Shown in pieces: positions 1 through 64,000 of a stretch of DNA of 64,000 nucleotides. The notes beneath the pieces were generated by a model. That model did no database searches. It saw only the letters and a list, made by a program, of their open reading frames with translations, and was not told the DNA's origin. Position numbers and translations under genes: made by a program. Each line of letters starts with the position of its first letter. The stretch's first letter is position 1. Origin of the DNA: Okeania sp. SIO2B3 (GTDB lineage: Bacteria; Cyanobacteriota; Cyanobacteriia; Cyanobacteriales; Microcoleaceae); assembly GCF_010672525.1 (NCBI RefSeq), contig NZ_JAAHGH010000013.1, forward strand, positions 1-64,000, written 5' to 3'.

Positions 1-2
1 TC

Positions 3-260
3 AATCAAAACAAAATTCAAAGTAATAAAAAGAAGCCTCCAACAGAATTGGAAGCTGTAGTGTCAGTTAAGCACAGCGGTCATAACTATTATGGTTATGA
101 GTTATATATTTCAGGTCCTTGCCAAATCGTCTATCGACCTTACAAACCAGCAAGTTGTGGCGCTCATCTGTGGATTAATACTTTTGATTCTGTGCAATTC
201 ATAGATACGAAATCCAATCCAGCCACTGCAAGGCAATCCAGCAAACAAATTTTCATCTAG
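3..260 (+). CDS. C-terminal part of an unknown protein (partial)
   Basis: The frame is open from the first bases of the window to a TAG at 258-260, so this is the 3' end of a gene that begins outside. About 85 residues are visible. They start with a lysine-rich stretch, followed by a Tyr/Gly-rich segment and an ordinary globular tail. I recognise no family. A TTG at 48 could serve as a start, but nothing upstream resembles a ribosome site, so a truncated longer protein is more likely. Confidence 0.45.
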   Translation, partial: NQNKIQSNKKKPPTELEAVVSVKHSGHNYYGYELYISGPCQIVYRPYKPASCGAHLWINTFDSVQFIDTKSNPATARQSSKQIFI

Positions 261-398
261 TCTGGTTTCAAAAGCAGAATATCATCACCAAAAAATATTT
301 ATTCGCTCTAATAGCTTAACTGACAATAACTTCAGCAGGCTTTGTGCTGTTTGTGAGAAATCGTCACAGTATTAAAATTTTGATCTTCTGCCTTTATT

Positions 399-538
399 AG
401 AGTTGTTGGGAAATAAAAATTGAACAATGCTCAAAACCTTATAGAATAAGCTTTTCAGGATTCTAGGGCTGAAAAACGCTATAAACTTTGACCAATAAGG
501 GTTTTAGCCATTTTTTTAGCTTAATTCCCAACAACTCT
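399..538. mobile_element. 140-bp foldback element (MITE-like)
   Basis: Perfect 14-bp inverted ends, AGAGTTGTTGGGAA at 399-412 and its complement at 525-538, enclose AT-rich non-coding DNA. ATT flanks both sides (396-398 and 539-541), consistent with a short target duplication. It occupies most of the gene-free stretch 261-741. No transposase is present, so it would need to be moved in trans. Confidence 0.65.
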
Positions 539-637
539 ATTAGTTAGGATTGCTGAAGATTGGGAAACAGAAAATGAATAATCTCAAAAGAGGAGAATTC
601 TGTTTAGTACAACATTTAAATCATTTTTAAAGGAAAT

Positions 638-727
638 CAGGACTTACGCAAAGACACTGTGTATAGAGTCCAGTAACTATTGGACAATAGTTATGAGTAC
701 TATATATAGCGTATCTGCGTAAGTCCT
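638..727. mobile_element. MITE family A, copy 1
   Basis: Inverted ends AGGACTTACGCA (639-650) and TGCGTAAGTCCT (716-727) bound a 90-bp element. It is flanked by the direct repeat AGGAAAT (631-637 and 728-734), a likely target duplication. Related copies lie at about 23698-23806 and at 30946-31037, the latter inside a gene. The insertion sits just upstream of the small gene at 742 and carries that gene's upstream region. Confidence 0.75.
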
Positions 728-741
728 AGGAAATAATAAAT

Positions 742-942
742 ATGCCAGAACTCAAAATTAAATGCCAGCACCCAGAATCATTAAAAATTTTATTAAAAGC
801 AGCAGTAGAAAAAGAATTACAGTCTTTGTCTGATGGTATTGAACGAACAAAACAAAGACTGCAGAAATTTGAGACTAAATATCAGTTATCTACAGAAGAA
901 TTTCTCATAAGATATGAAAATTATGTACGCATATCAATATAG
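742..942 (+). CDS. Small charged helical protein, possibly a truncated antitoxin
   Basis: A 66-residue, Lys/Glu/Gln-rich and largely helical protein, with ATG start and AGGAAATAATAAAT just upstream. The N-terminal pattern (KCQHPESLKILL...KELQ) followed by ERTKQRLQKFETKY resembles small cyanobacterial proteins that accompany DUF6516-type toxins. That assignment is from memory and weak. Such proteins are usually longer, so the tail after residue 55 may be lost. No toxin gene follows: the next gene is convergent and ends 17 bp away. MITE copy 1 lies immediately upstream and may have altered its promoter. Confidence 0.5.
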   Translation: MPELKIKCQHPESLKILLKAAVEKELQSLSDGIERTKQRLQKFETKYQLSTEEFLIRYENYVRISI

Positions 943-959
943 GAAAGAGTCACACGTAT

Positions 960-1832
960 TTACGCATCACACTGAATCAAAATCCGATCGCCTCTCATAG
1001 TTACCGGATATTGTTGTAAGGTCATTTCTGGAGCAGTTAAACATTCTCCGGTTGCTAAGTTATACTTAAAGTTATGAAATGGGCAAGTTAGAATACCTTC
1101 TATTACTTCTCCTTTATCTAAAGGTTTAGCTAAATGACTACAACTATTACGATAGGCAATGACATTATTACCCACACGAGTCAAAATTAATTTCAACCCA
1201 TCCACATCAACAGCTAAAATACCAGCTTTCGGTATCTGGTCAATATTTGCTAAAGCAACCCAACCTGTTTCTTCTTTTGCAGCAAAGGGACTCGCAATAG
1301 TATTGCTTGCTCTTCCACTAACTGGAGTATTGACCGAAACTACATTTTTGATTTCCGGACAGTGGGTTTTAATTGCCTGCTCGACTCCCTCTTTCATGGT
1401 TAAGGTTGAAGCAGGACAGTTACTACAATTTCCCACTAATTTTACTTCTACCGTATCCGGTAGTTTGATGGCGACTAATTCCACATTGCCATTATGGCTT
1501 TGCAAACCGGGACGCACTTCATCTAATGCCTGATGAATCCTAATTTCTAGAGAAGGTGTAGGTGGTTTAATCAATTCGTGGTAGCGCAGTAGACTATAAA
1601 CTACTTCATCTTGCACTGCCTGACGCAATGCTGGCATAGATTCCTGTTTAACACTACGAATTAATCGGGTTAAAGCTTCTTTGTGTAATGCTTCTATGGC
1701 ATTTTTCAACCCTTCAACCACTACCTTTTGATTTTCATCCCAATGAGCGATCGCCTGCTCAAAGTGAGTAATATCAGACACTAGAGATTCTAGACTCACA
1801 GATTCTTGCAAAGGAAGTTTAGCTTGAGTCAC
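960..1832 (-). CDS. NifU C-terminal domain fused to a Rieske [2Fe-2S] domain
   Basis: The 290-residue protein has three parts. Residues 1-95 are a helical region. Residues about 96-170 are a NifU-type scaffold domain with Cys136-SN-Cys139 (GNCSNCPAS). Residues about 188-288 are a Rieske ferredoxin-like domain with C231-S-H233 and C250-P-F-H253, the usual Cys/His ligand pairs. NifU domains bind transient Fe-S clusters and pass them to apo-proteins; the Rieske part would add an electron-transfer or redox function. It is the last gene of a minus-strand run beginning with the hydrogenase protease. Nostoc has a NifU-like gene among the small genes before hypC that are thought to help assemble the HupS Fe-S clusters. 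A role in hydrogenase maturation is therefore inferred from domains and context, not shown. It is cytoplasmic, without a signal peptide. Confidence 0.85.
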   Translation of the reverse strand: MTQAKLPLQESVSLESLVSDITHFEQAIAHWDENQKVVVEGLKNAIEALHKEALTRLIRSVKQESMPALRQAVQDEVVYSLLRYHELIKPPTPSLEIRIHQALDEVRPGLQSHNGNVELVAIKLPDTVEVKLVGNCSNCPASTLTMKEGVEQAIKTHCPEIKNVVSVNTPVSGRASNTIASPFAAKEETGWVALANIDQIPKAGILAVDVDGLKLILTRVGNNVIAYRNSCSHLAKPLDKGEVIEGILTCPFHNFKYNLATGECLTAPEMTLQQYPVTMRGDRILIQCDA

Positions 1833-1833
1833 T

Positions 1834-2042
1834 TCAGTTATCAGTTATCAGTTATCAGTTATCAGTACCTCCTGTAATAGGGAGGCTTGAAAATACAGAA
1901 TTCTCTTTTCTTTTGGTTCATTGGATATGGCGAGTTCCTCTCGCCATCCCACCCTACGGGAAGCTGCGCTACGACCGCTTTTTATTCCCTTAAAAGGGGA
2001 GGCTATTGACCTAATTTTTTGGTCATTTTGATGATTTTCTTC
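1834..2042. repeat. Heptamer array plus dispersed intergenic repeat
   Basis: An array of AGTTATC heptamers (about 1834-1866), typical of filamentous cyanobacteria, is followed by a roughly 170-bp unit. Diverged copies of that unit recur at about 33221-33335 and 33380-33480, each time after the same heptamer array. The unit contains a run of the type AAAAGGGGAGGCT. No coding content is seen. Confidence 0.7.
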
Positions 2043-2267
2043 CTATTGCAACTTCAGATCTTTCAGCAAAAATGGCATAGAGATTCCAGTTACCAGACTA
2101 GAAATAATAATTGGAAGCAATAGTGTTGTTCCCATTTTGGCCATTGCTATTAGTAATAAAGCACCAAAAGAAGTAGCTATAGTTACTTGTTTGACAAAAT
2201 AAAATGGATTTCGTAATAGTTTTCCTTTGAGTAATAATTTGGTGCTAAACCAACCGACTTCTAGCAT
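2043..2267 (-). CDS. Small membrane protein of the hydrogenase accessory cluster
   Basis: A 74-residue protein with two hydrophobic stretches (about residues 29-45 and 47-63) separated by a Lys-Met-Gly turn, so probably two membrane spans with short polar ends. The ATG is preceded by a good ribosome site (AGGAG, 7-10 bases upstream). It lies between another small membrane protein and the NifU-Rieske gene on the same strand. The Nostoc extended hyp operon likewise contains two small putative membrane proteins next to TPR and NifU genes, and I infer that this is a counterpart. The biochemical function is unknown. Confidence 0.6.
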   Translation of the reverse strand: MLEVGWFSTKLLLKGKLLRNPFYFVKQVTIATSFGALLLIAMAKMGTTLLLPIIISSLVTGISMPFLLKDLKLQ

Positions 2268-2747
2268 AATTGTTTCTCCTTTTTTCTACTGTTAGTTACT
2301 TTAGGGTTCACAAATAGATTCATTACATGGTTTGGAAATTGTAACAAATACTCAAACATTGATATTTAAAGCACTTTCCGTTGTTATTAGGTACACCCCG
2401 GAGCGGGCAAGATGCCCGCACTACAATATTTTCATCATTTACCCTGTACCTCATTTGCCCGAAATATGCTGTATTATCGGTGGTGGTGCATTGTAATGGT
2501 GGTCTATTGTAATTATTTTGGTCAAGGACAAAGCAGTGGGAGCATCTTGCTCCCTTGTTAGTATCTTGATCTCATAAAGTACCATTGTTCATCCCCATCT
2601 ACCATTACGTAAGCATGACTACCTTATTGTCAAACCTGTCATTGCCAACCCTAAAATCTTTGAAAATATTGACAAATTATGATGCACCAGATTTGATATT
2701 ACGAATCAATCTCTGTACATCCTATCCAACAAATTAATGTCTTGCTC
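2268..2747. other. Gene-free spacer of 480 bp with short inverted repeats
   Basis: No supported gene. It contains short G/C-rich foldbacks amid AT-rich DNA, for example GCGGGCAAGATGCCCGC near 2404 and GGGAGCATCTTGCTCCC near 2538. These could act as terminators for the small genes or be repeat debris. Confidence 0.4.
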
Positions 2748-3038
2748 CTAAACAAATTTTAAAATTGCCAAGCCAACAATAACTGCCGGAATTACACCAG
2801 CAGGGCCAAATAAACCACCAATCATGGCAGCTAGACTATAACCTAAATCTTTTCTTGCTAACCATATTCCACCAATAGCTCCAGCTATAATGGAAATTCC
2901 GCTAGCAATTCCTAGCCAAAATATGGCTGTTAGTATTGTAATTTCTCCAGTAACTAAGTCACTGATAAAAATTTGAAAGCTTGGTATGGCTTCCAAGTCT
3001 GTAATCAGAGTATTGAAAACAGTAATTAGACTGCTCAT
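2748..3038 (-). CDS. Small membrane protein of the hydrogenase accessory cluster
   Basis: A 96-residue protein with an N-terminal amphipathic region (1-35). Two strongly hydrophobic segments follow: about 37-60, rich in Gly/Ala/Ile with a GXXXG-like pattern, and about 70-95, also Gly-rich. AAAGGAG precedes the ATG at good spacing. It sits between the TPR gene upstream and the 74-aa membrane protein downstream, all on the minus strand. The gene order (TPR, small membrane, small membrane, NifU) matches the type of set found before hypC in Nostoc, so a role in uptake-hydrogenase assembly or membrane attachment is plausible but unproven. Confidence 0.6.
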   Translation of the reverse strand: MSSLITVFNTLITDLEAIPSFQIFISDLVTGEITILTAIFWLGIASGISIIAGAIGGIWLARKDLGYSLAAMIGGLFGPAGVIPAVIVGLAILKFV

Positions 3039-3082
3039 TTCGTTGATTCTCCTTTTTATTTAGTAACTGCTGACTTAACTAG

Positions 3083-3195
3083 CTATCAGCTTTTAGCTAA
3101 AATCGGCGGGTTCGGTGTCCCCCACGCTTATTCTAAAAAATTAATGGTGTGTGTGTTCTGGGGGTAGGACACCCCCATCATATGCCTTGAGAGCT
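3083..3195. repeat. Dispersed foldback repeat overlapping a gene end
   Basis: A segment with GGTGTCCCCCACGC and GGGGGTAGGACACCCCC recurs in inverted orientation at about 52070-52205, again next to short CAGCTATCAGC repeats. Its ends are mutually complementary in part. It overlaps the last codons of the TPR gene (stop at 3178), so the C-terminus of that protein is probably repeat-derived. Confidence 0.6.
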
Positions 3196-4227
3196 GTTGG
3201 CGATAGCCTTGCGATAGCAATAGGCTGACCGCTGACCGCTGACTGCTATTTCAACATCAAAAAGTGACAGTTCGCTTTCCACTGCTGCTAATGCTTCGGA
3301 AACTATTGTTGCTCTTTCTATTTCACTATACTGACAAAAAATTCCTTGAGCTTCTTCATAGAGCATTTTTGCCTGGAGTAGATTTTGCTGATTTCCTGCT
3401 TCTGGGTGTTTCGGGTTATCAGGTAAGTTGTATAGCAGGTTAGCTTTATTAGAGATTGTAGCTGCATACTCTAATGGTTGATCTTTTGCTGTACGGACTT
3501 TCAAGGCTTCATTGTATGCAGTTAATGCTCGCAAATTATTATCTACTGGATGCAGACTGGGGAGGTATTGCAAGGCATTGGCTAGGTTATTTTGCAACAT
3601 CGCGTATTCGTTGGGATGTTCAATGAGGTTAACTGCCTTTAATGCTTCCTCAAATGATTGTACTGCCATTGCTTGTCGCATACCTTCTCTTTCTGGAGAT
3701 AGGGTCATCGAGAGATAAGCGATCGCTATATTATTCTGTAATATGGCATATTCTTGTGGGTGTTTATCTGCGGTAAATATTAGTAACCCCCGTTGATATG
3801 TTTCTATTACCTGTTTCGTTGTTGCCAAGTTAAAATTAACTAATGCTTGTAAGACCAAGCCTAAATTCATTTCTGCCTCTGCAACTTCTTCAGGTATTCC
3901 TTGTTCCCGTAATATTTCTAGGGCAGTTTCATAAGCTTCTCTCGCCTCCAGCAATAGATCGGGTCCTTCTCCCGGCATAGCTCTTAATGCTGTTGCCATT
4001 CCTACCAATGCTCTTGCTTGCAGCAGAGGATAATCGTTGCTGGATAATTCTATAGCTTGTTGATATAGGCAAATAGCATCATCTAGTTGTTTAGGGTCTT
4101 TTGGTTTTTGTTGCAACCCATTTGCCATTTCTATCAGCATCTGAATTTTTTCTGCAACATTTGCTGATTCAGATTCAATGGCATTCAGTGCTGCTCTAAC
4201 AGAGGTATCACTAATAGTTTGAAGCAC
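3178..4227 (-). CDS. Tetratricopeptide-repeat protein of the hydrogenase accessory cluster
   Basis: The 349-residue protein consists of helical repeats of roughly 35-50 residues. Examples of the TPR pattern are AICLYQQAIEL, AREAYETALEIL, VIETYQRGLLIF, AVQSFEEALKAV and ALTAYNEALKV. Alternating phrases such as EYAMLQNNLANALQYL give it the look of a protein-binding scaffold. It has no signal peptide. Its place between HupW and the small membrane and NifU genes matches the TPR gene of the Nostoc extended hyp operon, suggesting a scaffold for hydrogenase maturation (inference). The last 20 or so residues (SGQRSAYCYRKAIANSSQGI) are encoded by dispersed repeat DNA and probably replace an older C-terminus. 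Confidence 0.75.
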   Translation of the reverse strand: MLQTISDTSVRAALNAIESESANVAEKIQMLIEMANGLQQKPKDPKQLDDAICLYQQAIELSSNDYPLLQARALVGMATALRAMPGEGPDLLLEAREAYETALEILREQGIPEEVAEAEMNLGLVLQALVNFNLATTKQVIETYQRGLLIFTADKHPQEYAILQNNIAIAYLSMTLSPEREGMRQAMAVQSFEEALKAVNLIEHPNEYAMLQNNLANALQYLPSLHPVDNNLRALTAYNEALKVRTAKDQPLEYAATISNKANLLYNLPDNPKHPEAGNQQNLLQAKMLYEEAQGIFCQYSEIERATIVSEALAAVESELSLFDVEIAVSGQRSAYCYRKAIANSSQGI

Positions 4228-4943
4228 AGTGTTTTAATAAATTAGTATTTTCAAGAAAAATATGCTGTTTTTGTTATTATTATCCAAGTCTAACTTTAAA
4301 GTTATTTTTATTTTATCAATATTCTTAGATTCCCCTCTTATTGTTTATACTCTTTTTATATTTTTGCCGAATTTGAGTAATATTATCGATCGCATACTAC
4401 GCTAAATCCGGCGATCGACATAACCAATATTGATGAAGGTAAAGAAATAAGGCAGAGGGCTGCTATGCTGAAGAATTAGAGAGAAAGCAGAGTTGATTAA
4501 TTTTTTGATGAAAACGACACTATTACTATCATTTACCATTAAAAAAAACTGTTATCTTGGCTACTTATTTAGATAAAAGTAAAATTGGTATTAATAACCG
4601 TAGGTTGGGAGTAGGAACGATCTTCGGAGCTTATCCGTAGGATAAGCTGCGCTAACACTTCGTACCCAACCTACATTTTTAGGTGGTTCACGTCACTATC
4701 AATAGCTAACTCCGTAACGAAAGCGCTATACAGAGCATATATCAGATTAATGTGTTACAACTGACGGGGTAAATATTTTTTGTTTGTTCCCTATCTTGCC
4801 CTCCACCTTCACCTACTAGGAAACTGCTGCATATAAAAAATCAAGCTCGTATGGATGTGTATTAATAGTAAAAAAATCTGAATAAATCATCAATTTCAAC
4901 TATTAATATTCCCCAAAAACGAACTTGATTTATTATTTTAAAC
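4228..4943. other. Gene-free spacer of 716 bp with a GTAGGTTGGG repeat
   Basis: No gene is supported. A member of a dispersed inverted-repeat family is present at about 4601-4675, with ends GTAGGTTGGG and CCCAACCTAC and an internal GCTTATCCGTAGGATAAGC palindrome. Related sequences occur near 30461, 49567, 49690, 63239 and 63404. The promoter of the TPR gene should lie just above 4228. Confidence 0.55.
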
Positions 4944-5270
4944 TCAAACTTTTGCTGTTTGAGACATTTGTGAATTACGCTCAAAGCTAATCATATTAGC
5001 AATAGATTCTGGTAATTCCTGCAAATCATCTGTATCTTGAGAACCACTTAAAGGAGAGACAAAAGTATAACAAGGGTCACATTCACCCGTATCATAAACC
5101 TGAAGAATCCAATAATCAGGATATCCTTCTATTGCTACTTCCACAATATACCAATTAGGCTCTTGTTTCGTATTTCTAATAGTAAACCACTCTTGTTCTG
5201 CCTGGGGAATTTCCCAATCATTCCTCAAGAAATCAATGGCTAATTTTTCTGCTTCTGTCTGAGAAAACAT
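4944..5270 (-). CDS. Hypothetical protein, 108 aa
   Basis: An acidic, soluble protein with many aromatic residues (WFTIRN, NWYIVEVAIEGYPDYWILQVYDTGE), giving an alternating strand-like pattern, after an N-terminal helix (SQTEAEKLAIDFLRN). Two cysteines flank the short DPC sequence. I do not recognise a family. It lies between the HupW/87-aa pair and the TPR gene on the same strand, so it may belong to the hydrogenase maturation set. No clear ribosome site is visible, and ATG at 5270 is the best start. Confidence 0.55.
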   Translation of the reverse strand: MFSQTEAEKLAIDFLRNDWEIPQAEQEWFTIRNTKQEPNWYIVEVAIEGYPDYWILQVYDTGECDPCYTFVSPLSGSQDTDDLQELPESIANMISFERNSQMSQTAKV

Positions 5271-5547
5271 AACATTAACTATCTACATGATCTTTATCAA
5301 AATAATATGGGTCGCGCAACCCCGCTTTTTAAGGCGATCGGGTTTTTGGAGCGAAGGTCAAATCCCCTACTTCCCCTCCCCTCCACCGGAGGGGTTAGGG
5401 GTGGGTTAACTTTTGACTTCTGAGTTCTGAGTTCTGACGCGCGTTAACCCTTATGGGTTTAATACCCCACCGTCAGCAGGGGTGCAAATGCGGTTGGTAG
5501 GGTGAGAATTCCCATCGACTCCATTCTCCTGACTCCTGACTCCTTCT

Positions 5548-5811
5548 TCAATGGGCAGGTGTTGTAGCAGCTTCAGGGTCAGGATACAATCCTAGTTGTT
5601 TAGCTAATTCACGAGCAAGATGGAATAAAAACTTAGCACCATCTTGATTACCATGATGAATTTGTGCTTGACCAACTTGCATTAAAACTGACACAAAACC
5701 AGCATCAACTAATTCAATATTTTCATCTAAAACATCAGGCTCTTTTCCATTAGGACATTGCACTAATTTATCAATTAATTCATAATATTGTTCTGTTCTT
5801 TGTTCGTCCAT
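5548..5811 (-). CDS. Small helical protein similar to N-termini of cyanobacterial TPR/CHAT proteins
   Basis: An 87-residue acidic helical protein. Phrases such as YYELIDKLVQCPNG, DENIELVDAGFVSVL and GAKFLFHLARELAKQLG match the pattern seen at the N-terminus of many cyanobacterial TPR-CHAT proteins (from memory). Here it stands alone. It is encoded about 270 bp downstream of hupW on the same strand. A protein-interaction role is plausible. No catalytic motif is visible. Confidence 0.6.
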   Translation of the reverse strand: MDEQRTEQYYELIDKLVQCPNGKEPDVLDENIELVDAGFVSVLMQVGQAQIHHGNQDGAKFLFHLARELAKQLGLYPDPEAATTPAH

Positions 5812-6084
5812 GATAATTTCCTTGTGTTAAAGTAGCAGTCAGCAATTAGCCATCAGCTATCAGCTTTTTCTTTTGCTTTACTTTACTTTCCAAAAAACTG
5901 ATAGATGGCTAAATTTAAGGAAGAATAAATAAGCTAAAAAGACAAACTTTCCACTTCTAATTCTCAATTTACAGTAATTGATAACTAAGTAAATAAGAAC
6001 AATATTTGTATATTTACTACTCAGTTATATTTCCTGTTCTCTGTTCCCTCATGCCAAAATTTTAAATTAATTTTGCACGGGTAC

Positions 6085-6546
6085 TTAATCAATTAAAGTT
6101 GATATAAGTTCTTGAAAAACCTTCTCAGCAGAACGCTGAACTACAGAAGAAAGTTCTAGACCAAAATCCAAATTTTCAGCTTCTATTAAATAGACAATTA
6201 CATCTTGAGGAAAATCCTCCCGAAAGATTTTTCGACCCACCGCCAGAGCATTATCCCAACGAAAATCATGCAAACTATAACTAGGTTCTGGCAGTGCTTC
6301 CAACTCCGAACTAGGAACTTTAAATATTGCACCTGGTTCAGAACCTGTAGCACTAGCATCCAGAATAATTAATTGCTGAGTTCCCCGTGCCTGAAACATC
6401 ACTTCCATTCCCGCAGTACCGCAGTCATAAACCCGGACATTTGGATGAGGATGTTCAGTCAGATATTGCTGCAAGCGTTGAGCAATAATTACTCCTACCC
6501 CATCATCACTACGGTTAAGATTACCGCAACCGATAATTGTCAACAT
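6085..6546 (-). CDS. hupW: Uptake hydrogenase maturation protease HupW
   Basis: A 153-residue member of the HyaD/HybD/HupW peptidase family. It removes the C-terminal peptide of the [NiFe]-hydrogenase large subunit once nickel is in place. The N-terminal GCGNLNRSDDGVG is the family signature. The nickel-sensing ligands known from HybD (Glu/Asp16, Asp62, His93) have clear counterparts: Asp14/15, Asp63 (IILDAS) and His93 (SLHDFRW). It is cytoplasmic. Its substrate, HupL, is encoded at 61604-63208 on the same strand, about 55 kb away, whereas several filamentous cyanobacteria carry hupW directly after hupL. It heads the accessory run 960-6546. The length is normal for the family and the ATG start agrees with the family N-terminus. 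Confidence 0.92.
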   Translation of the reverse strand: MLTIIGCGNLNRSDDGVGVIIAQRLQQYLTEHPHPNVRVYDCGTAGMEVMFQARGTQQLIILDASATGSEPGAIFKVPSSELEALPEPSYSLHDFRWDNALAVGRKIFREDFPQDVIVYLIEAENLDFGLELSSVVQRSAEKVFQELISTLID

Positions 6547-6946
6547 TATTTATTTGTTAAGTGGGGTATTAGATGTGCCCAAAAGTAGATTTTATCTAGT
6601 TTATTAACTTTACGTCCTCAACACTAACCCATTTTTTAAACCGTTTTTGTAACCTAGTAACATATATTTGAAGTCAGAATTGGTAGGGGCGTTTTGCTGT
6701 CGCATAACTCCGTTAACGCTCCGCGACATATAAAGCGGCAGCTTTGCGTCAGCAAATGGCCATTCGCCCCTACAGAAGTCAAAAGTTAAGTTATTGTTGT
6801 GAGTGAGGCAAGAGAATTTGAGAATGTCGGCGATTGCTCTGTCTACTAAAATATTGGAAAGCAAGCAGTAGCATTAAATTGTTAAAAAGATAATTATTAT
6901 AAGAAAAACTTTAGATTCCGAATATATTTATCGCTCAATACTCAAG
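6547..6946. repeat. Spacer of dispersed repeats between hupW and the AraC gene
   Basis: The spacer contains a GTAGGGGCG...CGCCCCTAC foldback (about 6687-6773). It also has a segment around 6781-6850 (GAGGCAAGAGAATTTGAGAAT) that recurs near 55640-55700. An 84-codon open frame here (6610-6864, minus) is composed of these repeats and is not accepted as a gene. Confidence 0.6.
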
Positions 6947-7969
6947 CTAACTTTTGTAGTGTTTTGCTAAAGTCTCTGAAGGCAACTCCCCAAACATAGC
7001 TTTATAATCTCTAGCAAAATGACTTGCACTGTAGAACCCAAATTGACTAGCAAGGATGGCGATGGTACAACTTTCGGGTTCGCTTGCCTTCAGGCGTTGT
7101 CGCACTGCATTAAGTCGTCTTACCTTGAGATAGCGCATGGGACTCAGGCCAAATAAGTCTTTAAAACCAAAAGATAACGCACAACTGCTACACTTTAAAT
7201 TTTGAGCTAGTTGTTTTAAGGTCAGAGGTTTTTTCAAGTGTCCTAGCATTTCTGTTTCAGCTTTGGCAATCAACTTTTCTCTTCGAGAAGGTTTGAGGAA
7301 AAACTTGGAATTTAACTTAATGGGAATGTTACTAATCAACAAAGGCAGGAAATCATCAGTAACCAGCTCCTCAATATGAGGTTTTTGTAACCAATTTGGT
7401 TGGTGTACTGCTAACCAAATCAGTTGTTTCAGATAATCTTTAATTTCTTTCATCCCAGTTAGAAGCAAATTTACATGATTTTTACTCCGGAAACTATCGT
7501 CTAGATCGTGGCGTTGTAGTTGGTCTGCATAAGCATCAAAAGTTTGAACAGGGATGACAATGTTTGTCAATGCTCCACCTTGAGGAAATATTTCGTGTGC
7601 TTCAGTGTTATTGAAACCAAAAACAGTCCTTTGAGGTTTGACAGGGTGACGGAAGGAGTAATATTCCTTTTCATTCTCAGACCAAAGTATCGCAAAACAT
7701 ATGTATCCCTTTGTACCATCACCCGAAAATTGAAACCCTTGGTTCACCTGATTATATACGAAAAATATGTCACCAACCTGAATCGACAAAAACTCACCTT
7801 GAAGAGAACCGGGAGTGAGTTGTATTATTTCCTTATTTTTATACTCAAAAAACTCTTTGAAATTATCCACATCTGTAAAGGATTTAGAAACAATTTTCTG
7901 ATTACCTGTTCCAGGATCATCCTTAGCTTGAGTAATTGTACTCTTGTTTACATCCATTAACAAACTCAT
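6947..7969 (-). CDS. AraC-family transcriptional regulator
   Basis: A 340-residue protein. Residues 1-220 form a divergent effector-binding or dimerisation domain. Residues about 232-338 form the double helix-turn-helix AraC domain: LTLKQLAQNLKCSSCALSFGF is helix-turn-helix one, followed by LFGLSPMRYLKVRRLNAVRQRL, then TIAILASQFGFYSASHFARDY, the typical second motif. The layout resembles PchR-like regulators. It is divergent from the hydrolase genes that start at 8380, with about 400 bp between them, and that spacer contains repeats shared with two other places in the island. I infer that it is the local regulator of the sulfatase island; its inducer is not evident. Confidence 0.85.
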   Translation of the reverse strand: MSLLMDVNKSTITQAKDDPGTGNQKIVSKSFTDVDNFKEFFEYKNKEIIQLTPGSLQGEFLSIQVGDIFFVYNQVNQGFQFSGDGTKGYICFAILWSENEKEYYSFRHPVKPQRTVFGFNNTEAHEIFPQGGALTNIVIPVQTFDAYADQLQRHDLDDSFRSKNHVNLLLTGMKEIKDYLKQLIWLAVHQPNWLQKPHIEELVTDDFLPLLISNIPIKLNSKFFLKPSRREKLIAKAETEMLGHLKKPLTLKQLAQNLKCSSCALSFGFKDLFGLSPMRYLKVRRLNAVRQRLKASEPESCTIAILASQFGFYSASHFARDYKAMFGELPSETLAKHYKS

Positions 7970-8020
7970 CTTTTTCTATCAAAATAATCAAATCAATTAT
8001 AAGCCAAACTAATAAAAATA

Positions 8021-8140
8021 AAAAATTAGTTTTTTAATTTGTATAGCTGAGAAAGTTATAATTTTTGATCATTCACAGAGAGAGCTTACCACTAAACTAA
8101 CCTTTAAGTCTTGGACTTACCCCATAGCACAACATAGTGG
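8021..8140 (+). promoter_or_regulatory. Upstream repeat P, copy 1 (candidate control region)
   Basis: About 120 bp, from AAAAATTAGTTTTTTAATTT to CATAGCACAACATAGTGG, is closely repeated at about 17983-18104 and 24165-24286. All three lie between genes, on the plus strand, and upstream of secreted hydrolase genes. The middle contains TTTGTATAGCTGAGAAAGTTATAATTTT; the TTATAAT could be a -10 box. It could be a shared promoter and operator, or a mobile repeat that happens to sit there. Confidence 0.5.
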
Positions 8141-8255
8141 CTATTACTGAGTGAAAGTGTCCAGTATTCATCTCTTAAGATATTACCTACCCTCATGAGA
8201 TTGATTGATCTGGAAAACTGATAACACCCATTGATTGATGAACTTTTGCGTCTGT

Positions 8256-8379
8256 AATTCAGCCAAGTGTAGGGTTCGGATCGAGCGTTCGGGATTCTAA
8301 AGGCCATACCAAGGCTATCCATGTTGTGTTTTGGGATATGACCTGAGATTGTGTTAACCCATTTTATGAGGTTTTATCT
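8256..8379 (+). promoter_or_regulatory. Hydrolase-island leader L1
   Basis: This leader precedes the first alkylsulfatase-like gene and matches leaders before 10364, 16019, 18502, 21138 and 27894. Conserved order: AATTCAGC, a foldback (here degenerate, TGTAGGGTTCGG/TCGGGATTCTA), GGCCATACCAAGGCTATCC, TTTTGGGATATG, GTTAACCC, then a GAGGTTTTATCT ribosome-site region directly before the ATG. Confidence 0.65.
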
Positions 8380-10272
8380 ATGTTTTTGAACGGTCTTTGG
8401 AACCGAATTTTGAGAGGCGTTGTGGCGTTTACGCTCGTCACCGCTCTCCTCCTAACAACCCCTACCAAGGTACTAGCGGCTACCTATGAGCCAAATTATC
8501 CCGATCGCTATATGGGCGGTCCGGCGAACTTAGCCACAGCACAAAATGGGGCAATCGTTTACGACAAGACTCTTGAGGCCACGGAGAATAATATTTACAC
8601 CGAACCCTATGTTGATGAACTCAAGGATGAATTCGGAAATGGCATAGGCATATGGGTGATTGGGGGAGAGTCCATGGTTAACTGCATTGTCATCGAAGCG
8701 CCATTAGGACTAATTGTTTATGAAACGGGTTCCTCCGGTGAAGATGGAGAACGCTTTCGGGAAGTGATTGAATCCCAGATTAGTACTAAGCCCATCAAAG
8801 CGATTATCTATAGTCATAGTCACTATGCCTTTGGTGCTGGGGCAATGGTAGACGATCCCGATTCTGTTGAAGTCATTGGTCATCCAAAACTCAAGGAGAC
8901 TGTGGAGAATATGGTAGGGGAAGCCCCGTCCGCTATTCCCGAACTTAGCCCAATACTGACAGCGCGGAAGGCGGTTCAATTTAACAACTATCTTCCTGCT
9001 GAAGGACAGGATGCCGCGATCGCTGCCAAGCTTGAATACAAGGAAAAAGCATATCTACCCGTGACTTACGAGGTAGAAGATAGCGAAAAAAGAGATGTTG
9101 CGGGTCTAACCCTTGAGTTCTTCACAAAGTATATTTCGGACGATTACTCGGTTACGGTCTGGATTCCCGAAAAAAAGGCGGTTTTGAATAACTTTTTCTG
9201 GCCTGGCACACCCAACCTTTATTCCTTGCGGGGTGCTCTCTATCGAGATCCCCAACAGTTGATCGGTGGCCTGAAGGTGATACAGGGTCTCGAACCCACT
9301 TACCTTATTAGCAACCACGCTCGCGCGATCTCGGGTAAAACTCAAGCGGCTGAAGCATTGAGTAATTACGTTGATTTAATCGCTCTAACTTACGATCAAA
9401 CTCTGCGCGGTATTCTCCAAGGTTTGGGTCCTGATGAACTCCGTTACTTCATCTACAAGCCCCAACACCTCGCCGATTCTGACTACAACGCCGAGATCTA
9501 CGGTGAGACTCCTTGGTATCCTCCTGCTGTGTTTTACTACCAGATGGGTTGGTACGATCGCAATCCCACCAAGATTTTCCAACTCCCTCCCCAAGAAACT
9601 GCTCAACGGCTCGTTGCACTGATGGGCGGACGAGATGCTGTGGTGGCCGCAGCTCAGTTAGCTCTGGATGACAACGAATATGCTTGGGCAGCTCAACTGA
9701 TCGACTACATCTACGAACTTGACCCCAAAGATGCAGAAGCTCGCACCATCAGGGCAAATGCACTGCGGAAAATGGGTCAACTTTCCATGGGTTCGATTGG
9801 TCGAGCTTGGTTGCTCAGTGAGGCACGAGCACTGGAAGGGAAAGAAAGGATTCAGAAACTTATTCCCCCCGACTTGGATACCATTGCGGAGGATCCAACA
9901 ACATACGTGAACTATCACCGCGTTCGCATTGATCCCCGTAAAGCGGAGCCTATCGACAAGGTAATCACCTTTACCTTTAGTGATCTAGACAACAAAACCG
10001 TGGGTCTTCATATCCGCCGTGGTGTGGCAGAGTTTATCCGAGAACCCGCCAATTACAATCGGCCATCGGACATTGAAGTCTCTCTGACAAGCGAAACTTG
10101 GGCTAAGCTCTACCTCAACAGGACAACCCTGCCGTTAGCTATAATCCTTGGCAATGCTGAGGTGCTAACAGGCACCGACGATGATGCCGTTGAGATTCTC
10201 AATCTTTTCGACAAGTTCAATCCTGTCGGCAATTTATTCACAGTTCCCCCTGTAGGCCCAATCCCTGATTAG
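8380..10272 (+). CDS. Secreted metallo-beta-lactamase alkylsulfatase-family protein, copy 1 (degenerate metal motif)
   Basis: A 630-residue protein. Residues 1-34 are a signal peptide ending VLAA. Residues about 85-330 are a metallo-beta-lactamase fold (NCIVIEAPLGLIVYETG, then IIYSHSHYAFGAG). Residues about 335-490 are the alkylsulfatase dimerisation region (QTLRGI, PPAVFYYQMGWYDRNP, PPQETAQRLVALMGG). Residues about 500-620 are an SCP2-like C-terminal domain (YVNYHRVRIDPRKAE, GLHIRRGVAEF). Active members of the SdsA1 family have HxHxDH; here it reads H146-S-H148-Y-A150-F151, so the Asp and last His are gone. The later ENATH and SHHWP-type ligand segments are also altered (NNFFWPGTPNL; ISNHARAISG). 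It may use a different metal set or be a non-enzymatic relative. Start is the ATG that follows the conserved leader. Probably periplasmic or exported. Confidence 0.85.
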   Translation: MFLNGLWNRILRGVVAFTLVTALLLTTPTKVLAATYEPNYPDRYMGGPANLATAQNGAIVYDKTLEATENNIYTEPYVDELKDEFGNGIGIWVIGGESMVNCIVIEAPLGLIVYETGSSGEDGERFREVIESQISTKPIKAIIYSHSHYAFGAGAMVDDPDSVEVIGHPKLKETVENMVGEAPSAIPELSPILTARKAVQFNNYLPAEGQDAAIAAKLEYKEKAYLPVTYEVEDSEKRDVAGLTLEFFTKYISDDYSVTVWIPEKKAVLNNFFWPGTPNLYSLRGALYRDPQQLIGGLKVIQGLEPTYLISNHARAISGKTQAAEALSNYVDLIALTYDQTLRGILQGLGPDELRYFIYKPQHLADSDYNAEIYGETPWYPPAVFYYQMGWYDRNPTKIFQLPPQETAQRLVALMGGRDAVVAAAQLALDDNEYAWAAQLIDYIYELDPKDAEARTIRANALRKMGQLSMGSIGRAWLLSEARALEGKERIQKLIPPDLDTIAEDPTTYVNYHRVRIDPRKAEPIDKVITFTFSDLDNKTVGLHIRRGVAEFIREPANYNRPSDIEVSLTSETWAKLYLNRTTLPLAIILGNAEVLTGTDDDAVEILNLFDKFNPVGNLFTVPPVGPIPD

Positions 10273-10287
10273 GTGAGAACTCCATAA

Positions 10288-10363
10288 CGCATCCCAAGAC
10301 CATCTCGATCGCATTTTGGGATGCGTCCCGAATTTTGTTAACTCTTTTTATAAGGTTTTACCC
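10288..10363 (+). promoter_or_regulatory. Hydrolase-island leader L2 with hairpin
   Basis: A perfect 10-bp stem, CGCATCCCAA (10288-10297) with TTGGGATGCG (10316-10325), is followed by TCCCGAATTTTGTTAACTC and TATAAGGTTTTACCC directly before the ATG at 10364. The block TTGGGATGCGTCC...GTTAACTCTTT recurs in L3 and L5. It starts 16 bp after the stop of the preceding gene, so it could also shape the transcript 3' end. Confidence 0.65.
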
Positions 10364-12274
10364 ATGTTTTTTAACCGAATGTTGAGATTGATCGCCATAT
10401 TTGCGATTTCTCTTTCTCTTCTCCTAACAACCCCGACTAAGGTACTAGCGGCAACCTACGACCCCAACTATCCTGATCGCTATATGGGCGGTGAGGCAAC
10501 CCTGACCACAGCTCCCAATGGTGCAGTGATCTATGACGAAGCCCTTGAAGCAGCAAACGCCACCACCTACAACGAACCGACTGTTGAGAATCTCGGCAAT
10601 GGTATTTGGATTATTGGGGGCTATTCCATTGTTAACTGCATCGTCATCGAAGCACCGGACGGGCTAATCGTTTACGATACGGGCGACTCTGCCGAACAAG
10701 GAAAACGTTTTCGCGAGGTTATTGAGTCGGAAATTAGCACCAAGCCCATCAAAGCAATTATCTATAGCCATAGCCACTATGCTTTGGGAGGTGGCGAAAT
10801 GGTTGACGATCCAGACTCGGTTATGGTAATCGGTCACCCAAAACTCAATGATACTGTTGAAGCCAATCTTCAGAGTGGAGGTGCCCCCTCTGCAATTCCC
10901 GAACTGGGTCCGGTACTGACAGCTCGGGCTTTCGTCCAGTTCAACAACTATCTTCCGGAGGAAGGAGCCGATGCAGCGATCGATGGTCGCCTGACTATCG
11001 AACCTACCAACTTTTTAAAGGTAACAAAGACGGTAGAAGATGAGGAGGAACTGGTTGTTGCGGGCTTAACCCTTCAGTTTTTTACTGAGTATTCCTCAGA
11101 TGATTACTGCGTTACCCTTTGGATTCCCGAAAAAGAAGCAGTTTTGAATAACTTCTTCTGGGAGACTACCCCAAACCTTTATTCCTTGAGAGGAGATGTC
11201 TATCGCGATCCTCTGAGTTGGATCGATGGCCTGCGGGAGATTCGAGATCTTAATCCCACTTACTTAATCAATGCGACTGCTGTTCCAATCATAGGAAAAG
11301 CTGAAGTTGCTGAAGCCTTGAAAAATTACACCGATCTTGTTACCTTGACCTATGATCAAAGTTTACGGGGTATCCTTCGGGGGCTGAGACCAGACGAACT
11401 CCGTTACTTTATCTACAAACCGCAACACTTGGCTGATGCTTCGTACAACGCCGAGACCTATGGTGAAACCCCTTGGTTTCCCCCAGCCATGTTTTATTAC
11501 CAGATGGGTTGGTATGATCGCGACCCCAGCCAATTGTTTCCGCTCCCTCCCCAAGAAACAGCACAACGGCTAGTTACTTTGATGGGAGGACGGGATGCGG
11601 TGGTCGCTGCCGCTCAAGAGGCTCTGGAACGTGAGGAGTATGCTTGGGCTGCCCAACTCATCAATTACGCCTACGAAATTGACCCAATGGATGTTGAGGT
11701 TCGCACGATTAAAGCTGATGCGTTGCGGAAAATCGGTCAATTGGCAATGGGTTCGATCGCCCGAGCCTTCGCAATCAGTGAAGCGCGGGCACTGGAAGGG
11801 GAAGAAAGGATTCTGAAACTCATTCCTCCAAGCCCTGCTATCATTGCTGCCGATCCAACAACCTATGTGAACTATCACCGCGTTCGCATCGATCCCCGTC
11901 AAGCCGAAAACATTGATAAGGTAATCACTTTTATCTTTGACGATCGCGATAATGAAATGGCAGGGCTTCATATCCGCCGTGGTGTTGCCGAGTTTCTACC
12001 CGAGCCGGTTAATTACTCTCAACCATCAGATATTGAAATTGCCCTGTCAAGTGCAACTTGGGCTAACCTTTACCTCAACTTAACAACTCTGGAAGCAGCA
12101 GTAGACAGTGGAAATGCTCGGATAGAGAAAGGCTCCCGTGATGAAGCCACTGAGATTCTCGATCTTTTCGACAAGTTTCGCGATTTCTTTACCGTTCCGC
12201 CTTTAGTTCCTCCCACCGTTCCGCCTGTATTTCCATCCGCAGCTTCCTCACCGAGTCAACTCCAGATTAGGTGA
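10364..12274 (+). CDS. Secreted metallo-beta-lactamase alkylsulfatase-family protein, copy 2
   Basis: A 636-residue tandem paralogue of the gene at 8380, with the same domain order. The signal peptide (1-30, MFFNRMLRLIAIFAI...VLAA) follows the leader L2. A longer frame from 10316 would put codons into that leader, so I reject that start. The metal motif is again degenerate, H136-S-H138-Y-A140-L141 instead of HxHxDH. The segment that supplies the last His in the family reads INATAVPIIG, with no His at all, so this copy has drifted further than copy 1. A proline-rich tail (VPPLVPPTVPPVFP) follows the SCP2-like domain. Known family members hydrolyse long-chain alkyl sulfates; activity is doubtful here. 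Confidence 0.85.
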   Translation: MFFNRMLRLIAIFAISLSLLLTTPTKVLAATYDPNYPDRYMGGEATLTTAPNGAVIYDEALEAANATTYNEPTVENLGNGIWIIGGYSIVNCIVIEAPDGLIVYDTGDSAEQGKRFREVIESEISTKPIKAIIYSHSHYALGGGEMVDDPDSVMVIGHPKLNDTVEANLQSGGAPSAIPELGPVLTARAFVQFNNYLPEEGADAAIDGRLTIEPTNFLKVTKTVEDEEELVVAGLTLQFFTEYSSDDYCVTLWIPEKEAVLNNFFWETTPNLYSLRGDVYRDPLSWIDGLREIRDLNPTYLINATAVPIIGKAEVAEALKNYTDLVTLTYDQSLRGILRGLRPDELRYFIYKPQHLADASYNAETYGETPWFPPAMFYYQMGWYDRDPSQLFPLPPQETAQRLVTLMGGRDAVVAAAQEALEREEYAWAAQLINYAYEIDPMDVEVRTIKADALRKIGQLAMGSIARAFAISEARALEGEERILKLIPPSPAIIAADPTTYVNYHRVRIDPRQAENIDKVITFIFDDRDNEMAGLHIRRGVAEFLPEPVNYSQPSDIEIALSSATWANLYLNLTTLEAAVDSGNARIEKGSRDEATEILDLFDKFRDFFTVPPLVPPTVPPVFPSAASSPSQLQIR

Positions 12275-12299
12275 GAACTTTAATAGGCGATCGCATTTT

Positions 12300-12440
12300 A
12301 GCTCTCTTCTGTCACTCTGGAACATTTCTACGAATTTCCGCCATTACAGCCGACGAAAAATCAACGTTTCAACCCGGTTTGACAGAAGAGAGTTAGGATG
12401 CGTCCCGAATTTTGTTAACTCTTTTTAGGAGATTTCACTT
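12300..12440 (+). promoter_or_regulatory. Hydrolase-island leader L3 with different outer hairpin
   Basis: AGCTCTCTTCTGTCA (12300-12314) pairs with TGACAGAAGAGAGTT (12380-12394), 14 of 15 positions. The conserved GGATGCGTCCCGAATTTTG, then TTAACTCTTTTTAGGAG, follows up to the ATG at 12441. The right-hand block matches L2, but the stem sequence is unrelated, as if structure rather than sequence were kept. Confidence 0.6.
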
Positions 12441-13865
12441 ATGTTTTTGAACCGGATTTTGAAAGGAGTAGTGGCAGTAGCGACCGCCCTCACCATCTGC
12501 GGAGGCACCCTAGTTCCATCTGCAATGGCTCAAACCAGCAGCGATGACATTGCTGAAATTGCTACCCAAGCTTACATCTACGCCTATCCATTGGTGCTAC
12601 TGGAAAAGACACGTCAGGCTACAACCAACGTCACACAGCCAATCGATACCTGTGCGCCAATGAATCAGTTTGCCCACCTACGGGAATTTCCAAACGCTTC
12701 ATTTAAACAGGTTGCTCGCCCCAATGTTGACACCCTCTACTCTTCGGCTTTTTTCGACTTGTCCGATGGACCCTTGGTGCTTTCCGTGCCTGACACCGAT
12801 CGATATTACCTCTTGCCAATTCTGGATATGTGGACTGATGTGGTTGCTGTGCCAGGAACTCGGACAACAGGCGAGAGTGCAGGAAAATTTGTCTTGGTCG
12901 GTCCGGATTGGGATGGGGCTTTACCCCAAGATCTGACTCCTATTATTCCCGTAACGACTAATCTGGGTTGGATTGTGGGGCGGACTCAAACCAATGGTAG
13001 TGATGATTATGAACACGTCTGGGAGATCCAAGACGGCTATCAACTCACGCCCCTTAGTCAGTGGGCCACGGGTGCAGTCCCTCCCATTGACGTGTTACCA
13101 GAAGGAACCTGTGACTCGAGTATTAAACCCTCTGAGCAAGTCGCAGCAATGGATGCAGATACCTTCTTTAGTTTGTTTGCAGAGTTACTCAAGCAAAATT
13201 CACCCCATCTCATTGACTGGAGCATGGTGGAACAGCTTGAGAAAATCGGCGTGGTTGTGGGAGAAAGCTTTGATTTTAATGCCCTTGACAGTGACACCCA
13301 AGCTGCACTGACTGCCGCTGTATCCGAAGGTTTGGATTTGGTCGTCAGTAAATCGTTAGTAGGAGATCAGGTGAACAATTGGGTTGTGGGACGAGAATTT
13401 AGGGGAACCTATGGTGCTGCCTATTGGCAACGGGCTAATGTTGCTTTCAGAGGGGTAGGTGCTAATCCTCCAGAAGATTCGATTTACACGGACACTGTTT
13501 CTGATGTCAATGGTGAGCGTTATGAAGGCGGAAATAACTATGTATTACATTTTGATGCTGACCAATTACCCCCCGTTAGTGCATTCTGGTCTGTGACCCT
13601 CTATGATCCAGACGGATATTTTGTCGGTAAGGGTGATCCGGGTGAACGTTATGCGGTCGGCGATCGGGATGACTTAACGTTCAACGATGATGGCTCCCTT
13701 GATATCTACATTCAGAGTGAGAGTCCTGGTCAGTCGCTAGAGTCTAACTGGTTGCCCGCACCTGCAACGGGTGGATTTGACCTGATGATGAGACTGTATT
13801 GGCCTAACCTAGACATTTTGACTGGTCAATGGAATCCTCCTGCTGTTTTCAAAGAAGAGTCTTAA
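12441..13865 (+). CDS. Secreted DUF1254/DUF1214 protein, copy 1
   Basis: A 474-residue protein. The signal peptide is residues 1-31 (MFLNRILKGVVAVATAL ... AMAQ). A DUF1254 domain covers about 37-180 (AYIYAYPLVLLEKTR, PNVDTLYSSAFFDLSDGP, YYLLPILDMWTDV, TNLGWIVGRT). A C-terminal DUF1214 domain covers about 350-470 (PPVSAFWSVTLYDPDGYF, SNWLPAPATGGFDLMMRLYWP). The biochemical function of the family is not settled; members are exported and often near catabolic genes. Its signal peptide is nearly the same as those of the unrelated neighbouring sulfatases, a sign of cassette exchange or strong common origin of the 5' region. Confidence 0.88.
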   Translation: MFLNRILKGVVAVATALTICGGTLVPSAMAQTSSDDIAEIATQAYIYAYPLVLLEKTRQATTNVTQPIDTCAPMNQFAHLREFPNASFKQVARPNVDTLYSSAFFDLSDGPLVLSVPDTDRYYLLPILDMWTDVVAVPGTRTTGESAGKFVLVGPDWDGALPQDLTPIIPVTTNLGWIVGRTQTNGSDDYEHVWEIQDGYQLTPLSQWATGAVPPIDVLPEGTCDSSIKPSEQVAAMDADTFFSLFAELLKQNSPHLIDWSMVEQLEKIGVVVGESFDFNALDSDTQAALTAAVSEGLDLVVSKSLVGDQVNNWVVGREFRGTYGAAYWQRANVAFRGVGANPPEDSIYTDTVSDVNGERYEGGNNYVLHFDADQLPPVSAFWSVTLYDPDGYFVGKGDPGERYAVGDRDDLTFNDDGSLDIYIQSESPGQSLESNWLPAPATGGFDLMMRLYWPNLDILTGQWNPPAVFKEES

Positions 13866-14281
13866 CCGCCCTATAATAATGCGCTTGTACTTACCAGAAT
13901 ACCCAGCATTGTCCCGGTGGTTGGTACCCCCCGCTTTGACGAATCTAGGCCCTGTTGGTGATGCGAACTAATTCTAGATCCCTCGCCCATAGCGGAATGG
14001 CACTCAGTTAAGGTCAAATCCTAAACTGATGAGGAGTGTGGGGGGTGTGGGAAGTGTGGGAGGGGTGGGGAGTAAAAGAGAGATGACTGGCTGTTGGGAG
14101 AACAGAGTCCTCCAACAGTTCATGCATTCAGACTATGATCTCTTCTCTCCCCACACTCCTCTGTCTTTCCCATCTCCCCATACCCATCTTCTCGAAAGGC
14201 TTTCGGCTTATCTTAGTGCCATTCGCCCATAGCGGTTTTACCATCGAACTAAAAAATAAAAAATCAGGAGTTTTTGACTTC
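13866..14281 (+). other. Spacer of 416 bp, G-rich tract; upstream region of the first sulfatase
   Basis: A G-rich stretch (about 14027-14075) is complemented in part by a C-rich stretch near 14148-14190. The frame upstream of 14282 stays open to 14135 but encodes only low-complexity repeat residues, so the later ATG is preferred. The usual hydrolase leader is not found here. ACTGATGAGGAG and an AATCAGGAG ribosome-site-like stretch at about 14260 are visible. Confidence 0.45.
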
Positions 14282-15802
14282 ATGCAACAAACAATAAACA
14301 AAGGAATCGCGATCGCGACCTCCCTGCTACTATTCCTTTCGGGAATGCTGTCCTTGCTCCCGAGTGCTCTTGCCGCCACTCCGGTGCTTAAGCCCAAGCC
14401 TAATATCATTGTGATTTTGGCAGATGACCTGGGTAATGCCGATCTAGGTTATCGTGGCAGCGAGATCCGGACACCGAATATTGACCAGCTTGCTGCTACA
14501 GGCGTGCGCTTGGAATCATACTACGGTTTGCCCCTATGCACTCCGGGAAGAGCAGCACTGTTGACAGGGCGTTACCCCATGCGCTACGGTTTGCAGACTA
14601 ACGTTATCTTTGACGCACACAGGTACGGATTGCCCACGGATGAGGTGACTCTGCCTCAAGCTCTCAAAGGAGCTGGTTACGAAACGGCAATGGTCGGCAA
14701 ATGGCATCTCGGCCATGCTTCTACGGATTATTGGCCTCAGAATCGCGGCTTTGACTATTTCTATGGCAACGTCATGGGTGAGGTAGATTATTTTACTAAG
14801 GAGCGTGGAGGTGTGATCGACTGGCAGCGCAACGGTGAAAGATTAGAAATTGTAGCACCCGAAGATGGCTACTACACAGAGTTGATTGGGGACGAAGCCG
14901 TCAAGCTAATCCATCAACACGACCAGTCGAATCCGTTTTTCCTCTATTTCTCTTCCCTTGCCCCCCACACTCCATTTGAAGCCCCCGAAGAAGATATTAA
15001 AGCTTATGAGGATGTGTTTCCGGGTGATGAGCAGAAGGATGTGGATAAACGCACCTACGCAGCGATGATAACCAGTATCGACACGCAGATCGGTCGTATG
15101 CTTGATGCCCTCGAAGAGGAAGGTATGCGCGAGAACACGCTGATCTTCTTCTCTACCGATAACGGTGGCGGCGCAGAAAGGCCCGAAATATTCTACGCAC
15201 CGGGAGCCACAGTTCCAGACAGTCTGCCAAGCTCTAACGAGCCTTTCCGAGGTGGCAAGTTAGGCCTTTATGAGGGAGGAGTACGTTTACCTGCCATCAT
15301 AAACTGGCCAGCCCAACTCCAGCCAGCAGAGGTGAACGAACCTCTAGATCATGTAGATATCATGCCTACCCTACTGGCTCTTGCCGATGCTGAGGGCAGT
15401 GCCGATCATCCTTTTGACGGGAAAAACGCATGGGCGACCATTGCTGAAGGGGCTCTTTCACCCCATGAGGAGATTTTGATCAATGTCGAGACCTATCGCG
15501 GGGCTATCCGCAAAGGCAATTGGAAGCTGATCAAGTACGCAACTTTTCCTGGTAAGACCGAGCTATTCGATCTTTCTCAGGACAAGGAGGAGCAGATTGA
15601 CGTTGCCTGGCTGCATCCAGATATCGTGGAATATCTTGAAGCGCGGCTTGTTGCCTACGCAGAGGAGCAGAAATTCAGCGAGTGGTTCAAAGCCCAGCCC
15701 CAGTTCATGGACGATCAGGGGATACCCTACTTCGATCCTGATTATGAGGTAGATGATGGTGGCCCGCTAGACCAAATACCAGTATTGCCGGAAAACTTCT
15801 AG
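14282..15802 (+). CDS. Secreted type I sulfatase (arylsulfatase-B-like)
   Basis: A 506-residue sulfatase of the alkaline-phosphatase superfamily. The signal peptide is about residues 1-31 (MQQTINKGIAIATSLLLF...ALAA). Metal ligands appear in VILADDLG (D48, D49). The modification motif reads C86-T-P-G-R90, followed by AALLTGRY; the usual consensus is CxPSR, so the Ser is Gly here. GKWHLGH and STDNGG carry the other active-site residues. LCTPxRAALLTGRYPMRYGLQ-type sequence points to the arylsulfatase B group that acts on sulfated sugars. Cys86 would become formylglycine through the enzyme encoded at 30922-32031. The signal peptide is unlike its neighbours', so this gene stands outside the shared-leader set. 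Confidence 0.9.
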   Translation: MQQTINKGIAIATSLLLFLSGMLSLLPSALAATPVLKPKPNIIVILADDLGNADLGYRGSEIRTPNIDQLAATGVRLESYYGLPLCTPGRAALLTGRYPMRYGLQTNVIFDAHRYGLPTDEVTLPQALKGAGYETAMVGKWHLGHASTDYWPQNRGFDYFYGNVMGEVDYFTKERGGVIDWQRNGERLEIVAPEDGYYTELIGDEAVKLIHQHDQSNPFFLYFSSLAPHTPFEAPEEDIKAYEDVFPGDEQKDVDKRTYAAMITSIDTQIGRMLDALEEEGMRENTLIFFSTDNGGGAERPEIFYAPGATVPDSLPSSNEPFRGGKLGLYEGGVRLPAIINWPAQLQPAEVNEPLDHVDIMPTLLALADAEGSADHPFDGKNAWATIAEGALSPHEEILINVETYRGAIRKGNWKLIKYATFPGKTELFDLSQDKEEQIDVAWLHPDIVEYLEARLVAYAEEQKFSEWFKAQPQFMDDQGIPYFDPDYEVDDGGPLDQIPVLPENF

Positions 15803-15892
15803 TCGTCGCTGTAGGGTGGGCACTGCCCGCCCTTTCAAGGTGCAGCTACGATTAACCCATGCAAAATATCCATACTAACCCTTGCATCTCTA

Positions 15893-16018
15893 ATTCAGCT
15901 AAGACTGTAGAGTTCCAAGCTAGCGATCGGAACTCTACAGGCCATCCCAAGGCTATCCAGATCGCGTTTTGGGATGCAGCCTGAGTTTAGTTAACCTTTA
16001 GTCCATAAGGAGTTTCCT
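15893..16018 (+). promoter_or_regulatory. Hydrolase-island leader L4 with two hairpins
   Basis: Hairpin one is a perfect 12-bp stem, CTGTAGAGTTCC (15905-15916) with GGAACTCTACAG (15929-15940). Hairpin two is CATCCCAA (15943-15950) with TTGGGATG (15969-15976). GCAGCCTGAG, GTTAAC and ATAAGGAG follow, with a TTG start at 16019 at the distance where the sister genes have ATG. Confidence 0.7.
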
Positions 16019-17539
16019 TTGAGAACTGTAAATAGAATCGCGAGCGGTCAGAGAAACCGCACGTTGAGATATCGTTTGATCCAGGCTCTTTTCATTTTCA
16101 TTCTGTTCGCCGTGGCGTTCCTTTCTAGCGGCGGTCAGGTCTTAGCCCAGGATGGGGAGAATCCCATTAGCGGCAAACCACCAATAGGCTCGGAGCCGTC
16201 GGTTGATGACTTTGACTACCAGGTCAAGTACCAACGGGCATTCGAGGCAGTGATTTGGAGCAGGCCGGCACTCGGAATCTACTCCTTTCGCAGAGCCGCC
16301 TTCGATTGGTTAGGTTACCAGGACAACGACATCATCGCCTACTCCGAGTTGGCTACGCCGCGACTCGAAGCGCTGACTGCGAACAGTAGCACATCGTACA
16401 TCGCAGCCTTCACTGACTTAAGGAAGGGGCCTGTCGTGGTTGAGATTCCCGCAGCCGGAGACGACGGCTCTCTCTATGGCCAAGTCGTTGATGCCTGGCA
16501 CTTAACAATTGCCGATGTGGGTCCCTCTGGTATCGACAAGGGCGAAGGTGGCAAAATCGTTTTCACGCCACCAGGCTACAATAAAGAGATTGACGATAAT
16601 GAATACATCCATGTTCCCTCACCCAACTATCGAATTGCCTTCGCGTTTCGTTCCGTTGTCCTACCTGGCAAGACGCTGGAGGATGCCTACGAGTATGCAA
16701 AACGGACGCGGATATATTACCTTTCAGAGGCTGATGAACCGCCGGAACCGAGGTTCATCGACCCCATCAACGATCGTTACCCGACCTTGCCGTTATATGA
16801 CGAGCACCTCTTCGAAGACATTTACGACATCGTCACTGTCGAGCCCGTCCAGAAGAAAGACAAGGTGATGATGGGTATGCTGAAGTCTCTTGGTATCGAA
16901 CGTGGCAAACCGTTTTCACCGGACGAGACTACTGAACTCGCTATGCGTCAAGCCGCGATCGACGGGTGGCATTACCTACAATACTTGGTCGATAAGGAGA
17001 TGATAAACCGTCCCTATTGGGAGGATCGACATTACTACTCTCTGCAGCCGACAGATGCTAACAATAAGTTCGATTTCACCTATGAAGATCGGATTGATTT
17101 GATTGAGCGCGCTCTACCGTTTTTCTGGGGTACATTCTACCCGAAGGAGTTAGCCGAAACGCCAACCACGGAATACACGGCGGCGATCGCGGACAAGGAC
17201 GGTAATTTGCTGGAGGCCGACAAACTCTACAAAGTTAACGTTCCTGCTGACGTGCCTGTGGAGCAATTCTGGGGGCTCACGGTCTATGACCGCGATACGT
17301 TCTCTTTTATCTACAGTGCCAGCAACCGCACCACCCTCTCGTCCTACGACATCGAGAAAATGGAAACGAATGCTGACGGAAGTGTCACGCTCTATGTGGG
17401 TCCCAATGCCCCTGATGGACTCGAATCCAATTGGATACCCACGTCAGGCAAGCGCCCGATGCCGGTAATGCGGTTCTATGGGCTGACCGAAGAGTTTAAG
17501 GATTCATTCATAATGCCAGATTTTGAATTGGTTGAATAA
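16019..17539 (+). CDS. Secreted DUF1254/DUF1214 protein, copy 2
   Basis: A 506-residue protein with a long signal peptide (about 1-44, RLIQALFIFILFAVAF...VLAQ). The DUF1254 part is YQRAFEAVIWSRPALGIYSFRRA, then TPRLEALTANSSTSYIAA. The DUF1214 part is VEQFWGLTVYDRDTFSFI, GPNAPDGLESNWIPTSGKRPMPVMRFYG. The TTG start is chosen because it sits 6 bases after ATAAGGAG in the conserved leader L4. GC content and sequence differ clearly from the DUF1254 protein at 12441, so they are not recent duplicates. The leader is shared but the signal peptide is not. Confidence 0.85.
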   Translation: MRTVNRIASGQRNRTLRYRLIQALFIFILFAVAFLSSGGQVLAQDGENPISGKPPIGSEPSVDDFDYQVKYQRAFEAVIWSRPALGIYSFRRAAFDWLGYQDNDIIAYSELATPRLEALTANSSTSYIAAFTDLRKGPVVVEIPAAGDDGSLYGQVVDAWHLTIADVGPSGIDKGEGGKIVFTPPGYNKEIDDNEYIHVPSPNYRIAFAFRSVVLPGKTLEDAYEYAKRTRIYYLSEADEPPEPRFIDPINDRYPTLPLYDEHLFEDIYDIVTVEPVQKKDKVMMGMLKSLGIERGKPFSPDETTELAMRQAAIDGWHYLQYLVDKEMINRPYWEDRHYYSLQPTDANNKFDFTYEDRIDLIERALPFFWGTFYPKELAETPTTEYTAAIADKDGNLLEADKLYKVNVPADVPVEQFWGLTVYDRDTFSFIYSASNRTTLSSYDIEKMETNADGSVTLYVGPNAPDGLESNWIPTSGKRPMPVMRFYGLTEEFKDSFIMPDFELVE

Positions 17540-17833
17540 TCGGAAACTGCTAACAAGCTGATGCAGCGGCCTGCCGTGGCGGAGCTGCTGCATGAGTCGA
17601 GCCTGTCCAATTTTAATTTCAACAATTTCTTTGTGGATATTGTCAAACTTGTCATTGACATCTTCAAACTTGTCATTTACTTCCTTTCGGAAAGTTTCAA
17701 ACTTATCATCCATGCGATCGAGTTTCTGTATGCTTTGTCCAAAAACGTCTTCCAGAGAATACCAGCGGTTTTCATATGAATAAACCACAATGATACTGAC
17801 TCCTAACTCCGTACGGACGTTTAGCTGGCGCAC
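17504..17833 (-). pseudogene. Coiled-coil fragment, probably a degraded gene
   Basis: On the minus strand, KLDRMDDKFETFRKEVNDKF...DNIHKEIVEIKIGQARLMQQL resembles the coiled-coil end of short cyanobacterial proteins. The frame overlaps the end of the convergent DUF1254 gene. Its upper part overlaps the generic repeat GGAGTTAGGAGTCAG and the end of a foldback element (17763-17789), so an intact gene is unlikely. Confidence 0.3.
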
Positions 17834-17956
17834 AACTTTCCTAAGGTCATGCTCCGCAAACGTTAACGCTGCGCGACATGAAACGCATTTTTGTTATGCA
17901 ACGTCCCTACCTCCTAACTCCTAACTCCTGACTCCTGACTCCTGACTCCATAACAA

Positions 17957-18332
17957 TGATATATAAGTAAAGTTAATACATTAAAAAAATTAGTTATTTA
18001 ATTTGTATAGCTGAGAAAGTTATAATTTTCGATCATTCACAGAGATAGCTTACCACTAAACTAACTTTAAAGTCTTTGATTTACCCCATAGCACAACAGA
18101 GTGGACATGACTCACCCTGTTTCGATTAAGGCTTTGGATCAATGCTTTTTTGTGGTGTGGAATTGTTCTCCACCACGCTCTGAAAAATTGGCTCGTACCA
18201 AATCCGGGTTAAAAAAACCCGTTTTAAATAACCCAAAAAAGCTCTCTAGAGACCTTGCATGCAAGCTTTCTACAGGGTGGGAGCTAACGGGGATATTTAT
18301 ACCGGATTTGGTATCAGTAGTAGGGCGTCTAC
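17957..18332 (+). repeat. 376-bp direct duplication, copy 1 (contains upstream repeat P)
   Basis: This stretch is nearly identical to 24138-24514. It begins GATATATAAGTAAAGTTAA, includes repeat P (to 18104), a shared 90-bp middle, and a 118-bp foldback element. Both copies lie upstream of large sulfatase genes. A frame of 97 codons at 18101-18394 (and its counterpart at 24283) runs through the foldback element and is not taken as a gene. Confidence 0.8.
18196..18313. mobile_element. 118-bp MITE family B, copy 1
   Basis: Perfect 12-bp inverted ends TACCAAATCCGG (18196-18207) and CCGGATTTGGTA (18302-18313). It holds an inner CGGGTTAAAAAAACCCG foldback. The second copy is at 24378-24495. Half-sites of the same end occur near 23814, 32236 and 59866. 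Confidence 0.7.
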
Positions 18333-18449
18333 GTCAAAGCAGAAGTTATAACAACGAACCAATTTTTCCTGTCAAAGTCTCTTGTTGGCCTTAGAATTAA
18401 ACCTTTCTTTCGCTCAAACTAGCTAGCGATATTGAGACTTTATTAACCC

Positions 18450-18501
18450 TTTTTGGGATGCGTCCCCAATTTTGTTAACTCTTTCTTATTAGGTTTTACC
18501 G
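18450..18501 (+). promoter_or_regulatory. Hydrolase-island leader L5 (short form)
   Basis: TTTGGGATGCGTCCCCAATT, GTTAACTCTTTCTTATTAGG and TTTTACC lead into the ATG at 18502. The block matches L2 and L3. The left arm of the hairpin is missing or changed here. Confidence 0.6.
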
Positions 18502-20940
18502 ATGTTTTTGAATCGAATGTTGAGAGCGATCGCGATATTTGCGATGGCCATCTCTCTCCTATGGGGAAGTATTACTCCCCCTGTATTGGCACAAACTGCT
18601 GATGGCTCGGTTCTGCCATTCCCGACAGTGCCATCAGCCAGCGTTGCTGGACCGACCTTGCAAGAGTCCACCATGATCCGGCGCGAGGAACCGAACCGTA
18701 TACCCAACGAAGATCCGCCCAACATCCTGATTATCCTGCTGGATGATGTAGGCTTCGGGCAGCCTGACACCTTTGGTGGCGAGATCCACATGCCGACTCT
18801 AAGCCGTTTGTGGGATGAAGGGATTGCCTATAACACCTTTCACACTACTGCCATCTGCTCGCCCACCCGCGCCGCTCTCTTAACCGGGCGCAATCACCAC
18901 CGGGCCCAATCAGGTACGATCGCAGAATTTTCGGTGGACTGGGATGGTTACCTGGGGGTTATTCCCAAGACCACTGCCACCGTCGCCGAAGTTTTGAGCG
19001 AATACGGCTACAAAACCTCTGCCTTTGGCAAATGGCACAATACCCCAACCAATGAGACCACAGCTATGGGTCCATTCGATCGCTGGCCTACTGGGCATGG
19101 TTTCGACTATTTCTACGGCTTCCTTGCGGGTGAAACCTCTCAGTATGAGCCGCGCCTCTATGAGAACCTCAACCCCATAGAGCCGCCCCACGACGAGACT
19201 TACCACCTGACTGAGGACATGGCGGATAAAGCGATCAACTGGATGCGTCACCACCGTTCCTATTCTCCCGACAAACCCTTCTTGATGTACTGGGCACCAG
19301 GGGCAGTCCACGGTCCTCACCATGTCTTCAAGGAATGGGCAGATAAGTATAAGGGTAAATTCGATGACGGCTGGGACGAGTACCAAAAGCGGGTCTTTGA
19401 AAACCAGAAAGCCCTGGGCTGGATTCCAGTAGATGCGCAGCTAGCTACTCGGCCTGATGACATGCAAGCATGGGATGATATTGAGGATGAGGAGGAACGT
19501 GATTTCCAACGGCGGTTGATGGAAGTCTATGCAGGGTTTCTCGAACATACAGATACCCAGGCAGGTAAGGTGATCTCGGAACTCGACAATCTGGGCATTC
19601 GCGACAATACCATCGTCTTTTATATTGTTGGTGACAACGGAGCCAGTGCCGAAGGTCAGGAGGGCACTATCAGCGAATTTCTTGCCCAGAACCTAATTCC
19701 CAGTACGATCGAGGAGCAACTTGAGGCTCTCGACGGACTAGGCGGACTTGATGCCCTGGGAACCCCAAAAACCGAAAATATGTACCACGCGGGTTGGGCC
19801 TGGGCAGGGGATGCCCCCTTCCGTTATACCAAGCTAGTTGCTTCCCACTTCGGTGGTACCCGCAACCCGATGGTAATCTCCTGGCCCAAGGGCATTACCC
19901 CCGACAAAACCCCCCGGTCTCAGTTTCACCATGTCAACGATATTGCTCCAACTATCTACGATATCCTCGGCATTACCCCCCCTGAAGAAGTTTACGGCTT
20001 CAAGCAAAAACCCCTCGATGGGATTAGCATGAAGTACACCTTCAACGATGCCAACGCAGAGGATCGAAAGAATCTTCAGTATTTCGAGAACAGCGGCAGC
20101 CGAGGCATCTATATCGATGGCTGGTATGCCTGCACCTTTGGTCCTCAGATCCCCTGGAATATAGCTAAATCAGCAGAGGACTTCCCTGACTGGGATGCCA
20201 ATGAGGACGTTTGGGAACTGTATCACATTACCGACGACTTCACTCAAATGGAGAATCTGGCAGCTCAGGAGCCAGAGCTTTTGGAGGTAATGAAACAAAT
20301 GTTCTTGGAAGAAGCAGAAGAGAATTTGGCATTCCCCATTGGGGGCGGCCTGTACGTCAACGCTAATCCCGAAGACCGGATCGGGAGTCCCTACACTAGC
20401 TGGACTTTTGATGAAAGCACAACTCGTATGCCTGAATTCACTGCACCGAGCCTAGGTCGCGAGAGCAACGTGGTTACGATTGATGTCGATCTGGAAGAAA
20501 ATGCTTCCGGCGTTCTCTATGCCTTGGGAGGTTCCGGTGGCGGTGTGAGCTTGTTTATGGACAACGGAATTCTCAAGTACGAGTACAACATGCTGCTCCT
20601 CGAGCGTTATAAGGAAGAATCAAATGCACCGATCGCTGCTGGTCATCACACCATTGAAGTAGACACAACCATCGAGGATCTCTATTCCCCTGGTAAAGTG
20701 GTTATACGAGTGGATGGCTTAGAAGTCCTCGACCAGCCAATCACTATCCAAACAATCGTCGTGGGAGCCTTCAGTGCCAGTGAAACCTTCGATGTCGGCA
20801 CGGATCTGGGGGCTCCGGTTTCCCTAGACTATGCCGATCGCGCTCCCTTTGAGTTCGACGGAACGATTAACACTGTGAAAGTAGAGCTGACATCAGCTGA
20901 ACCTCACTTTTTACCTTCACTCCCAGCTCCCTTGGACTAG
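18502..20940 (+). CDS. Secreted type I arylsulfatase, large form (1)
   Basis: An 812-residue arylsulfatase. Signal peptide 1-31 (MFLNRMLRAIAIFAM ... VLAQ). Sulfatase domain about 72-600. IILLDDVG supplies the metal Asp pair. C119-S-P-T-R123 is the formylglycine site. FGKWHN and VGDNGAS are further active-site stretches. Residues about 660-805 form a lectin-like beta domain (GRESNVVTIDVDLEENASGVLYALGG, PFEFDGTINTVKVEL) seen at the end of this large arylsulfatase group. It has the TR variant of the CxPSR motif, common in arylsulfatases. Closely related to the gene at 27894 and less to those at 21138 and 24814. Substrate unknown; export to the periplasm or outside is likely. Confidence 0.92.
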   Translation: MFLNRMLRAIAIFAMAISLLWGSITPPVLAQTADGSVLPFPTVPSASVAGPTLQESTMIRREEPNRIPNEDPPNILIILLDDVGFGQPDTFGGEIHMPTLSRLWDEGIAYNTFHTTAICSPTRAALLTGRNHHRAQSGTIAEFSVDWDGYLGVIPKTTATVAEVLSEYGYKTSAFGKWHNTPTNETTAMGPFDRWPTGHGFDYFYGFLAGETSQYEPRLYENLNPIEPPHDETYHLTEDMADKAINWMRHHRSYSPDKPFLMYWAPGAVHGPHHVFKEWADKYKGKFDDGWDEYQKRVFENQKALGWIPVDAQLATRPDDMQAWDDIEDEEERDFQRRLMEVYAGFLEHTDTQAGKVISELDNLGIRDNTIVFYIVGDNGASAEGQEGTISEFLAQNLIPSTIEEQLEALDGLGGLDALGTPKTENMYHAGWAWAGDAPFRYTKLVASHFGGTRNPMVISWPKGITPDKTPRSQFHHVNDIAPTIYDILGITPPEEVYGFKQKPLDGISMKYTFNDANAEDRKNLQYFENSGSRGIYIDGWYACTFGPQIPWNIAKSAEDFPDWDANEDVWELYHITDDFTQMENLAAQEPELLEVMKQMFLEEAEENLAFPIGGGLYVNANPEDRIGSPYTSWTFDESTTRMPEFTAPSLGRESNVVTIDVDLEENASGVLYALGGSGGGVSLFMDNGILKYEYNMLLLERYKEESNAPIAAGHHTIEVDTTIEDLYSPGKVVIRVDGLEVLDQPITIQTIVVGAFSASETFDVGTDLGAPVSLDYADRAPFEFDGTINTVKVELTSAEPHFLPSLPAPLD

Positions 20941-21008
20941 AATAATGCTGATGTAAAGGAATTTAGTTACGGGGTGGGCGTTGCCTACCCTCATTACCTA
21001 AGTTCTAC

Positions 21009-21137
21009 TCTAATTCAGCTAAACCTGTAGAGTTCCGAGCCAGCTCGGGACTCTACAGGCCATCCCAAGGCTATTCAGATTGTGTTTTAGGATGCAGTCT
21101 GAGATTTTTTTGTTAACCCTTTTATGAGGTTTCACCC
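21009..21137 (+). promoter_or_regulatory. Hydrolase-island leader L6 with 16-bp hairpin
   Basis: CTGTAGAGTTCCGAGC (21025-21040) pairs with GCTCGGGACTCTACAG (21043-21058) over 16 positions, with one T opposite G that is a wobble pair in RNA. CATCCCAAGG and TTTTAGGATGC form a weaker second foldback. GTTAACCC and ATGAGGTTTCACCC precede the ATG. Confidence 0.7.
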
Positions 21138-23660
21138 ATGTTTTTGCAACGGATGTTGAGAGCGATCGCGATATTTACGATCGCCCTTTCCTTTTTCCTC
21201 AATACCTCTGTGTTGCCAGCAATGGCCCAGCAGATATTGCCCCATCCCGACCCTATTTTCACCGGCAAAATGGGACTCACTTACGAAGACTCCGAATCCG
21301 AAAAGGCAGACCTGAAATTACCCTCTACCTTCGGGATTGAAAATGCCCCCAATATCCTTGTGGTGATGTTGGATGACGTGGGCTATGGTCAGATGTCAAC
21401 CTTTGGCGGCGCTATTCCCAGTCCGACCTTAGACAAGCTCGCAGATAATGGCTTGCGCTATACCCAGTTCCACACCACAGGCATCTGTTCCCCCACGCGA
21501 GCAGCCCTTCTCACCGGACGCAACGCTCACTCTGTAGCATCCGGGGCAGTCATGGAGGCCGGAACGAATTTTCCGGGCTATTCCACCCTTATCCCCCAGA
21601 ATGCTGCAACAATCGGCCAGATTCTACAGTCCTATGGCTATGCCACGTCTTGGTTTGGTAAAAACCACAACGTTCCCGACTGGGAAACCGGGGCGATCGG
21701 GCCGTTCGAGCGCTGGCCTGTGGGTTTAGGATTTGACTATTTCTACGGCTTTGTTGGTGGCGAAACCAACCAATACCATCCTGCCTTGGTAGAAAATACA
21801 ACTCGTTTGGAAGCGCCCAAAACTAATGCCGATGGATCGCCCTATATCTTCAATACCGATTTAGCCGATCATGCCATCAACTACATCCGCACAACCTATG
21901 CCCTGTCAGATGAAAAACCTTTTTTCATGTTCTTTGCTCCGGGCGCGACTCATGCCCCGCATCAGGTTCCCGAAGACTATATCAAGAAATTCGCGGGTCA
22001 ATTTGATACGGGCTGGGATGAGTACCGCAATCAAACGTTTGAGAAACAAAAAGAATTAGGGGTTATTCCACCAAACGCCGAACTCACTCCTCGCGAGGAT
22101 TTACCTGATTGGGAGGAATTAAATGCAGACGAACAAAGACTCTATGCCCGCATGATGGAAGTCTTTGCTGGCTTTACCCAACAAACAGATGAAGAAATCG
22201 GTCGAGTGATTGATGCCATTGAAGACTTGGATCTCTTGGACAATACGTTGGTGATTTATATTGCTGGCGATAATGGTGGTAGTGCAGAAGGTGGATTGGA
22301 AGGGACGATCAATACAACCACCTACCGCAACGGCTTGACAGAACCCTTTGCTGACAAACTGGCGGCGATTGACGAGTTAGGCAGTTCCAAACACGATAAT
22401 CATTTTCCAGCCGGTTGGGCTTGGGCGATGGATACGCCCTTCCAATGGACCAAACAGGTTGCTTCCCACTTTGGAGGAACTCGTAATGGCATGGTTATTT
22501 CTTGGCCTGAGCGCATTACCGATAAGGGAGATGTACGCTACCAGTTCAGCCATGTTATCGACATTGTTCCGACTATTCTCGAAGCAGTTGGCATTGAAGC
22601 ACCGACTCAAGTTAATGGTGTCACCCAGAAACCCATCGAAGGAACCAGTCTGGTTTATACCTTTGATGCAACGGATGCTGACGGTGACGATCTGAGCGCG
22701 ATTGATGCCCCCAGCGAACATACAACCCAATATTTTGAGATTGCCGGAAATCAGGGTATCTACGATAATGGTTGGATGGCAAGTGCAATTCGGACAGTGC
22801 CGTGGGTTGGGGATACGCCGTTGGGCAACAGCCTGATCGATATGGATTGGGAGCTTTATAACGTTGGCGGAGATTCTGACGAGAATTGTTCTGTTAATAC
22901 TCCAGACTTTACCCAAGCCAACGATCTGGCTGAGGAGTGTCCTGATAAGCTGGATGAAATGGTCAAGCTCTTTTATGCCGAGGCCGCCAAACATAATGTC
23001 TTTCCGTTGGACGATCGTCGTTACGAACGGTTCGATCCAGACCTGCGTCCCAGTTTGGTAGAAGGACGAACCCATTTTATCTTCCCAGATCATTTCCGCG
23101 CTCCTGAAGGTGTAGCACCTAACTTGAAGTCCAAAAGCCACACGATTACTGCAGATGTCGTGTTTCCACCGGGGGGCGAAGGTGTATTAGTGACTTTAGC
23201 GGGTGCTTTTGGCGGGTATGGGTTGTTTGTACAGGACGGTAAGTTAGTGTATGACTACAACTTAGCCAGACTTGAACACTATCGGATCGAAGGATCTTTA
23301 TTGGAGATTCCAGTCCCCACCATTGGTCTCCCCATTACTCTCAAGGCAGTTTATAAAACTGTTTCTGATGAGCCTGGTGTGGGAGGAGAAGTCACCCTTT
23401 ATGCCGACGGTCAGCAAATTGGTCACGGCTTTGTCTGTGAGACCTTGAGTACCCGCTACACCCCGGATGAAACCTTTGATATCGGCTTTGATACGGGTTC
23501 GGCAGTATCCGACACCTATGAGGAGCTGATGCCCTTTGATTTCAGCGGAACTTTGAACTCAGTGACAATCGAAATCACTGACGATGTAGCAGACAAAGAG
23601 TCCGTAGATGCATACTGCGGGGAGCCTTTACTTCTTAATCCCATTCCGTTCTACGATTAA
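21138..23660 (+). CDS. Secreted type I arylsulfatase, large form (2)
   Basis: An 840-residue arylsulfatase with signal peptide 1-31 (MFLQRMLRAIAIFTI ... AMAQ). The catalytic domain holds VVMLDDVG, C117-S-P-T-R121, WFGKNHN and IAGDNGGS. The C-terminal beta domain spans about 665-825. FGKNHN instead of FGKWHN is shared with the 24814 protein, and the two form one subgroup (ILPxPDP start of the mature chain in both). Formylglycine conversion of C117 is expected from the enzyme at 30922. Confidence 0.92.
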   Translation: MFLQRMLRAIAIFTIALSFFLNTSVLPAMAQQILPHPDPIFTGKMGLTYEDSESEKADLKLPSTFGIENAPNILVVMLDDVGYGQMSTFGGAIPSPTLDKLADNGLRYTQFHTTGICSPTRAALLTGRNAHSVASGAVMEAGTNFPGYSTLIPQNAATIGQILQSYGYATSWFGKNHNVPDWETGAIGPFERWPVGLGFDYFYGFVGGETNQYHPALVENTTRLEAPKTNADGSPYIFNTDLADHAINYIRTTYALSDEKPFFMFFAPGATHAPHQVPEDYIKKFAGQFDTGWDEYRNQTFEKQKELGVIPPNAELTPREDLPDWEELNADEQRLYARMMEVFAGFTQQTDEEIGRVIDAIEDLDLLDNTLVIYIAGDNGGSAEGGLEGTINTTTYRNGLTEPFADKLAAIDELGSSKHDNHFPAGWAWAMDTPFQWTKQVASHFGGTRNGMVISWPERITDKGDVRYQFSHVIDIVPTILEAVGIEAPTQVNGVTQKPIEGTSLVYTFDATDADGDDLSAIDAPSEHTTQYFEIAGNQGIYDNGWMASAIRTVPWVGDTPLGNSLIDMDWELYNVGGDSDENCSVNTPDFTQANDLAEECPDKLDEMVKLFYAEAAKHNVFPLDDRRYERFDPDLRPSLVEGRTHFIFPDHFRAPEGVAPNLKSKSHTITADVVFPPGGEGVLVTLAGAFGGYGLFVQDGKLVYDYNLARLEHYRIEGSLLEIPVPTIGLPITLKAVYKTVSDEPGVGGEVTLYADGQQIGHGFVCETLSTRYTPDETFDIGFDTGSAVSDTYEELMPFDFSGTLNSVTIEITDDVADKESVDAYCGEPLLLNPIPFYD

Positions 23661-23697
23661 TCATTGCAAAATTCGACCATTGATTTAATATCAACAT

Positions 23698-23806
23698 GAC
23701 TTACGCATAACCACCATATCTTGTAGGGGCGATTTCCTACGGAATGCTCCGCAAACGCGAATCGCCCGTACATATAGCGGATGAGTTCGCATTTTGCGTA
23801 AGTCCT
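23698..23806. mobile_element. MITE family A, copy 2
   Basis: GACTTACGCA (23698-23707) and TGCGTAAGTCCT (23795-23806) are the inverted ends. The inner part includes a GTAGGGGCGATT...AATCGCCCGTAC foldback of another dispersed family, so the element has probably been invaded or has captured that repeat. Confidence 0.65.
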
Positions 23807-23933
23807 AATCAAATCCGGTAGTATCGGTAGAATTTAAGACCGTAGGGGTTTGGTCTCCAAACCCTCTACAAACTAGGAGTTTTCGCCAATAGTGATGGTA
23901 GAACCTTATTCTCCAAAGCCAACGGATTTGATA

Positions 23934-24039
23934 TACAGCGCTTTTCAGATGAATAAACCACATCGTCATAACCAAAACCCTGTAGGGGCGATTCGCTTGC
24001 TCGCCCCTACTGTGGTCTACCGAAATGAAAACCGCTGTA
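23934..24039. mobile_element. MITE family C, copy 1
   Basis: TACAGCGCTTTTCA (23934-23947) and TGAAAACCGCTGTA (24026-24039) are near-perfect inverted ends (one mismatch). The centre is a GTAGGGGCGA...CCCCTAC foldback. A second copy is at 56840-56944 and a left-end fragment at 17763-17789. Confidence 0.7.
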
Positions 24040-24137
24040 AGACCGAAATGGAAGTAGGTATTTTAATAGCGAACTTTTAGTCGGGTGGGTAGCGCCCACC
24101 CTTATTCATGTCGCGCCAGTAGTGGCGCACTCCAAAA

Positions 24138-24514
24138 GAGATATATAAGTAAAGTTAATACATTAAAAAAATTAGTTATTTAATTTGTATAGCTCAGAAA
24201 GTTATAATTTTTGATCATCCACAGAGATAGCTTACCACTAAACTAACCATTAAGTCTTTGATTTACCCCATAGCACAACAGAGTGGACATGGCTCACCCT
24301 GTTTCGATTAATGCTTTGGATCAATGCTTTTTTGTGGTGTGGAATTGTTCTCCACCCCGCTCTAAAGAATTGGCTCATACCAAATCCGGGTTAAACAAAC
24401 CCGTTTTAAATAACCCAAAAAAACTCTCTAGAGACCTTGCATCCAAGGTTTTTACAGGGTGGGAACTAACGGGAATATTTATACCGGATTTGGTATCAGT
24501 AGTAGCGCGTCTAC
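24138..24514 (+). repeat. 376-bp direct duplication, copy 2, with repeat P and MITE B
   Basis: This is the counterpart of 17957-18332, with only scattered differences. MITE B lies at 24378-24495 with ends TACCAAATCCGG and CCGGATTTGGTA. After 24514 come low-complexity pyrimidine/purine tracts (CCCCCTT.../GGGGAGG...) up to about 24660, then about 150 bp without features before the next sulfatase gene. Confidence 0.75.
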
Positions 24515-24813
24515 ACTAAAATTGTGAGTAAAACCTAACCCCCCAACCCCCTTCCTATCCCCCCTTGCCCCCCTTTCAAAGGGGGGAGGAGGGAAGGGGA
24601 GGATATTCACCCCTCTCAAAAGCAGGAGAGGGGGAGGGGCAGGGGGGAGAGGTCTCCCGGGATACTGAAATTTACCCACATTTTCAAACTAGACGTGCTA
24701 GTACAGACCTCCGCCCCTAGCCTGCTGCAACCCTGCACAAACAGGTTCAAGAGGATGTCACAAAAGAGTTAATCAATCAAAGACTCAAATGTTAACAGCA
24801 CAGCACTAAGTGT

Positions 24814-27324
24814 ATGAAGGAAACTTTACAGAAACTTAAAATACTACTCAATTTCCTAGTGGTAGTGATCTTTTCCCTAGGAGTATTAGTACCACCAGCC
24901 TTGGCTCAGGAAATTCTGCCACAACCAGACCCAGAATTTCAGGGTGACATTGGTGTTACTTACGAAACTTCCGGGCCGCCAGATAAGTCAATTATGGAAT
25001 CCCCTGAAGCCCCAGAAGATGCCCCTAACATTGTCCTTGTACTCTTGGATGATGTGGGATTTGGTTCCTCAGAAACCTTTGGTGGCTCGATTAAAACACC
25101 TACTCTAGAGACACTGGCAGACGAAGGGATAACTTATAATCGATTCCACACAACTGCCCTCTGCGCACCAACTCGTGCAGCTCTACTAACTGGACGCAAT
25201 CACCACTCAGTCGGCTCTGGAGTGATTCAGGAACTGGCAACAGGTTATCCTGGTTATAAAGGCTTGATTCCCAAAAGCACAGCGACAATTGCCGAAGTCC
25301 TCAAAGAGAATGGCTACAGCACAGCTTGGTTCGGCAAAAATCATAATGTTCCTGATAACCAAACCAGTATGGTTGGTCCCTTTGACCGCTGGCCTAATGG
25401 TTTAGGATTTGACTACTTCTACGGATTTATTGGTGGAGAAACTGACCAGTGGTATCCAGCACTGTATGAAAATCAGAACCCCATCGATCCACCCGCCAAA
25501 ATGATGTACAATGGAAAAAAAGAGGACTACAACCTCACCCATGACCTTGCCGATAAAGCAATTGGTTGGATGAACAATCAGCATTCAATTGCACCAGATC
25601 GCCCATTCTTCCTTTACTTTGCTCCCGGTGCTACCCACTCACCTCACCAACCCCCAGATTCCTATCGCGATAAATACAAAGGTGTGTTTGATGACGGTTG
25701 GGACGCAGAGCGTGTGAAAATTTACAATCGTCAGAAAGCTCTCAACATAATTCCTATTAAGACTGAACTTACCCCTCGCCCAGAAGGAATACCTGCTTGG
25801 GAAGATTTCGACGACAGCGCTCATGTGGCATTAGCCAAGGAGATGGAAATCTATGCGGCTTTTCTAGAATACACTGATGTAGAGGTAGGTCGTGTTCTTC
25901 GTGCTATTCCTGAAGACGAAGTAGACAACACCATGATCATCTATATCGTGGGTGACAACGGTGGTTCAGCAGGCGGTGGTGTGAATGGAACTTGCAACAC
26001 CATGAAAAATCTTAACGGACTGGGCTATAATATTGAAGAAATCAAGGAGTGTGCAGAGGATTGGGGTGGACGTGACAGCGGAACCTCGCCAGGATACGCC
26101 ATTGGCTGGGCTTGGGCTACGGATGCGCCTTTTCAATGGACAAAGGAGATAGCTTCCCATTTTGGCGGTACTCGCAATCCCATGATTATTAAATGGCCAG
26201 AGGTTATTCGCCCGACTCCAAACAGAAGGGAGATCCGAGACCAGTTTCACCATGTTATTGATATCGCACCGACAATTCTGGAAGTAACTGGGATTCAGGA
26301 ACCAGAGATCGTTAACAGCATCCAACAGCAGCCCATAGAAGGGGTGAGTTTAGCCTATACCTTTGGTTTTGGTAAGAAACTTGATAGTGGGAAAAATGCT
26401 GAAGGTACTCATAAAACTCAGTATTTTGAGATGTATGGGAATCGTGCCATATACAAGGACGAAGAAGAACACGAATGGATGGCATCAACTATACATGCTA
26501 AACCAGTTGGCGATGAACCTCTTAAAGATTTCGATGAAGATGAGTGGGAACTGTACGATTTAAAGACTGATTTCTCTCAATACGAGGACTTATCCAAATC
26601 GGAGTCAGAAGAAAAAGATGTTTATCTTGATAAATTAGAGGAACTCAAAGACTTATTCCTCGTTGAAGGAGGTAAGTATAATGTTTTCCCTCTGGACGAT
26701 CGCTTTGTTGAACGAGGTGATGTTAATTTACGTCCCAGTTTTACTGCAGGACGCTATCATTTCAAGTTCTATGAAGGCGCGGTTCGATTGCCAGAAGGGA
26801 CAGCACCCGATGTGAAAAGCAAATCTCATCAAGTTACTGCTGAGGTAACGATTCCTAAGAGACGCCCTAAAGGTGTAATCCTGGCGCTCGGAGGAGAGAC
26901 AGGGGGCTATAGCTTCTACATTAAGGACAAAAAACTCCACTATACCTACAACTTCTTTGGCACCCCCTATGACGTTGTTTCTGAAGAAGATGTTCCCACT
27001 GGTGATGTTGAGCTAGGATTCAAGTTTGAATACTCAGGAGATTATGGAGATGGTGCGGGTAAAGCAGCTACAGTTAACCTCTTCATCGACGGTCGTCAAG
27101 TTACTGATTGCACTGATAACATCAATGATTGCACTGATAACATCAAGCAGACTGTACCTGCACGATTCTCTCTGGAAACTCAAGATGTAGGGATGGATTT
27201 ACTCACACCAGTAAGTCATAAATATAAGTCACCTTTTAAGTTCAGAGGCACAATTGATCAAGTGACAATAGACATTGAACCACCACCTTGCTCAGAATCA
27301 GAATCAGAAGATTGCATAGAGTAA
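24814..27324 (+). CDS. Secreted type I arylsulfatase, large form (3)
   Basis: An 836-residue arylsulfatase with a different signal peptide (MKETLQKLKILLNFLVVVIF...ALAQ, 1-32). Motifs: LVLLDDVG, C117-A-P-T-R121, WFGKNHN, IVGDNGGS. The C-terminal beta domain (about 660-825) contains a tandem DCTDNIN repeat. It has neither the hairpin leader nor the shared signal peptide, and its codon use is more AT-rich than that of its neighbours, so it may have joined the island separately. Cys117 is the expected formylglycine residue. Confidence 0.92.
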   Translation: MKETLQKLKILLNFLVVVIFSLGVLVPPALAQEILPQPDPEFQGDIGVTYETSGPPDKSIMESPEAPEDAPNIVLVLLDDVGFGSSETFGGSIKTPTLETLADEGITYNRFHTTALCAPTRAALLTGRNHHSVGSGVIQELATGYPGYKGLIPKSTATIAEVLKENGYSTAWFGKNHNVPDNQTSMVGPFDRWPNGLGFDYFYGFIGGETDQWYPALYENQNPIDPPAKMMYNGKKEDYNLTHDLADKAIGWMNNQHSIAPDRPFFLYFAPGATHSPHQPPDSYRDKYKGVFDDGWDAERVKIYNRQKALNIIPIKTELTPRPEGIPAWEDFDDSAHVALAKEMEIYAAFLEYTDVEVGRVLRAIPEDEVDNTMIIYIVGDNGGSAGGGVNGTCNTMKNLNGLGYNIEEIKECAEDWGGRDSGTSPGYAIGWAWATDAPFQWTKEIASHFGGTRNPMIIKWPEVIRPTPNRREIRDQFHHVIDIAPTILEVTGIQEPEIVNSIQQQPIEGVSLAYTFGFGKKLDSGKNAEGTHKTQYFEMYGNRAIYKDEEEHEWMASTIHAKPVGDEPLKDFDEDEWELYDLKTDFSQYEDLSKSESEEKDVYLDKLEELKDLFLVEGGKYNVFPLDDRFVERGDVNLRPSFTAGRYHFKFYEGAVRLPEGTAPDVKSKSHQVTAEVTIPKRRPKGVILALGGETGGYSFYIKDKKLHYTYNFFGTPYDVVSEEDVPTGDVELGFKFEYSGDYGDGAGKAATVNLFIDGRQVTDCTDNINDCTDNIKQTVPARFSLETQDVGMDLLTPVSHKYKSPFKFRGTIDQVTIDIEPPPCSESESEDCIE

Positions 27325-27759
27325 GCCTTCCGTTGAAGTAGCAATAGAATTGTATAGCAAAAGGCACTTATGCATCTCTCCTCCTGCCCCCCGATGATGC
27401 GCTATCCCTTATAAGGAACGGCTGAAAAGCTTGTGGGGACGGTGGAGAGGATGAGGAGGATGAGGAGGATAAGGTTTTGGGGATACCCAAGTTGCATGAA
27501 TAAAAGCGGACTTTCCTCCCACACTTCCCACATTCCCCTCCTGGGAGGGGTTAGGGGTGGGTTCCCACACCTCCCTACCCTCTCCTACTTTTTTCTAGGC
27601 GTGACAATAAATTGACCCTGCCCTTTGAAGGGGGGAGGCAAAAGGAAAAATCTTGGTTTGTTTGGGTTTAGGGTTTTGATGTGGGAGCGCCCTTTGCTTC
27701 GACTGCTATAAGCTCAGATGCATTTATGTTTGCTGCTGATATCTTTAACTAACCTCAGT
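27325..27759 (+). other. Spacer of 435 bp before leader L7
   Basis: The spacer contains GAGGATGAGGAGGATGAGGAGG-type purine tracts and a GGGGTTAGGGGTGGG dispersed repeat, with no supported gene. Confidence 0.4.
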
Positions 27760-27893
27760 TCTACTCTAATTCAGCTAAGACTGTAGAGTCCCGATCGCTA
27801 GCTCGGAACTCTACAGGCCATCCCAAGGCTATCCATGTTGTGTTTTGGGATGCAGTCTGAGATTGTGTTAACCCCTTTGATGAAGTTTTATCT
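27760..27893 (+). promoter_or_regulatory. Hydrolase-island leader L7 with two hairpins
   Basis: CTGTAGAGTCCCGA (27781-27794) pairs with TCGGAACTCTACAG (27803-27816) with one mismatch. CATCCCAA (27819-27826) pairs with TTGGGATG (27845-27852). GCAGTCTGAG, TGTTAACCCC and AAGTTTTATCT precede the ATG. Confidence 0.7.
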
Positions 27894-30404
27894 ATGTTTT
27901 TCAACGGTCTTTTGCACCGAATTTTGAGAGGTGTCGTGGTGTTTGCGATGACCACCTCTCTTCTATTGGGGACTATCGCTCCCCCGGTCTTAGCAGAAAC
28001 TGCTGACGGTACGGTGCTACCCTTCCCTCCCGTACCTTCCGCGAGTACCGCCAATGAGACCCTACAAGACTCCGAGATGATTCGACGGGAAGAACCGAAC
28101 TATCTACCCGACGAGCCTCCAAATATCCTGATTATCCTCCTGGATGATGTGGGATTTGGGCAAGCTGAAGCCTTTGGGGGGGAAATTAAAGCGCCCACCA
28201 TTCAACGCCTGTGGGATGAAGGAATTGCCTACAACACCTTTCACACCACCGCGCTCTGTTCTCCAACCCGTGCCTCCCTGTTGACCGGACGCAGTCAACA
28301 TAATGTACACTCCGGCACCACCACCCAACGGGCGCTAGACTGGGATGGCTATATGGGCAGCATTCCCAAGACTACAGCGACACTACCAGAAGTGTTGCGG
28401 GAATATGGTTACAAAACCGCAGCCTTTGGGAAATGGCATAATACCCTCGCCAATGAAACCACGGCAATGGGACCCTTCGATCGCTGGCCTACCGGACACG
28501 GCTTTGACTATTTCTACGGCTTTAACGCTGGAGAAACCTCCCAATACGAGCCGCGCCTGTATGAAAACACCACCCCGATCGAACCCCCTCACGAGTTCCC
28601 GGATGGAAGTCCTTACCATTTAAGTGAAGATATGGCAAATCAGGCTGTGACTTGGCTGCGCCAACGCCAAGCGTATAGCCCTGATAAGCCCTTCTTTATC
28701 TACTGGGCTCCCGGTGCTGCTCACGGTCCCCATCACATCTTCGGCGATTTAGCCGATAAATATAAGGGTACATTTGACGATGGCTGGGATGCCTTGCGCG
28801 CCCGCACCTTTGAGCGCCAGAAAAAGTTGGACTGGCTCCCCTTGGCAGATGATGCCGTGGATACAAGACGCCCTGAAGAGATGACCGCTTGGACTGAAAT
28901 TACAGACGATGACGAAAAGGCATTCCAAATCCGTTTGATGGAGCTTTACGCTGCCTTTGTCGAAGATGTGGATACCCAAGCAGGCAAGATCATTGACGAA
29001 CTGGAAGCCGAAGACATTCGAGACAACACTCTGATCTTTTACGTTTGGGGCGACAATGGTGCCAGTGCCGACGGACGAGATGGCAGCATCAGCGAACTGT
29101 TGGCTCAGAACCAAATTCCCAATACCGTAGCAGAACAACTCGAAGCCCTCAGTGAGCAATTTGGCACCGAAGAAGATCCCTCGGGTCTGTCTGCTTTGGG
29201 AACGGCAAAAACGGACAATATGTACAATGCAGCTTGGGCTTGGGCTGGCGATGCACCGTTCCGCTATACCAAGATGATTGCCTCTCACTTTGGCGGTACT
29301 CGCAATCCTCTCGTGATTTCTTGGCCTAAAAAGATTACCCCCGACCCCACCCCCCGTTCCCAGTTCCATCACGTCAACGATATCGCCCCCACCATTTACG
29401 AGATTTTGGATATTACCCCACCGGAGGAGTTCTATGGTGTTTTCCAAGATCCGATTGATGGTGTCAGCATGAAATATAGCTTTGAAGATGCCAATGCTCC
29501 CGGCAAGAAGAAAATTCAGTATTTTGAGAATAACGGCAGTCGGGGTATCTATTTCGATGACTGGTATGCCTGCACGTTTGGTCCTCTGATTCCTTGGGAG
29601 ACTGCCTCCAGCACCGATTTAGCAAATTGGGATTCTCGTGAAGATGTGTGGGAATTATATGACCTGACAACAGACTTCACGCAGCAGAACGACCTCGCAA
29701 AAGAAGAGCCAGAGATTCTGGAGATGATGAAGCAATTGTTCTTGCAAGAAGCAGAAGAAAATAAGGTCTTTCCCATTGGTGGCGGTCTCGAGACTAGCAT
29801 CAATCCCGACGCTCGGCTTGAGAACCCGTATACCAGTTGGACGTTTAATACCAGCACCACCAGGATGCCGGAATTTACGGCGCCAGGTCTGGGTCGCGAA
29901 AGCAATACGGTGACGATTGATGTCGATCTCAAAGGCGACGATTCCGGGGTTCTCTATGCCCTCGGCGGTTCGAGTGGCGGTTTGACTTTGTTTATGGAGG
30001 ACGGAAAGCTCAAGTATGAGTACAACATGATGTTGTTGGAACGCTACAAGACTGAACCCATCGCGATCGCAAGCGGTCATCACACGATTCAGGTGCAAAC
30101 CACCATCAAGCTCTCGGAATCTGCTGACCCAGAAAATCCTGACCTAGAAGATATCTTTGCAGATGTAGAGATTCTGGTCGATGGAGATGAAGAGGGTAGC
30201 ATTAAGGTCGATCGCATCGTGCCGTCTGCTTTTACCGCCAGCGAGACCTTTGATGTGGGGACGGATTTGGGTTCTCCTGTTTCGCTGGATTACGCCGATA
30301 ACGTGCCTTTTCCTTTCACTGGTACGATTAACACAGTGAAAGTGGGTCTTGTAAATTCAATGGAACTTTACTTATTACCTTTACCCTCGCCTTCCTTCGA
30401 CTAG
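27894..30404 (+). CDS. Secreted type I arylsulfatase, large form (4)
   Basis: An 836-residue arylsulfatase with signal peptide 1-34 (MFFNGLLHRILRGVVVF ... VLAE). IILLDDVG, C122-S-P-T-R126, FGKWHN and WGDNGAS mark the active site; C-terminal beta domain about 680-830. It is closely related to the gene at 18502 along its whole length. Its signal peptide is closer to that of the alkylsulfatase-like protein at 8380 (MFLNGLWNRILRGVVAF) than to that of its own paralogue. This pattern fits exchange of the 5' ends among island genes. Confidence 0.92.
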   Translation: MFFNGLLHRILRGVVVFAMTTSLLLGTIAPPVLAETADGTVLPFPPVPSASTANETLQDSEMIRREEPNYLPDEPPNILIILLDDVGFGQAEAFGGEIKAPTIQRLWDEGIAYNTFHTTALCSPTRASLLTGRSQHNVHSGTTTQRALDWDGYMGSIPKTTATLPEVLREYGYKTAAFGKWHNTLANETTAMGPFDRWPTGHGFDYFYGFNAGETSQYEPRLYENTTPIEPPHEFPDGSPYHLSEDMANQAVTWLRQRQAYSPDKPFFIYWAPGAAHGPHHIFGDLADKYKGTFDDGWDALRARTFERQKKLDWLPLADDAVDTRRPEEMTAWTEITDDDEKAFQIRLMELYAAFVEDVDTQAGKIIDELEAEDIRDNTLIFYVWGDNGASADGRDGSISELLAQNQIPNTVAEQLEALSEQFGTEEDPSGLSALGTAKTDNMYNAAWAWAGDAPFRYTKMIASHFGGTRNPLVISWPKKITPDPTPRSQFHHVNDIAPTIYEILDITPPEEFYGVFQDPIDGVSMKYSFEDANAPGKKKIQYFENNGSRGIYFDDWYACTFGPLIPWETASSTDLANWDSREDVWELYDLTTDFTQQNDLAKEEPEILEMMKQLFLQEAEENKVFPIGGGLETSINPDARLENPYTSWTFNTSTTRMPEFTAPGLGRESNTVTIDVDLKGDDSGVLYALGGSSGGLTLFMEDGKLKYEYNMMLLERYKTEPIAIASGHHTIQVQTTIKLSESADPENPDLEDIFADVEILVDGDEEGSIKVDRIVPSAFTASETFDVGTDLGSPVSLDYADNVPFPFTGTINTVKVGLVNSMELYLLPLPSPSFD

Positions 30405-30549
30405 ATATTCATAGAAGAGTATTGATACTCCCATTACGCTCTAAGATTACCGAAAAATTGTAGGTTGGGTTGAGGAACGTTAGCGGAGCTTATCCGTTAG
30501 GATAAACCCAACACAGATATTGGGTTTCACTTCTTTCAACCCAACCTAC

Positions 30550-30702
30550 TTTATAGAAAATCTTCCACCGGTAAGGGAGTCATGTGGCTTGTCAATAGAC
30601 CGCGATTTAAACGCCAGTATAAATTTCAGAAATGCGGTCGGCTTGACCGTTAATGCCTGTGGACGGAGTGCTGCCGACAGTTCCGGTAGAAGCAGGAAGT
30701 AA
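30550..30702 (+). pseudogene. tnpB relic (C-terminal fragment)
   Basis: The frame reads SCGLSIDRDLNASINFRNAVG and ends RSRK before TAA. This is the last RuvC block and tail of an IS200/IS605-family TnpB nuclease (C-x-x-C...DRDxNAaxNi). Everything upstream is a GTAGGTTGGG-type repeat, so only about 45 codons survive. No ends for transposition are evident. Confidence 0.65.
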
Positions 30703-30921
30703 ACATTAAAATATCACGCTATGTGACGTTTTATATCAGTTTTATGAAGCAGTAGTTGATGAACTGTAGCATATCCCTGCTGGAATAGTGTGCCAGTAAT
30801 TTAAGTTTTCTCAATTATCGTGGCTTACATTAGCCACGATCGCCTTCCTCTCATATCAAATAAATAAAGTTTCTCTGTTCAAAGCTATTCTCCACTTTAG
30901 AAAAAGGATTCTGTAACTTAA

Positions 30922-32031
30922 ATGATGGATAATTCTCAAAATTATCAGGACTTAGGCAAACTTGTAGATAATACGCTATCTGTAGAGGGCAAATGCCATT
31001 TGCCCCTACGAGATATGGCGGTTCTGCGTAAGTCCTGTTATATTCAAAAACTCCTAATTGTTCTCAGTGTTTTTATTCTGACTGTTACTATTTTTAGTCC
31101 GAGTGCATTTGCCGTACCATCTTCAACTTGCCCCCAAGATATGGTTTTTATTCCGGGAGGAGATTTCAAAATGGGGTCGGATAAACCAGAATTTATCGAA
31201 GAACTACCCGTTGAAGATGTTAGTGTCAGTTCATTTTGCATTGATTCCCACGAAATTACCAACGCCCAATTTACCAAGTTTGTTGAAGATACAGGTTACG
31301 TTACCATAGCCGAACGTCCCCTATCAAAAGAACAATTTCCTGATTTACCTGATGAACAGCGATCGCCTGGTTCTCTCGTTTTTGAACCTCCCGCAGAAGG
31401 TATTCAACAAGTGGCTTATCTGAGTTGGTGGCATTGGGTTACAGGAGCAAACTGGCAACATCCCTACGGCCCCGATAGCAATATTAGCGGGAAAGAAAAC
31501 CATCCCGTTGTTCATATTGCCTACGAAGACGCCTTAGCTTATGCAAAGTGGGCAGGAAAACAACTTCCCACCGAAGCCCAATGGGAATATGCTGCCAGAG
31601 GTGGTTTAAAAGAATCTACTTACACCTGGGGTCAAGAATATTCTGCCAAAAAAGCCAACACCTGGCAAGGAATTTTTCCCTTTCTAAATACCAAAGCAGA
31701 CGGCTACTTGGGAACTGCTCCCGTTGCTTCGTTCTCGGCAAATGGTTACGGTTTGTATGACATGACGGGTAACGTTTGGGAATGGACTGCCGACTGGTAT
31801 CGCGTTGAACGAAAGGATATGGCTCATAGCGTTAATCCAGAGGGTCCCAGACAAGCCGAAAGTTTTGACCCCAAAAAACCTGCCGAGGGTGCGGTACACG
31901 TGATTAAAGGTGGTTCTCACCTCTGTGCGCCCAACTATTGCAGTCGATACCGTCCGGCTGCACGGGAGTCTCAGTCACCGGATACAGGAACCACTCACAT
32001 TGGTTTTCGTCTTGTCAAAAATTTAGGTTAA
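30922..32031 (+). CDS. Formylglycine-generating enzyme (sulfatase activator), N-terminus altered by a MITE
   Basis: A 369-codon frame. The SUMF1 domain covers about 72-368: MVFIPGGDFKMGS, EITNAQFTKFVEDTGYVT, LPTEAQWEYAARGG, GLYDMTGNVWEWTADWY, then GGSHLC335-APNY-C340-SRYRPAARE. Cys335 and Cys340 correspond to the catalytic pair of human FGE (336/341), so it should be active. It oxidises the sulfatase Cys in CxPxR to formylglycine. A secretory signal (IQKLLIVLSVFILTV...AFA) places it outside the cytoplasm with its substrates. Codons 9-38 come from MITE A. Two starts are possible: ATG at 30922 (ancestral), or ATG at 31015 inside the MITE, which gives MAVLRKSCYIQKLLIV as a normal signal peptide. 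Confidence 0.92.
   Translation: MMDNSQNYQDLGKLVDNTLSVEGKCHLPLRDMAVLRKSCYIQKLLIVLSVFILTVTIFSPSAFAVPSSTCPQDMVFIPGGDFKMGSDKPEFIEELPVEDVSVSSFCIDSHEITNAQFTKFVEDTGYVTIAERPLSKEQFPDLPDEQRSPGSLVFEPPAEGIQQVAYLSWWHWVTGANWQHPYGPDSNISGKENHPVVHIAYEDALAYAKWAGKQLPTEAQWEYAARGGLKESTYTWGQEYSAKKANTWQGIFPFLNTKADGYLGTAPVASFSANGYGLYDMTGNVWEWTADWYRVERKDMAHSVNPEGPRQAESFDPKKPAEGAVHVIKGGSHLCAPNYCSRYRPAARESQSPDTGTTHIGFRLVKNLG
30946..31037. mobile_element. MITE family A, copy 3, inserted in frame in the FGE gene
   Basis: Ends CAGGACTTAGGCA (30946-30958) and TGCGTAAGTCCTG (31025-31037) enclose a 92-bp element flanked by TTAT (30942-30945 and 31038-31041). Element plus one target copy is 96 bp, exactly 32 codons, with no stop. 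Removing it rejoins NSQNY to IQKLLIVL in frame, restoring a normal signal peptide start. Confidence 0.85.
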
Positions 32032-32101
32032 CTCAAATTATCAATCGCTCGCGACTGATAGATACTGGCGTCTGGCGATCGCTTCCTCAATTGGTGCGTT
32101 A

Positions 32102-32231
32102 TATTATGTCCGGTTGAATACTTATAAATAAACGACTGAGGAGACAGGAGACAGGAGTCAGGAGACAGGAGGGAAGAAAGAAGAAGAAAGAGGAGAAAGT
32201 TTTTTTGATCACTGATTATCCGGACATGATA
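32102..32231. mobile_element. MITE family D, copy 1 (in a 655-bp spacer)
   Basis: TATTATGTCCGG (32102-32113) and CCGGACATGATA (32220-32231) are inverted ends. The interior is a GGAGACAGGAG purine repeat. An inverted copy lies at 55238-55422 and a right end near 55081. The rest of the spacer 32032-32686 is dispersed low-complexity repeats with no gene. Confidence 0.6.
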
Positions 32232-32686
32232 TTATATCAAATCCGGATGATTAGTTATTCTAAGTCCGCCCCAATCCGAAAAAATGTGCTAAGTAGGGTT
32301 TGCTGATTAAAGATCGCGCATATTGACTGGTATTGGTTTGAGCAATTTTAGGTCTGGAGGGGGTGCGAGGTTTTAGGTGGTAATGGTTCAAAAATTCAGG
32401 ATTTTGGTCAAGAGTTGGGCAGAACAATCTTGGGACAAAACGCCCGCTCCTACCTCCTCCAAATTCCCCGTTCCTCCTGTCTTCCCCTCCTGGGAGGGGG
32501 AGGGGCGAGGGGTGGGTTGTCTCCTGTCTCCTACCTTCACCCATAAGACTTTTTCAGCAAGCCCTAAGTAGGTAGGCACGAATCAATCTCACTATGTAAC
32601 GAAATGTTATACAGTTAAAACCCTTGATCTTGTTGCCTTCCACTCTGTTCCAGTCTCTGCGGACGTAACGGTTGCAGGACTGCCAC

Positions 32687-33172
32687 TTATTTTTTGCTTT
32701 GATTGATCGGTTTAGAAGTTAAAACCAAGTGTAAACGAGCATGAATCAAACTTAACTCTGCCAAACCTAAATCTAGACTGCCATCCAAAACCACTCCAGT
32801 ATTAATTATCCGGTCTAATAACTCTAAAATAGAAGGACTTTCAGATTTTTCTCCTGGATAATACTCTCCCGACTTTGGCAACAAAGTACCAATTTCACCC
32901 AAATCCAAATTCAAATCTTCGGGGTCAATATCAAATACCCCGCACAATTTAATCACCTGTTCTTCCAACTGTCGCAAACTTTCAGCCGCACGGTCTAATT
33001 CTTCATCACTCAACATTTCTGCATCCATTCGCCGAATCACCTGAGCTTCCATTAATTGCCGTAGCAACTCAATAACTGTTAGCAACAATGGAGCTAACCC
33101 TGCTTCTGAATTACTTTGAGATTTGCCAATAGGAATTATTGAGGGTTCTTCTGGAGACGGTTCTAGGGACAT
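32687..33172 (-). CDS. gvpK: Gas vesicle protein GvpK
   Basis: A 161-residue GvpK. LAPLLLTVIELLRQLMEAQVIRRM and LSDEELDRAAESLRQLEEQVIKLC are the family's N-terminal helices. PSILELLDRIINTGVVLDGSLDLGLAELSLIHARLHLVL is the GvpA-like C-terminal region. GvpK is a minor protein needed for gas-vesicle assembly, probably in nucleation or growth. It is the last gene of the left arm as transcribed. Length and motifs are complete, and the N-terminal Pro/Ser tail is common in cyanobacterial forms. Confidence 0.93.
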   Translation of the reverse strand: MSLEPSPEEPSIIPIGKSQSNSEAGLAPLLLTVIELLRQLMEAQVIRRMDAEMLSDEELDRAAESLRQLEEQVIKLCGVFDIDPEDLNLDLGEIGTLLPKSGEYYPGEKSESPSILELLDRIINTGVVLDGSLDLGLAELSLIHARLHLVLTSKPINQSKK

Positions 33173-33503
33173 AAGAAATAAAGTGTGGGGAGTAATTTCA
33201 GTTATCAGTTATCAGTTATCAGTTATCAGTACCTCTGGCGGAAGCAAGAAGCTTGAAATTTGACAATATTCCCTTTTTTATCCCTTTAAAAGGGGAGGCT
33301 TTAGAGCCAAATTTTTCGGTAATTTTTTTGCCCTTGCTAACCAAGAAAATGAGCGTCATTTCAGTTATCAGTTATCAGTTATCAGTACCTCAATGGAATA
33401 GGGAGACAAGAAAATAGTGAATTTTCTTTTTTTTTTAATCCCCTTGAAAGGGGAGACTATTGACCTAATTTTCTGGTCAGTAATTACTTCTAAATTCTAA
33501 ATT
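33173..33503. repeat. Two copies of a heptamer-plus-unit repeat between gvpK and the 72-aa gene
   Basis: CAGTTATCAGTTATCAG arrays at about 33199-33229 and 33360-33386 each precede a diverged roughly 110-bp unit (ending with AAAAGGGGAGGCT or AAAGGGGAGACT). The unit is related to the one at 1867-2042. It separates gvpK from the rest of its probable operon by 331 bp, so gvpK may have its own promoter or rely on read-through. Confidence 0.65.
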
Positions 33504-33722
33504 CTAAATTCTAAAACGTTGTAAAGCTTGCCATCGAACAAACCGCCATTGTTGAAGTTCTCTGTGAGACATAACTTCAGTTCTAGCAATACGCATTCTA
33601 GCTCTTTCAACTGCTCGATTATTTCGACCATAGAGACCGCGACAAGACAAACACCCACGAATAGCTTTACTACTGAGAATATCTTTGCTAGTTTTGATTT
33701 TTATTGCTGTATCTATTGCCAT
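33504..33722 (-). CDS. Small Arg-rich protein coupled to gvpJ
   Basis: A 72-residue, very basic protein with a CLSC pair (residues about 24-27) and an Arg-rich second half (RNNRAVERARMRIARTEVMSH, LQQWRFVRWQALQRF). The start ATG lies inside the last codons of gvpJ (the two overlap by 10 bp, 33713-33722), typical of translational coupling, which supports a real gene. I do not recognise it. Its place between gvpJ and gvpK suggests an accessory gas-vesicle role. The CxxC could bind metal if paired with another cysteine-bearing partner. Confidence 0.6.
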   Translation of the reverse strand: MAIDTAIKIKTSKDILSSKAIRGCLSCRGLYGRNNRAVERARMRIARTEVMSHRELQQWRFVRWQALQRFRI

Positions 33723-34108
33723 TTTGTACCGTTATTGTGACCATTATTGTGACCGTTATTTGAAGAGTGACCATTGGTATGATATTCATATCGATCGCTC
33801 TTAAGTGCTTTTATCTCTGACTCTAGAGAAGCAACTCGATCAAGAAGTTTTTGATTTGCCTCCATCAGAGAATTGCTTTGACTGCTGAGGTAGGGGTCAC
33901 TTTCCCACCAGTTAATTCCAATTTCTCTGGCTTTATCCACAGAAGAAATTAACAGGCGAATTTTAATGCTGAGAAGTTCTGTCGAACCAACAGAAACAGA
34001 AATATCTCCTGCAATAACTATTCCCTTATCCAGAACTCTTTCCAGTATATCTGCTAAACTAGACCCATTAGTTGCTGTCGCTAATGTATTGTTAGTTTTG
34101 GTATTCAT
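33713..34108 (-). CDS. gvpJ: Gas vesicle protein GvpJ
   Basis: A 131-residue protein of the GvpA/J/M family. SSLADILERVLDKGIVIAGDISVSVGSTELLSIKIRLLISSVDKA has the shell-protein core (two short helices around two strands). A longer hydrophilic C-terminus follows, with a coiled coil (LLDRVASLESEIKALKS) and a tail of Asn/His/Gly (HSSNNGHNNGHNNG). GvpJ is a minor shell-like protein thought to take part in nucleation or at the conical ends. Downstream of gvpN by about 40 bp and overlapping the next gene, so clearly operonic. Confidence 0.92.
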   Translation of the reverse strand: MNTKTNNTLATATNGSSLADILERVLDKGIVIAGDISVSVGSTELLSIKIRLLISSVDKAREIGINWWESDPYLSSQSNSLMEANQKLLDRVASLESEIKALKSDRYEYHTNGHSSNNGHNNGHNNGTKWQ

Positions 34109-34150
34109 AGCTTCTATTCCCAGTTCTATATATATTTTATCATCGTTAGA

Positions 34151-35089
34151 TTACTTCTTAGTACGACGACGACTACTCTGCTTCACAGTTTTTTGTTCCA
34201 CTTCTGCGGGAAATAATTCCCGTAGAACTTCCTGAAGTTTCTCCATAGCTTCTCCCCTAGGTAAACTAGCTCGCGATATTAATATATCAGCACAAATATC
34301 TTGAAAATTAGGATCTTGACCATTCACTGGAACATTATGGTCGTGACAAACCTTACCAATAATTAGACAGGAACGCAAACCGCCTAATTTTTCTTCCCCC
34401 ACTGTTGTCCGAAAAGTACGTACTAGGTTAACTATAGTTTCGGCTTTTTTGGGGTCGATACCTGTTTGACGTATGACTATTTCTTGTTCGGTTAGAGCAT
34501 CAGGTTCTCCCATATTAATTGTCACCACTCGGTCTAATAAAGCATCTTGAGTAGCATGAACTCCACAATATTCTTCTGAGTTGGAAGTTAAAATTACTCT
34601 AAACCTAGGATTAACTTGAATATATTCCGAGCGGTCTTGGTTGGGTGGCAAAACCAACATTTTCTCTTCTAAAACTGAGAGTAAAATATTGTTTACCTCT
34701 GGACGAGAGCGATTAAATTCGTCATAAACTAAGGTAAAACCTTCTTTACAAGCTAAGGTTAATCTAGAGTCAATCCAATGATGTTTCAGTTCATCCTCAA
34801 CTTTTAATACGGTATGGATATAATTATCCACAACTTTTTTCCTAGTATATCCAGATTGATTACCTATTAAATCTGAGGTTTTAAATTCATCATCTCCAAA
34901 CATTAAAACAATGGGTTGGCGACGTAGATGAGCAAGGTGTAATGCAAGGGTTGTTTTACCTACTCCTGCTGGACCGCGCAAATGAACTGAATAGCCAGAT
35001 TTTAAATAACGCAAAGCACGTTGAGCTATACGTTCGACACCGGGGGTGCTGACAAATTGTTGGGGTGAGACATTAAGTACAGTAGTCAT
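34151..35089 (-). CDS. gvpN: Gas vesicle protein GvpN, AAA-type ATPase
   Basis: A 312-residue AAA protein of the MoxR/NorQ type. GPAGVGKTT at 39-47 is the Walker A motif, [16 protein letters not shown] is Walker B with the following arginine-rich turn, and [15 protein letters not shown] is sensor 1. It is required for enlarging gas vesicles from small bicones. The C-terminus ([16 protein letters not shown]) is a basic tail. Sits between gvpV upstream and gvpJ downstream in the left arm. Confidence 0.94.
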
Positions 35090-35453
35090 TTCAGTTATCA
35101 GTTATCAGTTATCAGTTATCAGCTATTAGTTACGGCGTTGCTGAATTGAAGTATGAATGGGCGATTGTTTAGTTCTCGCCTTCGCCCCCGCGCATCCCGC
35201 AAAATTGGGGGACTTTTAGAGTTTTATTCCCCCCAAAATTGGGGGGCTAGGGGGGCAAAATCATATACGGCGTTGCTGAATTGAAGTATGAATGGGCGAT
35301 TGTTTGGTTCTCGCCTTCGCCCCCGCGCATCCCGAAAATTGGGGGACTTTTAGAGTTTTATCCCCCCCAAAATTGGGGGCTAGGGGGGCAAAATCATACC
35401 CAGAAGAAGTGCTGTATAAATTATTAATTATTAATTATTAATTATTAATTATT
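35090..35453. repeat. Heptamer array and twin 139-bp repeats upstream of gvpN
   Basis: A CAGTTATCAG array (35093-35123) is followed by two close copies of a unit beginning GGCGTTGCTGAATTGAAG (35133 and 35272). A third copy is at about 50645-50870, next to gvpA. Each holds a CCCCCCAAAATTGGGGG foldback. A TTAATTA array lies at about 35420-35455. Confidence 0.7.
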
Positions 35454-35798
35454 TTAATATCCTAAAGTAATTGTTTTGAATTTTGATTTTTGTGGTTCTG
35501 GTGTTCTAGTTTGAGATTTTTCTAGTTTCTTACTTGTTAATTTATTCGTGCTAGGTTTCTGAGATTGAATTGGTTGCCGAGATTGATTTTTTAACTCTTT
35601 ATTTGTTTGTTCATCTAGAACAGCAAGACGTTCTTTGATTTGATTACATCGCCTTTCTAAATTTTGCAGTTCTTTTTGTAAACGTTCTTTTTCTACAACA
35701 TTTTTATATACTGTTAAATATGTTGTAGCTTCCGAACGTTGGCGCGGCATACTGCTAAGTTTTGGTGGAATTTTTCCACGTTTGGCTGAACGGTGCAT
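35454..35798 (-). CDS. gvpV: Gas vesicle protein GvpV
   Basis: A 114-residue GvpV. The core SSMPRQRSEATTYLTVYKNVVEKERLQKELQNLERRCNQIKERLAVLDEQ is the short coiled-coil that defines the family. The basic N-terminus and a Lys/Gln/Pro-rich tail flank it. GvpV is found only in some bacterial loci, is often next to gvpN or gvpW, and its exact job is unknown. Its tail is longer than in Nostoc-type homologues. Confidence 0.85.
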   Translation of the reverse strand: MHRSAKRGKIPPKLSSMPRQRSEATTYLTVYKNVVEKERLQKELQNLERRCNQIKERLAVLDEQTNKELKNQSRQPIQSQKPSTNKLTSKKLEKSQTRTPEPQKSKFKTITLGY

Positions 35799-36008
35799 AA
35801 TATAATTTTTAGTTGAGTATTTGGTAGTTAGGATTTATGATTTATGAATTAATCATCTGAACTTTCATGTTTTAATTTTCTGGTGTTTAGAATTCAAATT
35901 GAAAGTAGCTCATGCTAAAAGTAAACTTTATTTTCCCACGGAGACACCACTAGGGAAAACTCTTTTTGGCAAGTTAGTCTAAACCACAGAGTAATACATT
36001 CAGCATTT

Positions 36009-37184
36009 CTAGATTTCCTGTGGCACTAGATTTTGACCTCCGCCGTTCAGGATTTCTATCCATGTTTGAAAGTCTAATGCTTTATACTCCTCAATTTTCT
36101 GACTAAGCATTTCTTTGAGTTGAGAAAAGGAAATTTCCACTCCTTTTAATTGAGCTTTTTTATACTCTGTCAGAACTTCAATATAAGCAAAACCAATTAC
36201 TAGCATGGATAGTGATATTGAACCCCCAGCTATTATTTCTTGGGCAAGGTCATCAAAAATATATTTTGCTATTTTGTCTAAAACCTCATCCATAGATAAA
36301 GTAATTAAAGTCAGATCGGTTCCTACGAAAAGCAACTCAGGAATTTGCTCATTTTTTAGCTCCAATTCAAATAAATATAAAAAGTGTACAAGCATTAATG
36401 TTTGAACTGCAACATCACTCAATTTTTTGTTTAAGAAAGGAATTGGTATAAAACCAGCAATTACAAATCCACTTCCCGCATAGAGAAAAAGCGATATATA
36501 GGCAGCTTTTTTCTTCAAATCAATATCTAATAAAGCGTTTATAAATGATTGTCTGGCTATCTCTGGGATTAGCTCAGTAGTTGTTTTAACTAAAGACTCT
36601 AACCCAGGAGTATCTAACTTAGGACTATATACTTGTTGCCTAATTTGCTCAACAACTTGTATCGGTTCAGTTCCTACTCTAATAATTTTTGATAATTCTT
36701 GTTTCTTCAAGTAATCAAAGAAATCTTCCTTATAAGCTGGTTTAGTTAAAACAATAATCATTTTGATTTTGGCTTGCATTAGTTCTTCAATCCACTTTCT
36801 TTCTTCTTTTTCAAATCTCTCACTCCATTCACCCAAGCAGTACCATATACAATGAATATGTTCTTCTAGTTTCCGTTTTCGTCGATCTTTGATAAGTTTA
36901 AAAACATCTTTCTTGACGTTTTTAATCTTGCTTATTTCAAGGCCAGGAGTATCATAAATCCTAAAATTATTTGCAGGAATTTCATAATATTCAATATCTT
37001 TAGTGACTGCTTCACCTACCCCTGTTTCAGCCAATTCATCTTTAAAAACTGCGTTGATTAATGTACTTTTTCCTACACCAGTTCTGCCAGTTATTAAAAT
37101 ATTACATTTGCTTTTACTACTTTTACTAATGAATTGTCTGGCTTTTTGATATTCTCTTTGCAATTTTTCTTCTTCAGGTGTCAT
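36009..37184 (-). CDS. Membrane-associated dynamin/Era-like GTPase
   Basis: A 391-residue GTPase. GRTGVGKST at 33-41 is G1, DTPG at 78-81 is G3, and VLTKP near 145 is the G4-like stretch. Residues about 230-265 (YISLFLYAGSGFVIAGFIPIPF) and about 320-345 (GGSISLSMLVIGFAYIEVL) are hydrophobic, resembling the DUF697-type C-terminal half of YcjF-like GTPases. A membrane or shell surface role is likely. It is flanked upstream by two truncated copies of its own 5' end and lies between gvpV and the ArsA-like gene. Not a standard gvp gene; its function here is inferred from position only. Confidence 0.8.
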   Translation of the reverse strand: MTPEEEKLQREYQKARQFISKSSKSKCNILITGRTGVGKSTLINAVFKDELAETGVGEAVTKDIEYYEIPANNFRIYDTPGLEISKIKNVKKDVFKLIKDRRKRKLEEHIHCIWYCLGEWSERFEKEERKWIEELMQAKIKMIIVLTKPAYKEDFFDYLKKQELSKIIRVGTEPIQVVEQIRQQVYSPKLDTPGLESLVKTTTELIPEIARQSFINALLDIDLKKKAAYISLFLYAGSGFVIAGFIPIPFLNKKLSDVAVQTLMLVHFLYLFELELKNEQIPELLFVGTDLTLITLSMDEVLDKIAKYIFDDLAQEIIAGGSISLSMLVIGFAYIEVLTEYKKAQLKGVEISFSQLKEMLSQKIEEYKALDFQTWIEILNGGGQNLVPQEI

Positions 37185-37186
37185 AA

Positions 37187-37854
37187 AATAAATATCTCGT
37201 AAAGCGTTTATAAATGATTGTTTAGCTATCTCTGGGATTAGCTCAGTAGTTGTTTTAACTAAACACTCTAATCCAGGAGTATCTAATTTAGAAGTATCTA
37301 CTTGTTGCCTAATTTGCTCAACAACTTGTATCGGTTCAGTTCCTACTCTAATAATTTTTGGTAATTATTGCTCCTTTAAGTAATCAAATAATTCATCGTT
37401 ATATGCTTGTTTAGTCATAACAATAATCATTCTGATTTTGTATTTTATTAGTTCTTCAATCCACTTTCTTTCTTCTCCTTCAAGTCTACCAGTCCCTTCA
37501 TTTATGCAGTACCATATACAATTAATATGTTCTTCTAGCTTACGTTTTCGTTGCTCTTTAATCTTTTGAAAAACCTTTTGCTTGAATTTTTTGATATCCT
37601 TTATTTCAAGGCCATGGAGTATCATAAATTCTAAAATTATTTGCAGGAATTTCATAAGATTTAATATCTTTAGTGACTGGTTCACCTACCCCTGTTTCAG
37701 CCAATTTATCTTTAAAAACTGCGTTGATTAATGTACTTTTTCCTACACCAGTCATGCCAGTTATTAAAATATTACATTTGCTTTTACTATTTTTACTAAT
37801 GAATTGTCTGGCTTTTTGATATTCTCTTTGCAATTTTTCTTCTTCAGGTGTCAT
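37187..37854 (-). pseudogene. Truncated tandem copy of the GTPase gene (copy 2)
   Basis: Begins with the same MTPEEEKLQREYQ as the intact gene. A one-base insertion (DTPWP instead of DTPGL) shifts the frame near codon 80. A later GAA codon has become TAA in the segment KEQ*LPKIIRV. It stops at INALRDI, where homology ends at the junction with the next copy. The unit repeats with a 670-bp period. Confidence 0.85.
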
Positions 37855-37856
37855 AA

Positions 37857-38529
37857 AATAAATATCTCGTAAAGCGTTTATAAATGATTGTCTAGCTATC
37901 TCTGGGATTAGCTTAGTAGTTGTTTTAACTAAAGACTCTAACCCAGGAGTATCTAATTTAGGACTATATACTTGTTGCCTAATTTGCTCAACAACTTGTA
38001 CCGGTTCAGTTCCTACTCTAATAATTTTTGGTAATTATTGCTCCTTTAAGTAATCAAATAATTCATCGTTATATGCTTGTTTAGTCAGAACAATAATCAT
38101 TCTGATTTTGTATTTTATTAGTTCTTCAATCCACTTTTATTCTTCTGCTTCAAGTCGACCAGTCCCTTCATTTATGCAGTACCATATACAATGAATATGT
38201 TCTTCTAGCTTCCGTTTTCGTTGCTCTTTAATCTTTTGAAAAACCTTTTGCTTGAATTTTTTGATATCCTTTATTTCAAGGCCAGGAATATCATAAATTC
38301 TAAAATTATTTGCAGGAATTTCATAAGGTTTAATATCTTGAGTGACTGGTTCACCTACCCCTGTTTTAGCAAATTTATCTTTAAAAATTGCGTTGATTAA
38401 TGTACTTTTTCCTACACCAGTTCTGCCAGTTATTAAAAGATTACATTTGCTTTTACTACTTTTACCAATTAATTGTCTGGCTTTTTGATATTCTTTTCCT
38501 AATTTTTCTTCTTCAAATTTAAATTTCAT
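37857..38529 (-). pseudogene. Truncated tandem copy of the GTPase gene (copy 3)
   Basis: It starts MKFKFEEEKLGKEYQ and retains GRTGVGKST and a DIPG-type G3. It carries a TAA where the intact gene has an Arg codon (EAEE*KW) and the same KEQ* nonsense change as copy 2. Ends at the same INALRDI breakpoint. The shared lesion implies that copy 2 was made from a copy already damaged at that codon, or by gene conversion. Confidence 0.85.
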
Positions 38530-38918
38530 AATTAATCAAAATCCAATACTTGACAGTTTAATTATAACCAAACTTACCAATGGATAATTGATAATTGATA
38601 ATTGATAATTAATCAATTCGGTTTAAAGCCTCTCTTTTTAAGGAGAAAAAATAAATTGTGATTTCCTTATCTTCAATTCCGTAACGGTTTTAACCAGAGT
38701 TAATTATCCATTATTGATGCTCCATTATTTATTAATGAAAAGGGGTTGCACATTATGGAATGATACTGCCAAAAATTGGCTTAGACTTTGACTAAAAAAA
38801 ACCTAATGTTAATAATTCTAGCAATTGATTAATCCCAAATTATGTTCATCAAAAATCTCAAATCATTCCTCACTGTGCAACGCCAATGAAAATGTACCTA
38901 CCACAAACAATCAACAAA
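38530..38918. other. Spacer of 389 bp
   Basis: TGATAATTGATAAT short repeats lie at 38582-38616. The remainder is AT-rich and has no supported gene. Confidence 0.4.
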
Positions 38919-40799
38919 TCAAAATAAATAATTAGCTGCTCCTTTTATTTGTTCTATAGGTTCAATTGAACGAGGTAACATTGGCATACAAAAAACTTCT
39001 GCTCCTGGAAATTTATCCCTAGGAACAACGCTATTAGAGGTAAAACAATTTAAAACCACATAATTTTGTGCTATCTTCTTTTCTACAAGAGATTGATAAA
39101 GACGTTCTGCTTCGGCAATAACTCCGGTCTGGGGACGCATAACTCCAATAAATTCTGTTTTTTGCGAATCTTTCAGAATTTTTTGTGCATTAACTACCCG
39201 TTTCCGTAAAGTTCTTAAACGCCCCATAAATTCGGTTCGACCAATAATATCTTGATATTTTATCCATAGTTTAAAAATCCAACTCAACCAATCTTGCATA
39301 GCACTAGGCATTTCCAAAAAACGTAATAAATGACCAGTGGGAGCTGTATCTAAAATAATTAAATCTTCTTGGTTTTTTTCCAACAATTCAATTACTGTTA
39401 ATAAGGATAATATTTCATCAATACCAGGTAAAGCTTGTTCGACAATTTGACGCCATCCCTTGGGAGCAAATGCCATTTCAAAAGATGCTGAATTATCGGC
39501 TTTTTCCCCACTCATTATTTCTGCTAATTCCCACAAATAATCTTCTCGAAATTTATCAAGAACTCGATTTGATTCTATTTCTTGTCCTTTGAGGTTAGTA
39601 TTAATTATAGATGGTTCATGGCTTAGAGTTAGACCAAAAGCATCTCCTAAAGAATGGGCAGGATCTATAGAAACTGTTCTAATGTGACTTTCTGGATGCC
39701 GTTGTGCCATTTCCCAACCAATGGCAGCAGCTATAGTAGTTTTCCCTACACCTCCTTTTCCCCCAATAATTAATAAACGCTTACCCTCTTCAATAAAGTC
39801 AGTAAAACCAGGAGGAATTTTTTCCGGCCATTTAATATCTACTTTCTCAGAAGTTGAGAGTGGTAGACTTTCTGCTGGAGAAATTTGGTCGATTAGATTT
39901 TCTAGGGCAGTTATACCTAAAGGTTCAGAATTTTGTTGGGGTATCAGGTATACCGATTTTTCTCCTGCCAGTTCCATAAACTGACTAACTAACTTTCCTT
40001 GTTCCAGACAGCGATCGCCACTACTATCCTTATCTATAACAATTTGATTCACAAAAATCGCACCGTAAGGAATTTTCAGATTTTCCAAAGAATCTAAAAA
40101 TCTCCTGGTCTCCTGAAAACTCATCGGTTCGGGTAGTGCCATAACTAAACAAGCGGTATTAGGAGACTCTTGTAATAAATGACGACCTGCTGCTAATTCG
40201 TCCTTAAGATTTTGTAATGTTTCATCCGCCTCATCTGGTGTATACTTACCCGCGAAACTTTCTTTTATGTAGCGATATTTCTGTTGAAAAAGTTCTAGGG
40301 AGTTGAGTAGGGTATCCAAAAAATCCATTAGTCGGAATAAGTTGAGAGTATGACCGCTCGGAGCCATATCTACTACTACTCGATTGACTACTTTTTCGTT
40401 ACAGAGGCGTTGTATTTCCAGTAAACCCATTAATTCGTCTAATCCTGGCCAATCTAAATCCCAGACTGGGGTGAGGTCTTCCCCTTCAACAAAACTACCT
40501 CGTTCTACCAGTAGTTCTAGGATATCGCCGTAACGTTGTTTAAATTCTTCGAGCAGGAGATTAGCATCTAAAGCTCTGACTGAAAGATTGGGTAAATTTT
40601 GTAAAGGTGTTGGTGTATCTGTGACTTGTATTTGCAGGACATCTCCTAAAGAGTGGGCAGGATCGGTGGAAATTAAGAGGATTTTTTCATCAGGGAATTT
40701 TTTCGCCCATTGGCAAGCAAAAGCACAAGAAGTTGTGGTTTTTCCCACACCTCCTTTGCCACTAAACATTGCTAAGTTTAGGTTATCAAAAAGTTCCAT
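38919..40799 (-). CDS. ArsA/Get3-like two-domain ATPase
   Basis: A 626-residue protein made of two ArsA-type halves: GKGGVGKTT at about 14-22 and again at about 344-352, each followed by DPAHSLGD (switch I) and by DMAPSGHTL or DTAPTGHLLR (switch II). No cysteine triad typical of arsenite binding was seen, so it is more like a Get3/TRC40-type client ATPase than an arsenite pump subunit. A TTG eight codons earlier also fits the frame; the ATG is preferred because it starts directly before the P-loop region. Serratia-type gas-vesicle loci include a gene of this kind (recalled). Handling of hydrophobic GvpA-like clients is an inference. Confidence 0.85.
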   Translation of the reverse strand: MELFDNLNLAMFSGKGGVGKTTTSCAFACQWAKKFPDEKILLISTDPAHSLGDVLQIQVTDTPTPLQNLPNLSVRALDANLLLEEFKQRYGDILELLVERGSFVEGEDLTPVWDLDWPGLDELMGLLEIQRLCNEKVVNRVVVDMAPSGHTLNLFRLMDFLDTLLNSLELFQQKYRYIKESFAGKYTPDEADETLQNLKDELAAGRHLLQESPNTACLVMALPEPMSFQETRRFLDSLENLKIPYGAIFVNQIVIDKDSSGDRCLEQGKLVSQFMELAGEKSVYLIPQQNSEPLGITALENLIDQISPAESLPLSTSEKVDIKWPEKIPPGFTDFIEEGKRLLIIGGKGGVGKTTIAAAIGWEMAQRHPESHIRTVSIDPAHSLGDAFGLTLSHEPSIINTNLKGQEIESNRVLDKFREDYLWELAEIMSGEKADNSASFEMAFAPKGWRQIVEQALPGIDEILSLLTVIELLEKNQEDLIILDTAPTGHLLRFLEMPSAMQDWLSWIFKLWIKYQDIIGRTEFMGRLRTLRKRVVNAQKILKDSQKTEFIGVMRPQTGVIAEAERLYQSLVEKKIAQNYVVLNCFTSNSVVPRDKFPGAEVFCMPMLPRSIEPIEQIKGAANYLF

Positions 40800-40851
40800 C
40801 AGTTTTTTTATATTAAAAATCAAGGTTTATTTGAATTAGAACCCACCCCTA

Positions 40852-41070
40852 CTATAAATTTTCCCATTCATCCTCAGAAATACCAGCTTGCATTAAAATT
40901 CGTCTGAGTAAATTCCTACTAATATCTCCTCGATGAGGGTTAGGAATACGAACTCGCAAACTATCACGCACCATAAACTGATGTTTTCCTCCAGAATAAG
41001 GACCAGAAAAACCTGCTGACCTCAATGCTGCAATTAAGTCGCGACGAGATATGGGACCAAAAACAGGCAT
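40852..41070 (-). CDS. hicA: HicA-type toxin
   Basis: A 72-residue HicA mRNA interferase. SRRDLIAALRSAGF and GGKH30-QFMVRD with IPNPHRGDISRNLLRRILMQAG are the family pattern; His30 is the catalytic residue. It follows hicB with a 1-base overlap (41070), so antitoxin first and toxin second. Near the ArsA-like gene within the left arm. Confidence 0.88.
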   Translation of the reverse strand: MPVFGPISRRDLIAALRSAGFSGPYSGGKHQFMVRDSLRVRIPNPHRGDISRNLLRRILMQAGISEDEWENL

Positions 41071-41312
41071 TACCGAACAGACTCCACTTTTAAACTAACA
41101 CCATCAAATTCAGGGAGTTGATGACCCATTGCCACACCAATAAGTACCCACTCTTCTAATACTTCTAATAATTCCTGACGACATTCTTCTAGAGTATTAC
41201 CAGTTGCCCATACTCCATTAGCGCCAGAAATTGACCCATAAAAACCCTCTTCATCTTCAAGTATTTCATAATTAGCGGCTTGCATTGCTTTGTGTAGATA
41301 TTCTTGAATCAT
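41070..41312 (-). CDS. hicB: HicB-type antitoxin
   Basis: An 80-residue HicB-like protein. ANYEILEDEEGFYGSISGANGVWATGNTLEECRQELLEVLEEWVL is the partial RNase-H-like fold typical of HicB. It lacks an obvious C-terminal DNA-binding domain. Coupled to hicA. It should neutralise the HicA toxin. Confidence 0.85.
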   Translation of the reverse strand: MIQEYLHKAMQAANYEILEDEEGFYGSISGANGVWATGNTLEECRQELLEVLEEWVLIGVAMGHQLPEFDGVSLKVESVR

Positions 41313-41342
41313 TAATTAATGTTTCCTTCAATATGTTATTGG

Positions 41343-41588
41343 TTAGTTTGTGATAATAGAATACAAAACATCAGGGTCTAAATCTGCGCCATTTTCCCAA
41401 TAAATGGCGCCCCATTCAGGATTAAGTTTGACGGTTTTAAAATAATTTATATCTTGTAATTTTGCAAAAATTCCTGTAAATTTTATTAGCTGACTAATAT
41501 CTACAATTCCCTCTTTCCCATCTTCAAATTTAAGATGAAGTAGATAGTTTTCTTGATGATTAACTTCGATAATGTCTTCTAACATCAA
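41343..41588 (-). CDS. DUF2442 protein
   Basis: An 81-residue protein with the DUF2442 pattern: YLLHLKFEDGKEGIVDISQL, then GIFAKLQDINYFKTVKLNPEWGAIYWENGADLDPDVLY. Members are small and often lie beside DUF4160 or toxin-antitoxin genes. It sits 30 bp upstream of hicB and may be part of that unit. Function is unknown. Confidence 0.8.
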   Translation of the reverse strand: MMLEDIIEVNHQENYLLHLKFEDGKEGIVDISQLIKFTGIFAKLQDINYFKTVKLNPEWGAIYWENGADLDPDVLYSIITN

Positions 41589-41641
41589 ATTAGATAAATG
41601 TTATAATATTTACCAAATAAATAGCAGAAGAATTTAAATAG

Positions 41642-41821
41642 ATGCGATACCCAGTTAAACTGAAACAAACTGATGAAGAATATGCTGTTTGGTGTCCTTA
41701 TTTACCTGGATGTTGGTCTCAGGGAGAAACTGAAGGTGAGGCATTGGAAAATATTAAGGATGTCATAGAATCTTATTTAGAATACATAGAAGAGTTAAAT
41801 TCAGATAGTGAGTTACGTTAA
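41642..41821 (+). CDS. Orphan HicB-like antitoxin (59 aa)
   Basis: Starts MRYPVKLKQTDEEYAVWCPY, then LPGCWSQGETEGEALENIKDVIESYLEYIEEL. This is the compact HicB fold (YxVxCPxLPGCxSQGxTxxEALxNI). It has its own ATG and is divergent from the DUF2442 gene. Its stop overlaps by 3 bases the stop of the convergent caspase gene, so no toxin gene can follow it. It may regulate in trans or be a remnant of a TA pair. Confidence 0.7.
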   Translation: MRYPVKLKQTDEEYAVWCPYLPGCWSQGETEGEALENIKDVIESYLEYIEELNSDSELR

Positions 41822-43707
41822 AGTCCACAAGTCTCTGCACGAGAGAAGAAATTCCCTGCCAACCAACACAAAGAACTAGAGTGGGTGCAGTCAAACAAAG
41901 CTGGTAATTGTCCCCGATAAGAGCTTTCTAAATCAATATTCTCCCTCCTTCGCCTTATTCCCAATAGGTCATAACCCCATCCTACTTCTTCGCTAAACTC
42001 TTCCCAGATCGAGATATCTGCATTATTATATGTAGATGTACCACCAAAACTCTGATAAATTTTCTTCTGCACGGAAAAGCCAAATTTACCTTTACTATAT
42101 TTTACCCAAAGTTGGTCTATTTTCTTGAAGTCTGGACATGAAAAGTTGGCAATTGACTCATAATTTAGCCAACCTTTTTTTTCTCGATTACTAACTTTAA
42201 AAATAATGTTATAAGTTTCCTTTTCAGCTTCTCTCCATTTATTTTGTTTTAGTAGATTTTCTAGAGTAGAATAATCTATCCTGATGTTAGTAGGTTGTTT
42301 GGTACTTTCAATGTTATCTGTGTGTTGTAGTTCAGATTGTAGTGATGTTATACTATTAATATTGTTTATGTTGTGTGAGCTACTTAAGTAAGATGTCACT
42401 ATTAAAATACTCATGCACGTTACTAGCAAAATTACCTCTCCCAAGTTAGACCTTGATTCAAAACTATTAGCAGTATATTTAGTAGGATTTTTTCGAGCTA
42501 CCGTTGAGAATGATACTTTTTGATCTTTGTTGTTTAATTGTGTAGAATTTTGTGATTCCAATGAATGAGTTATAATCTGTTTTTTTTCATTATTTTTAAT
42601 TTCAACCACTGAAATATTTTGAAATTGTAAACCCGGTAGTTGAGAGATAATTCGTTTTTCTATAGGCTCAACATCTTCATTTCTCAGTCCTAAAATTGAC
42701 TTGATATTCCGTAGTTTTTCCTTTTCAGTTTCCACAAATGGAAAACATTCTTCAACTGCTTGATGAAAAATATTTTCATAACGTTTTAACTTTTTATTAA
42801 ACTGAATATAAGGTTCTTTTTCTTCAGTTTCAATCACCTTTGCTTCCTCATCAGATATACAATGTCTATTACATAGTTCCTCTAATAAAAAACGATTGAG
42901 AAAATCTATATTGCCATTATTTTTGCGCAATATTTCCTGCACTTTGCGACGATATTGCAATTTCGGATCGTCTTGGGGAGAACTTGCTAAATAAATTCGA
43001 TAACCGTCATTCACAGGTGCAAATTGAGGAATCATTGCTGGAGATTCTTCTTTTACCTTTTCACTCACATATTGATGCAATTCATCCGCTGAAATTTTGC
43101 CATTATTATCAGTATCTGCTGCCCCAGTTTTAATTCCTTCAACTAGATATTTTGTATAAATAGATAGTTCCGAACCTTCAGGCGCATAAGAAACTTGGCC
43201 AGAACTAGAAGACATCAAAATTGCCCTACCTTTACCCCCTAATTCTGCTTGGATATCTATATTTTCATCCCCTTTAGCAATCATTCCTTTAGTAAATGCG
43301 CCACTATAACAACAGTCAATAATCACAACCAGGCGTTGGGAAAGACTATTATCCATTTCACCTTGTATAAAACTAGCACCCACAAAAGTCGGTGTAACAA
43401 TTCCCCGTGTATCTTTGCGACTTTTAGGAGTGGCTAAAAATAGATTACCCTCTTGACTTGTAACACCATGACCAGAAAAATAAAAAAGTAAAACATCTTC
43501 CTGACTCCGGTTAGCAAACAATTCATAAATTGCCTCTTCTATTTGTTGGCGATCAGAATTTTTCAACACTTTAATATCATCAAAACCTCCCATTTCGGAA
43601 TTACTTAAAACTTCTTTCATTGCCTCAACATCTTTCACAGGACTAGGCAAAGCTGTAAATTCTGGGAGGTATTCACTAATTCCAACTAATAAAGCTATTT
43701 TTGCCAT
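41818..43707 (-). CDS. Caspase-family protease with membrane segment and GUN4 domain
   Basis: A 629-residue protein. Residues 1-235 are a peptidase C14 caspase domain: KIALLVGISEY, FYFSGH80-G with the catalytic His, and VVIIDCC133-YSGAF with the catalytic Cys. A linker follows. Around residues 415-440 there is one transmembrane segment (VILLVTCMSILIVTSYL). Residues about 470-620 are a GUN4 domain (LENLLKQNKWREAEKETYNI, FSCPDFKKIDQLWVKYSKGKFGFSVQ). GUN4 domains bind tetrapyrroles in the chlorophyll pathway; in caspase fusions they may sense porphyrins or stress. It follows an EACC1-like gene by 12 bp, a pairing known from bacterial conflict systems. Confidence 0.9.
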   Translation of the reverse strand: MAKIALLVGISEYLPEFTALPSPVKDVEAMKEVLSNSEMGGFDDIKVLKNSDRQQIEEAIYELFANRSQEDVLLFYFSGHGVTSQEGNLFLATPKSRKDTRGIVTPTFVGASFIQGEMDNSLSQRLVVIIDCCYSGAFTKGMIAKGDENIDIQAELGGKGRAILMSSSSGQVSYAPEGSELSIYTKYLVEGIKTGAADTDNNGKISADELHQYVSEKVKEESPAMIPQFAPVNDGYRIYLASSPQDDPKLQYRRKVQEILRKNNGNIDFLNRFLLEELCNRHCISDEEAKVIETEEKEPYIQFNKKLKRYENIFHQAVEECFPFVETEKEKLRNIKSILGLRNEDVEPIEKRIISQLPGLQFQNISVVEIKNNEKKQIITHSLESQNSTQLNNKDQKVSFSTVARKNPTKYTANSFESRSNLGEVILLVTCMSILIVTSYLSSSHNINNINSITSLQSELQHTDNIESTKQPTNIRIDYSTLENLLKQNKWREAEKETYNIIFKVSNREKKGWLNYESIANFSCPDFKKIDQLWVKYSKGKFGFSVQKKIYQSFGGTSTYNNADISIWEEFSEEVGWGYDLLGIRRRRENIDLESSYRGQLPALFDCTHSSSLCWLAGNFFSRAETCGL

Positions 43708-43719
43708 GAAAAAATCTCC

Positions 43720-44121
43720 TTAACCATTAATAACTTTTTTTATTGTTGGCTCGACTTTCTCATACTCCTCATTCAATTCTTTAGCATTACGGCCTTCAAT
43801 CTCGACTTCTACCTCTCGATCATTGCCTTTACCTTTAACTTTCATTTTAGCAGCTTTACCATAGAGGTGATCGGCTAAATACCTCACTAAAAATCTCAAA
43901 CATTCACTCGTAATAACAGTTACTATGATAGTACCTATTTGAAAACCTCCGTCACTTTTAGCACCAGGTTCGGCAGTTTCTATTTGCATTAAATTTGCCT
44001 TTTGCACACCATCAAATTTCTTTATTTCCGACAAAATATTCCGGGTATCTGTTTGAAGTCTATCTTCGTCTAATTGTGGGTCAGATAGAGAAATTGTTAG
44101 TTGAATATTTTCTAATGACAT
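43720..44121 (-). CDS. EACC1-like effector-associated protein
   Basis: A 133-residue protein. IQLTISLSDPQLDEDRLQTDTRNILSEIKKFDGVQKANLMQ is followed by a Gly-rich hydrophobic stretch (GGFQIGTIIVTVITSECLRFLVRYLADHLYG) and a charged tail. This layout matches my recollection of the effector-associated constant component EACC1 described in bacterial and cyanobacterial conflict systems, where it is coupled to varied effectors. The effector here is the caspase-GUN4 protein 12 bp downstream. Confidence 0.65.
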   Translation of the reverse strand: MSLENIQLTISLSDPQLDEDRLQTDTRNILSEIKKFDGVQKANLMQIETAEPGAKSDGGFQIGTIIVTVITSECLRFLVRYLADHLYGKAAKMKVKGKGNDREVEVEIEGRNAKELNEEYEKVEPTIKKVING

Positions 44122-44206
44122 AATGTTTGATTGTGACTTTTCAGGAATAAAATGATTATACCCTTAAATTAATTTTTTAAGGAAATTTAGGTGTCATATC
44201 CTACGA

Positions 44207-44851
44207 TCAAGATTCTTGAAATTGAGAAATTAGAGAGGCAAAAACTTGATTTTGACTGACACTTCGACTCTGTTGTAAAGCCTCTTTTAAAACATCTATT
44301 ACTAACCCTGGTAAAACTTGAGATTCTGTAATCCTTTTACTGCCACCATCAACCATAGTAAAAGCAATAATATCTACATTTTTTACGTCAATTATCCAAT
44401 ATTCTTTAACTTTTAAATCTTCATAAATCAACCTTTTCTCACCTTTATCATCAGAGAGTGAAGTATTGGCTATTTCTATGACTAAATCTGGCGATGGACA
44501 TCTATCTAAATCTATAATAGAAGTTTCCACGGGAAAAATATTAGCATTATCACCTATATAGTAGGAAATATCTGGTTGTACTTCTCGAACTCCAATTTTT
44601 CTATAACTACAATCACCTAAACCATTACTGTCGATATTTTTGAGACTACAGAAAATATTAATAGCTGTGGAAATTAGTATATCATCCTTGGCATGGTTGT
44701 AACTTACTGGTGACATTTCTATTCTGAATTTTCCTTGATAATAATAAGATTTTGCTTTAGCATAAATGGGATTTTCAATAGTTTGGAGATATTCATCCCA
44801 AGTAGCTGAAACCCATGTATCTGTTGGAATTTTTACTTGTAAATTTGTCAT
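44207..44851 (-). CDS. Uma2-family (DUF820) putative endonuclease
   Basis: A 214-residue protein with the PD-(D/E)XK nuclease-like Uma2 pattern: QPDISYYI, PSPDLVIEIANTSLSDDKGEKRLIYEDLKVKEYWIIDVKN (catalytic Asp, Glu and Lys region). Cyanobacteria carry many copies and the physiological role is unclear. It sits between gvpG and the EACC1-like gene in the same direction. Confidence 0.85.
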   Translation of the reverse strand: MTNLQVKIPTDTWVSATWDEYLQTIENPIYAKAKSYYYQGKFRIEMSPVSYNHAKDDILISTAINIFCSLKNIDSNGLGDCSYRKIGVREVQPDISYYIGDNANIFPVETSIIDLDRCPSPDLVIEIANTSLSDDKGEKRLIYEDLKVKEYWIIDVKNVDIIAFTMVDGGSKRITESQVLPGLVIDVLKEALQQSRSVSQNQVFASLISQFQES

Positions 44852-44925
44852 AAATAAAATTACTGTTAACTAATACAGCAGTTTTGATGTTAATTAACTA
44901 AACAAAAAACTGAAGGCTAAAATAA

Positions 44926-45174
44926 TTATTCTTCTTCTTTAAGCCTTTCTTCTTCCGCCGCCTGAATTGCTAATAAAAGCTCCTCTTCTTGTTCTTCAAA
45001 ATCTTCTTCTGAAACCTCTCCCATGTCAAAAGCAAGTTGAAGAGCTAGAAGTTTTTTACTAAGATTTTCTTTATCATCCACTTCTGTATCAACTTGTTCT
45101 TGAATTTTTTTCCCTAACCAAACTATTCCTCCCAATGGACCAGTAATAGGCAGAGTTAATAAACGGATAATCAT
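44926..45174 (-). CDS. gvpG: Gas vesicle protein GvpG
   Basis: An 82-residue GvpG. LLTLPITGPLGGIVWLGKKIQEQVDTE is the family signature, followed by a Leu/Glu helical region ending in an acidic tail. GvpG works with GvpF/L in early assembly. First gene of the minus-strand arm; faces gvpF at 45575 across a shared upstream region. Confidence 0.92.
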   Translation of the reverse strand: MIIRLLTLPITGPLGGIVWLGKKIQEQVDTEVDDKENLSKKLLALQLAFDMGEVSEEDFEEQEEELLLAIQAAEEERLKEEE

Positions 45175-45574
45175 AATTATGAAGTCCTAAAATTAGTTAT
45201 CTAAGCAAAAATTGTCCCATTTGTGGAAGTCAAAAGTCGTAGGGGCGAATGGCCATTCGCCCGTACAGAAATTGGATTTGATTGACTAAAAACTTTGACA
45301 AGACAATAGTTTCGGGTAATTATTTGACATTATAACTTTGAAACTATTTGTGAAATTCTTATAGTGAAATGGTGTTAATTCAGGGATTATTTACAGAATT
45401 ATATTAACTGATGTACTCTAAAATTAGAGAATCAACCCCTAAATCATTATTCCATCTTAACAATTTGTTATGATTAAATATTAACAGTCAGATAGTTTTA
45501 GAGACCAAACCTCTACAATAATTAGAACTACTCCCTATTCCCTATTCCCTATTCCCTCAAATGAATTATTAATT
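45175..45574. promoter_or_regulatory. Divergent upstream region between the two gas-vesicle arms
   Basis: 400 bp between the starts of gvpG (minus) and gvpF (plus). It includes a GTAGGGGCGAATGGCCATTCGCCC dispersed foldback at about 45239-45266 and ACTCCCTATTCCCTATTCCC short repeats near 45531-45556. The middle, about 45300-45480, is AT-rich and should hold both promoters; no single box stands out enough to name. Confidence 0.45.
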
Positions 45575-46312
45575 ATGAAATCTGGTTTCTATGTTTATGG
45601 TATATTCCTACCACCTGGTCCGCAAAATTTAAGTTTACAAGGATTGGATAAAGAAGTTGTAAATATTCAAATTGTTGATGAATTTGCTGTGCTTTATTCT
45701 ATGGCAAAACAGGAACGTTATCTGGCAAGTCGTCGCAATTTAGTTACCCATGAAAAAGTGCTTGAGTCAGCGATGGAGGCAGGTTATAGAAATGTTTTGC
45801 CTATGCGATTTGGTTTAGTAGTTTCTGACTGGGAAAAATTTTCTCAACAGTTGACTAATCCTTTTGAACAGGTAATGAAAGAATTATTTGTTAAGTTAGA
45901 AAATAATCGAGAAGTAGGAATAAAAGTATATTGGGAACCAGATGCCGAAATTCAAAAGTTACTTGTAGAAAATCCACAACTAAAAACTCAAAGAGATAGT
46001 TTGGTTGGCAAAAATTTAAGTATGGATGAGGTGATTCAGATTGGGCAAGCTATTGAACAAGAAATGAATAGTCGTAAACAAGATATTATTGAAATTTTCC
46101 AAACAACTCTGAATAAAATGGCGATTGAAGTAGTAGAAAATGACCTGCAAACAGAAAAAATGATTTATAATGCAGCCTATCTAATACCCTGGGAAAAAGA
46201 ATCTGAATTTGGTGAAAAAGTAGAAGCTATTGATAGTAAATTTGAGGGAAGATTTAAAATTCGCTACAATAGTTTTACTGCTCCTTTTAATTTTGCTCGA
46301 ATTGAAGAATGA
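45575..46312 (+). CDS. gvpF: Gas vesicle protein GvpF
   Basis: A 245-residue GvpF/L-family protein. SGFYVYGIFLPPGPQNL at the start, RYLASRRNLVTHEKVLE, RNVLPMRFGLVVSDWEKF, and NAAYLIPWEKESEF...RIRYNSFTAPF close to the end match cyanobacterial GvpF. Minor structural or assembly protein that binds GvpA. Full length. Confidence 0.92.
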   Translation: MKSGFYVYGIFLPPGPQNLSLQGLDKEVVNIQIVDEFAVLYSMAKQERYLASRRNLVTHEKVLESAMEAGYRNVLPMRFGLVVSDWEKFSQQLTNPFEQVMKELFVKLENNREVGIKVYWEPDAEIQKLLVENPQLKTQRDSLVGKNLSMDEVIQIGQAIEQEMNSRKQDIIEIFQTTLNKMAIEVVENDLQTEKMIYNAAYLIPWEKESEFGEKVEAIDSKFEGRFKIRYNSFTAPFNFARIEE

Positions 46313-46508
46313 AAAGCATTCAGCCATTAGCTATCAGCTATCAGCTTTTTTCAAATGAAGGAGGTAATAACCTTTGAGAAATTGATAGATAATTAAAAGA
46401 AATTTCAGATTTCAAGCCTTCTACTAAATGAGGAGATACTAATAATTGATATAGCAATTCCCGCAGTTATAAAGTACATTTACGATCCCCCGCGCATCCC
46501 CCTTAGAA

Positions 46509-46739
46509 AGCTATGCTTTATAAACATCTTTCTTAACATAAAACTTGACAAAAATATCATTTGATGTATTACATTCTGAAAGCTCCTAGTGTCGTTGCGA
46601 TCGCAACAACAAAAAACAACTTTTAGGAGTACACAAGTTAGCCAATTTGTCAAATCAGTAAAACCAACAAAATGCTCGTAAGCTTTTGAGAATAGGCATT
46701 ATCCACTTTTGTAAAGAATTTTGCTGATAAAGCATAGCT
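46509..46739. mobile_element. 231-bp foldback element nested in a tandem repeat
   Basis: Perfect 13-bp inverted ends AGCTATGCTTTAT (46509-46521) and ATAAAGCATAGCT (46727-46739). It interrupts one of two copies of a repeat that begins CTACTAAATGAGGAGATAC (46421 and 46777). No frame for a transposase. The rest of 46313-47290 holds a second pair of direct repeats, GATACTGAATTTTGCCCCCC at about 47045 and 47142, and no gene. Confidence 0.7.
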
Positions 46740-47290
46740 GATTAAGGGGGGTTAGGGGGGATCTAAAACTGTACCTCTACTAAATGAGGAGATACTAATA
46801 ATTGATATAGCAATTCCCGCAGTTATAAAGTAGATTTACGATCCCCCGCGCATCCCCCTTAGAAAGGGGGACTTTGAAGGCTCACCTTTTTAAGCGTTTC
46901 CCTATTTTTAAGCGGTTCCCCCCTTATTAAGGGGGGTTAGGGGGGATCTGGGAGCGGGGGAGGATCTAAGACTGTACCTCATAGATTAAAGAACTTTTAT
47001 CACTCAAAAGCACTAATTTTAGAGGATATCTGAAAAGTTTTTTGATACTGAATTTTGCCCCCCTAGCCTCCCAACTTTGGGGGGAACAAGAGTTAATTTT
47101 CTTCTAAAAGTCCCCTAAAATTGGGGGATTTAGGGGGCTTGGATACTGAATTTTGCCCCCCTAGCCAACTTTGGGGGGAACAAGAGTTAATTTTCTTCTA
47201 AAAGTCCCCCAAAATTGGGGGATTTAGGGGGCCTGGATGTAGCATATTGGACTTCTCAGAAAACCTCTGATACTATCAAAAATTAAAACA

Positions 47291-49252
47291 ATGAATCATT
47301 TTTTAAGATTAGACTTAAGACAAATAATAGAATTAGCAAAAGTTCTAGAAAAAAAATCCGAAACAGGGGAAGTAAAAACTTCCTATCAAGTACAGTCTCG
47401 AACTATTAACAATACTCCCAGAAGAACTAACACTAACATACCAAGAAGAAGAGACCCTTATCAAACCCAAATCAGACAACCTCCCAGACAAACCAGACCT
47501 CCACAACCAACTAACTTTACTCCCCCACCCCCAGACACAAAACCAGCACCCACCTCAAAAGAAACTGGCGGTGTAACAGAAAACAGACCTCAACAACAAA
47601 CTAACTTTACTCCCCCACCTCCAGAAACTAAATCAAGACCTACTCTCAAAGACATTGGGGGTATGTCCGAAATAATTCAAGAATTAAGAGAAGTAATAGA
47701 ACTCCCACTCAAACGCCCCGATCTATTATCACAATTAGGACTAGAACCTGCTCGTGGAGTCTTATTAGTTGGACCGCCAGGTACCGGTAAAACTCTCACA
47801 GCTAAAGCAATAGCAGAAGAACTGAGACTCAATTATATTGCAATTAACGGGCCCGAAGTAATCAGCAAATATTATGGGGAAGCAGAAGCGAGGTTACGCA
47901 AAATTTTTACCAAAGCAAAACAATCTGCTCCTTGTCTGATATTTATAGATGAGATTGATAGTATTGCTCCAGACCGTAGCAAAGTTGAAGGAGAAGTCGA
48001 AAAACGATTAGTTGCCCAATTATTAGGATTAATGGATGGATTTGTCGAACATCAGGGTGTCTTAATTTTAGCAGCAACAAACCGCCCAGACCATATCGAT
48101 CCTGCTCTCCGTCGTCCGGGAAGATTTGACCGAGAAATTAATTTCCGTATTCCAGACCGCAATGGAAGATTAGAAATTTTGCAGATAATGACAAATTCTA
48201 TGCCATTAGATAGTTCTGTTGACTTGGGAGAAATTGCCGATATGGCAGTTGGGTTAGTGGGTGCTGACTTAAAAGCTTTATGTCAAAAAGCAGCTTATTT
48301 AGCTCTCCGTCGTCAAGTTCCATCTTTAGATAGTCCGACTCCAGAGGATATGAGTTTATTGCAAACTGATTTTCTAGCAGCAATTAAAGAAATTAAACCT
48401 TCTGTATTACGGTCTGTAGCGGTAGAAGTGCCTAATGTCAGTTGGCAAAATATTGGCGGTCTGGATGCAGTAAAACAAAAATTACAAGAGTCAGTGGAGG
48501 GAGCATTACTGTATCCAGAATTATACGAACAAACCAAGGCAAAAGCTCCCAAAGGAATTTTATTATGGGGCGAACCAGGAACCGGAAAAACTTTGCTGGC
48601 AAAAGCTGTTGCTTCCCAAGCACAAGCTAATTTTATTGCTGTCAACGGACCAGAGTTGCTCAGTAAATGGGTGGGAGCAGCAGAAGAAGCAGTACGAGAA
48701 CTTTTTTCTAAAGCAAGACAAGTTGCACCTTGTGTAATATTTATTGATGAAATTGATACTCTAGCTCCTGCTCGTGGTAAATTTATCGGAGACTCTGGAG
48801 TGAGCGATCGCCTAGTTGGTCAATTATTAACAGAATTAGATGGTTTGCGCGACTGTACTCAGACATTATTGGTGGGAGCAACTAACCGCCCCGATGCTCT
48901 AGAACCAGCATTATTGCGAGCGGGAAGATTAGATTTGCAAATTAAAGTAGACTTACCAGATAAAGCAGGTCGTTTAGCAATTTTGAAAGTTCATAATCAA
49001 GACCGTCCACTGCAAGGAGTAAATTTGAATGATTGGGCAAATTGTACCGAAGGTTGGAATGGAGCAGATTTGGCATTGTTAACTAATCAAGCTGCTTTAG
49101 CTGCTATTCGTAGTTATAGTGCCAAAGGAATTAAGTCTCCAAACAAAATTAGGATTAGAAATGCTCACTTTACTACTGCTTACAACGCTCTAATTAATCA
49201 AAAACAGTCTCATAATTTTAATTCTGATTCGAGCTCAAGTAGGGTGCGTTAA
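47291..49252 (+). CDS. CDC48/p97-like double AAA+ ATPase
   Basis: A 653-residue protein. Residues 1-115 are a Pro/Thr/Arg-rich disordered region with a duplicated phrase (TNFTPPPP). Two AAA+ modules follow, with Walker A at 161-168 (GPPGTGKT) and 427-434 (GEPGTGKT), Walker B CLIFIDEID and CVIFIDEID, and RPGRFDRE / RAGRLDLQ arginine-finger regions. CDC48-type proteins unfold or remodel protein assemblies. No p97-style N-domain is seen. It lies between gvpF and a second GvpF/L gene in the same direction, suggesting a role in building or recycling gas vesicles (inference). The last residues are derived from a repeat insertion that created the stop at 49252. Confidence 0.88.
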   Translation: MNHFLRLDLRQIIELAKVLEKKSETGEVKTSYQVQSRTINNTPRRTNTNIPRRRDPYQTQIRQPPRQTRPPQPTNFTPPPPDTKPAPTSKETGGVTENRPQQQTNFTPPPPETKSRPTLKDIGGMSEIIQELREVIELPLKRPDLLSQLGLEPARGVLLVGPPGTGKTLTAKAIAEELRLNYIAINGPEVISKYYGEAEARLRKIFTKAKQSAPCLIFIDEIDSIAPDRSKVEGEVEKRLVAQLLGLMDGFVEHQGVLILAATNRPDHIDPALRRPGRFDREINFRIPDRNGRLEILQIMTNSMPLDSSVDLGEIADMAVGLVGADLKALCQKAAYLALRRQVPSLDSPTPEDMSLLQTDFLAAIKEIKPSVLRSVAVEVPNVSWQNIGGLDAVKQKLQESVEGALLYPELYEQTKAKAPKGILLWGEPGTGKTLLAKAVASQAQANFIAVNGPELLSKWVGAAEEAVRELFSKARQVAPCVIFIDEIDTLAPARGKFIGDSGVSDRLVGQLLTELDGLRDCTQTLLVGATNRPDALEPALLRAGRLDLQIKVDLPDKAGRLAILKVHNQDRPLQGVNLNDWANCTEGWNGADLALLTNQAALAAIRSYSAKGIKSPNKIRIRNAHFTTAYNALINQKQSHNFNSDSSSSRVR

Positions 49253-49417
49253 TGAAATGTAACGCACCTTCTATCCGAAATATTTCGCTCAGTTACGCTT
49301 TCGGTGCGGAATGCTGCGCCAACGGTAACTCTCCCAAATATTTCGGTGCTCTCCCAAATATTTCGCTCAGTTACGCTTTCGGTGCGGAATGCTGCGCCAA
49401 CGCTAACGCACCCTACT
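49238..49417. mobile_element. 180-bp GTAGGGTGCGTTA foldback element at the end of the AAA gene
   Basis: AGTAGGGTGCGTT (49238-49250) and AACGCACCCTACT (49405-49417) are inverted ends. Inside, CCCAAATATTTCG and TACGCTTTCGGTGCGGAATG motifs are repeated. Related units occur at 61361-61583. Confidence 0.65.
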
Positions 49418-49423
49418 GGACTA

Positions 49424-49560
49424 CTATTCGTAGTTATAGTGCTAAAGGAATTAAGTCTCCAAACAAAATTAGGATTAGAAATGCTCACTTTACTAATGCT
49501 TACAACGCTCTAATGAATCAAAAACAGTCTCATAATTTTAATTCTGATTCTAGTAAGTAG
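49424..49560 (+). pseudogene. Duplicated 3' end of the AAA ATPase gene
   Basis: 127 bp (49424-49550) repeat 49104-49230 with a few changes and then run to the likely ancestral ending (DSSK, TAG at 49558-49560). The two copies flank the foldback element. A frame of 102 codons across the region is this remnant plus repeat, not an independent gene. The spacer after it, up to 49776, carries a GTAGGTTGGGTT foldback repeat. Confidence 0.8.
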
Positions 49561-49776
49561 AATAATGTAGGTTGGGTTGAACCAGTGAAACCCAACAAAT
49601 TCTTACACCATTTTAATAAAGTTTTGAGCCTATAAAATCTTACTTTTAACTTTTAACTTCCGTGAAACGATATTACTTGTGTTGGGTTTATCCTACGGAT
49701 AAGCTGCGCTAACGAGGCACCCTCAACCCAACCTACGAGCAAAAAAAACTTACTGCCATAACACCAAGCACCCAAA

Positions 49777-50454
49777 ATGTCATTTTATGTCTACGCTTTC
49801 GTTAATTTACCCAAATCATCCCTAACATTGCCAAAAGGTATGGAAAAGGAAGTCGAACTAATTCCATATCAAAATCTGGCTGCTGTAACTGAATCAGATA
49901 TATCTATTGAAGCAATACAGGAAACAGACGAAAAATTACTCCAAGCAGTATTAACTCACGATCGCGTAGTTAGAGAAATATTTCAGCAAACTCCCCTAAT
50001 ACCACTCAGATTTGGAAATGCTTTTGCTGCTGTTGGAAATATTATTAATCACTTACAAAATCATCAGCAACAATATCTGACTACTTTAACTCAATTGGCA
50101 GAAAAGGCAGAATATACCATCAAATTTTCTCCCGTTTCTCCTCCTTCTAGTCTAGAAAGTAGTAATGCTCGTGGCAAAGCTTATTTATTAGCAAAAAAAC
50201 AACGCTTTCAACAGCAGCAAGCTTTTCAAACTGAGCAACGTCAACAGTGGGAAAATATACGTCAGTTAATTCTCAAAGAATATCCTGAAGCAGTCTGGAA
50301 AAATAGTACAGAAAGCGAAATTAAGCAAGTCCATTTGTTGGCCAATAGTAAAGTAGAAGTTCTAACTACTCAACAATTACCAACTTGGCAAGCTGAGTGT
50401 TCCTATTGGGAAATTAGTTTGAGTGAAGCACTTCCACCTTATCATTTTGTATAG
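49777..50454 (+). CDS. GvpF/L-family gas vesicle protein, second copy
   Basis: A 225-residue GvpF/L-family protein, quite different from gvpF at 45575. SFYVYAFVNLPKSS at the start, LTHDRVVREIFQQTPLIPLRFG in the middle, ARGKAYLLAKKQRFQQQQ before a helical stretch, and YWEISLSEALPPYHFV at the end. The shorter type is usually called GvpL in some cyanobacterial annotations; I leave the symbol open. Confidence 0.88.
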   Translation: MSFYVYAFVNLPKSSLTLPKGMEKEVELIPYQNLAAVTESDISIEAIQETDEKLLQAVLTHDRVVREIFQQTPLIPLRFGNAFAAVGNIINHLQNHQQQYLTTLTQLAEKAEYTIKFSPVSPPSSLESSNARGKAYLLAKKQRFQQQQAFQTEQRQQWENIRQLILKEYPEAVWKNSTESEIKQVHLLANSKVEVLTTQQLPTWQAECSYWEISLSEALPPYHFV

Positions 50455-50931
50455 CAAGAAACAAAAAGAAATGTTTTTCCCACTGTTGCCTATTCCCTGT
50501 TTCCTGTTCCCTGCTATATGAAAATTATCATCAGAATGACAAGTCTAATGTTATAGTTAACTGAGACTTAAAAATCTCTGTAAAGCTCATTATCTCAGCA
50601 TCCTAATATTTAACAGTGCCTACTTGTAAAGTCAACTAAAAAATTACATAGTTGCTGAATTGAAGTATGAATGCGCGATTGTTTGGTTCTGGTCCACGCC
50701 CCCGCGTATCCCCCATCCTTCAAAAGCGAAGCAACATCTGGCTTCCCCCTTTCCAAGGGGGACGGGAGGGGGATAAAAAAGGGGGACTTTTAGAGTTTTA
50801 TTCCCCCCAAAATTGGGGGGTTAGGGGGGCTTGCATCATACCCAGAATCAGCAACGCCAAAATTACATAGTTGCTAAACCAAGGAATAAAACTGTTAAAT
50901 TGATGCTTATTGCAAAAAAGGAATAAAAATT
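50455..50931. repeat. Spacer upstream of gvpA with the GTTGCTGAATTGAAG repeat
   Basis: About 50645-50870 is a diverged third copy of the units at 35133 and 35272, including the CCCCAAAATTGGGGGG foldback. The region 50871-50931 is free of repeats and contains AAAAAGGAATAAAAATT directly before the gvpA ATG, a ribosome site. Confidence 0.6.
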
Positions 50932-51225
50932 ATGGCAGTAGAAAAAATCAACTCATCTTCCAGTCTAGCTGAAGTTGTAGACCGCATTCTTGACAAAGGT
51001 GTTGTCATAGATGCTTGGGTTCGTGTTTCCTTAGTCGGTATTGAATTACTGGCAATTGAAGCTAGGGTAGTTATTGCTTCAGTAGAAACTTATTTAAAAT
51101 ATGCTGAAGCAGTTGGTTTGACAGCTCTAGCCGCAGCACCAGGAGAAGCTATGTCTAATGATTTAGATGATGAACCTATGGACGCAATAGGAGTAACAGA
51201 ACCTTCTGCTGCTGGAGCTTATTAA
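50932..51225 (+). CDS. gvpA: Major gas vesicle shell protein GvpA, copy 1, C-terminally extended
   Basis: The first 71 residues are nearly the standard cyanobacterial Gvp[30 protein letters not shown] followed by [34 protein letters not shown]. GvpA forms the ribs of the vesicle wall. The protein is 97 residues long; the extra 26 ([20 protein letters not shown]...AY) are acidic and should face one surface of the shell. First of a gvpA-gvpC-gvpA set. Confidence 0.96.
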
Positions 51226-51246
51226 TACTAAAGCACAACTTTAATT

Positions 51247-51726
51247 ATGGCTCTTAAAGATACATGGGCAAAAGAGCGATCGCAAAGATTAACGGAAATT
51301 GCCGAACGCAAACTAGAGGTTGCCCAACACAGACAACAAACTCAAGCGGAACTTCGTGCTATTAGACAAGAGCTTAATGAAGAAGCTCAGGTGCTTCACA
51401 CTATGTTACAGGAGTTTGTGACAAAACTTCAGGAAACAGGTTTGGCAGAAAAACAGCAAAGACAACTGGATAATGCCGAACGTCATCAACAAGTGCGGAC
51501 AATGTTAGAAGATTATGTTGAAGCACTGCGTTTGTATGAACAACAAGCACGTCAGGAGCGTTTAGAAGATATTGCTAAACGCAAACAAGAAGTATTAGAA
51601 CTTAAGCTTGAGGTGTTGCAACTTCAGGAACAATTCAGTTCTGATCGGGCATTAATGTCTCAGGAGTTGACTGAGACATTACAGCGCTTCCGAACTAAAT
51701 TGCATGATTATGTTTGGGGATCTTAA
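51247..51726 (+). CDS. gvpC: Gas vesicle outer-surface protein GvpC
   Basis: A 159-residue, highly helical Gln/Glu/Arg-rich protein with approximate 33-residue periodicity (ERKLEVAQHRQQTQAELRAI; AERHQQVRTMLEDYVEAL; AKRKQEVLELKLEVLQL). The end (LTETLQRFRTKLHDYVWG) matches the conserved GvpC C-terminus. GvpC binds the outside of the vesicle and strengthens it against collapse. It lies 21 bp after gvpA and has no strong ribosome site of its own, which fits the low GvpC:GvpA ratio. Confidence 0.88.
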   Translation: MALKDTWAKERSQRLTEIAERKLEVAQHRQQTQAELRAIRQELNEEAQVLHTMLQEFVTKLQETGLAEKQQRQLDNAERHQQVRTMLEDYVEALRLYEQQARQERLEDIAKRKQEVLELKLEVLQLQEQFSSDRALMSQELTETLQRFRTKLHDYVWGS

Positions 51727-51765
51727 GCAGTTCAAGACTTTGAAGTAAAGGAATAAATCAAAATT

Positions 51766-52038
51766 ATGGCAGTAGAAAAAGTTAACTCATCTTCCAGTCT
51801 AGCTGAAGTTGTAGACCGCATTCTTGACAAAGGTGTTGTCATAGATGCTTGGGTACGGGTTTCTTTAGTAGGTATTGAATTACTTGCAGTTGAAGCTAGG
51901 ATAGTTATTGCTTCAGTAGAAACTTACTTAAAATATGCCGAAGCAGTTGGTTTAACTGCTCTAGCAGCAGCACCAGGAACAGAAGTTGTTGATGAAACTG
52001 AAATAGGACAACCGATGGCTTCTCCTACTTTAGTATAA
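51766..52038 (+). CDS. gvpA: Major gas vesicle shell protein GvpA, copy 2, C-terminally extended
   Basis: A 90-residue GvpA with the same core as copy 1 (a few conservative changes) and a different 19-residue tail ([19 protein letters not shown]). It has a good ribosome site, AAAGGAATAAATC, before the ATG. The nucleotide identity in the core to copy 1 is very high, so recent duplication or gene conversion is likely. Confidence 0.95.
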
Positions 52039-52049
52039 TTTGAAATAGC

Positions 52050-52205
52050 AGTCAGCCGTCAGCCGTCAGCCGTCAGCTCTCAAGGCGTATGATGGGGGAT
52101 ACTCAAGAGAAGCCGTTCCGCGTCTACAAACCCCCAGAACACGCACACCACTAATTTTTCAATATAGTGGGGGATACCGAACCCACCGATGTTAGCTAAA
52201 AGCTG
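52050..52205. repeat. Dispersed repeat, inverted copy of 3083-3195
   Basis: CAGCCGTCAGCCGTCAGC and GGCTGATAGCTGATAGC arrays bracket GGGGGATAC...GTATCCCCC-type sequence. It separates gvpA copy 2 from the 686-aa gene. Confidence 0.6.
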
Positions 52206-52277
52206 ATGGCTGATAGCTGATAGCTAGTTAAGGAGATGTCTCTTTTTAAACCTTTTAATTGATTAAAGGAGTTTGAG

Positions 52278-54338
52278 ATGAAAAATTTCAAAAATCTGCA
52301 AGAGAAAGGGAATTTACCTAGTATTCCCAATCCTTTCAAGAAAACTACTGATGTCGTAGAAAATATTACTGAAAATTTGCCCACAGAAAATTTATCTTCT
52401 CTCAAATATTTGCCAAATGAATTAACAGATAAGGTGGAAAATGTTACAGAAAAACTACCTTTACCAGGTTTGAATCTTTTGATGGGAATGTTTAGTTATA
52501 TCAAAAAGTTTTTGACATTCATTTTCACTGTTATTAGCAATATATTTTCAGGGATAAAAACACTATTTCAAGTATTTATTGCGATTCCCGTAAAAATATA
52601 TCTCTTTTTACTTCAGGCGATCGGCAAAATTTGGTCATGGCTGAAAGCTGTTTTTAAAGCTTGTGTGAATTTAATCGTCAAAATATATGAATTTATCATC
52701 GATAAAATTAGCAAAATATTTTTAGGAGTCAAAATACTATTTCAAATATTCATTGCTATTCCAGTTAAAACCTATTTATTTATAGTTGATATTATCGGCA
52801 AAATTTGGTCATGGCTGAAAGCTGTTTTTAAAGCTTGTATAAATCTAATTATCAAAATCTATGAATTTATAATTGACACTGTTAAGAAAAGATTTTTCTG
52901 GGTGAAAATACTATTTCAAGTATTCATTGGTATTCCAGTTAAAACCTATTTATTTATAGTTGATATTATCGGCAAAATTTGGTCATTTATCAAATATTTT
53001 ATTAAAACTTTAATAGCATTTATTACTACAATTGGCAAAATTTTAAAACTTCTCTTTTTGAACCATTTATCCCTACTTACTAATCCATTGCAAAGTTTGA
53101 AATATCTTGGTAATAGTGGAGGAGAAATAGTAGATAATTTATCTGAAGGACTAGGAGAAGTTACAGATAATTTATCTGAGGGACTAGGAGAAGTTACAGA
53201 CAATTTATCTGAAGGAATAGGAGAAGTTACAGACAATTTATCTGGAGGAATAGGAGAAGTTACAGACAATTTATCTGAAGGAATAGGAGAAGTTACAGAT
53301 AATTTATCTGAAGGACTAGGAGAAGTTACAGGTAATTTATCTGAAGGAATAGGGGTAGTTACAGATAATTTACTTGGTGGTAGACAGAACAAAAAGACAA
53401 AAAATCAGAAGACAAAACCCCTGGAAAAGTCAAAAAAAAAACCAGAATCAGATCCACCACCGTCACAACCAGACTCCTCGGAATTACCAACCGATATAGT
53501 AGAACAATTCCAACTACCAGACGAAGCATCCCCATCAGCTCTCCCATTACCCCCAGAGTCATCGGAACCGCCCACCGATATAGAACAAGAAGACCCAGAC
53601 GAAGTTTCCCCCTCAGAACTTCCAGACACATCAGACGTAGTTTATAAAAAGACTAAAGGATTAATCTATATTCAAGATTTGTATTCTAAAGGCAAAGCAA
53701 GTAATCTCTATACCCTAGATATAGAATCAGGTAAAACAGTCTTAATTGGTTCTATGGGTATGCATATAGTTGATATTGCTTTTTGTGGAAATATACTCTA
53801 TGGTATTCGGTGGCGCGACCAAAAAACAACAGATTTAGTCAGAATAAATCCCACCACTGCCAAAACTACAATTATTGGTAAATTAGGTAATAGTAAAGTA
53901 GCTAGTTTAGCTTTTTCTAAACATAGAAAAACTCTTTATGCAATGGGCCCTCAAACATTATTAAGAGTAAATGTAAAGACAGGTGCAGGAAGAGTTATTA
54001 GGTCTTATAAATCTTATTATCCTTTTTATTGTGGTGGTTTAGCTTTTGATAGTAAGGGCAGAGCATATTCAGATTTTGGTAATAATAATAATCGGCAAAG
54101 ATACCTGATGCGACTTAATAATAACGGTACTCCTATTGCTGTTGGTGGTGCTAGTGGAGTCAAGAATTATGGTTGTCTAGATTTTTATGGTGATGAATTA
54201 TTTGCTATATTTAATGGTCAAATCTTTAAGTATGATTTAGTTACTGGTAAAGCAAAGCTTGTAAATTATATAGAACACAATATTTCTTGGGCGGGAATGA
54301 GTGTTAAATTGCATCCTAGTATAAATAAAATGTCTTGA
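52278..54338 (+). CDS. Unrecognised 686-aa repeat protein downstream of gvpA
   Basis: Residues 1-75 are polar. Residues about 78-270 are a string of hydrophobic, Lys-bearing segments built from a 58-residue repeat (LFQVFIAIPVKTYLFIVDI / IGKIWSWLKAVFKACINLI / IKIYEFIID; copies begin at 52563, 52737 and 52911, 174 bp apart). Residues about 286-373 are eight 11-residue repeats, consensus DNLSEGLGEVT (33 bp each, 53133-53396), predicted to form an amphipathic 11-mer helix as in synuclein, perilipin or LEA proteins. A basic then a Pro/Glu/Ser-rich linker follows (375-455). Residues about 460-680 are a beta-propeller-like domain (NLYTLDIESGKTVLIGSMG, LVRINPTTAKTTIIGKLG). Ribosome site AAAGGAGTTTGAG precedes the ATG. 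I recognise no whole-length homologue. It probably sits on a membrane or vesicle surface. Confidence 0.8.
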   Translation: MKNFKNLQEKGNLPSIPNPFKKTTDVVENITENLPTENLSSLKYLPNELTDKVENVTEKLPLPGLNLLMGMFSYIKKFLTFIFTVISNIFSGIKTLFQVFIAIPVKIYLFLLQAIGKIWSWLKAVFKACVNLIVKIYEFIIDKISKIFLGVKILFQIFIAIPVKTYLFIVDIIGKIWSWLKAVFKACINLIIKIYEFIIDTVKKRFFWVKILFQVFIGIPVKTYLFIVDIIGKIWSFIKYFIKTLIAFITTIGKILKLLFLNHLSLLTNPLQSLKYLGNSGGEIVDNLSEGLGEVTDNLSEGLGEVTDNLSEGIGEVTDNLSGGIGEVTDNLSEGIGEVTDNLSEGLGEVTGNLSEGIGVVTDNLLGGRQNKKTKNQKTKPLEKSKKKPESDPPPSQPDSSELPTDIVEQFQLPDEASPSALPLPPESSEPPTDIEQEDPDEVSPSELPDTSDVVYKKTKGLIYIQDLYSKGKASNLYTLDIESGKTVLIGSMGMHIVDIAFCGNILYGIRWRDQKTTDLVRINPTTAKTTIIGKLGNSKVASLAFSKHRKTLYAMGPQTLLRVNVKTGAGRVIRSYKSYYPFYCGGLAFDSKGRAYSDFGNNNNRQRYLMRLNNNGTPIAVGGASGVKNYGCLDFYGDELFAIFNGQIFKYDLVTGKAKLVNYIEHNISWAGMSVKLHPSINKMS

Positions 54339-54550
54339 ATTTGAGTTAGAGAATAAAAGAAAGTCATCAATTTCTGCCTATAATAAATTTTTAAAATTGT
54401 ATAAGCTACCTATCTCTATCATTATTTACCTTTTTTGATTCAATATTTATTTCTTCTTCTTTATTCCTGATTCCTTTGTGATATATTAAATTAAATAACT
54501 AAAATGTTAAACTTTTAGGATTTAGATGTTTATTTGAGAGGTATTGAGTG

Positions 54551-54823
54551 ATGAGGGATCTTAGTAATGTTCCAATACATTTGCTGAATCACGAACATTA
54601 TCGTCAAATGTTAGTTCGTGATGGTCAACGTCGTTTTAATGAGTGGCATACAGAATATCTCAGATATCAGCAAGAATTTCTCAAGGATCAGCGACGTCGA
54701 ATTCGGGAACTAGAAAATTTGCGTGAGTCTATTTATCAATATAATAAACGTCGTTCCCGGGAGTCTCGGAGAGAATTTTTGCGTTATCAGAATAAGTTTC
54801 TGAATGAGATGCGCCGTTATTAG
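54551..54823 (+). CDS. Small Arg-rich helical protein with internal repeat
   Basis: A 90-residue basic helical protein. EYLRYQQEFLKDQRRR and EFLRYQNKFLNEMRRY are two copies of a 15-16-residue motif separated by a coiled-coil-like stretch (RIRELENLRESIYQYNKRR). GAGAGG lies upstream, and ATG at 54551 is preferred over GTG at 54548. About 210 bp downstream of the 686-aa gene in the right arm; a GvpC-like clamp role is only a guess. Confidence 0.55.
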   Translation: MRDLSNVPIHLLNHEHYRQMLVRDGQRRFNEWHTEYLRYQQEFLKDQRRRIRELENLRESIYQYNKRRSRESRREFLRYQNKFLNEMRRY

Positions 54824-54939
54824 GTTGATATTTTTCCACTCCAAATTAATTTCGTGGGGTGGAAATTTCAGCCTTGCTGAATTAGTGTATAATATTAATC
54901 GCGCATTACTTAGGAGTCAACCCACCCCTCGCCCCTCCC

Positions 54940-55095
54940 CCTCCCAGGAGGGGAAGTCAGTCGGAGATCCTCAGGAGGGAAGGAAGAAGAAGAAACAGGA
55001 GTAGAAAGAGAAAGTTTTTTGTTTGCTGGCGCACAACGCACGTTAACGTGTAAGTGGAACGGAGTTCTATCTGGCTTTTATCCGGACATGATATT
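54940..55095. repeat. Truncated MITE D with low-complexity DNA
   Basis: A right end TCCGGACATGATATTATA at about 55080-55097 follows AGGAAGGAAGAAGAAG-type DNA as at 32140-32231, but no left end is present. The spacer 54824-55734 otherwise holds MITE D copy 2 and a GNAT gene fragment. Confidence 0.5.
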
Positions 55096-55237
55096 ATACC
55101 TCAAATCACCAAGCCGAAATTTATTTTCCTCTACGTTTCAATTAGTCTAGTTGTTAATATATAAGGTAGAGATTAACTATAGCATTAACAAATAATGATT
55201 AGAGTTGTCGCTAAATAAAGGAAAAAAATCGCTCTAA

Positions 55238-55422
55238 TATCATGTTCGGATAATCAGTTATAAATAAAATTTAAGGACTTACAGTACTGACGGTACAAAA
55301 AAAATACTGAAATTATCAAGATCCCATCTCCAATATTTCCTATTTTCCCCCTTTCTTCCCTCCTGACTCCTGACTCCTGACTCCTCCATCATTTATTTAT
55401 AAGTATTCAACCGAACATGATA
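55238..55422. mobile_element. MITE family D, copy 2
   Basis: TATCATGTTCGG (55238-55249) and CCGAACATGATA (55411-55422) are perfect inverted ends. It is in opposite orientation to the copy at 32102; both have TTATAAATAAA near the end and GACTCCTGACTCC-type interior repeats. Confidence 0.65.
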
Positions 55423-55526
55423 TAACCTAGACAGAGCAATAATTCCAAGCATTTTTATTCTCCAATAGCTACAATCTTTACAGAACAAGGCTTTTGGGGA
55501 TTTTTTAAGTTATAAAGCGACAAGTC

Positions 55527-55590
55527 TATTATACGAGAAGCTTTAGATTCAGATTTAGACGATGTACTATCTGTCGAACGCGCGGCATTT
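55527..55590 (+). pseudogene. Fragment of the GNAT gene 5' end
   Basis: ATTATACGAGAAGCTTTAGA and following bases to 55590 repeat the first 20 codons of the acetyltransferase gene at 55735, then break into a GAAGTCAGAAGTC repeat. The duplicate is 208 bp upstream of the intact copy. Confidence 0.75.
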
Positions 55591-55734
55591 ATTTGAAGTC
55601 AGAAGTCCCCAAGTCAGAAGTCAGAAGTTAATTTATTATCGTGACTGAGGCAAGAGAATTTGAGAATATTGGCGATCGCCAACTCCACTGTTATATTGGG
55701 ATAAAATAATAGGATTAAATTCTGAGACAGATTA

Positions 55735-56289
55735 ATGATTATAAGAAAAGCTTTAGATTCAGATTTAGACGATGTGCTATCTGTCGAACGCGCTGCGTTT
55801 GACTCAGACGAGTGTGTTGAAATTGTGCAACTGCTTCTTGGGGATGATAGTGCTAAACCTATTATTTCCCTGTTAGCTTTCCAAGAAAATAGAGCAGTAG
55901 GACATATTATGTTCAGTAAAGCTCGTCTGGAACCCAACACAGATAGTTTAGAACCCAATGCTCCCTTATCAATTTCAATTCTGGGTCCCCTAGCAGTTAT
56001 GCCTGATGTTCAAAAACAAGGTATTGGCGGTAAACTCATTAAAAATGGATTAGATATTTTATCGAAATCTGGCGTAGACCTCGTTTTTGTTCTCGGTCAT
56101 CCCACATATTATCCACGTTTCGGATTTAAACCAGCAGGAAATCTTGGGTTTGAGCCTTCCTATCCCATACCAGAAAAAAACGCAGATGCTTGGATGGTTC
56201 AAGAATTGCGTCCGGGAATTATTGGAAATTTCAGTGGAAGAATTATCTGTGCAGATAGTTTGGATGATCCTAAATATTGGCGGGAATAG
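55735..56289 (+). CDS. GNAT-family N-acetyltransferase
   Basis: A 184-residue GNAT protein. MIIRKALDSDLDDVLSVERAAF is the N-terminal strand-helix, LGPLAVMPDVQKQGIGGKLIKNGL has the acetyl-CoA loop (QKQGIGGKL), and VLGHPTYYPRFGFKPA is the C-terminal signature of the YhbS-like group that acetylates small molecules or protein N-termini. The substrate is unknown. The gene is isolated in repeat DNA. Confidence 0.9.
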   Translation: MIIRKALDSDLDDVLSVERAAFDSDECVEIVQLLLGDDSAKPIISLLAFQENRAVGHIMFSKARLEPNTDSLEPNAPLSISILGPLAVMPDVQKQGIGGKLIKNGLDILSKSGVDLVFVLGHPTYYPRFGFKPAGNLGFEPSYPIPEKNADAWMVQELRPGIIGNFSGRIICADSLDDPKYWRE

Positions 56290-56621
56290 GATTAACGAAC
56301 TCAGAAGTCAGAACTCAGAAGTCAGAAGTTAAGTTCTTGCTGTGACTATAATTTGAGAAGGGTGAGAATTTCCTCAAAGTAATGGCAACTCCTATAGGTT
56401 AATAATTAAAACTTGGGCGATCGCTCTATTTTGAGGGTGAGTTGCCACCAAGTTATATCGTTTCACTAAAGTCAGAAGTCAGAAGTGATGAAAGAGATGT
56501 TTTAGCGACTTTAAACCTAAATTTTACAGTAATTTCATCTTATTATTTTACCGAAAAATTGGGTTTAAAGCCTCGCCCATAAGCGGGCGACTTTTTATTT
56601 GCAAGTAAATTGAATATATGC

Positions 56622-56800
56622 TACTGTACTAACAGTTGCCGGGGGGCACGCCTCCTCCGGAGGAGCTACGCTAACGGAAACTCTAAACGGACGTGGAGGC
56701 AAGCATAAGACTACTGTCAAAGTAGCAGCAGCCTAAGAAGCGTCAACCCGCCGAAGAGCTACGGCTCAGTAGGAATCTCCGTGCCTTTAGGCCGGAGAGG
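56622..56800 (+). ncRNA. IS200/IS605 right-end / omega-RNA-like relic
   Basis: The sequence GTCAACCCGCCGAAGAGC, then GGCTCAGTAGGAATCTCCGT and GCCTTTAGGCCGGAGAGGAT ending at GTCAA has the layout of the right end of cyanobacterial IS605-type elements, where the TnpB guide RNA is encoded. The CTCCG(T)GCC...GGCCGGAG hairpin is typical. An inner GCCTCCTCCGGAGGAGC foldback lies at 56650-56666. No tnpB is adjacent; it may be a non-autonomous remnant. Confidence 0.5.
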
Positions 56801-56839
56801 ATGTCAATTCATCAATTACCAACTATTTGTGACATTTTT

Positions 56840-56944
56840 GACAGCGCTTTTCAAGTTGATGAACCACATCTTCACAAATAAAACCTTGTAGGGACGTTCC
56901 ATGGAACGTCCCTACTGTGGTCTACCCAAATGAAAACCGCTGTA
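56840..56944. mobile_element. MITE family C, copy 2
   Basis: GACAGCGCTTTTCA (56840-56853) and TGAAAACCGCTGTA (56931-56944) form inverted ends. The centre is a perfect GGGACGTTCCATGGAACGTCCC palindrome-like foldback. The spacer 56290-57043 contains no gene besides these repeats. Confidence 0.65.
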
Positions 56945-57043
56945 AGTGAATTGGTATTAAATTTTCCTATATTTACACATTATCCTGAAAATTCAAGAGA
57001 TATTCTGGAATAGAATAGCTGTTAAATTTACCAATAATTATAT

Positions 57044-57367
57044 ATGGCCACCAGATTAATTGAATTAGAAGATGGTATTTTAGTTGAGGCTGAAGTCCCA
57101 GAGAATGAAGCCCAGCCTATTTCTACTAATGTTATAAAAGAAGTTAAATCTAGTTTTGCTAAAGTTAAGCCTATATTAATTAGTATTAGTCGCCCTATTG
57201 CTGAAGCTTGGCAAGAAATTAATAAAGATATGGAAATTGAACAAGCTGAGGTGGAAGTAGGTTTTAATTTTGAGGGGGAGGGTAATCTTTATATTACTAA
57301 AGCAAAGGCTGGTACAAATTTAAAGGTTAAGTTGGTTCTGAAACCTAAAAAGTCAGATAATGAGTAA
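57044..57367 (+). CDS. Trypco1-like (CU044_2847-type) protein
   Basis: A 107-residue protein. LIELEDGILVEAEVP is the strand start, a helical centre follows (VIKEVKSSFAKVKPILISISRPIAEAWQEI), then EQAEVEVGFNFEGEGNLYITKAKAGTNLKVKLVLKP. This matches the recalled pattern of the trypsin-co-occurring domain 1, found next to trypsin-like proteases in bacterial conflict systems. The next gene starts 8 bp before this one ends and is such a protease, which strengthens the call. Confidence 0.7.
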   Translation: MATRLIELEDGILVEAEVPENEAQPISTNVIKEVKSSFAKVKPILISISRPIAEAWQEINKDMEIEQAEVEVGFNFEGEGNLYITKAKAGTNLKVKLVLKPKKSDNE

Positions 57368-58796
57368 TTTAGAAGAATCTATTGTTTTAATTTCCAGTGC
57401 TAGTGACAACTCTCGCAAGGCAGATGTTATTGGTACTGGATTTGCTTTTTATCGAGAGGATAATTATACTTATTTGCTAACCTGTGCTCATGTTGTTGAG
57501 GATGTGGGTGGTGAGGAAAATGTTTTGGTTAATAATATTCCGGCAGAAGTTTTAGCAACAGGAGATGTTAAGGGTTTTGATTTAGCAGTATTGCGAGTTG
57601 AAAAGCTGAATGTGCCACTTTTCCATTTAATAAGTTTATCCGAAGCAAAAAATCGCAAGTTTCGGACAGCAGGTCATTATCTCTATGGTGAGGAGAAAAA
57701 AATCTTGCTGGAAACTGTTGATGGAACTTTGGGGAAAAAGCGTTTCGCTCGTCAAAATAATGAAAGGTTGGCAGTTTGGAATTTGTTGGTTGATGAAAGC
57801 GATCGCCTCCGTAGAGGTTATAGTGGCGCACCTGTTGTTGACTTGGAAACTGGTGGTGTGTTGGGTGTAGCTACGAATATGGAGAAAGATGGAGCAAAGG
57901 GGTTAGCTATTTCGGTAGAAGCTTTGCATAAAATTTGGCATCAAATGCCTCCTATTATTTCTTATTTTTACCTAGAAAAATTTGATGTAATAACGGTAAA
58001 CAATGAAGGTGAAGAAATTGATCGTCGTTCCGATGAAGCAGTATTTTTTACTGAAGATTTTGGTAATGGTGTGATATTGGAAATGGTGGCTATTCCTGGA
58101 GGTACTTTTATTATGGGTTCGCCGGAAAATGAAGAGGGAAGATATAACAATGAAAGTCCTCAACACCAAGTTACTCTGCAACCTTTTTATATGAGCAAAT
58201 ACCCTATTACTCAAAACCAATATCAAGCCATTATGGGAAAAAATCCCTCTAGCTTTAAAGGAGGAAACTGCCCTGTAGAAAAGGTTTCATGGTACAATGC
58301 TGTAGAATTTTGTCAAAAACTATCCCAAAAAATGGGAAAAACATACAGACTGCCAAGTGAGAGTCAGTGGGAATATGCTTGTCGCGCTGGTACAACTACA
58401 CCATTTTATTTTGGAGAAACTATAACGTCTGAGTTAGTGAACTGTAACGGTAATTATACTTATAGCAATGCTCCCAAAGGAAAATATCGCCAAGAAACAA
58501 CAGATGTAAGAAGTTTTCCTCCTAATGCTTTTGGTTTATACGATATGCACGGGAATGTCTTGGAGTGGTGTCAGGATGTTTGGCATGATAACTACGAAGG
58601 CGCCCCTACTGATGGTAGTACTTGGAAAACTGAAGGAGATAGTCGATTACGAATGCTCCGTGGCGGGGGCTGGGGGAGCTATTCTAGGTATTGCCGCAGT
58701 GCCAGGCGTTTCTATTACGATGCCGACTTCCACGACTTCAATTGGGGTTTTCGGATTGTCTGGTCTGGTCTGGTAGTTTCTGCCTTTCGTTCCTAG
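57360..58796 (+). CDS. Trypsin-like protease fused to a SUMF1-type domain
   Basis: A 478-residue protein. Residues 1-205 are a trypsin-like protease: TCAH-VVED (His), FDLAVLRV (Asp) and RRGYSGAPVVD (Ser). Residues about 235-470 are a SUMF1/formylglycine-type domain (MVAIPGGTFIMGSPENEEG, PITQNQYQAIMG, YRLPSESQWEYACRAGT, GLYDMHGNVLEWCQDVW, MLRGGGWGSYSRYCRSARR). Compared with a true FGE (GGSxxCxxxYC) the first catalytic Cys is a Ser (GGGWGSYSRYC), so it should not make formylglycine; such domains are often binding modules. No signal peptide, so cytoplasmic. Probably a stress- or invasion-triggered effector partner of the 107-aa protein. Confidence 0.9.
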   Translation: MSNLEESIVLISSASDNSRKADVIGTGFAFYREDNYTYLLTCAHVVEDVGGEENVLVNNIPAEVLATGDVKGFDLAVLRVEKLNVPLFHLISLSEAKNRKFRTAGHYLYGEEKKILLETVDGTLGKKRFARQNNERLAVWNLLVDESDRLRRGYSGAPVVDLETGGVLGVATNMEKDGAKGLAISVEALHKIWHQMPPIISYFYLEKFDVITVNNEGEEIDRRSDEAVFFTEDFGNGVILEMVAIPGGTFIMGSPENEEGRYNNESPQHQVTLQPFYMSKYPITQNQYQAIMGKNPSSFKGGNCPVEKVSWYNAVEFCQKLSQKMGKTYRLPSESQWEYACRAGTTTPFYFGETITSELVNCNGNYTYSNAPKGKYRQETTDVRSFPPNAFGLYDMHGNVLEWCQDVWHDNYEGAPTDGSTWKTEGDSRLRMLRGGGWGSYSRYCRSARRFYYDADFHDFNWGFRIVWSGLVVSAFRS

Positions 58797-59025
58797 GATT
58801 CTTCCCCTTTGCTCTTTTCCTCTTTTTCCCTTTACTCTTTTTTTCTCTTTCTTTTGAGTTGCGCTAAAGCACGTCGAAATTTTTTTTAGATTCTGTTAGT
58901 GTCATTTTATTAAAGAAACTAAGGATTAAAAAAGCTGATGATTTGTAAATCGATCATCAAGACTATCTCAAGAAATTTGACAAATCATTGAGTTGACCTC
59001 ACATAGGATTCTATCTTCTTCTTTC
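58797..59025. other. Short AT-rich spacer
   Basis: TCTTTTCCTCTTTTTCCC pyrimidine tract at about 58808-58850. I see no gene or clear element. Confidence 0.4.
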
Positions 59026-59521
59026 TCATAATTCCTCAATAGTTACCAACCCACCTTCAGTAAACTGAATTACCAGTTCAGCTTCTTCTAACATCGCGGT
59101 TCCCAATAAAGGTCGTCTTCCAGTTTCCAGAACTCGAACCGCCCTTTATTCACCATTCCAGAGAATATAGCGCTGTGCGCAGGCAACAGCTCCGGAAGGC
59201 AACAGCTCATCTGGGGGAATAAATTACTGATAATATAAGACTTTTAGCTATTTGGCCTCTCCTGCAATTTGTAAATACACCAGCGCTCATTGCTATAATT
59301 GCTTCATAAACTGGTAAGATAACTTCTGTATTATCAGCTAAATTGGCAGGCATAGCAAACCTAAAAGGTAAACCTAACAAAGCAACAACTTCACTTGGTA
59401 AGCAGAGTTCATCTGTAAATCCAGTATCAATCACAAACTGAATCGAAAAATTAGGATGATCAGGGAGACGGAATGTTATGGATACTGTAGGATATCCATT
59501 ATTAACAATACCAGAAATCAC
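59026..59521 (-). pseudogene. Clan AA aspartic protease, interrupted
   Basis: The N-terminal part reads MISGIVNNGYPTVSITFRLP and FVIDTGFTDELCLPSEVVALLGLP, with the retropepsin DTG. The frame is then broken by roughly 80-110 bp of unrelated sequence and an in-frame TAA. The C-terminal part is readable as RVLETGRRPLLGTAMLEEAELV then IQFTEGGLVTIEEL before TGA at 59026-59028. The start GTG overlaps the stop of the gene before it. Confidence 0.8.
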
Positions 59522-59790
59522 TCGCTAACTTTCTCCATGAAACCACTAAAAGATGCAGCCACATTATATCCAATACGAATGCCAAATAATCTAGCTAGGG
59601 GATTTTTCTTATAGAGACAATCTGCTGCTTTTCAACCATTTTTATCAACAGAATAATCCCCCGTTTCAATATCAATAATCACCATTTTGCCTATATTCTC
59701 TGGTATTTCAACAGCAGCGCGGATATTACTTTGATAAAGCTGTTCAGCAATCTTTGCAACTTCTTCATAACTTAATAAGAGTGTTTCCAT
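59518..59790 (-). pseudogene. Small partner gene of the aspartic protease, with an internal stop
   Basis: METLLLSYEEVAKIAEQLYQ, then IPENIGKMVIIDIETGDYSV, a TGA at codon 53, then KAADCLYKKNPLARLFGIRI up to a TGA that overlaps the protease start. The TGA replaces what is usually an acidic or small residue in such proteins. Small proteins of this pattern commonly precede clan AA proteases in cyanobacteria (recalled). Both genes of the operon are broken. Confidence 0.65.
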
Positions 59791-60017
59791 CAACTTATGC
59801 TCCAAAAAAAGGATTGTTTATTTATAATAGCAGAAGTAAGAAGAAACTCATTATATCATATCAAATTCGGTAGCATTGGTACAATTCAATATCGTAGGGG
59901 TTTGGAGACCAAACCTCTACCAAACTTGGAGCTGATGTCAGATATTTATACCTAAAACTGTGTTATTATTAAATATTAGTTGTAATCAGCTTAAAACTTA
60001 ACTTTTCCAGGAGTAGC

Positions 60018-61217
60018 ATGACTACAGAGAATGAAAAGAATGAAAAATGCAGAATTCTCAGCCTAGATGGTGGTGGTATCCGTGGAGTTTTATCTGCAAG
60101 AATTCTCCAAGAAGTAGAGAAAATTCTCGAAAAAAAAGGCCACAAACTACATACATATTTTGACTTTGTTGCTGGCACATCTACTGGCTCAATTCTGGCT
60201 GGTGCTATTGCTTGTCAGAAGAGTGCCCAGAAGATGATATATCTCTACGAGGAGAAGGGAAAAGATATTTTTCTCGACAGTGTGCGTCAGCAAAGGAAAT
60301 GGAGAAAGATTAGCCAACTTTTGGGAGATAAAATTCAGCAACTTTTGACTAAACCTTGGGGAATTAAGGTTTTATACCCCCATGAAGATGGAAATCGGGG
60401 TTTAGCTAAAGTATTGGAGGAAGAATTGGGGTCTACGAAGTTGAGGGAGATCGAGACACCTCGCATTCTGATTCCTGCTTATGATGTTTATAGCCGAAAC
60501 ACAACTTGGTTTTGCAATAACCCTCCTAATGAGGAGCCAGAATGGTATGACAACATTGAGCTATGGAAAATATGTGCTGCTTCAGCATCAGCTCCAACAT
60601 TTTTCCCCCCTTATAAACTTCCCTATTATGCAGACGAGTATCCAGAGCAATATCTTCCGCACATTGATGGTGGAGTATCAGCTAATAACCCTTCTTTAGT
60701 AGCGATCGCTCGTGCTTTTGAACTAAATAAAGGATTAAACTTCAGCAATATTGCTGTACTTTCCATTGGAACTGGTCAGACAACTCGCCCCTACAGATAT
60801 GAAGAGGTCGAAAAGTGGGGACTGGCAAGTTGGGCTAAAAATATACCCAATATATTCATGGACCCATCTGCGATAAATTCAGAAGAGATTTGTCGGCGAA
60901 TAGTGAGAAGTCAAGGGGGCAGTTACCTACGTTTGAATTTCGATCTAAACGAACACCTCAAAGGAAAGCGACAAAAACATCGGCTCCGGGAGTTACTAGA
61001 TGAAAAGGATGCCTATAACAAATTCGTTAATGAAAAAGTCAGTGAAGAAATAGATAATCCTAAGAACTGTGAGGAGCTAAAAACAGCAGCGGAATACTAC
61101 ATTGAAAAAGGCGACGTCCACGAGTATAAGGAAGGTATAGATACATATACTAAAATTCCAGAGGCAATTGAACAATTTATTGATTCAAATCCTAAGCCTA
61201 AGCCTAAGCCTAATTAA
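60018..61217 (+). CDS. Patatin-like phospholipase
   Basis: A 399-residue patatin. LDGGGIRG (17-23) is the oxyanion loop, GTS55-TG holds the catalytic serine, and DGGVSANNP (Asp about 217) completes the dyad. No signal peptide, so it acts on internal membranes. A C-terminal region (about 310-390) is helical and ends in a Lys-Pro repeat (PKPKPKPN). Patatins are frequent effectors in bacterial immunity and are also used in ordinary lipid turnover. Adjacent to other effector-type genes but 200 bp or more from any of them; no partner gene directly beside it. Confidence 0.92.
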   Translation: MTTENEKNEKCRILSLDGGGIRGVLSARILQEVEKILEKKGHKLHTYFDFVAGTSTGSILAGAIACQKSAQKMIYLYEEKGKDIFLDSVRQQRKWRKISQLLGDKIQQLLTKPWGIKVLYPHEDGNRGLAKVLEEELGSTKLREIETPRILIPAYDVYSRNTTWFCNNPPNEEPEWYDNIELWKICAASASAPTFFPPYKLPYYADEYPEQYLPHIDGGVSANNPSLVAIARAFELNKGLNFSNIAVLSIGTGQTTRPYRYEEVEKWGLASWAKNIPNIFMDPSAINSEEICRRIVRSQGGSYLRLNFDLNEHLKGKRQKHRLRELLDEKDAYNKFVNEKVSEEIDNPKNCEELKTAAEYYIEKGDVHEYKEGIDTYTKIPEAIEQFIDSNPKPKPKPN

Positions 61218-61360
61218 TTCTCCAGCTATAGACAACATTATAGTAGTTCGGGTGAGTAATTCCTAGTTTTTAAGAGGATGAAATTAAGAGCGATCGCCTG
61301 CTATAAAAAACTAAGCCCCTGCATCCAACGCCCCTTTTTAGCTAATAGCTGAAAGTAGTT

Positions 61361-61583
61361 TAGTAGGGTGTGTTAACGTTTGCGCAGCATTCCGCAGGAA
61401 AGTGTAACGCACCACCCAATCTACAATATTTCGGTGGGTTACGCTGACGCTAACCCACCCTACGGTTGACTGCTGAGTCCAGTAGGGTGTGTTAACGTTT
61501 GCGCAGCATTCCGCAGGAAAGTGTAACGCACCACCCAATCTACAATATTTCGGTGGGTTACGCTGACGCTAACCCACCCTACT
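61361..61583. repeat. Tandem pair of GTAGGGTGTGTTAACG repeats
   Basis: Two almost identical units of about 103 bp, starting AGTAGGGTGTGTTAACG at 61361 and 61481, 120 bp apart. Each has CGGTGGGTTACGCTGACGCT and ends near CCCACCCTAC. They are related to the insert at 49238-49417. The spacer 61218-61603 holds nothing else. Confidence 0.7.
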
Positions 61584-61603
61584 AGCTGGAAACTAACTGC
61601 TAA

Positions 61604-63208
61604 TTATGACGTCCGAAACCGCGCTAACTCTTCCCCAGTCTTCGCATCGTGAGCGTGAACAGTACACACCAAACAAGAATCAAAAGACCGAGCAACATGA
61701 CCTACTTCCACGGGGTCATTCACATCAGCAATAGGAATACCAACCAACGCCTCCTCAATAGGTCCGCGCACCCCCTCACCATCACGGGGTCCCACATTCC
61801 AAGTAGTCGGCGCAATAACCTGATAATTCTTAATCTTACCCCCTTCTATTTCCACCCAATGACAGAGGGAACCACGACTAGCATTAGTCGCACCCCAACC
61901 ACGACCGTCTTTTTCTTCAGGCTTAATATACCAAGGATCGCGCAACTTAAATTCCCGCAAACAACGTTCTGTTTCACGGTACAACTTAGTTAGTTCGTGC
62001 ATTCTGGCAAACACGCGCAAATGTACGTTCGGTCCGCCCATTTTCTTGAACATATCCAAAACTAAGCCGTCTTTCTGCTGCCAACTTTCCCCATGGTCGC
62101 CACCTGATATCAACTCCCGCGCTAAAGCACCAACTTCCATCCGACCTAAGTCTTGGTGAGATACAGCAGTTGACCAAGAATAAGCACCATCAAAGTCAAT
62201 ATCATTATTAGGAATGGGTACCGTAGTGCGGTCAAAAGGATGTACATCTCCATCACCCTCGTTATACCAAGCGTGGGAAGTATTCTCCCGCGTAAAAGTA
62301 TGCTCCATCAATTGATGAATATCTGTAGCGCTATCATAAACACCACTTTTCATAATCATCGCAGCATTGCGACCTTCAATAGTCGGACGTTGATATTTAT
62401 CTTCGTGAGGCAAATATCCCCAACTCATATATTTACCAACACCCGCACCAATTTTATCCAAACCAATATTCAGACCCATGCGCCAATAGAAACCGAGGTC
62501 AGAACTAGCATGATTAGGATTTTCATCCAACCATTCCATGAAATCTTCATAAGTTTGAATTTGTTCAAACCTGTCAATGGAACAACCCAACCATATAGGT
62601 TCTAACCAGTTGGTGCGGTAATATTCCAACATTGCCCAGGCGCGGGTAACATCGGTGAGAGTAGGAGCGCACATGACACCACCGGGCACCATGAAACTAG
62701 AGTGAGGCCATTGACCGCCGAATAGAGCGTATATTTCTACGGGTTTTGCTGCAACAGTAATACCAGGTTCGTAGGATGTACCTGTGAATGCTGCGAAACG
62801 CTTACAAGCTTCTTCGTAGAAAGGACTATTGTAGTATTTTTTGTTAGTTAAGTCGATCGCGTATAAACCGTAGAAGAAGCGGGGATGACTTTGGAGTGTT
62901 TCTACAAGTTGACCGAGGTTACGAGCAAGGATAGCGTTACGAGGTACTTCCGTTTGCCAAGCTGTATCTAATGCCCAGGAAGCACAGGTGAGGTGAGAAG
63001 CACCGCAAATTCCGCATATTCTGGGGGTGACAATGAGACCAGCTTTAGGGTCTTTACCTTTGAGGATGACTTCAAAACCTCGGAACATTTGTGCTTGAGT
63101 CCAAGCGTTGGTTACATATCCGTCTTGAATGTCAACTCTTACATCTAGGTCGCCTTCAACGCGACCCACGGGGGAAATATCTAATGTTTGTACTTTAGTT
63201 TGAACCAT
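61604..63208 (-). CDS. hupL: Uptake [NiFe]-hydrogenase large subunit HupL
   Basis: A 534-residue HupL. RICGICGASHLTCASWALD gives the N-terminal Cys-x-x-Cys of the Ni site. DSCLVCTVH-AHDAKTG...ARFRTS gives the C-terminal Cys-x-x-Cys-x-x-His and the short tail that HupW would cut off after His. DSC instead of DPC is normal in cyanobacterial HupL. It oxidises H2 made by nitrogenase, at the membrane, together with HupS. Length is complete and the ATG is preceded by a heptamer-like spacer. Confidence 0.96.
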   Translation of the reverse strand: MVQTKVQTLDISPVGRVEGDLDVRVDIQDGYVTNAWTQAQMFRGFEVILKGKDPKAGLIVTPRICGICGASHLTCASWALDTAWQTEVPRNAILARNLGQLVETLQSHPRFFYGLYAIDLTNKKYYNSPFYEEACKRFAAFTGTSYEPGITVAAKPVEIYALFGGQWPHSSFMVPGGVMCAPTLTDVTRAWAMLEYYRTNWLEPIWLGCSIDRFEQIQTYEDFMEWLDENPNHASSDLGFYWRMGLNIGLDKIGAGVGKYMSWGYLPHEDKYQRPTIEGRNAAMIMKSGVYDSATDIHQLMEHTFTRENTSHAWYNEGDGDVHPFDRTTVPIPNNDIDFDGAYSWSTAVSHQDLGRMEVGALARELISGGDHGESWQQKDGLVLDMFKKMGGPNVHLRVFARMHELTKLYRETERCLREFKLRDPWYIKPEEKDGRGWGATNASRGSLCHWVEIEGGKIKNYQVIAPTTWNVGPRDGEGVRGPIEEALVGIPIADVNDPVEVGHVARSFDSCLVCTVHAHDAKTGEELARFRTS

Positions 63209-63461
63209 TATTTTAGTTATCAGTTATTAGTTATCAACTGTAGGTTGGGTTAAGCGGCAGCGCAACCCAACAACTATATCTAAGTAGCGAAGTGTAATTA
63301 AATCAGGAGTTACGCAAACTAACAAAGAAACTGGGTTTATTGCCTTGATTACTGTTATAACGAATTTTTGTCGATCGACCCGGTTTGTGCGTAAATCGTA
63401 ATTATGTTGGGTTTATCCTAACGGATAAGCTGGCGCTAACGTTCCTCAACCCAACCTACTT
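63209..63461. other. hupS-hupL spacer with foldback repeats
   Basis: 253 bp with GTAGGTTGGGTT repeats at both ends (about 63239-63277 and 63404-63463) and TTACGCAAAC...GTTTGTGCGTAA inverted ends at about 63311-63394. In other cyanobacteria the hupS-hupL gap forms a hairpin thought to matter for transcript stability; here this could be made from mobile repeats. Confidence 0.55.
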
Positions 63462-64000
63462 TTAAACGGTAAAGAAATCTTCCTCTGCCCATTTTGGAAT
63501 TGAATCTTTCGCAACCATAGTCAGCAAAGCATAATCTTTACGGTTAACTCCCGTTGGTAATTCTTTGGGAACTCCCATGACTGTTTGAGTCTTAAATACT
63601 GTTCCCGGTGCGAGGTCATGGAATGGAAATTCTGGTTCCGTACAGCCTAAACATGGCATTCCCGCGCGAGTCTTAGACGAAACTCGGTTCCACAAAATGC
63701 GGTTACAGGGAGAATGAGTCATCGGTCCGCGACAACCCAAGTCATAGAATAGACATCCTTGACGCTGCCCAAAATCTGAGGTTGAAGCTTTGTAAGCAAA
63801 GTGAACGTTGCGAGTACAACCTGTTTGAGTGAAGCTTTTGAAAAATGTTTCGGGGCGGTGAAATTCGTCTAAGGTAATGTCATCAAGTCTGCCAGTGGCA
63901 ACTGCTACTAATATTTGGGAAATCCAATCTGGGTGCGCGGGGCAACCGGGAATATTGATAACAGGATATCCAGCTTTACTTTTGAAGTCTTCTCCTAAAA
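63462..64000 (-). CDS. hupS: Uptake [NiFe]-hydrogenase small subunit HupS (3' part)
   Basis: The frame is open from the window edge to 63462. The translated part reads KAGYPVINIPGCPAHPDW (Cys ligand of the proximal cluster), SFTQTGCTRNVHFAYKAST, GCLFYDLGCRGPMTHSPCNRILWN, and MPCLGCTEPEFPF, the medial and distal Fe-S ligand regions. It carries electrons from HupL. The N-terminal part lies outside the window. No C-terminal membrane anchor is seen, as in other cyanobacteria. Confidence 0.95.
   Translation of the reverse strand, partial: LGEDFKSKAGYPVINIPGCPAHPDWISQILVAVATGRLDDITLDEFHRPETFFKSFTQTGCTRNVHFAYKASTSDFGQRQGCLFYDLGCRGPMTHSPCNRILWNRVSSKTRAGMPCLGCTEPEFPFHDLAPGTVFKTQTVMGVPKELPTGVNRKDYALLTMVAKDSIPKWAEEDFFTV

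Follow-up and report, generated by a model that had tools for sequence, protein, structure and literature searches.

The window (the whole stretch of 64,000 nucleotides from Okeania sp. SIO2B3 that was analysed) encodes a protein of 686 amino acid residues that joins an N-terminal half of hydrophobic 29-residue and acidic 11-residue repeats to a C-terminal domain predicted to fold as a beta-propeller. Its gene is located immediately downstream of gas vesicle (gvp) genes and, among the genomes searched, is restricted to one clade. Judged from sequence and gene neighbourhood, the protein probably belongs to the gvp system. We tentatively regard it as a membrane-anchored gas vesicle accessory protein, a tether or organiser, of one marine cyanobacterial group, which is possible rather than likely.

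The single frame proposed for this protein in the initial annotation was borne out. The gene and the parts of its product are the following:

52278..54338 (+), the 686-aa gene including its stop codon, with an ATG start and no internal stop
52278..52466 (+), the N-terminal 63 residues, with the hendecad-like DVVENITENLP and DKVENVTEKLP
52467..53060 (+), the hydrophobic, Lys-edged region (residues 64-261), in which 29-mers follow one another in tandem as 58-residue pairs, with a net charge of +20
52539..52973 (+), the five clear 29-residue units (residues 88-232), in which Pro-centred (FIAIPVK type) alternate with strongly amphipathic (KAVFKAC type) units
53133..53375 (+), the acidic 11-mer (hendecad) array (residues 286-366), with seven full copies (residues 286-362) and the stub DNLL (residues 363-366)
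53376..53645 (+), the linker (residues 367-456), Lys-rich and then Pro/Ser/Glu-rich, of low model confidence
53646..54335 (+), the predicted beta-propeller (residues 457-686) of about five four-stranded blades, supported by Pfam, structure model and Foldseek

The sequence AAAGGAG ends six bases upstream of the ATG in the window and in all three relatives compared; a shortened relative (genome G001) has AAAAAAG in this place before its start. Nei-Gojobori dN/dS ratios of the propeller were below 1 in every pair compared, ranging between 0.18 and 0.53 in four pairs and between 0.26 and 0.45 in a second set of 10 pairs (first 220 codons). In the four pairs, the hydrophobic part gave 0.34-0.86, the highest value coming from the closest pair, G000 (the genome of the window) with G004. 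Ratios were looser elsewhere, with 0.39-2.07 in the 11-mer part and 0.53-1.24 in the linker, the highest value of each belonging to G003 with G021 and resting on 8 and 20 changes.

Residues 64-261 are hydrophobic and contain 25 Lys. Self-identity within this region peaks at lags of 58 (0.59), 116 (0.35), 29 (0.28) and 87 (0.27) residues, and within one 58-mer the first half is identical to the second at 11 of 29 positions, a value equalled by none of 20,000 shuffles. Each 58-mer is thus a pair of 29-mers: the 58-residue hydrophobic repeat described initially is real, but its basic unit is the 29-mer. Degenerate 29-mers flank the five clear units on both sides.

Twenty-nine residues amount to eight helical turns at 99.3 degrees. 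The helical moment of the hydrophobic part was 0.447 at 99.5 degrees per residue, with the maxima of shuffled sequences having a mean of 0.16-0.17 and a standard deviation of 0.02. The same best angle of 99.5 degrees was obtained, at identities down to 49%, for all five members possessing the region (G000, G003, G004, G011 and G021); their moments were 0.42-0.45, and the maxima after shuffling averaged 0.17-0.20. A tandem repeat inflates moment peaks by itself, and a single unit is therefore the fairer test; the single 58-mer gave a moment of 0.451 against 0.297 ± 0.040 after shuffling. Taken separately, the KAVFKAC-type 29-mer is strongly amphipathic (moment 0.60, equalled by none of 5,000 shuffles), the Pro-centred FIAIPVK type has a moment of 0.31 at 99.3 degrees that is not significant (P 0.07), and the two degenerate flanks are amphipathic with P 0.0014 and 0.003. 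On the octanol scale, segments of 19 residues over the three Pro-centred units give -9.9, -7.6 and -7.7 kcal/mol. The C-terminal flank of the window protein is comparable to these (-8.6) and the amphipathic units are weaker, while in G003 and G004 the best octanol score belongs to the N-terminal flank (-11.8).

A single continuous amphipathic helix of 198 residues was considered and dropped because the Pro-centred unit is so weakly amphipathic. This weakness, together with the membrane-inserting octanol scores of the same unit, led us to adopt an alternation in which the amphipathic 29-mers would be surface helices and the Pro-centred ones inserted segments. The moments and scores support the original description of the Lys-spiked repeats as membrane- or interface-type, and the N-terminal half is on balance likely to be membrane-associated.

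The 11-mers had been counted as eight repeats; the array itself stands, with one copy reduced to the stub. Three hydrophobic positions per repeat form a hydrophobic stripe at 98 degrees. The initial annotation took the repeat to be of a type that forms helices on curved lipid or protein surfaces; residues 280-366 are acidic, with a net charge of -20 and neither Lys nor Arg, and the hydrophobic repeats are hence the better anchor candidate. The array recalls alpha-synuclein, perilipins and apolipoproteins, which we take to be amphipathic proteins built of 11-mers, and differs from them in this same acidity and lack of Lys and Arg. The apolipoprotein family gave a weak Pfam match to the window protein (E 0.079, 13.1 bits against a cut-off of 90). 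The chlorosome envelope protein CsmC was rejected as a candidate, its marginal match (26.5 bits against a cut-off of 26.3) being confined to the repeat-rich region, with its best stretch at the start of the 11-mers (residues 275-319).

The search of NCBIfam returned no family for the 686-aa protein, and the PDB sequence search returned one weak match only, to the 11-mer part (E 0.075). Phage tape-measure proteins aside (see below), none of the described families searched gave a convincing match to the 29-residue repeat. The model of the full-length protein was poor (mean pLDDT 43, about 30 in the N-terminal half), with helices broken at three Pro sites, and was used for the propeller and, cautiously, for the helix breaks only.

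Modelled alone from six sequences, the C-terminal domain reached a mean pLDDT of 82 and a pTM of 0.82. The 20 strands of this model form four-stranded blades in a circular array, that is, a predicted propeller, in agreement with the initial annotation. In a Foldseek search against PDB, kelch, TolB and nidogen propellers were matched with a best E of 5.7e-9, and against viral models a Fadolivirus protein came first, followed by kelch-like proteins. The fold is held in common with propellers of the DUF6923/DUF4394, kelch, TolB and nidogen types; the PDB propellers are 9-16% identical to the window protein among the 50 matches listed. For DUF6923, the window protein lies under the cut-off (21.2 against 27 bits) and its G011 orthologue over it (36.3 bits). 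Kelch and TolB propellers have six blades, whereas about five are predicted in the window protein. A propeller of the same type opens a 1139-aa protein (L039:6089-9508) encoded far from the gvp genes of its genome; judged by eye, the middle of this protein is rich in Ser/Thr/Gly and its long end resembles a coiled coil.

The gvp cluster of the window extends over two arms and includes the following genes:

51766..52038 (+), gvpA, second copy (PF00741)
51247..51726 (+), a 159-aa charged-helix gene, GvpC-like by place, without a GvpC family match
50932..51225 (+), gvpA, first copy (PF00741)
49777..50454 (+), gvpF/L, second (PF06386)
47291..49252 (+), a double AAA+ ATPase of the CDC48 type (TIGR01243, 672 bits, under the cut-off of 802.65)
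45575..46312 (+), gvpF/L, first (PF06386)
44926..45174 (-), gvpG (PF05120)
34151-35089 (-), gvpN (TIGR02640, 386 bits, over the cut-off), in the second gvp arm (32687..35089)
33713-34108 (-), a GvpJ-type gene with a match under the cut-off, second gvp arm
32687-33172 (-), a GvpK-GvpA fusion of 161 aa (PF05121, then PF00741), second gvp arm
54551..54823 (+), a small charged-helix gene whose relatives, repeat proteins, are encoded next to gvpF/L in four g7 genomes

Directly upstream of the 686-aa gene are thus found, in order, gvpF/L, gvpA, the 159-aa gene and gvpA. The last three had been read as gvpA-gvpC-gvpA, of which both gvpA genes were confirmed. For the gene between them, GvpC was absent among the Pfam matches (E ≤ 1) and the NCBIfam matches (E ≤ 0.001); it is called GvpC-like, an assignment not confirmed, solely for its position, its size and its charged helices. 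On the other side, the small downstream gene matches proteins adjoining gvpF/L in G010, G025, G028 and G031 (group g7, presumably Trichodesmium) in pieces that are 47-76% identical, with one exception at 25%; in the G028 relative the repeat is exactly 35 residues long and present in five copies. Since these relatives adjoin gvpF/L, the 686-aa gene of the window is enclosed by gvp-associated genes and does not mark the edge of the cluster. The small gene is also located 3' of the homologue in G003, G004 and G034, so that three of the five gvp-linked copies (G000, G003 and G004) have it downstream. It was not found in G001, G002, G011 and G021, the contigs of G001 and G021 stopping just past the 686-aa-gene homologue.

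Among 98 genomes, 23 matched the protein (E ≤ 0.001), eight with orthologues or remnants, eight with propeller relatives and seven with weak matches in the 11-mer region. The orthologues and remnants (G000-G004, G011, G021 and G034) all belong to one family and include Okeania and Hydrocoleum; G011 is of a genus other than that of G000 and G002. The propeller relatives occur in genomes of the same family, with a best match 34-40% identical, and seven of these eight genomes are without gvpA. In a set of 386 genomes spread over the phylum 19 matched, the best matches besides the window's genome being propeller-only (three genomes, E 2e-31 to 6e-28).

Six copies are open (G000, G001, G003, G004, G011 and G021). 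The initial annotation had named homologues unlinked to gvp genes as evidence against its proposal; gvpA adjoins five of the six, at a distance of 1.2 kb in G001, and only the G011 copy, which thus speaks in part against that proposal, stands apart, with gvpF, a relative of the 159-aa gene and gvpA on another contig. The G021 copy (615 aa) reaches the end of its contig. That of G011 (L036:9317-11773) is 818 aa long, and its extra C-terminal stretch of about 165 residues had no Pfam match at E ≤ 0.05. In the G001 copy (L034:305-1900, 531 aa) the hydrophobic and 11-mer parts are gone and a Pro/Gln/Ser-rich linker unit, about 25-27 residues long, is present eight times; this genome retains gvpA, gvpF, gvpN and the GvpK-GvpA gene.

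The copies are broken in G002 and G034, the two genomes whose gvp set is not in working order; all six open copies are in gvpA-positive genomes. G002 has a fragment (residues 425-587) beside remnants of gvpN and of the GvpK-GvpA gene. This joint loss was dropped as strong proof of a gvp link and counts as weak evidence, because non-gvp neighbours are truncated there as well. In G034 (94% complete) GvpA, GvpF/L, GvpN, GvpK and GvpG were all not found; its 3.2-kb contig starts inside the 11-mers, carries the small downstream gene intact and shows a single frameshift, within a stretch of nine A. As the sole break seen sits in such a stretch, it is possibly a sequencing error. The G034 propeller looks constrained (dN/dS 0.26-0.42), which points either to a recent loss or to an erroneous frameshift; if the frameshift is erroneous, the gene persists in a genome lacking gvp genes, and this would count against the gvp reading.

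Within the 61 genomes of the family, an open copy is present in 6 of 26 gvpA-positive and in 0 of 35 gvpA-negative genomes (Fisher P 0.004, kinship ignored, the positive cases being one group of relatives and G002, with its remnant, counted as gvpA-positive). If the G034 copy is treated as present and G002 as gvpA-negative, the figures are 6 of 25 against 1 of 36 (P 0.016, kinship again ignored). A protein search of two of the 61 genomes, G098 and G099, made after the test, gave no matches. GvpA can escape detection in drafts, as in G031, where GvpF and GvpG were found and GvpA gave no match.

Membership in the gvp system is supported by the position of five of the six open copies beside gvpA, by the confinement of open copies to gvpA-positive genomes and, further, by the gvp-associated neighbour downstream in G000, G003 and G004. 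Some of the same data speak for a mere neighbour, that is, a clade-specific membrane-associated propeller protein located in the gvp cluster by chance and having another role. The unlinked G011 copy, the nearly intact G034 copy where five gvp families were not found, the mostly gvpA-free genomes of the propeller relatives and the 20 of 26 gvpA-positive family genomes without an open copy all favour it. We consider such a coincidence somewhat unlikely in view of the five copies beside gvpA, three of which have a gvp-associated gene on the other side as well.

If the protein does serve gas vesicles, its anatomy suggests an anchor and a head. The N-terminal half would be a membrane anchor built of 58-residue repeats, in each of which the amphipathic helix, with its Lys-rich face, would lie in the membrane surface and the Pro-centred hydrophobic segment would enter or span the bilayer. 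A stalk and a spacer might then be provided by the acidic 11-mer helix and the Pro/Ser-rich linker, and a soluble head by the five-bladed propeller, whose binding partner would in the simplest case be the vesicle surface or a GvpC-like protein. A protein of this kind could fix or place vesicles at a membrane, or keep them attached to one another. The common helical angle in all five members, the octanol scores and the propeller pLDDT of 82 support this anatomy, from which we infer membrane insertion, a binding partner and a tethering function. The most specific version, a propeller-headed tether that docks vesicles to a cellular membrane via tandem 29-residue, eight-turn repeats, seems unlikely as it stands. 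The tether or organiser reading in general is weakened by G001, which keeps its gvp genes yet dropped the hydrophobic and 11-mer parts, by the unlinked G011 copy, the constrained G034 propeller and the many gvpA-positive genomes without an open copy, and also by the dN/dS of 0.86 of the hydrophobic part in the closest pair and the low pLDDT of the N-terminal half.

The protein might also bundle vesicles without any lipid membrane, its helical half self-associating and its propeller binding the shell; the Lys-faced helices (+20) would then pair with the hendecads (-20), in cis or in trans. In all five members having both regions, the hydrophobic part is positive and the 11-mer part negative in net charge (+20/-20 in G000, +18/-19 in G004, +17/-14 in G003, +13/-15 in G021 and +17/-10 in G011), a balance that is rough in G011. 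Cyanobacterial gas vesicles pack in hexagonal clusters and GvpU/GvpT are absent from cyanobacteria, according to the relevant passages of PMC10903477, which would leave room for such an organiser. We nonetheless find it distinctly unlikely, as the hydrophobic units score as membrane-inserting.

A third reading sees in the repeats a captured segment of a phage tape-measure protein, reused as a ruler or internal thread of the vesicle. In PHROGs, tape-measure families matched at E down to 3.8e-10, best over residues 80-352, and the same stretch of both relatives tested matched such families too. In a tblastn search of 50,697 phage records nine matched, of which eight are tape-measure genes (one Clostridioides phage entered twice and six Gordonia) at 21-23% identity and E 4e-3 or worse. 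In the controls, the reversed sequence was nearly as good over the same stretch (best E 5.6e-9 against 6.7e-10 forward), with 10 families listed against 24; a shuffle keeping the hydrophobic/polar pattern still matched one tape-measure family at 7e-4, and a full shuffle matched none. None of 15 neighbouring window proteins was listed as a phage tail protein in a comparison with Pfam; gvp genes are among them. Since reversed and pattern-keeping sequences also match, the signal seems mostly to reflect helical periodicity and composition, and a tape-measure origin was dropped as the main reading after these controls and is very improbable.

The proposed membrane-anchored accessory protein may be compared with known gas vesicle proteins. 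Like GvpC it is repeat-built, mostly helical and encoded in a gvp cluster. In contrast to the 33-residue repeats of GvpC, its periods are 29 and 11; it is far more hydrophobic, has a propeller in addition, and the GvpC family was absent from its Pfam and NCBIfam matches (both E ≤ 1). The 33-residue repeats of cyanobacterial GvpC are thought to bind GvpA via Arg, Leu and Phe, as stated in an excerpt of PMC10903477, and GvpC repeats in Planktothrix are treated in PMC5259702. The accessory role proposed here, placing or bundling vesicles, is akin to that of GvpU/GvpT of Bacillus, described in part of PMC11445434 as non-essential clustering proteins; unlike them, the 686-aa protein matched no such family in Pfam or NCBIfam, and GvpU/GvpT are exclusive to Bacillota according to the relevant passage of PMC10903477. 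The passages of PMC9950537 consulted leave gas vesicles aside and contain nothing on tethers to gas vesicles. Among the matches listed from the title and abstract openings of the open-licence literature, none describes the 686-aa protein.

For the hexagonal packing that cyanobacteria achieve without GvpU/GvpT (PMC10903477, in part), the gene offers a candidate for vesicle bundling or placement. The apparent combination of an anchor and a binding head could provide a modular attachment of engineered vesicles to membranes, and the 29-residue, eight-turn repeat may be of interest to helix designers regardless of its function.

Several further features of the gvp cluster were observed. The GvpK-GvpA fusion (32687-33172, -) has matches over most of its length in G010, G021 and G025. 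A tandem ArsA/GET3-type ATPase (38919-40823, -) is located beside the gvp genes, likewise in G010, G025, G028 and G001; ArsA homologues in gvp clusters have been described (excerpt of PMC2963123). The CDC48-type double AAA+ ATPase between the two gvpF/L genes is kept near gvp genes in G001, G003, G004, G021 and G010. It is followed by a short frame with internal repeats (49252-49560, +), the end of which duplicates part of the end of the AAA gene (IRSYSAKGIKSPNKIRIRNAHFT), and a similar partial copy occurs in L031. Between the two arms of the cluster, a caspase-like domain is fused to a GUN4-like domain (41818-43707, -). Beyond the second arm, 18502-32031 (+) holds four genes in a row that, from their motifs, we take to be sulfatase-like, followed by a presumably sulfatase-modifying-factor-like gene.
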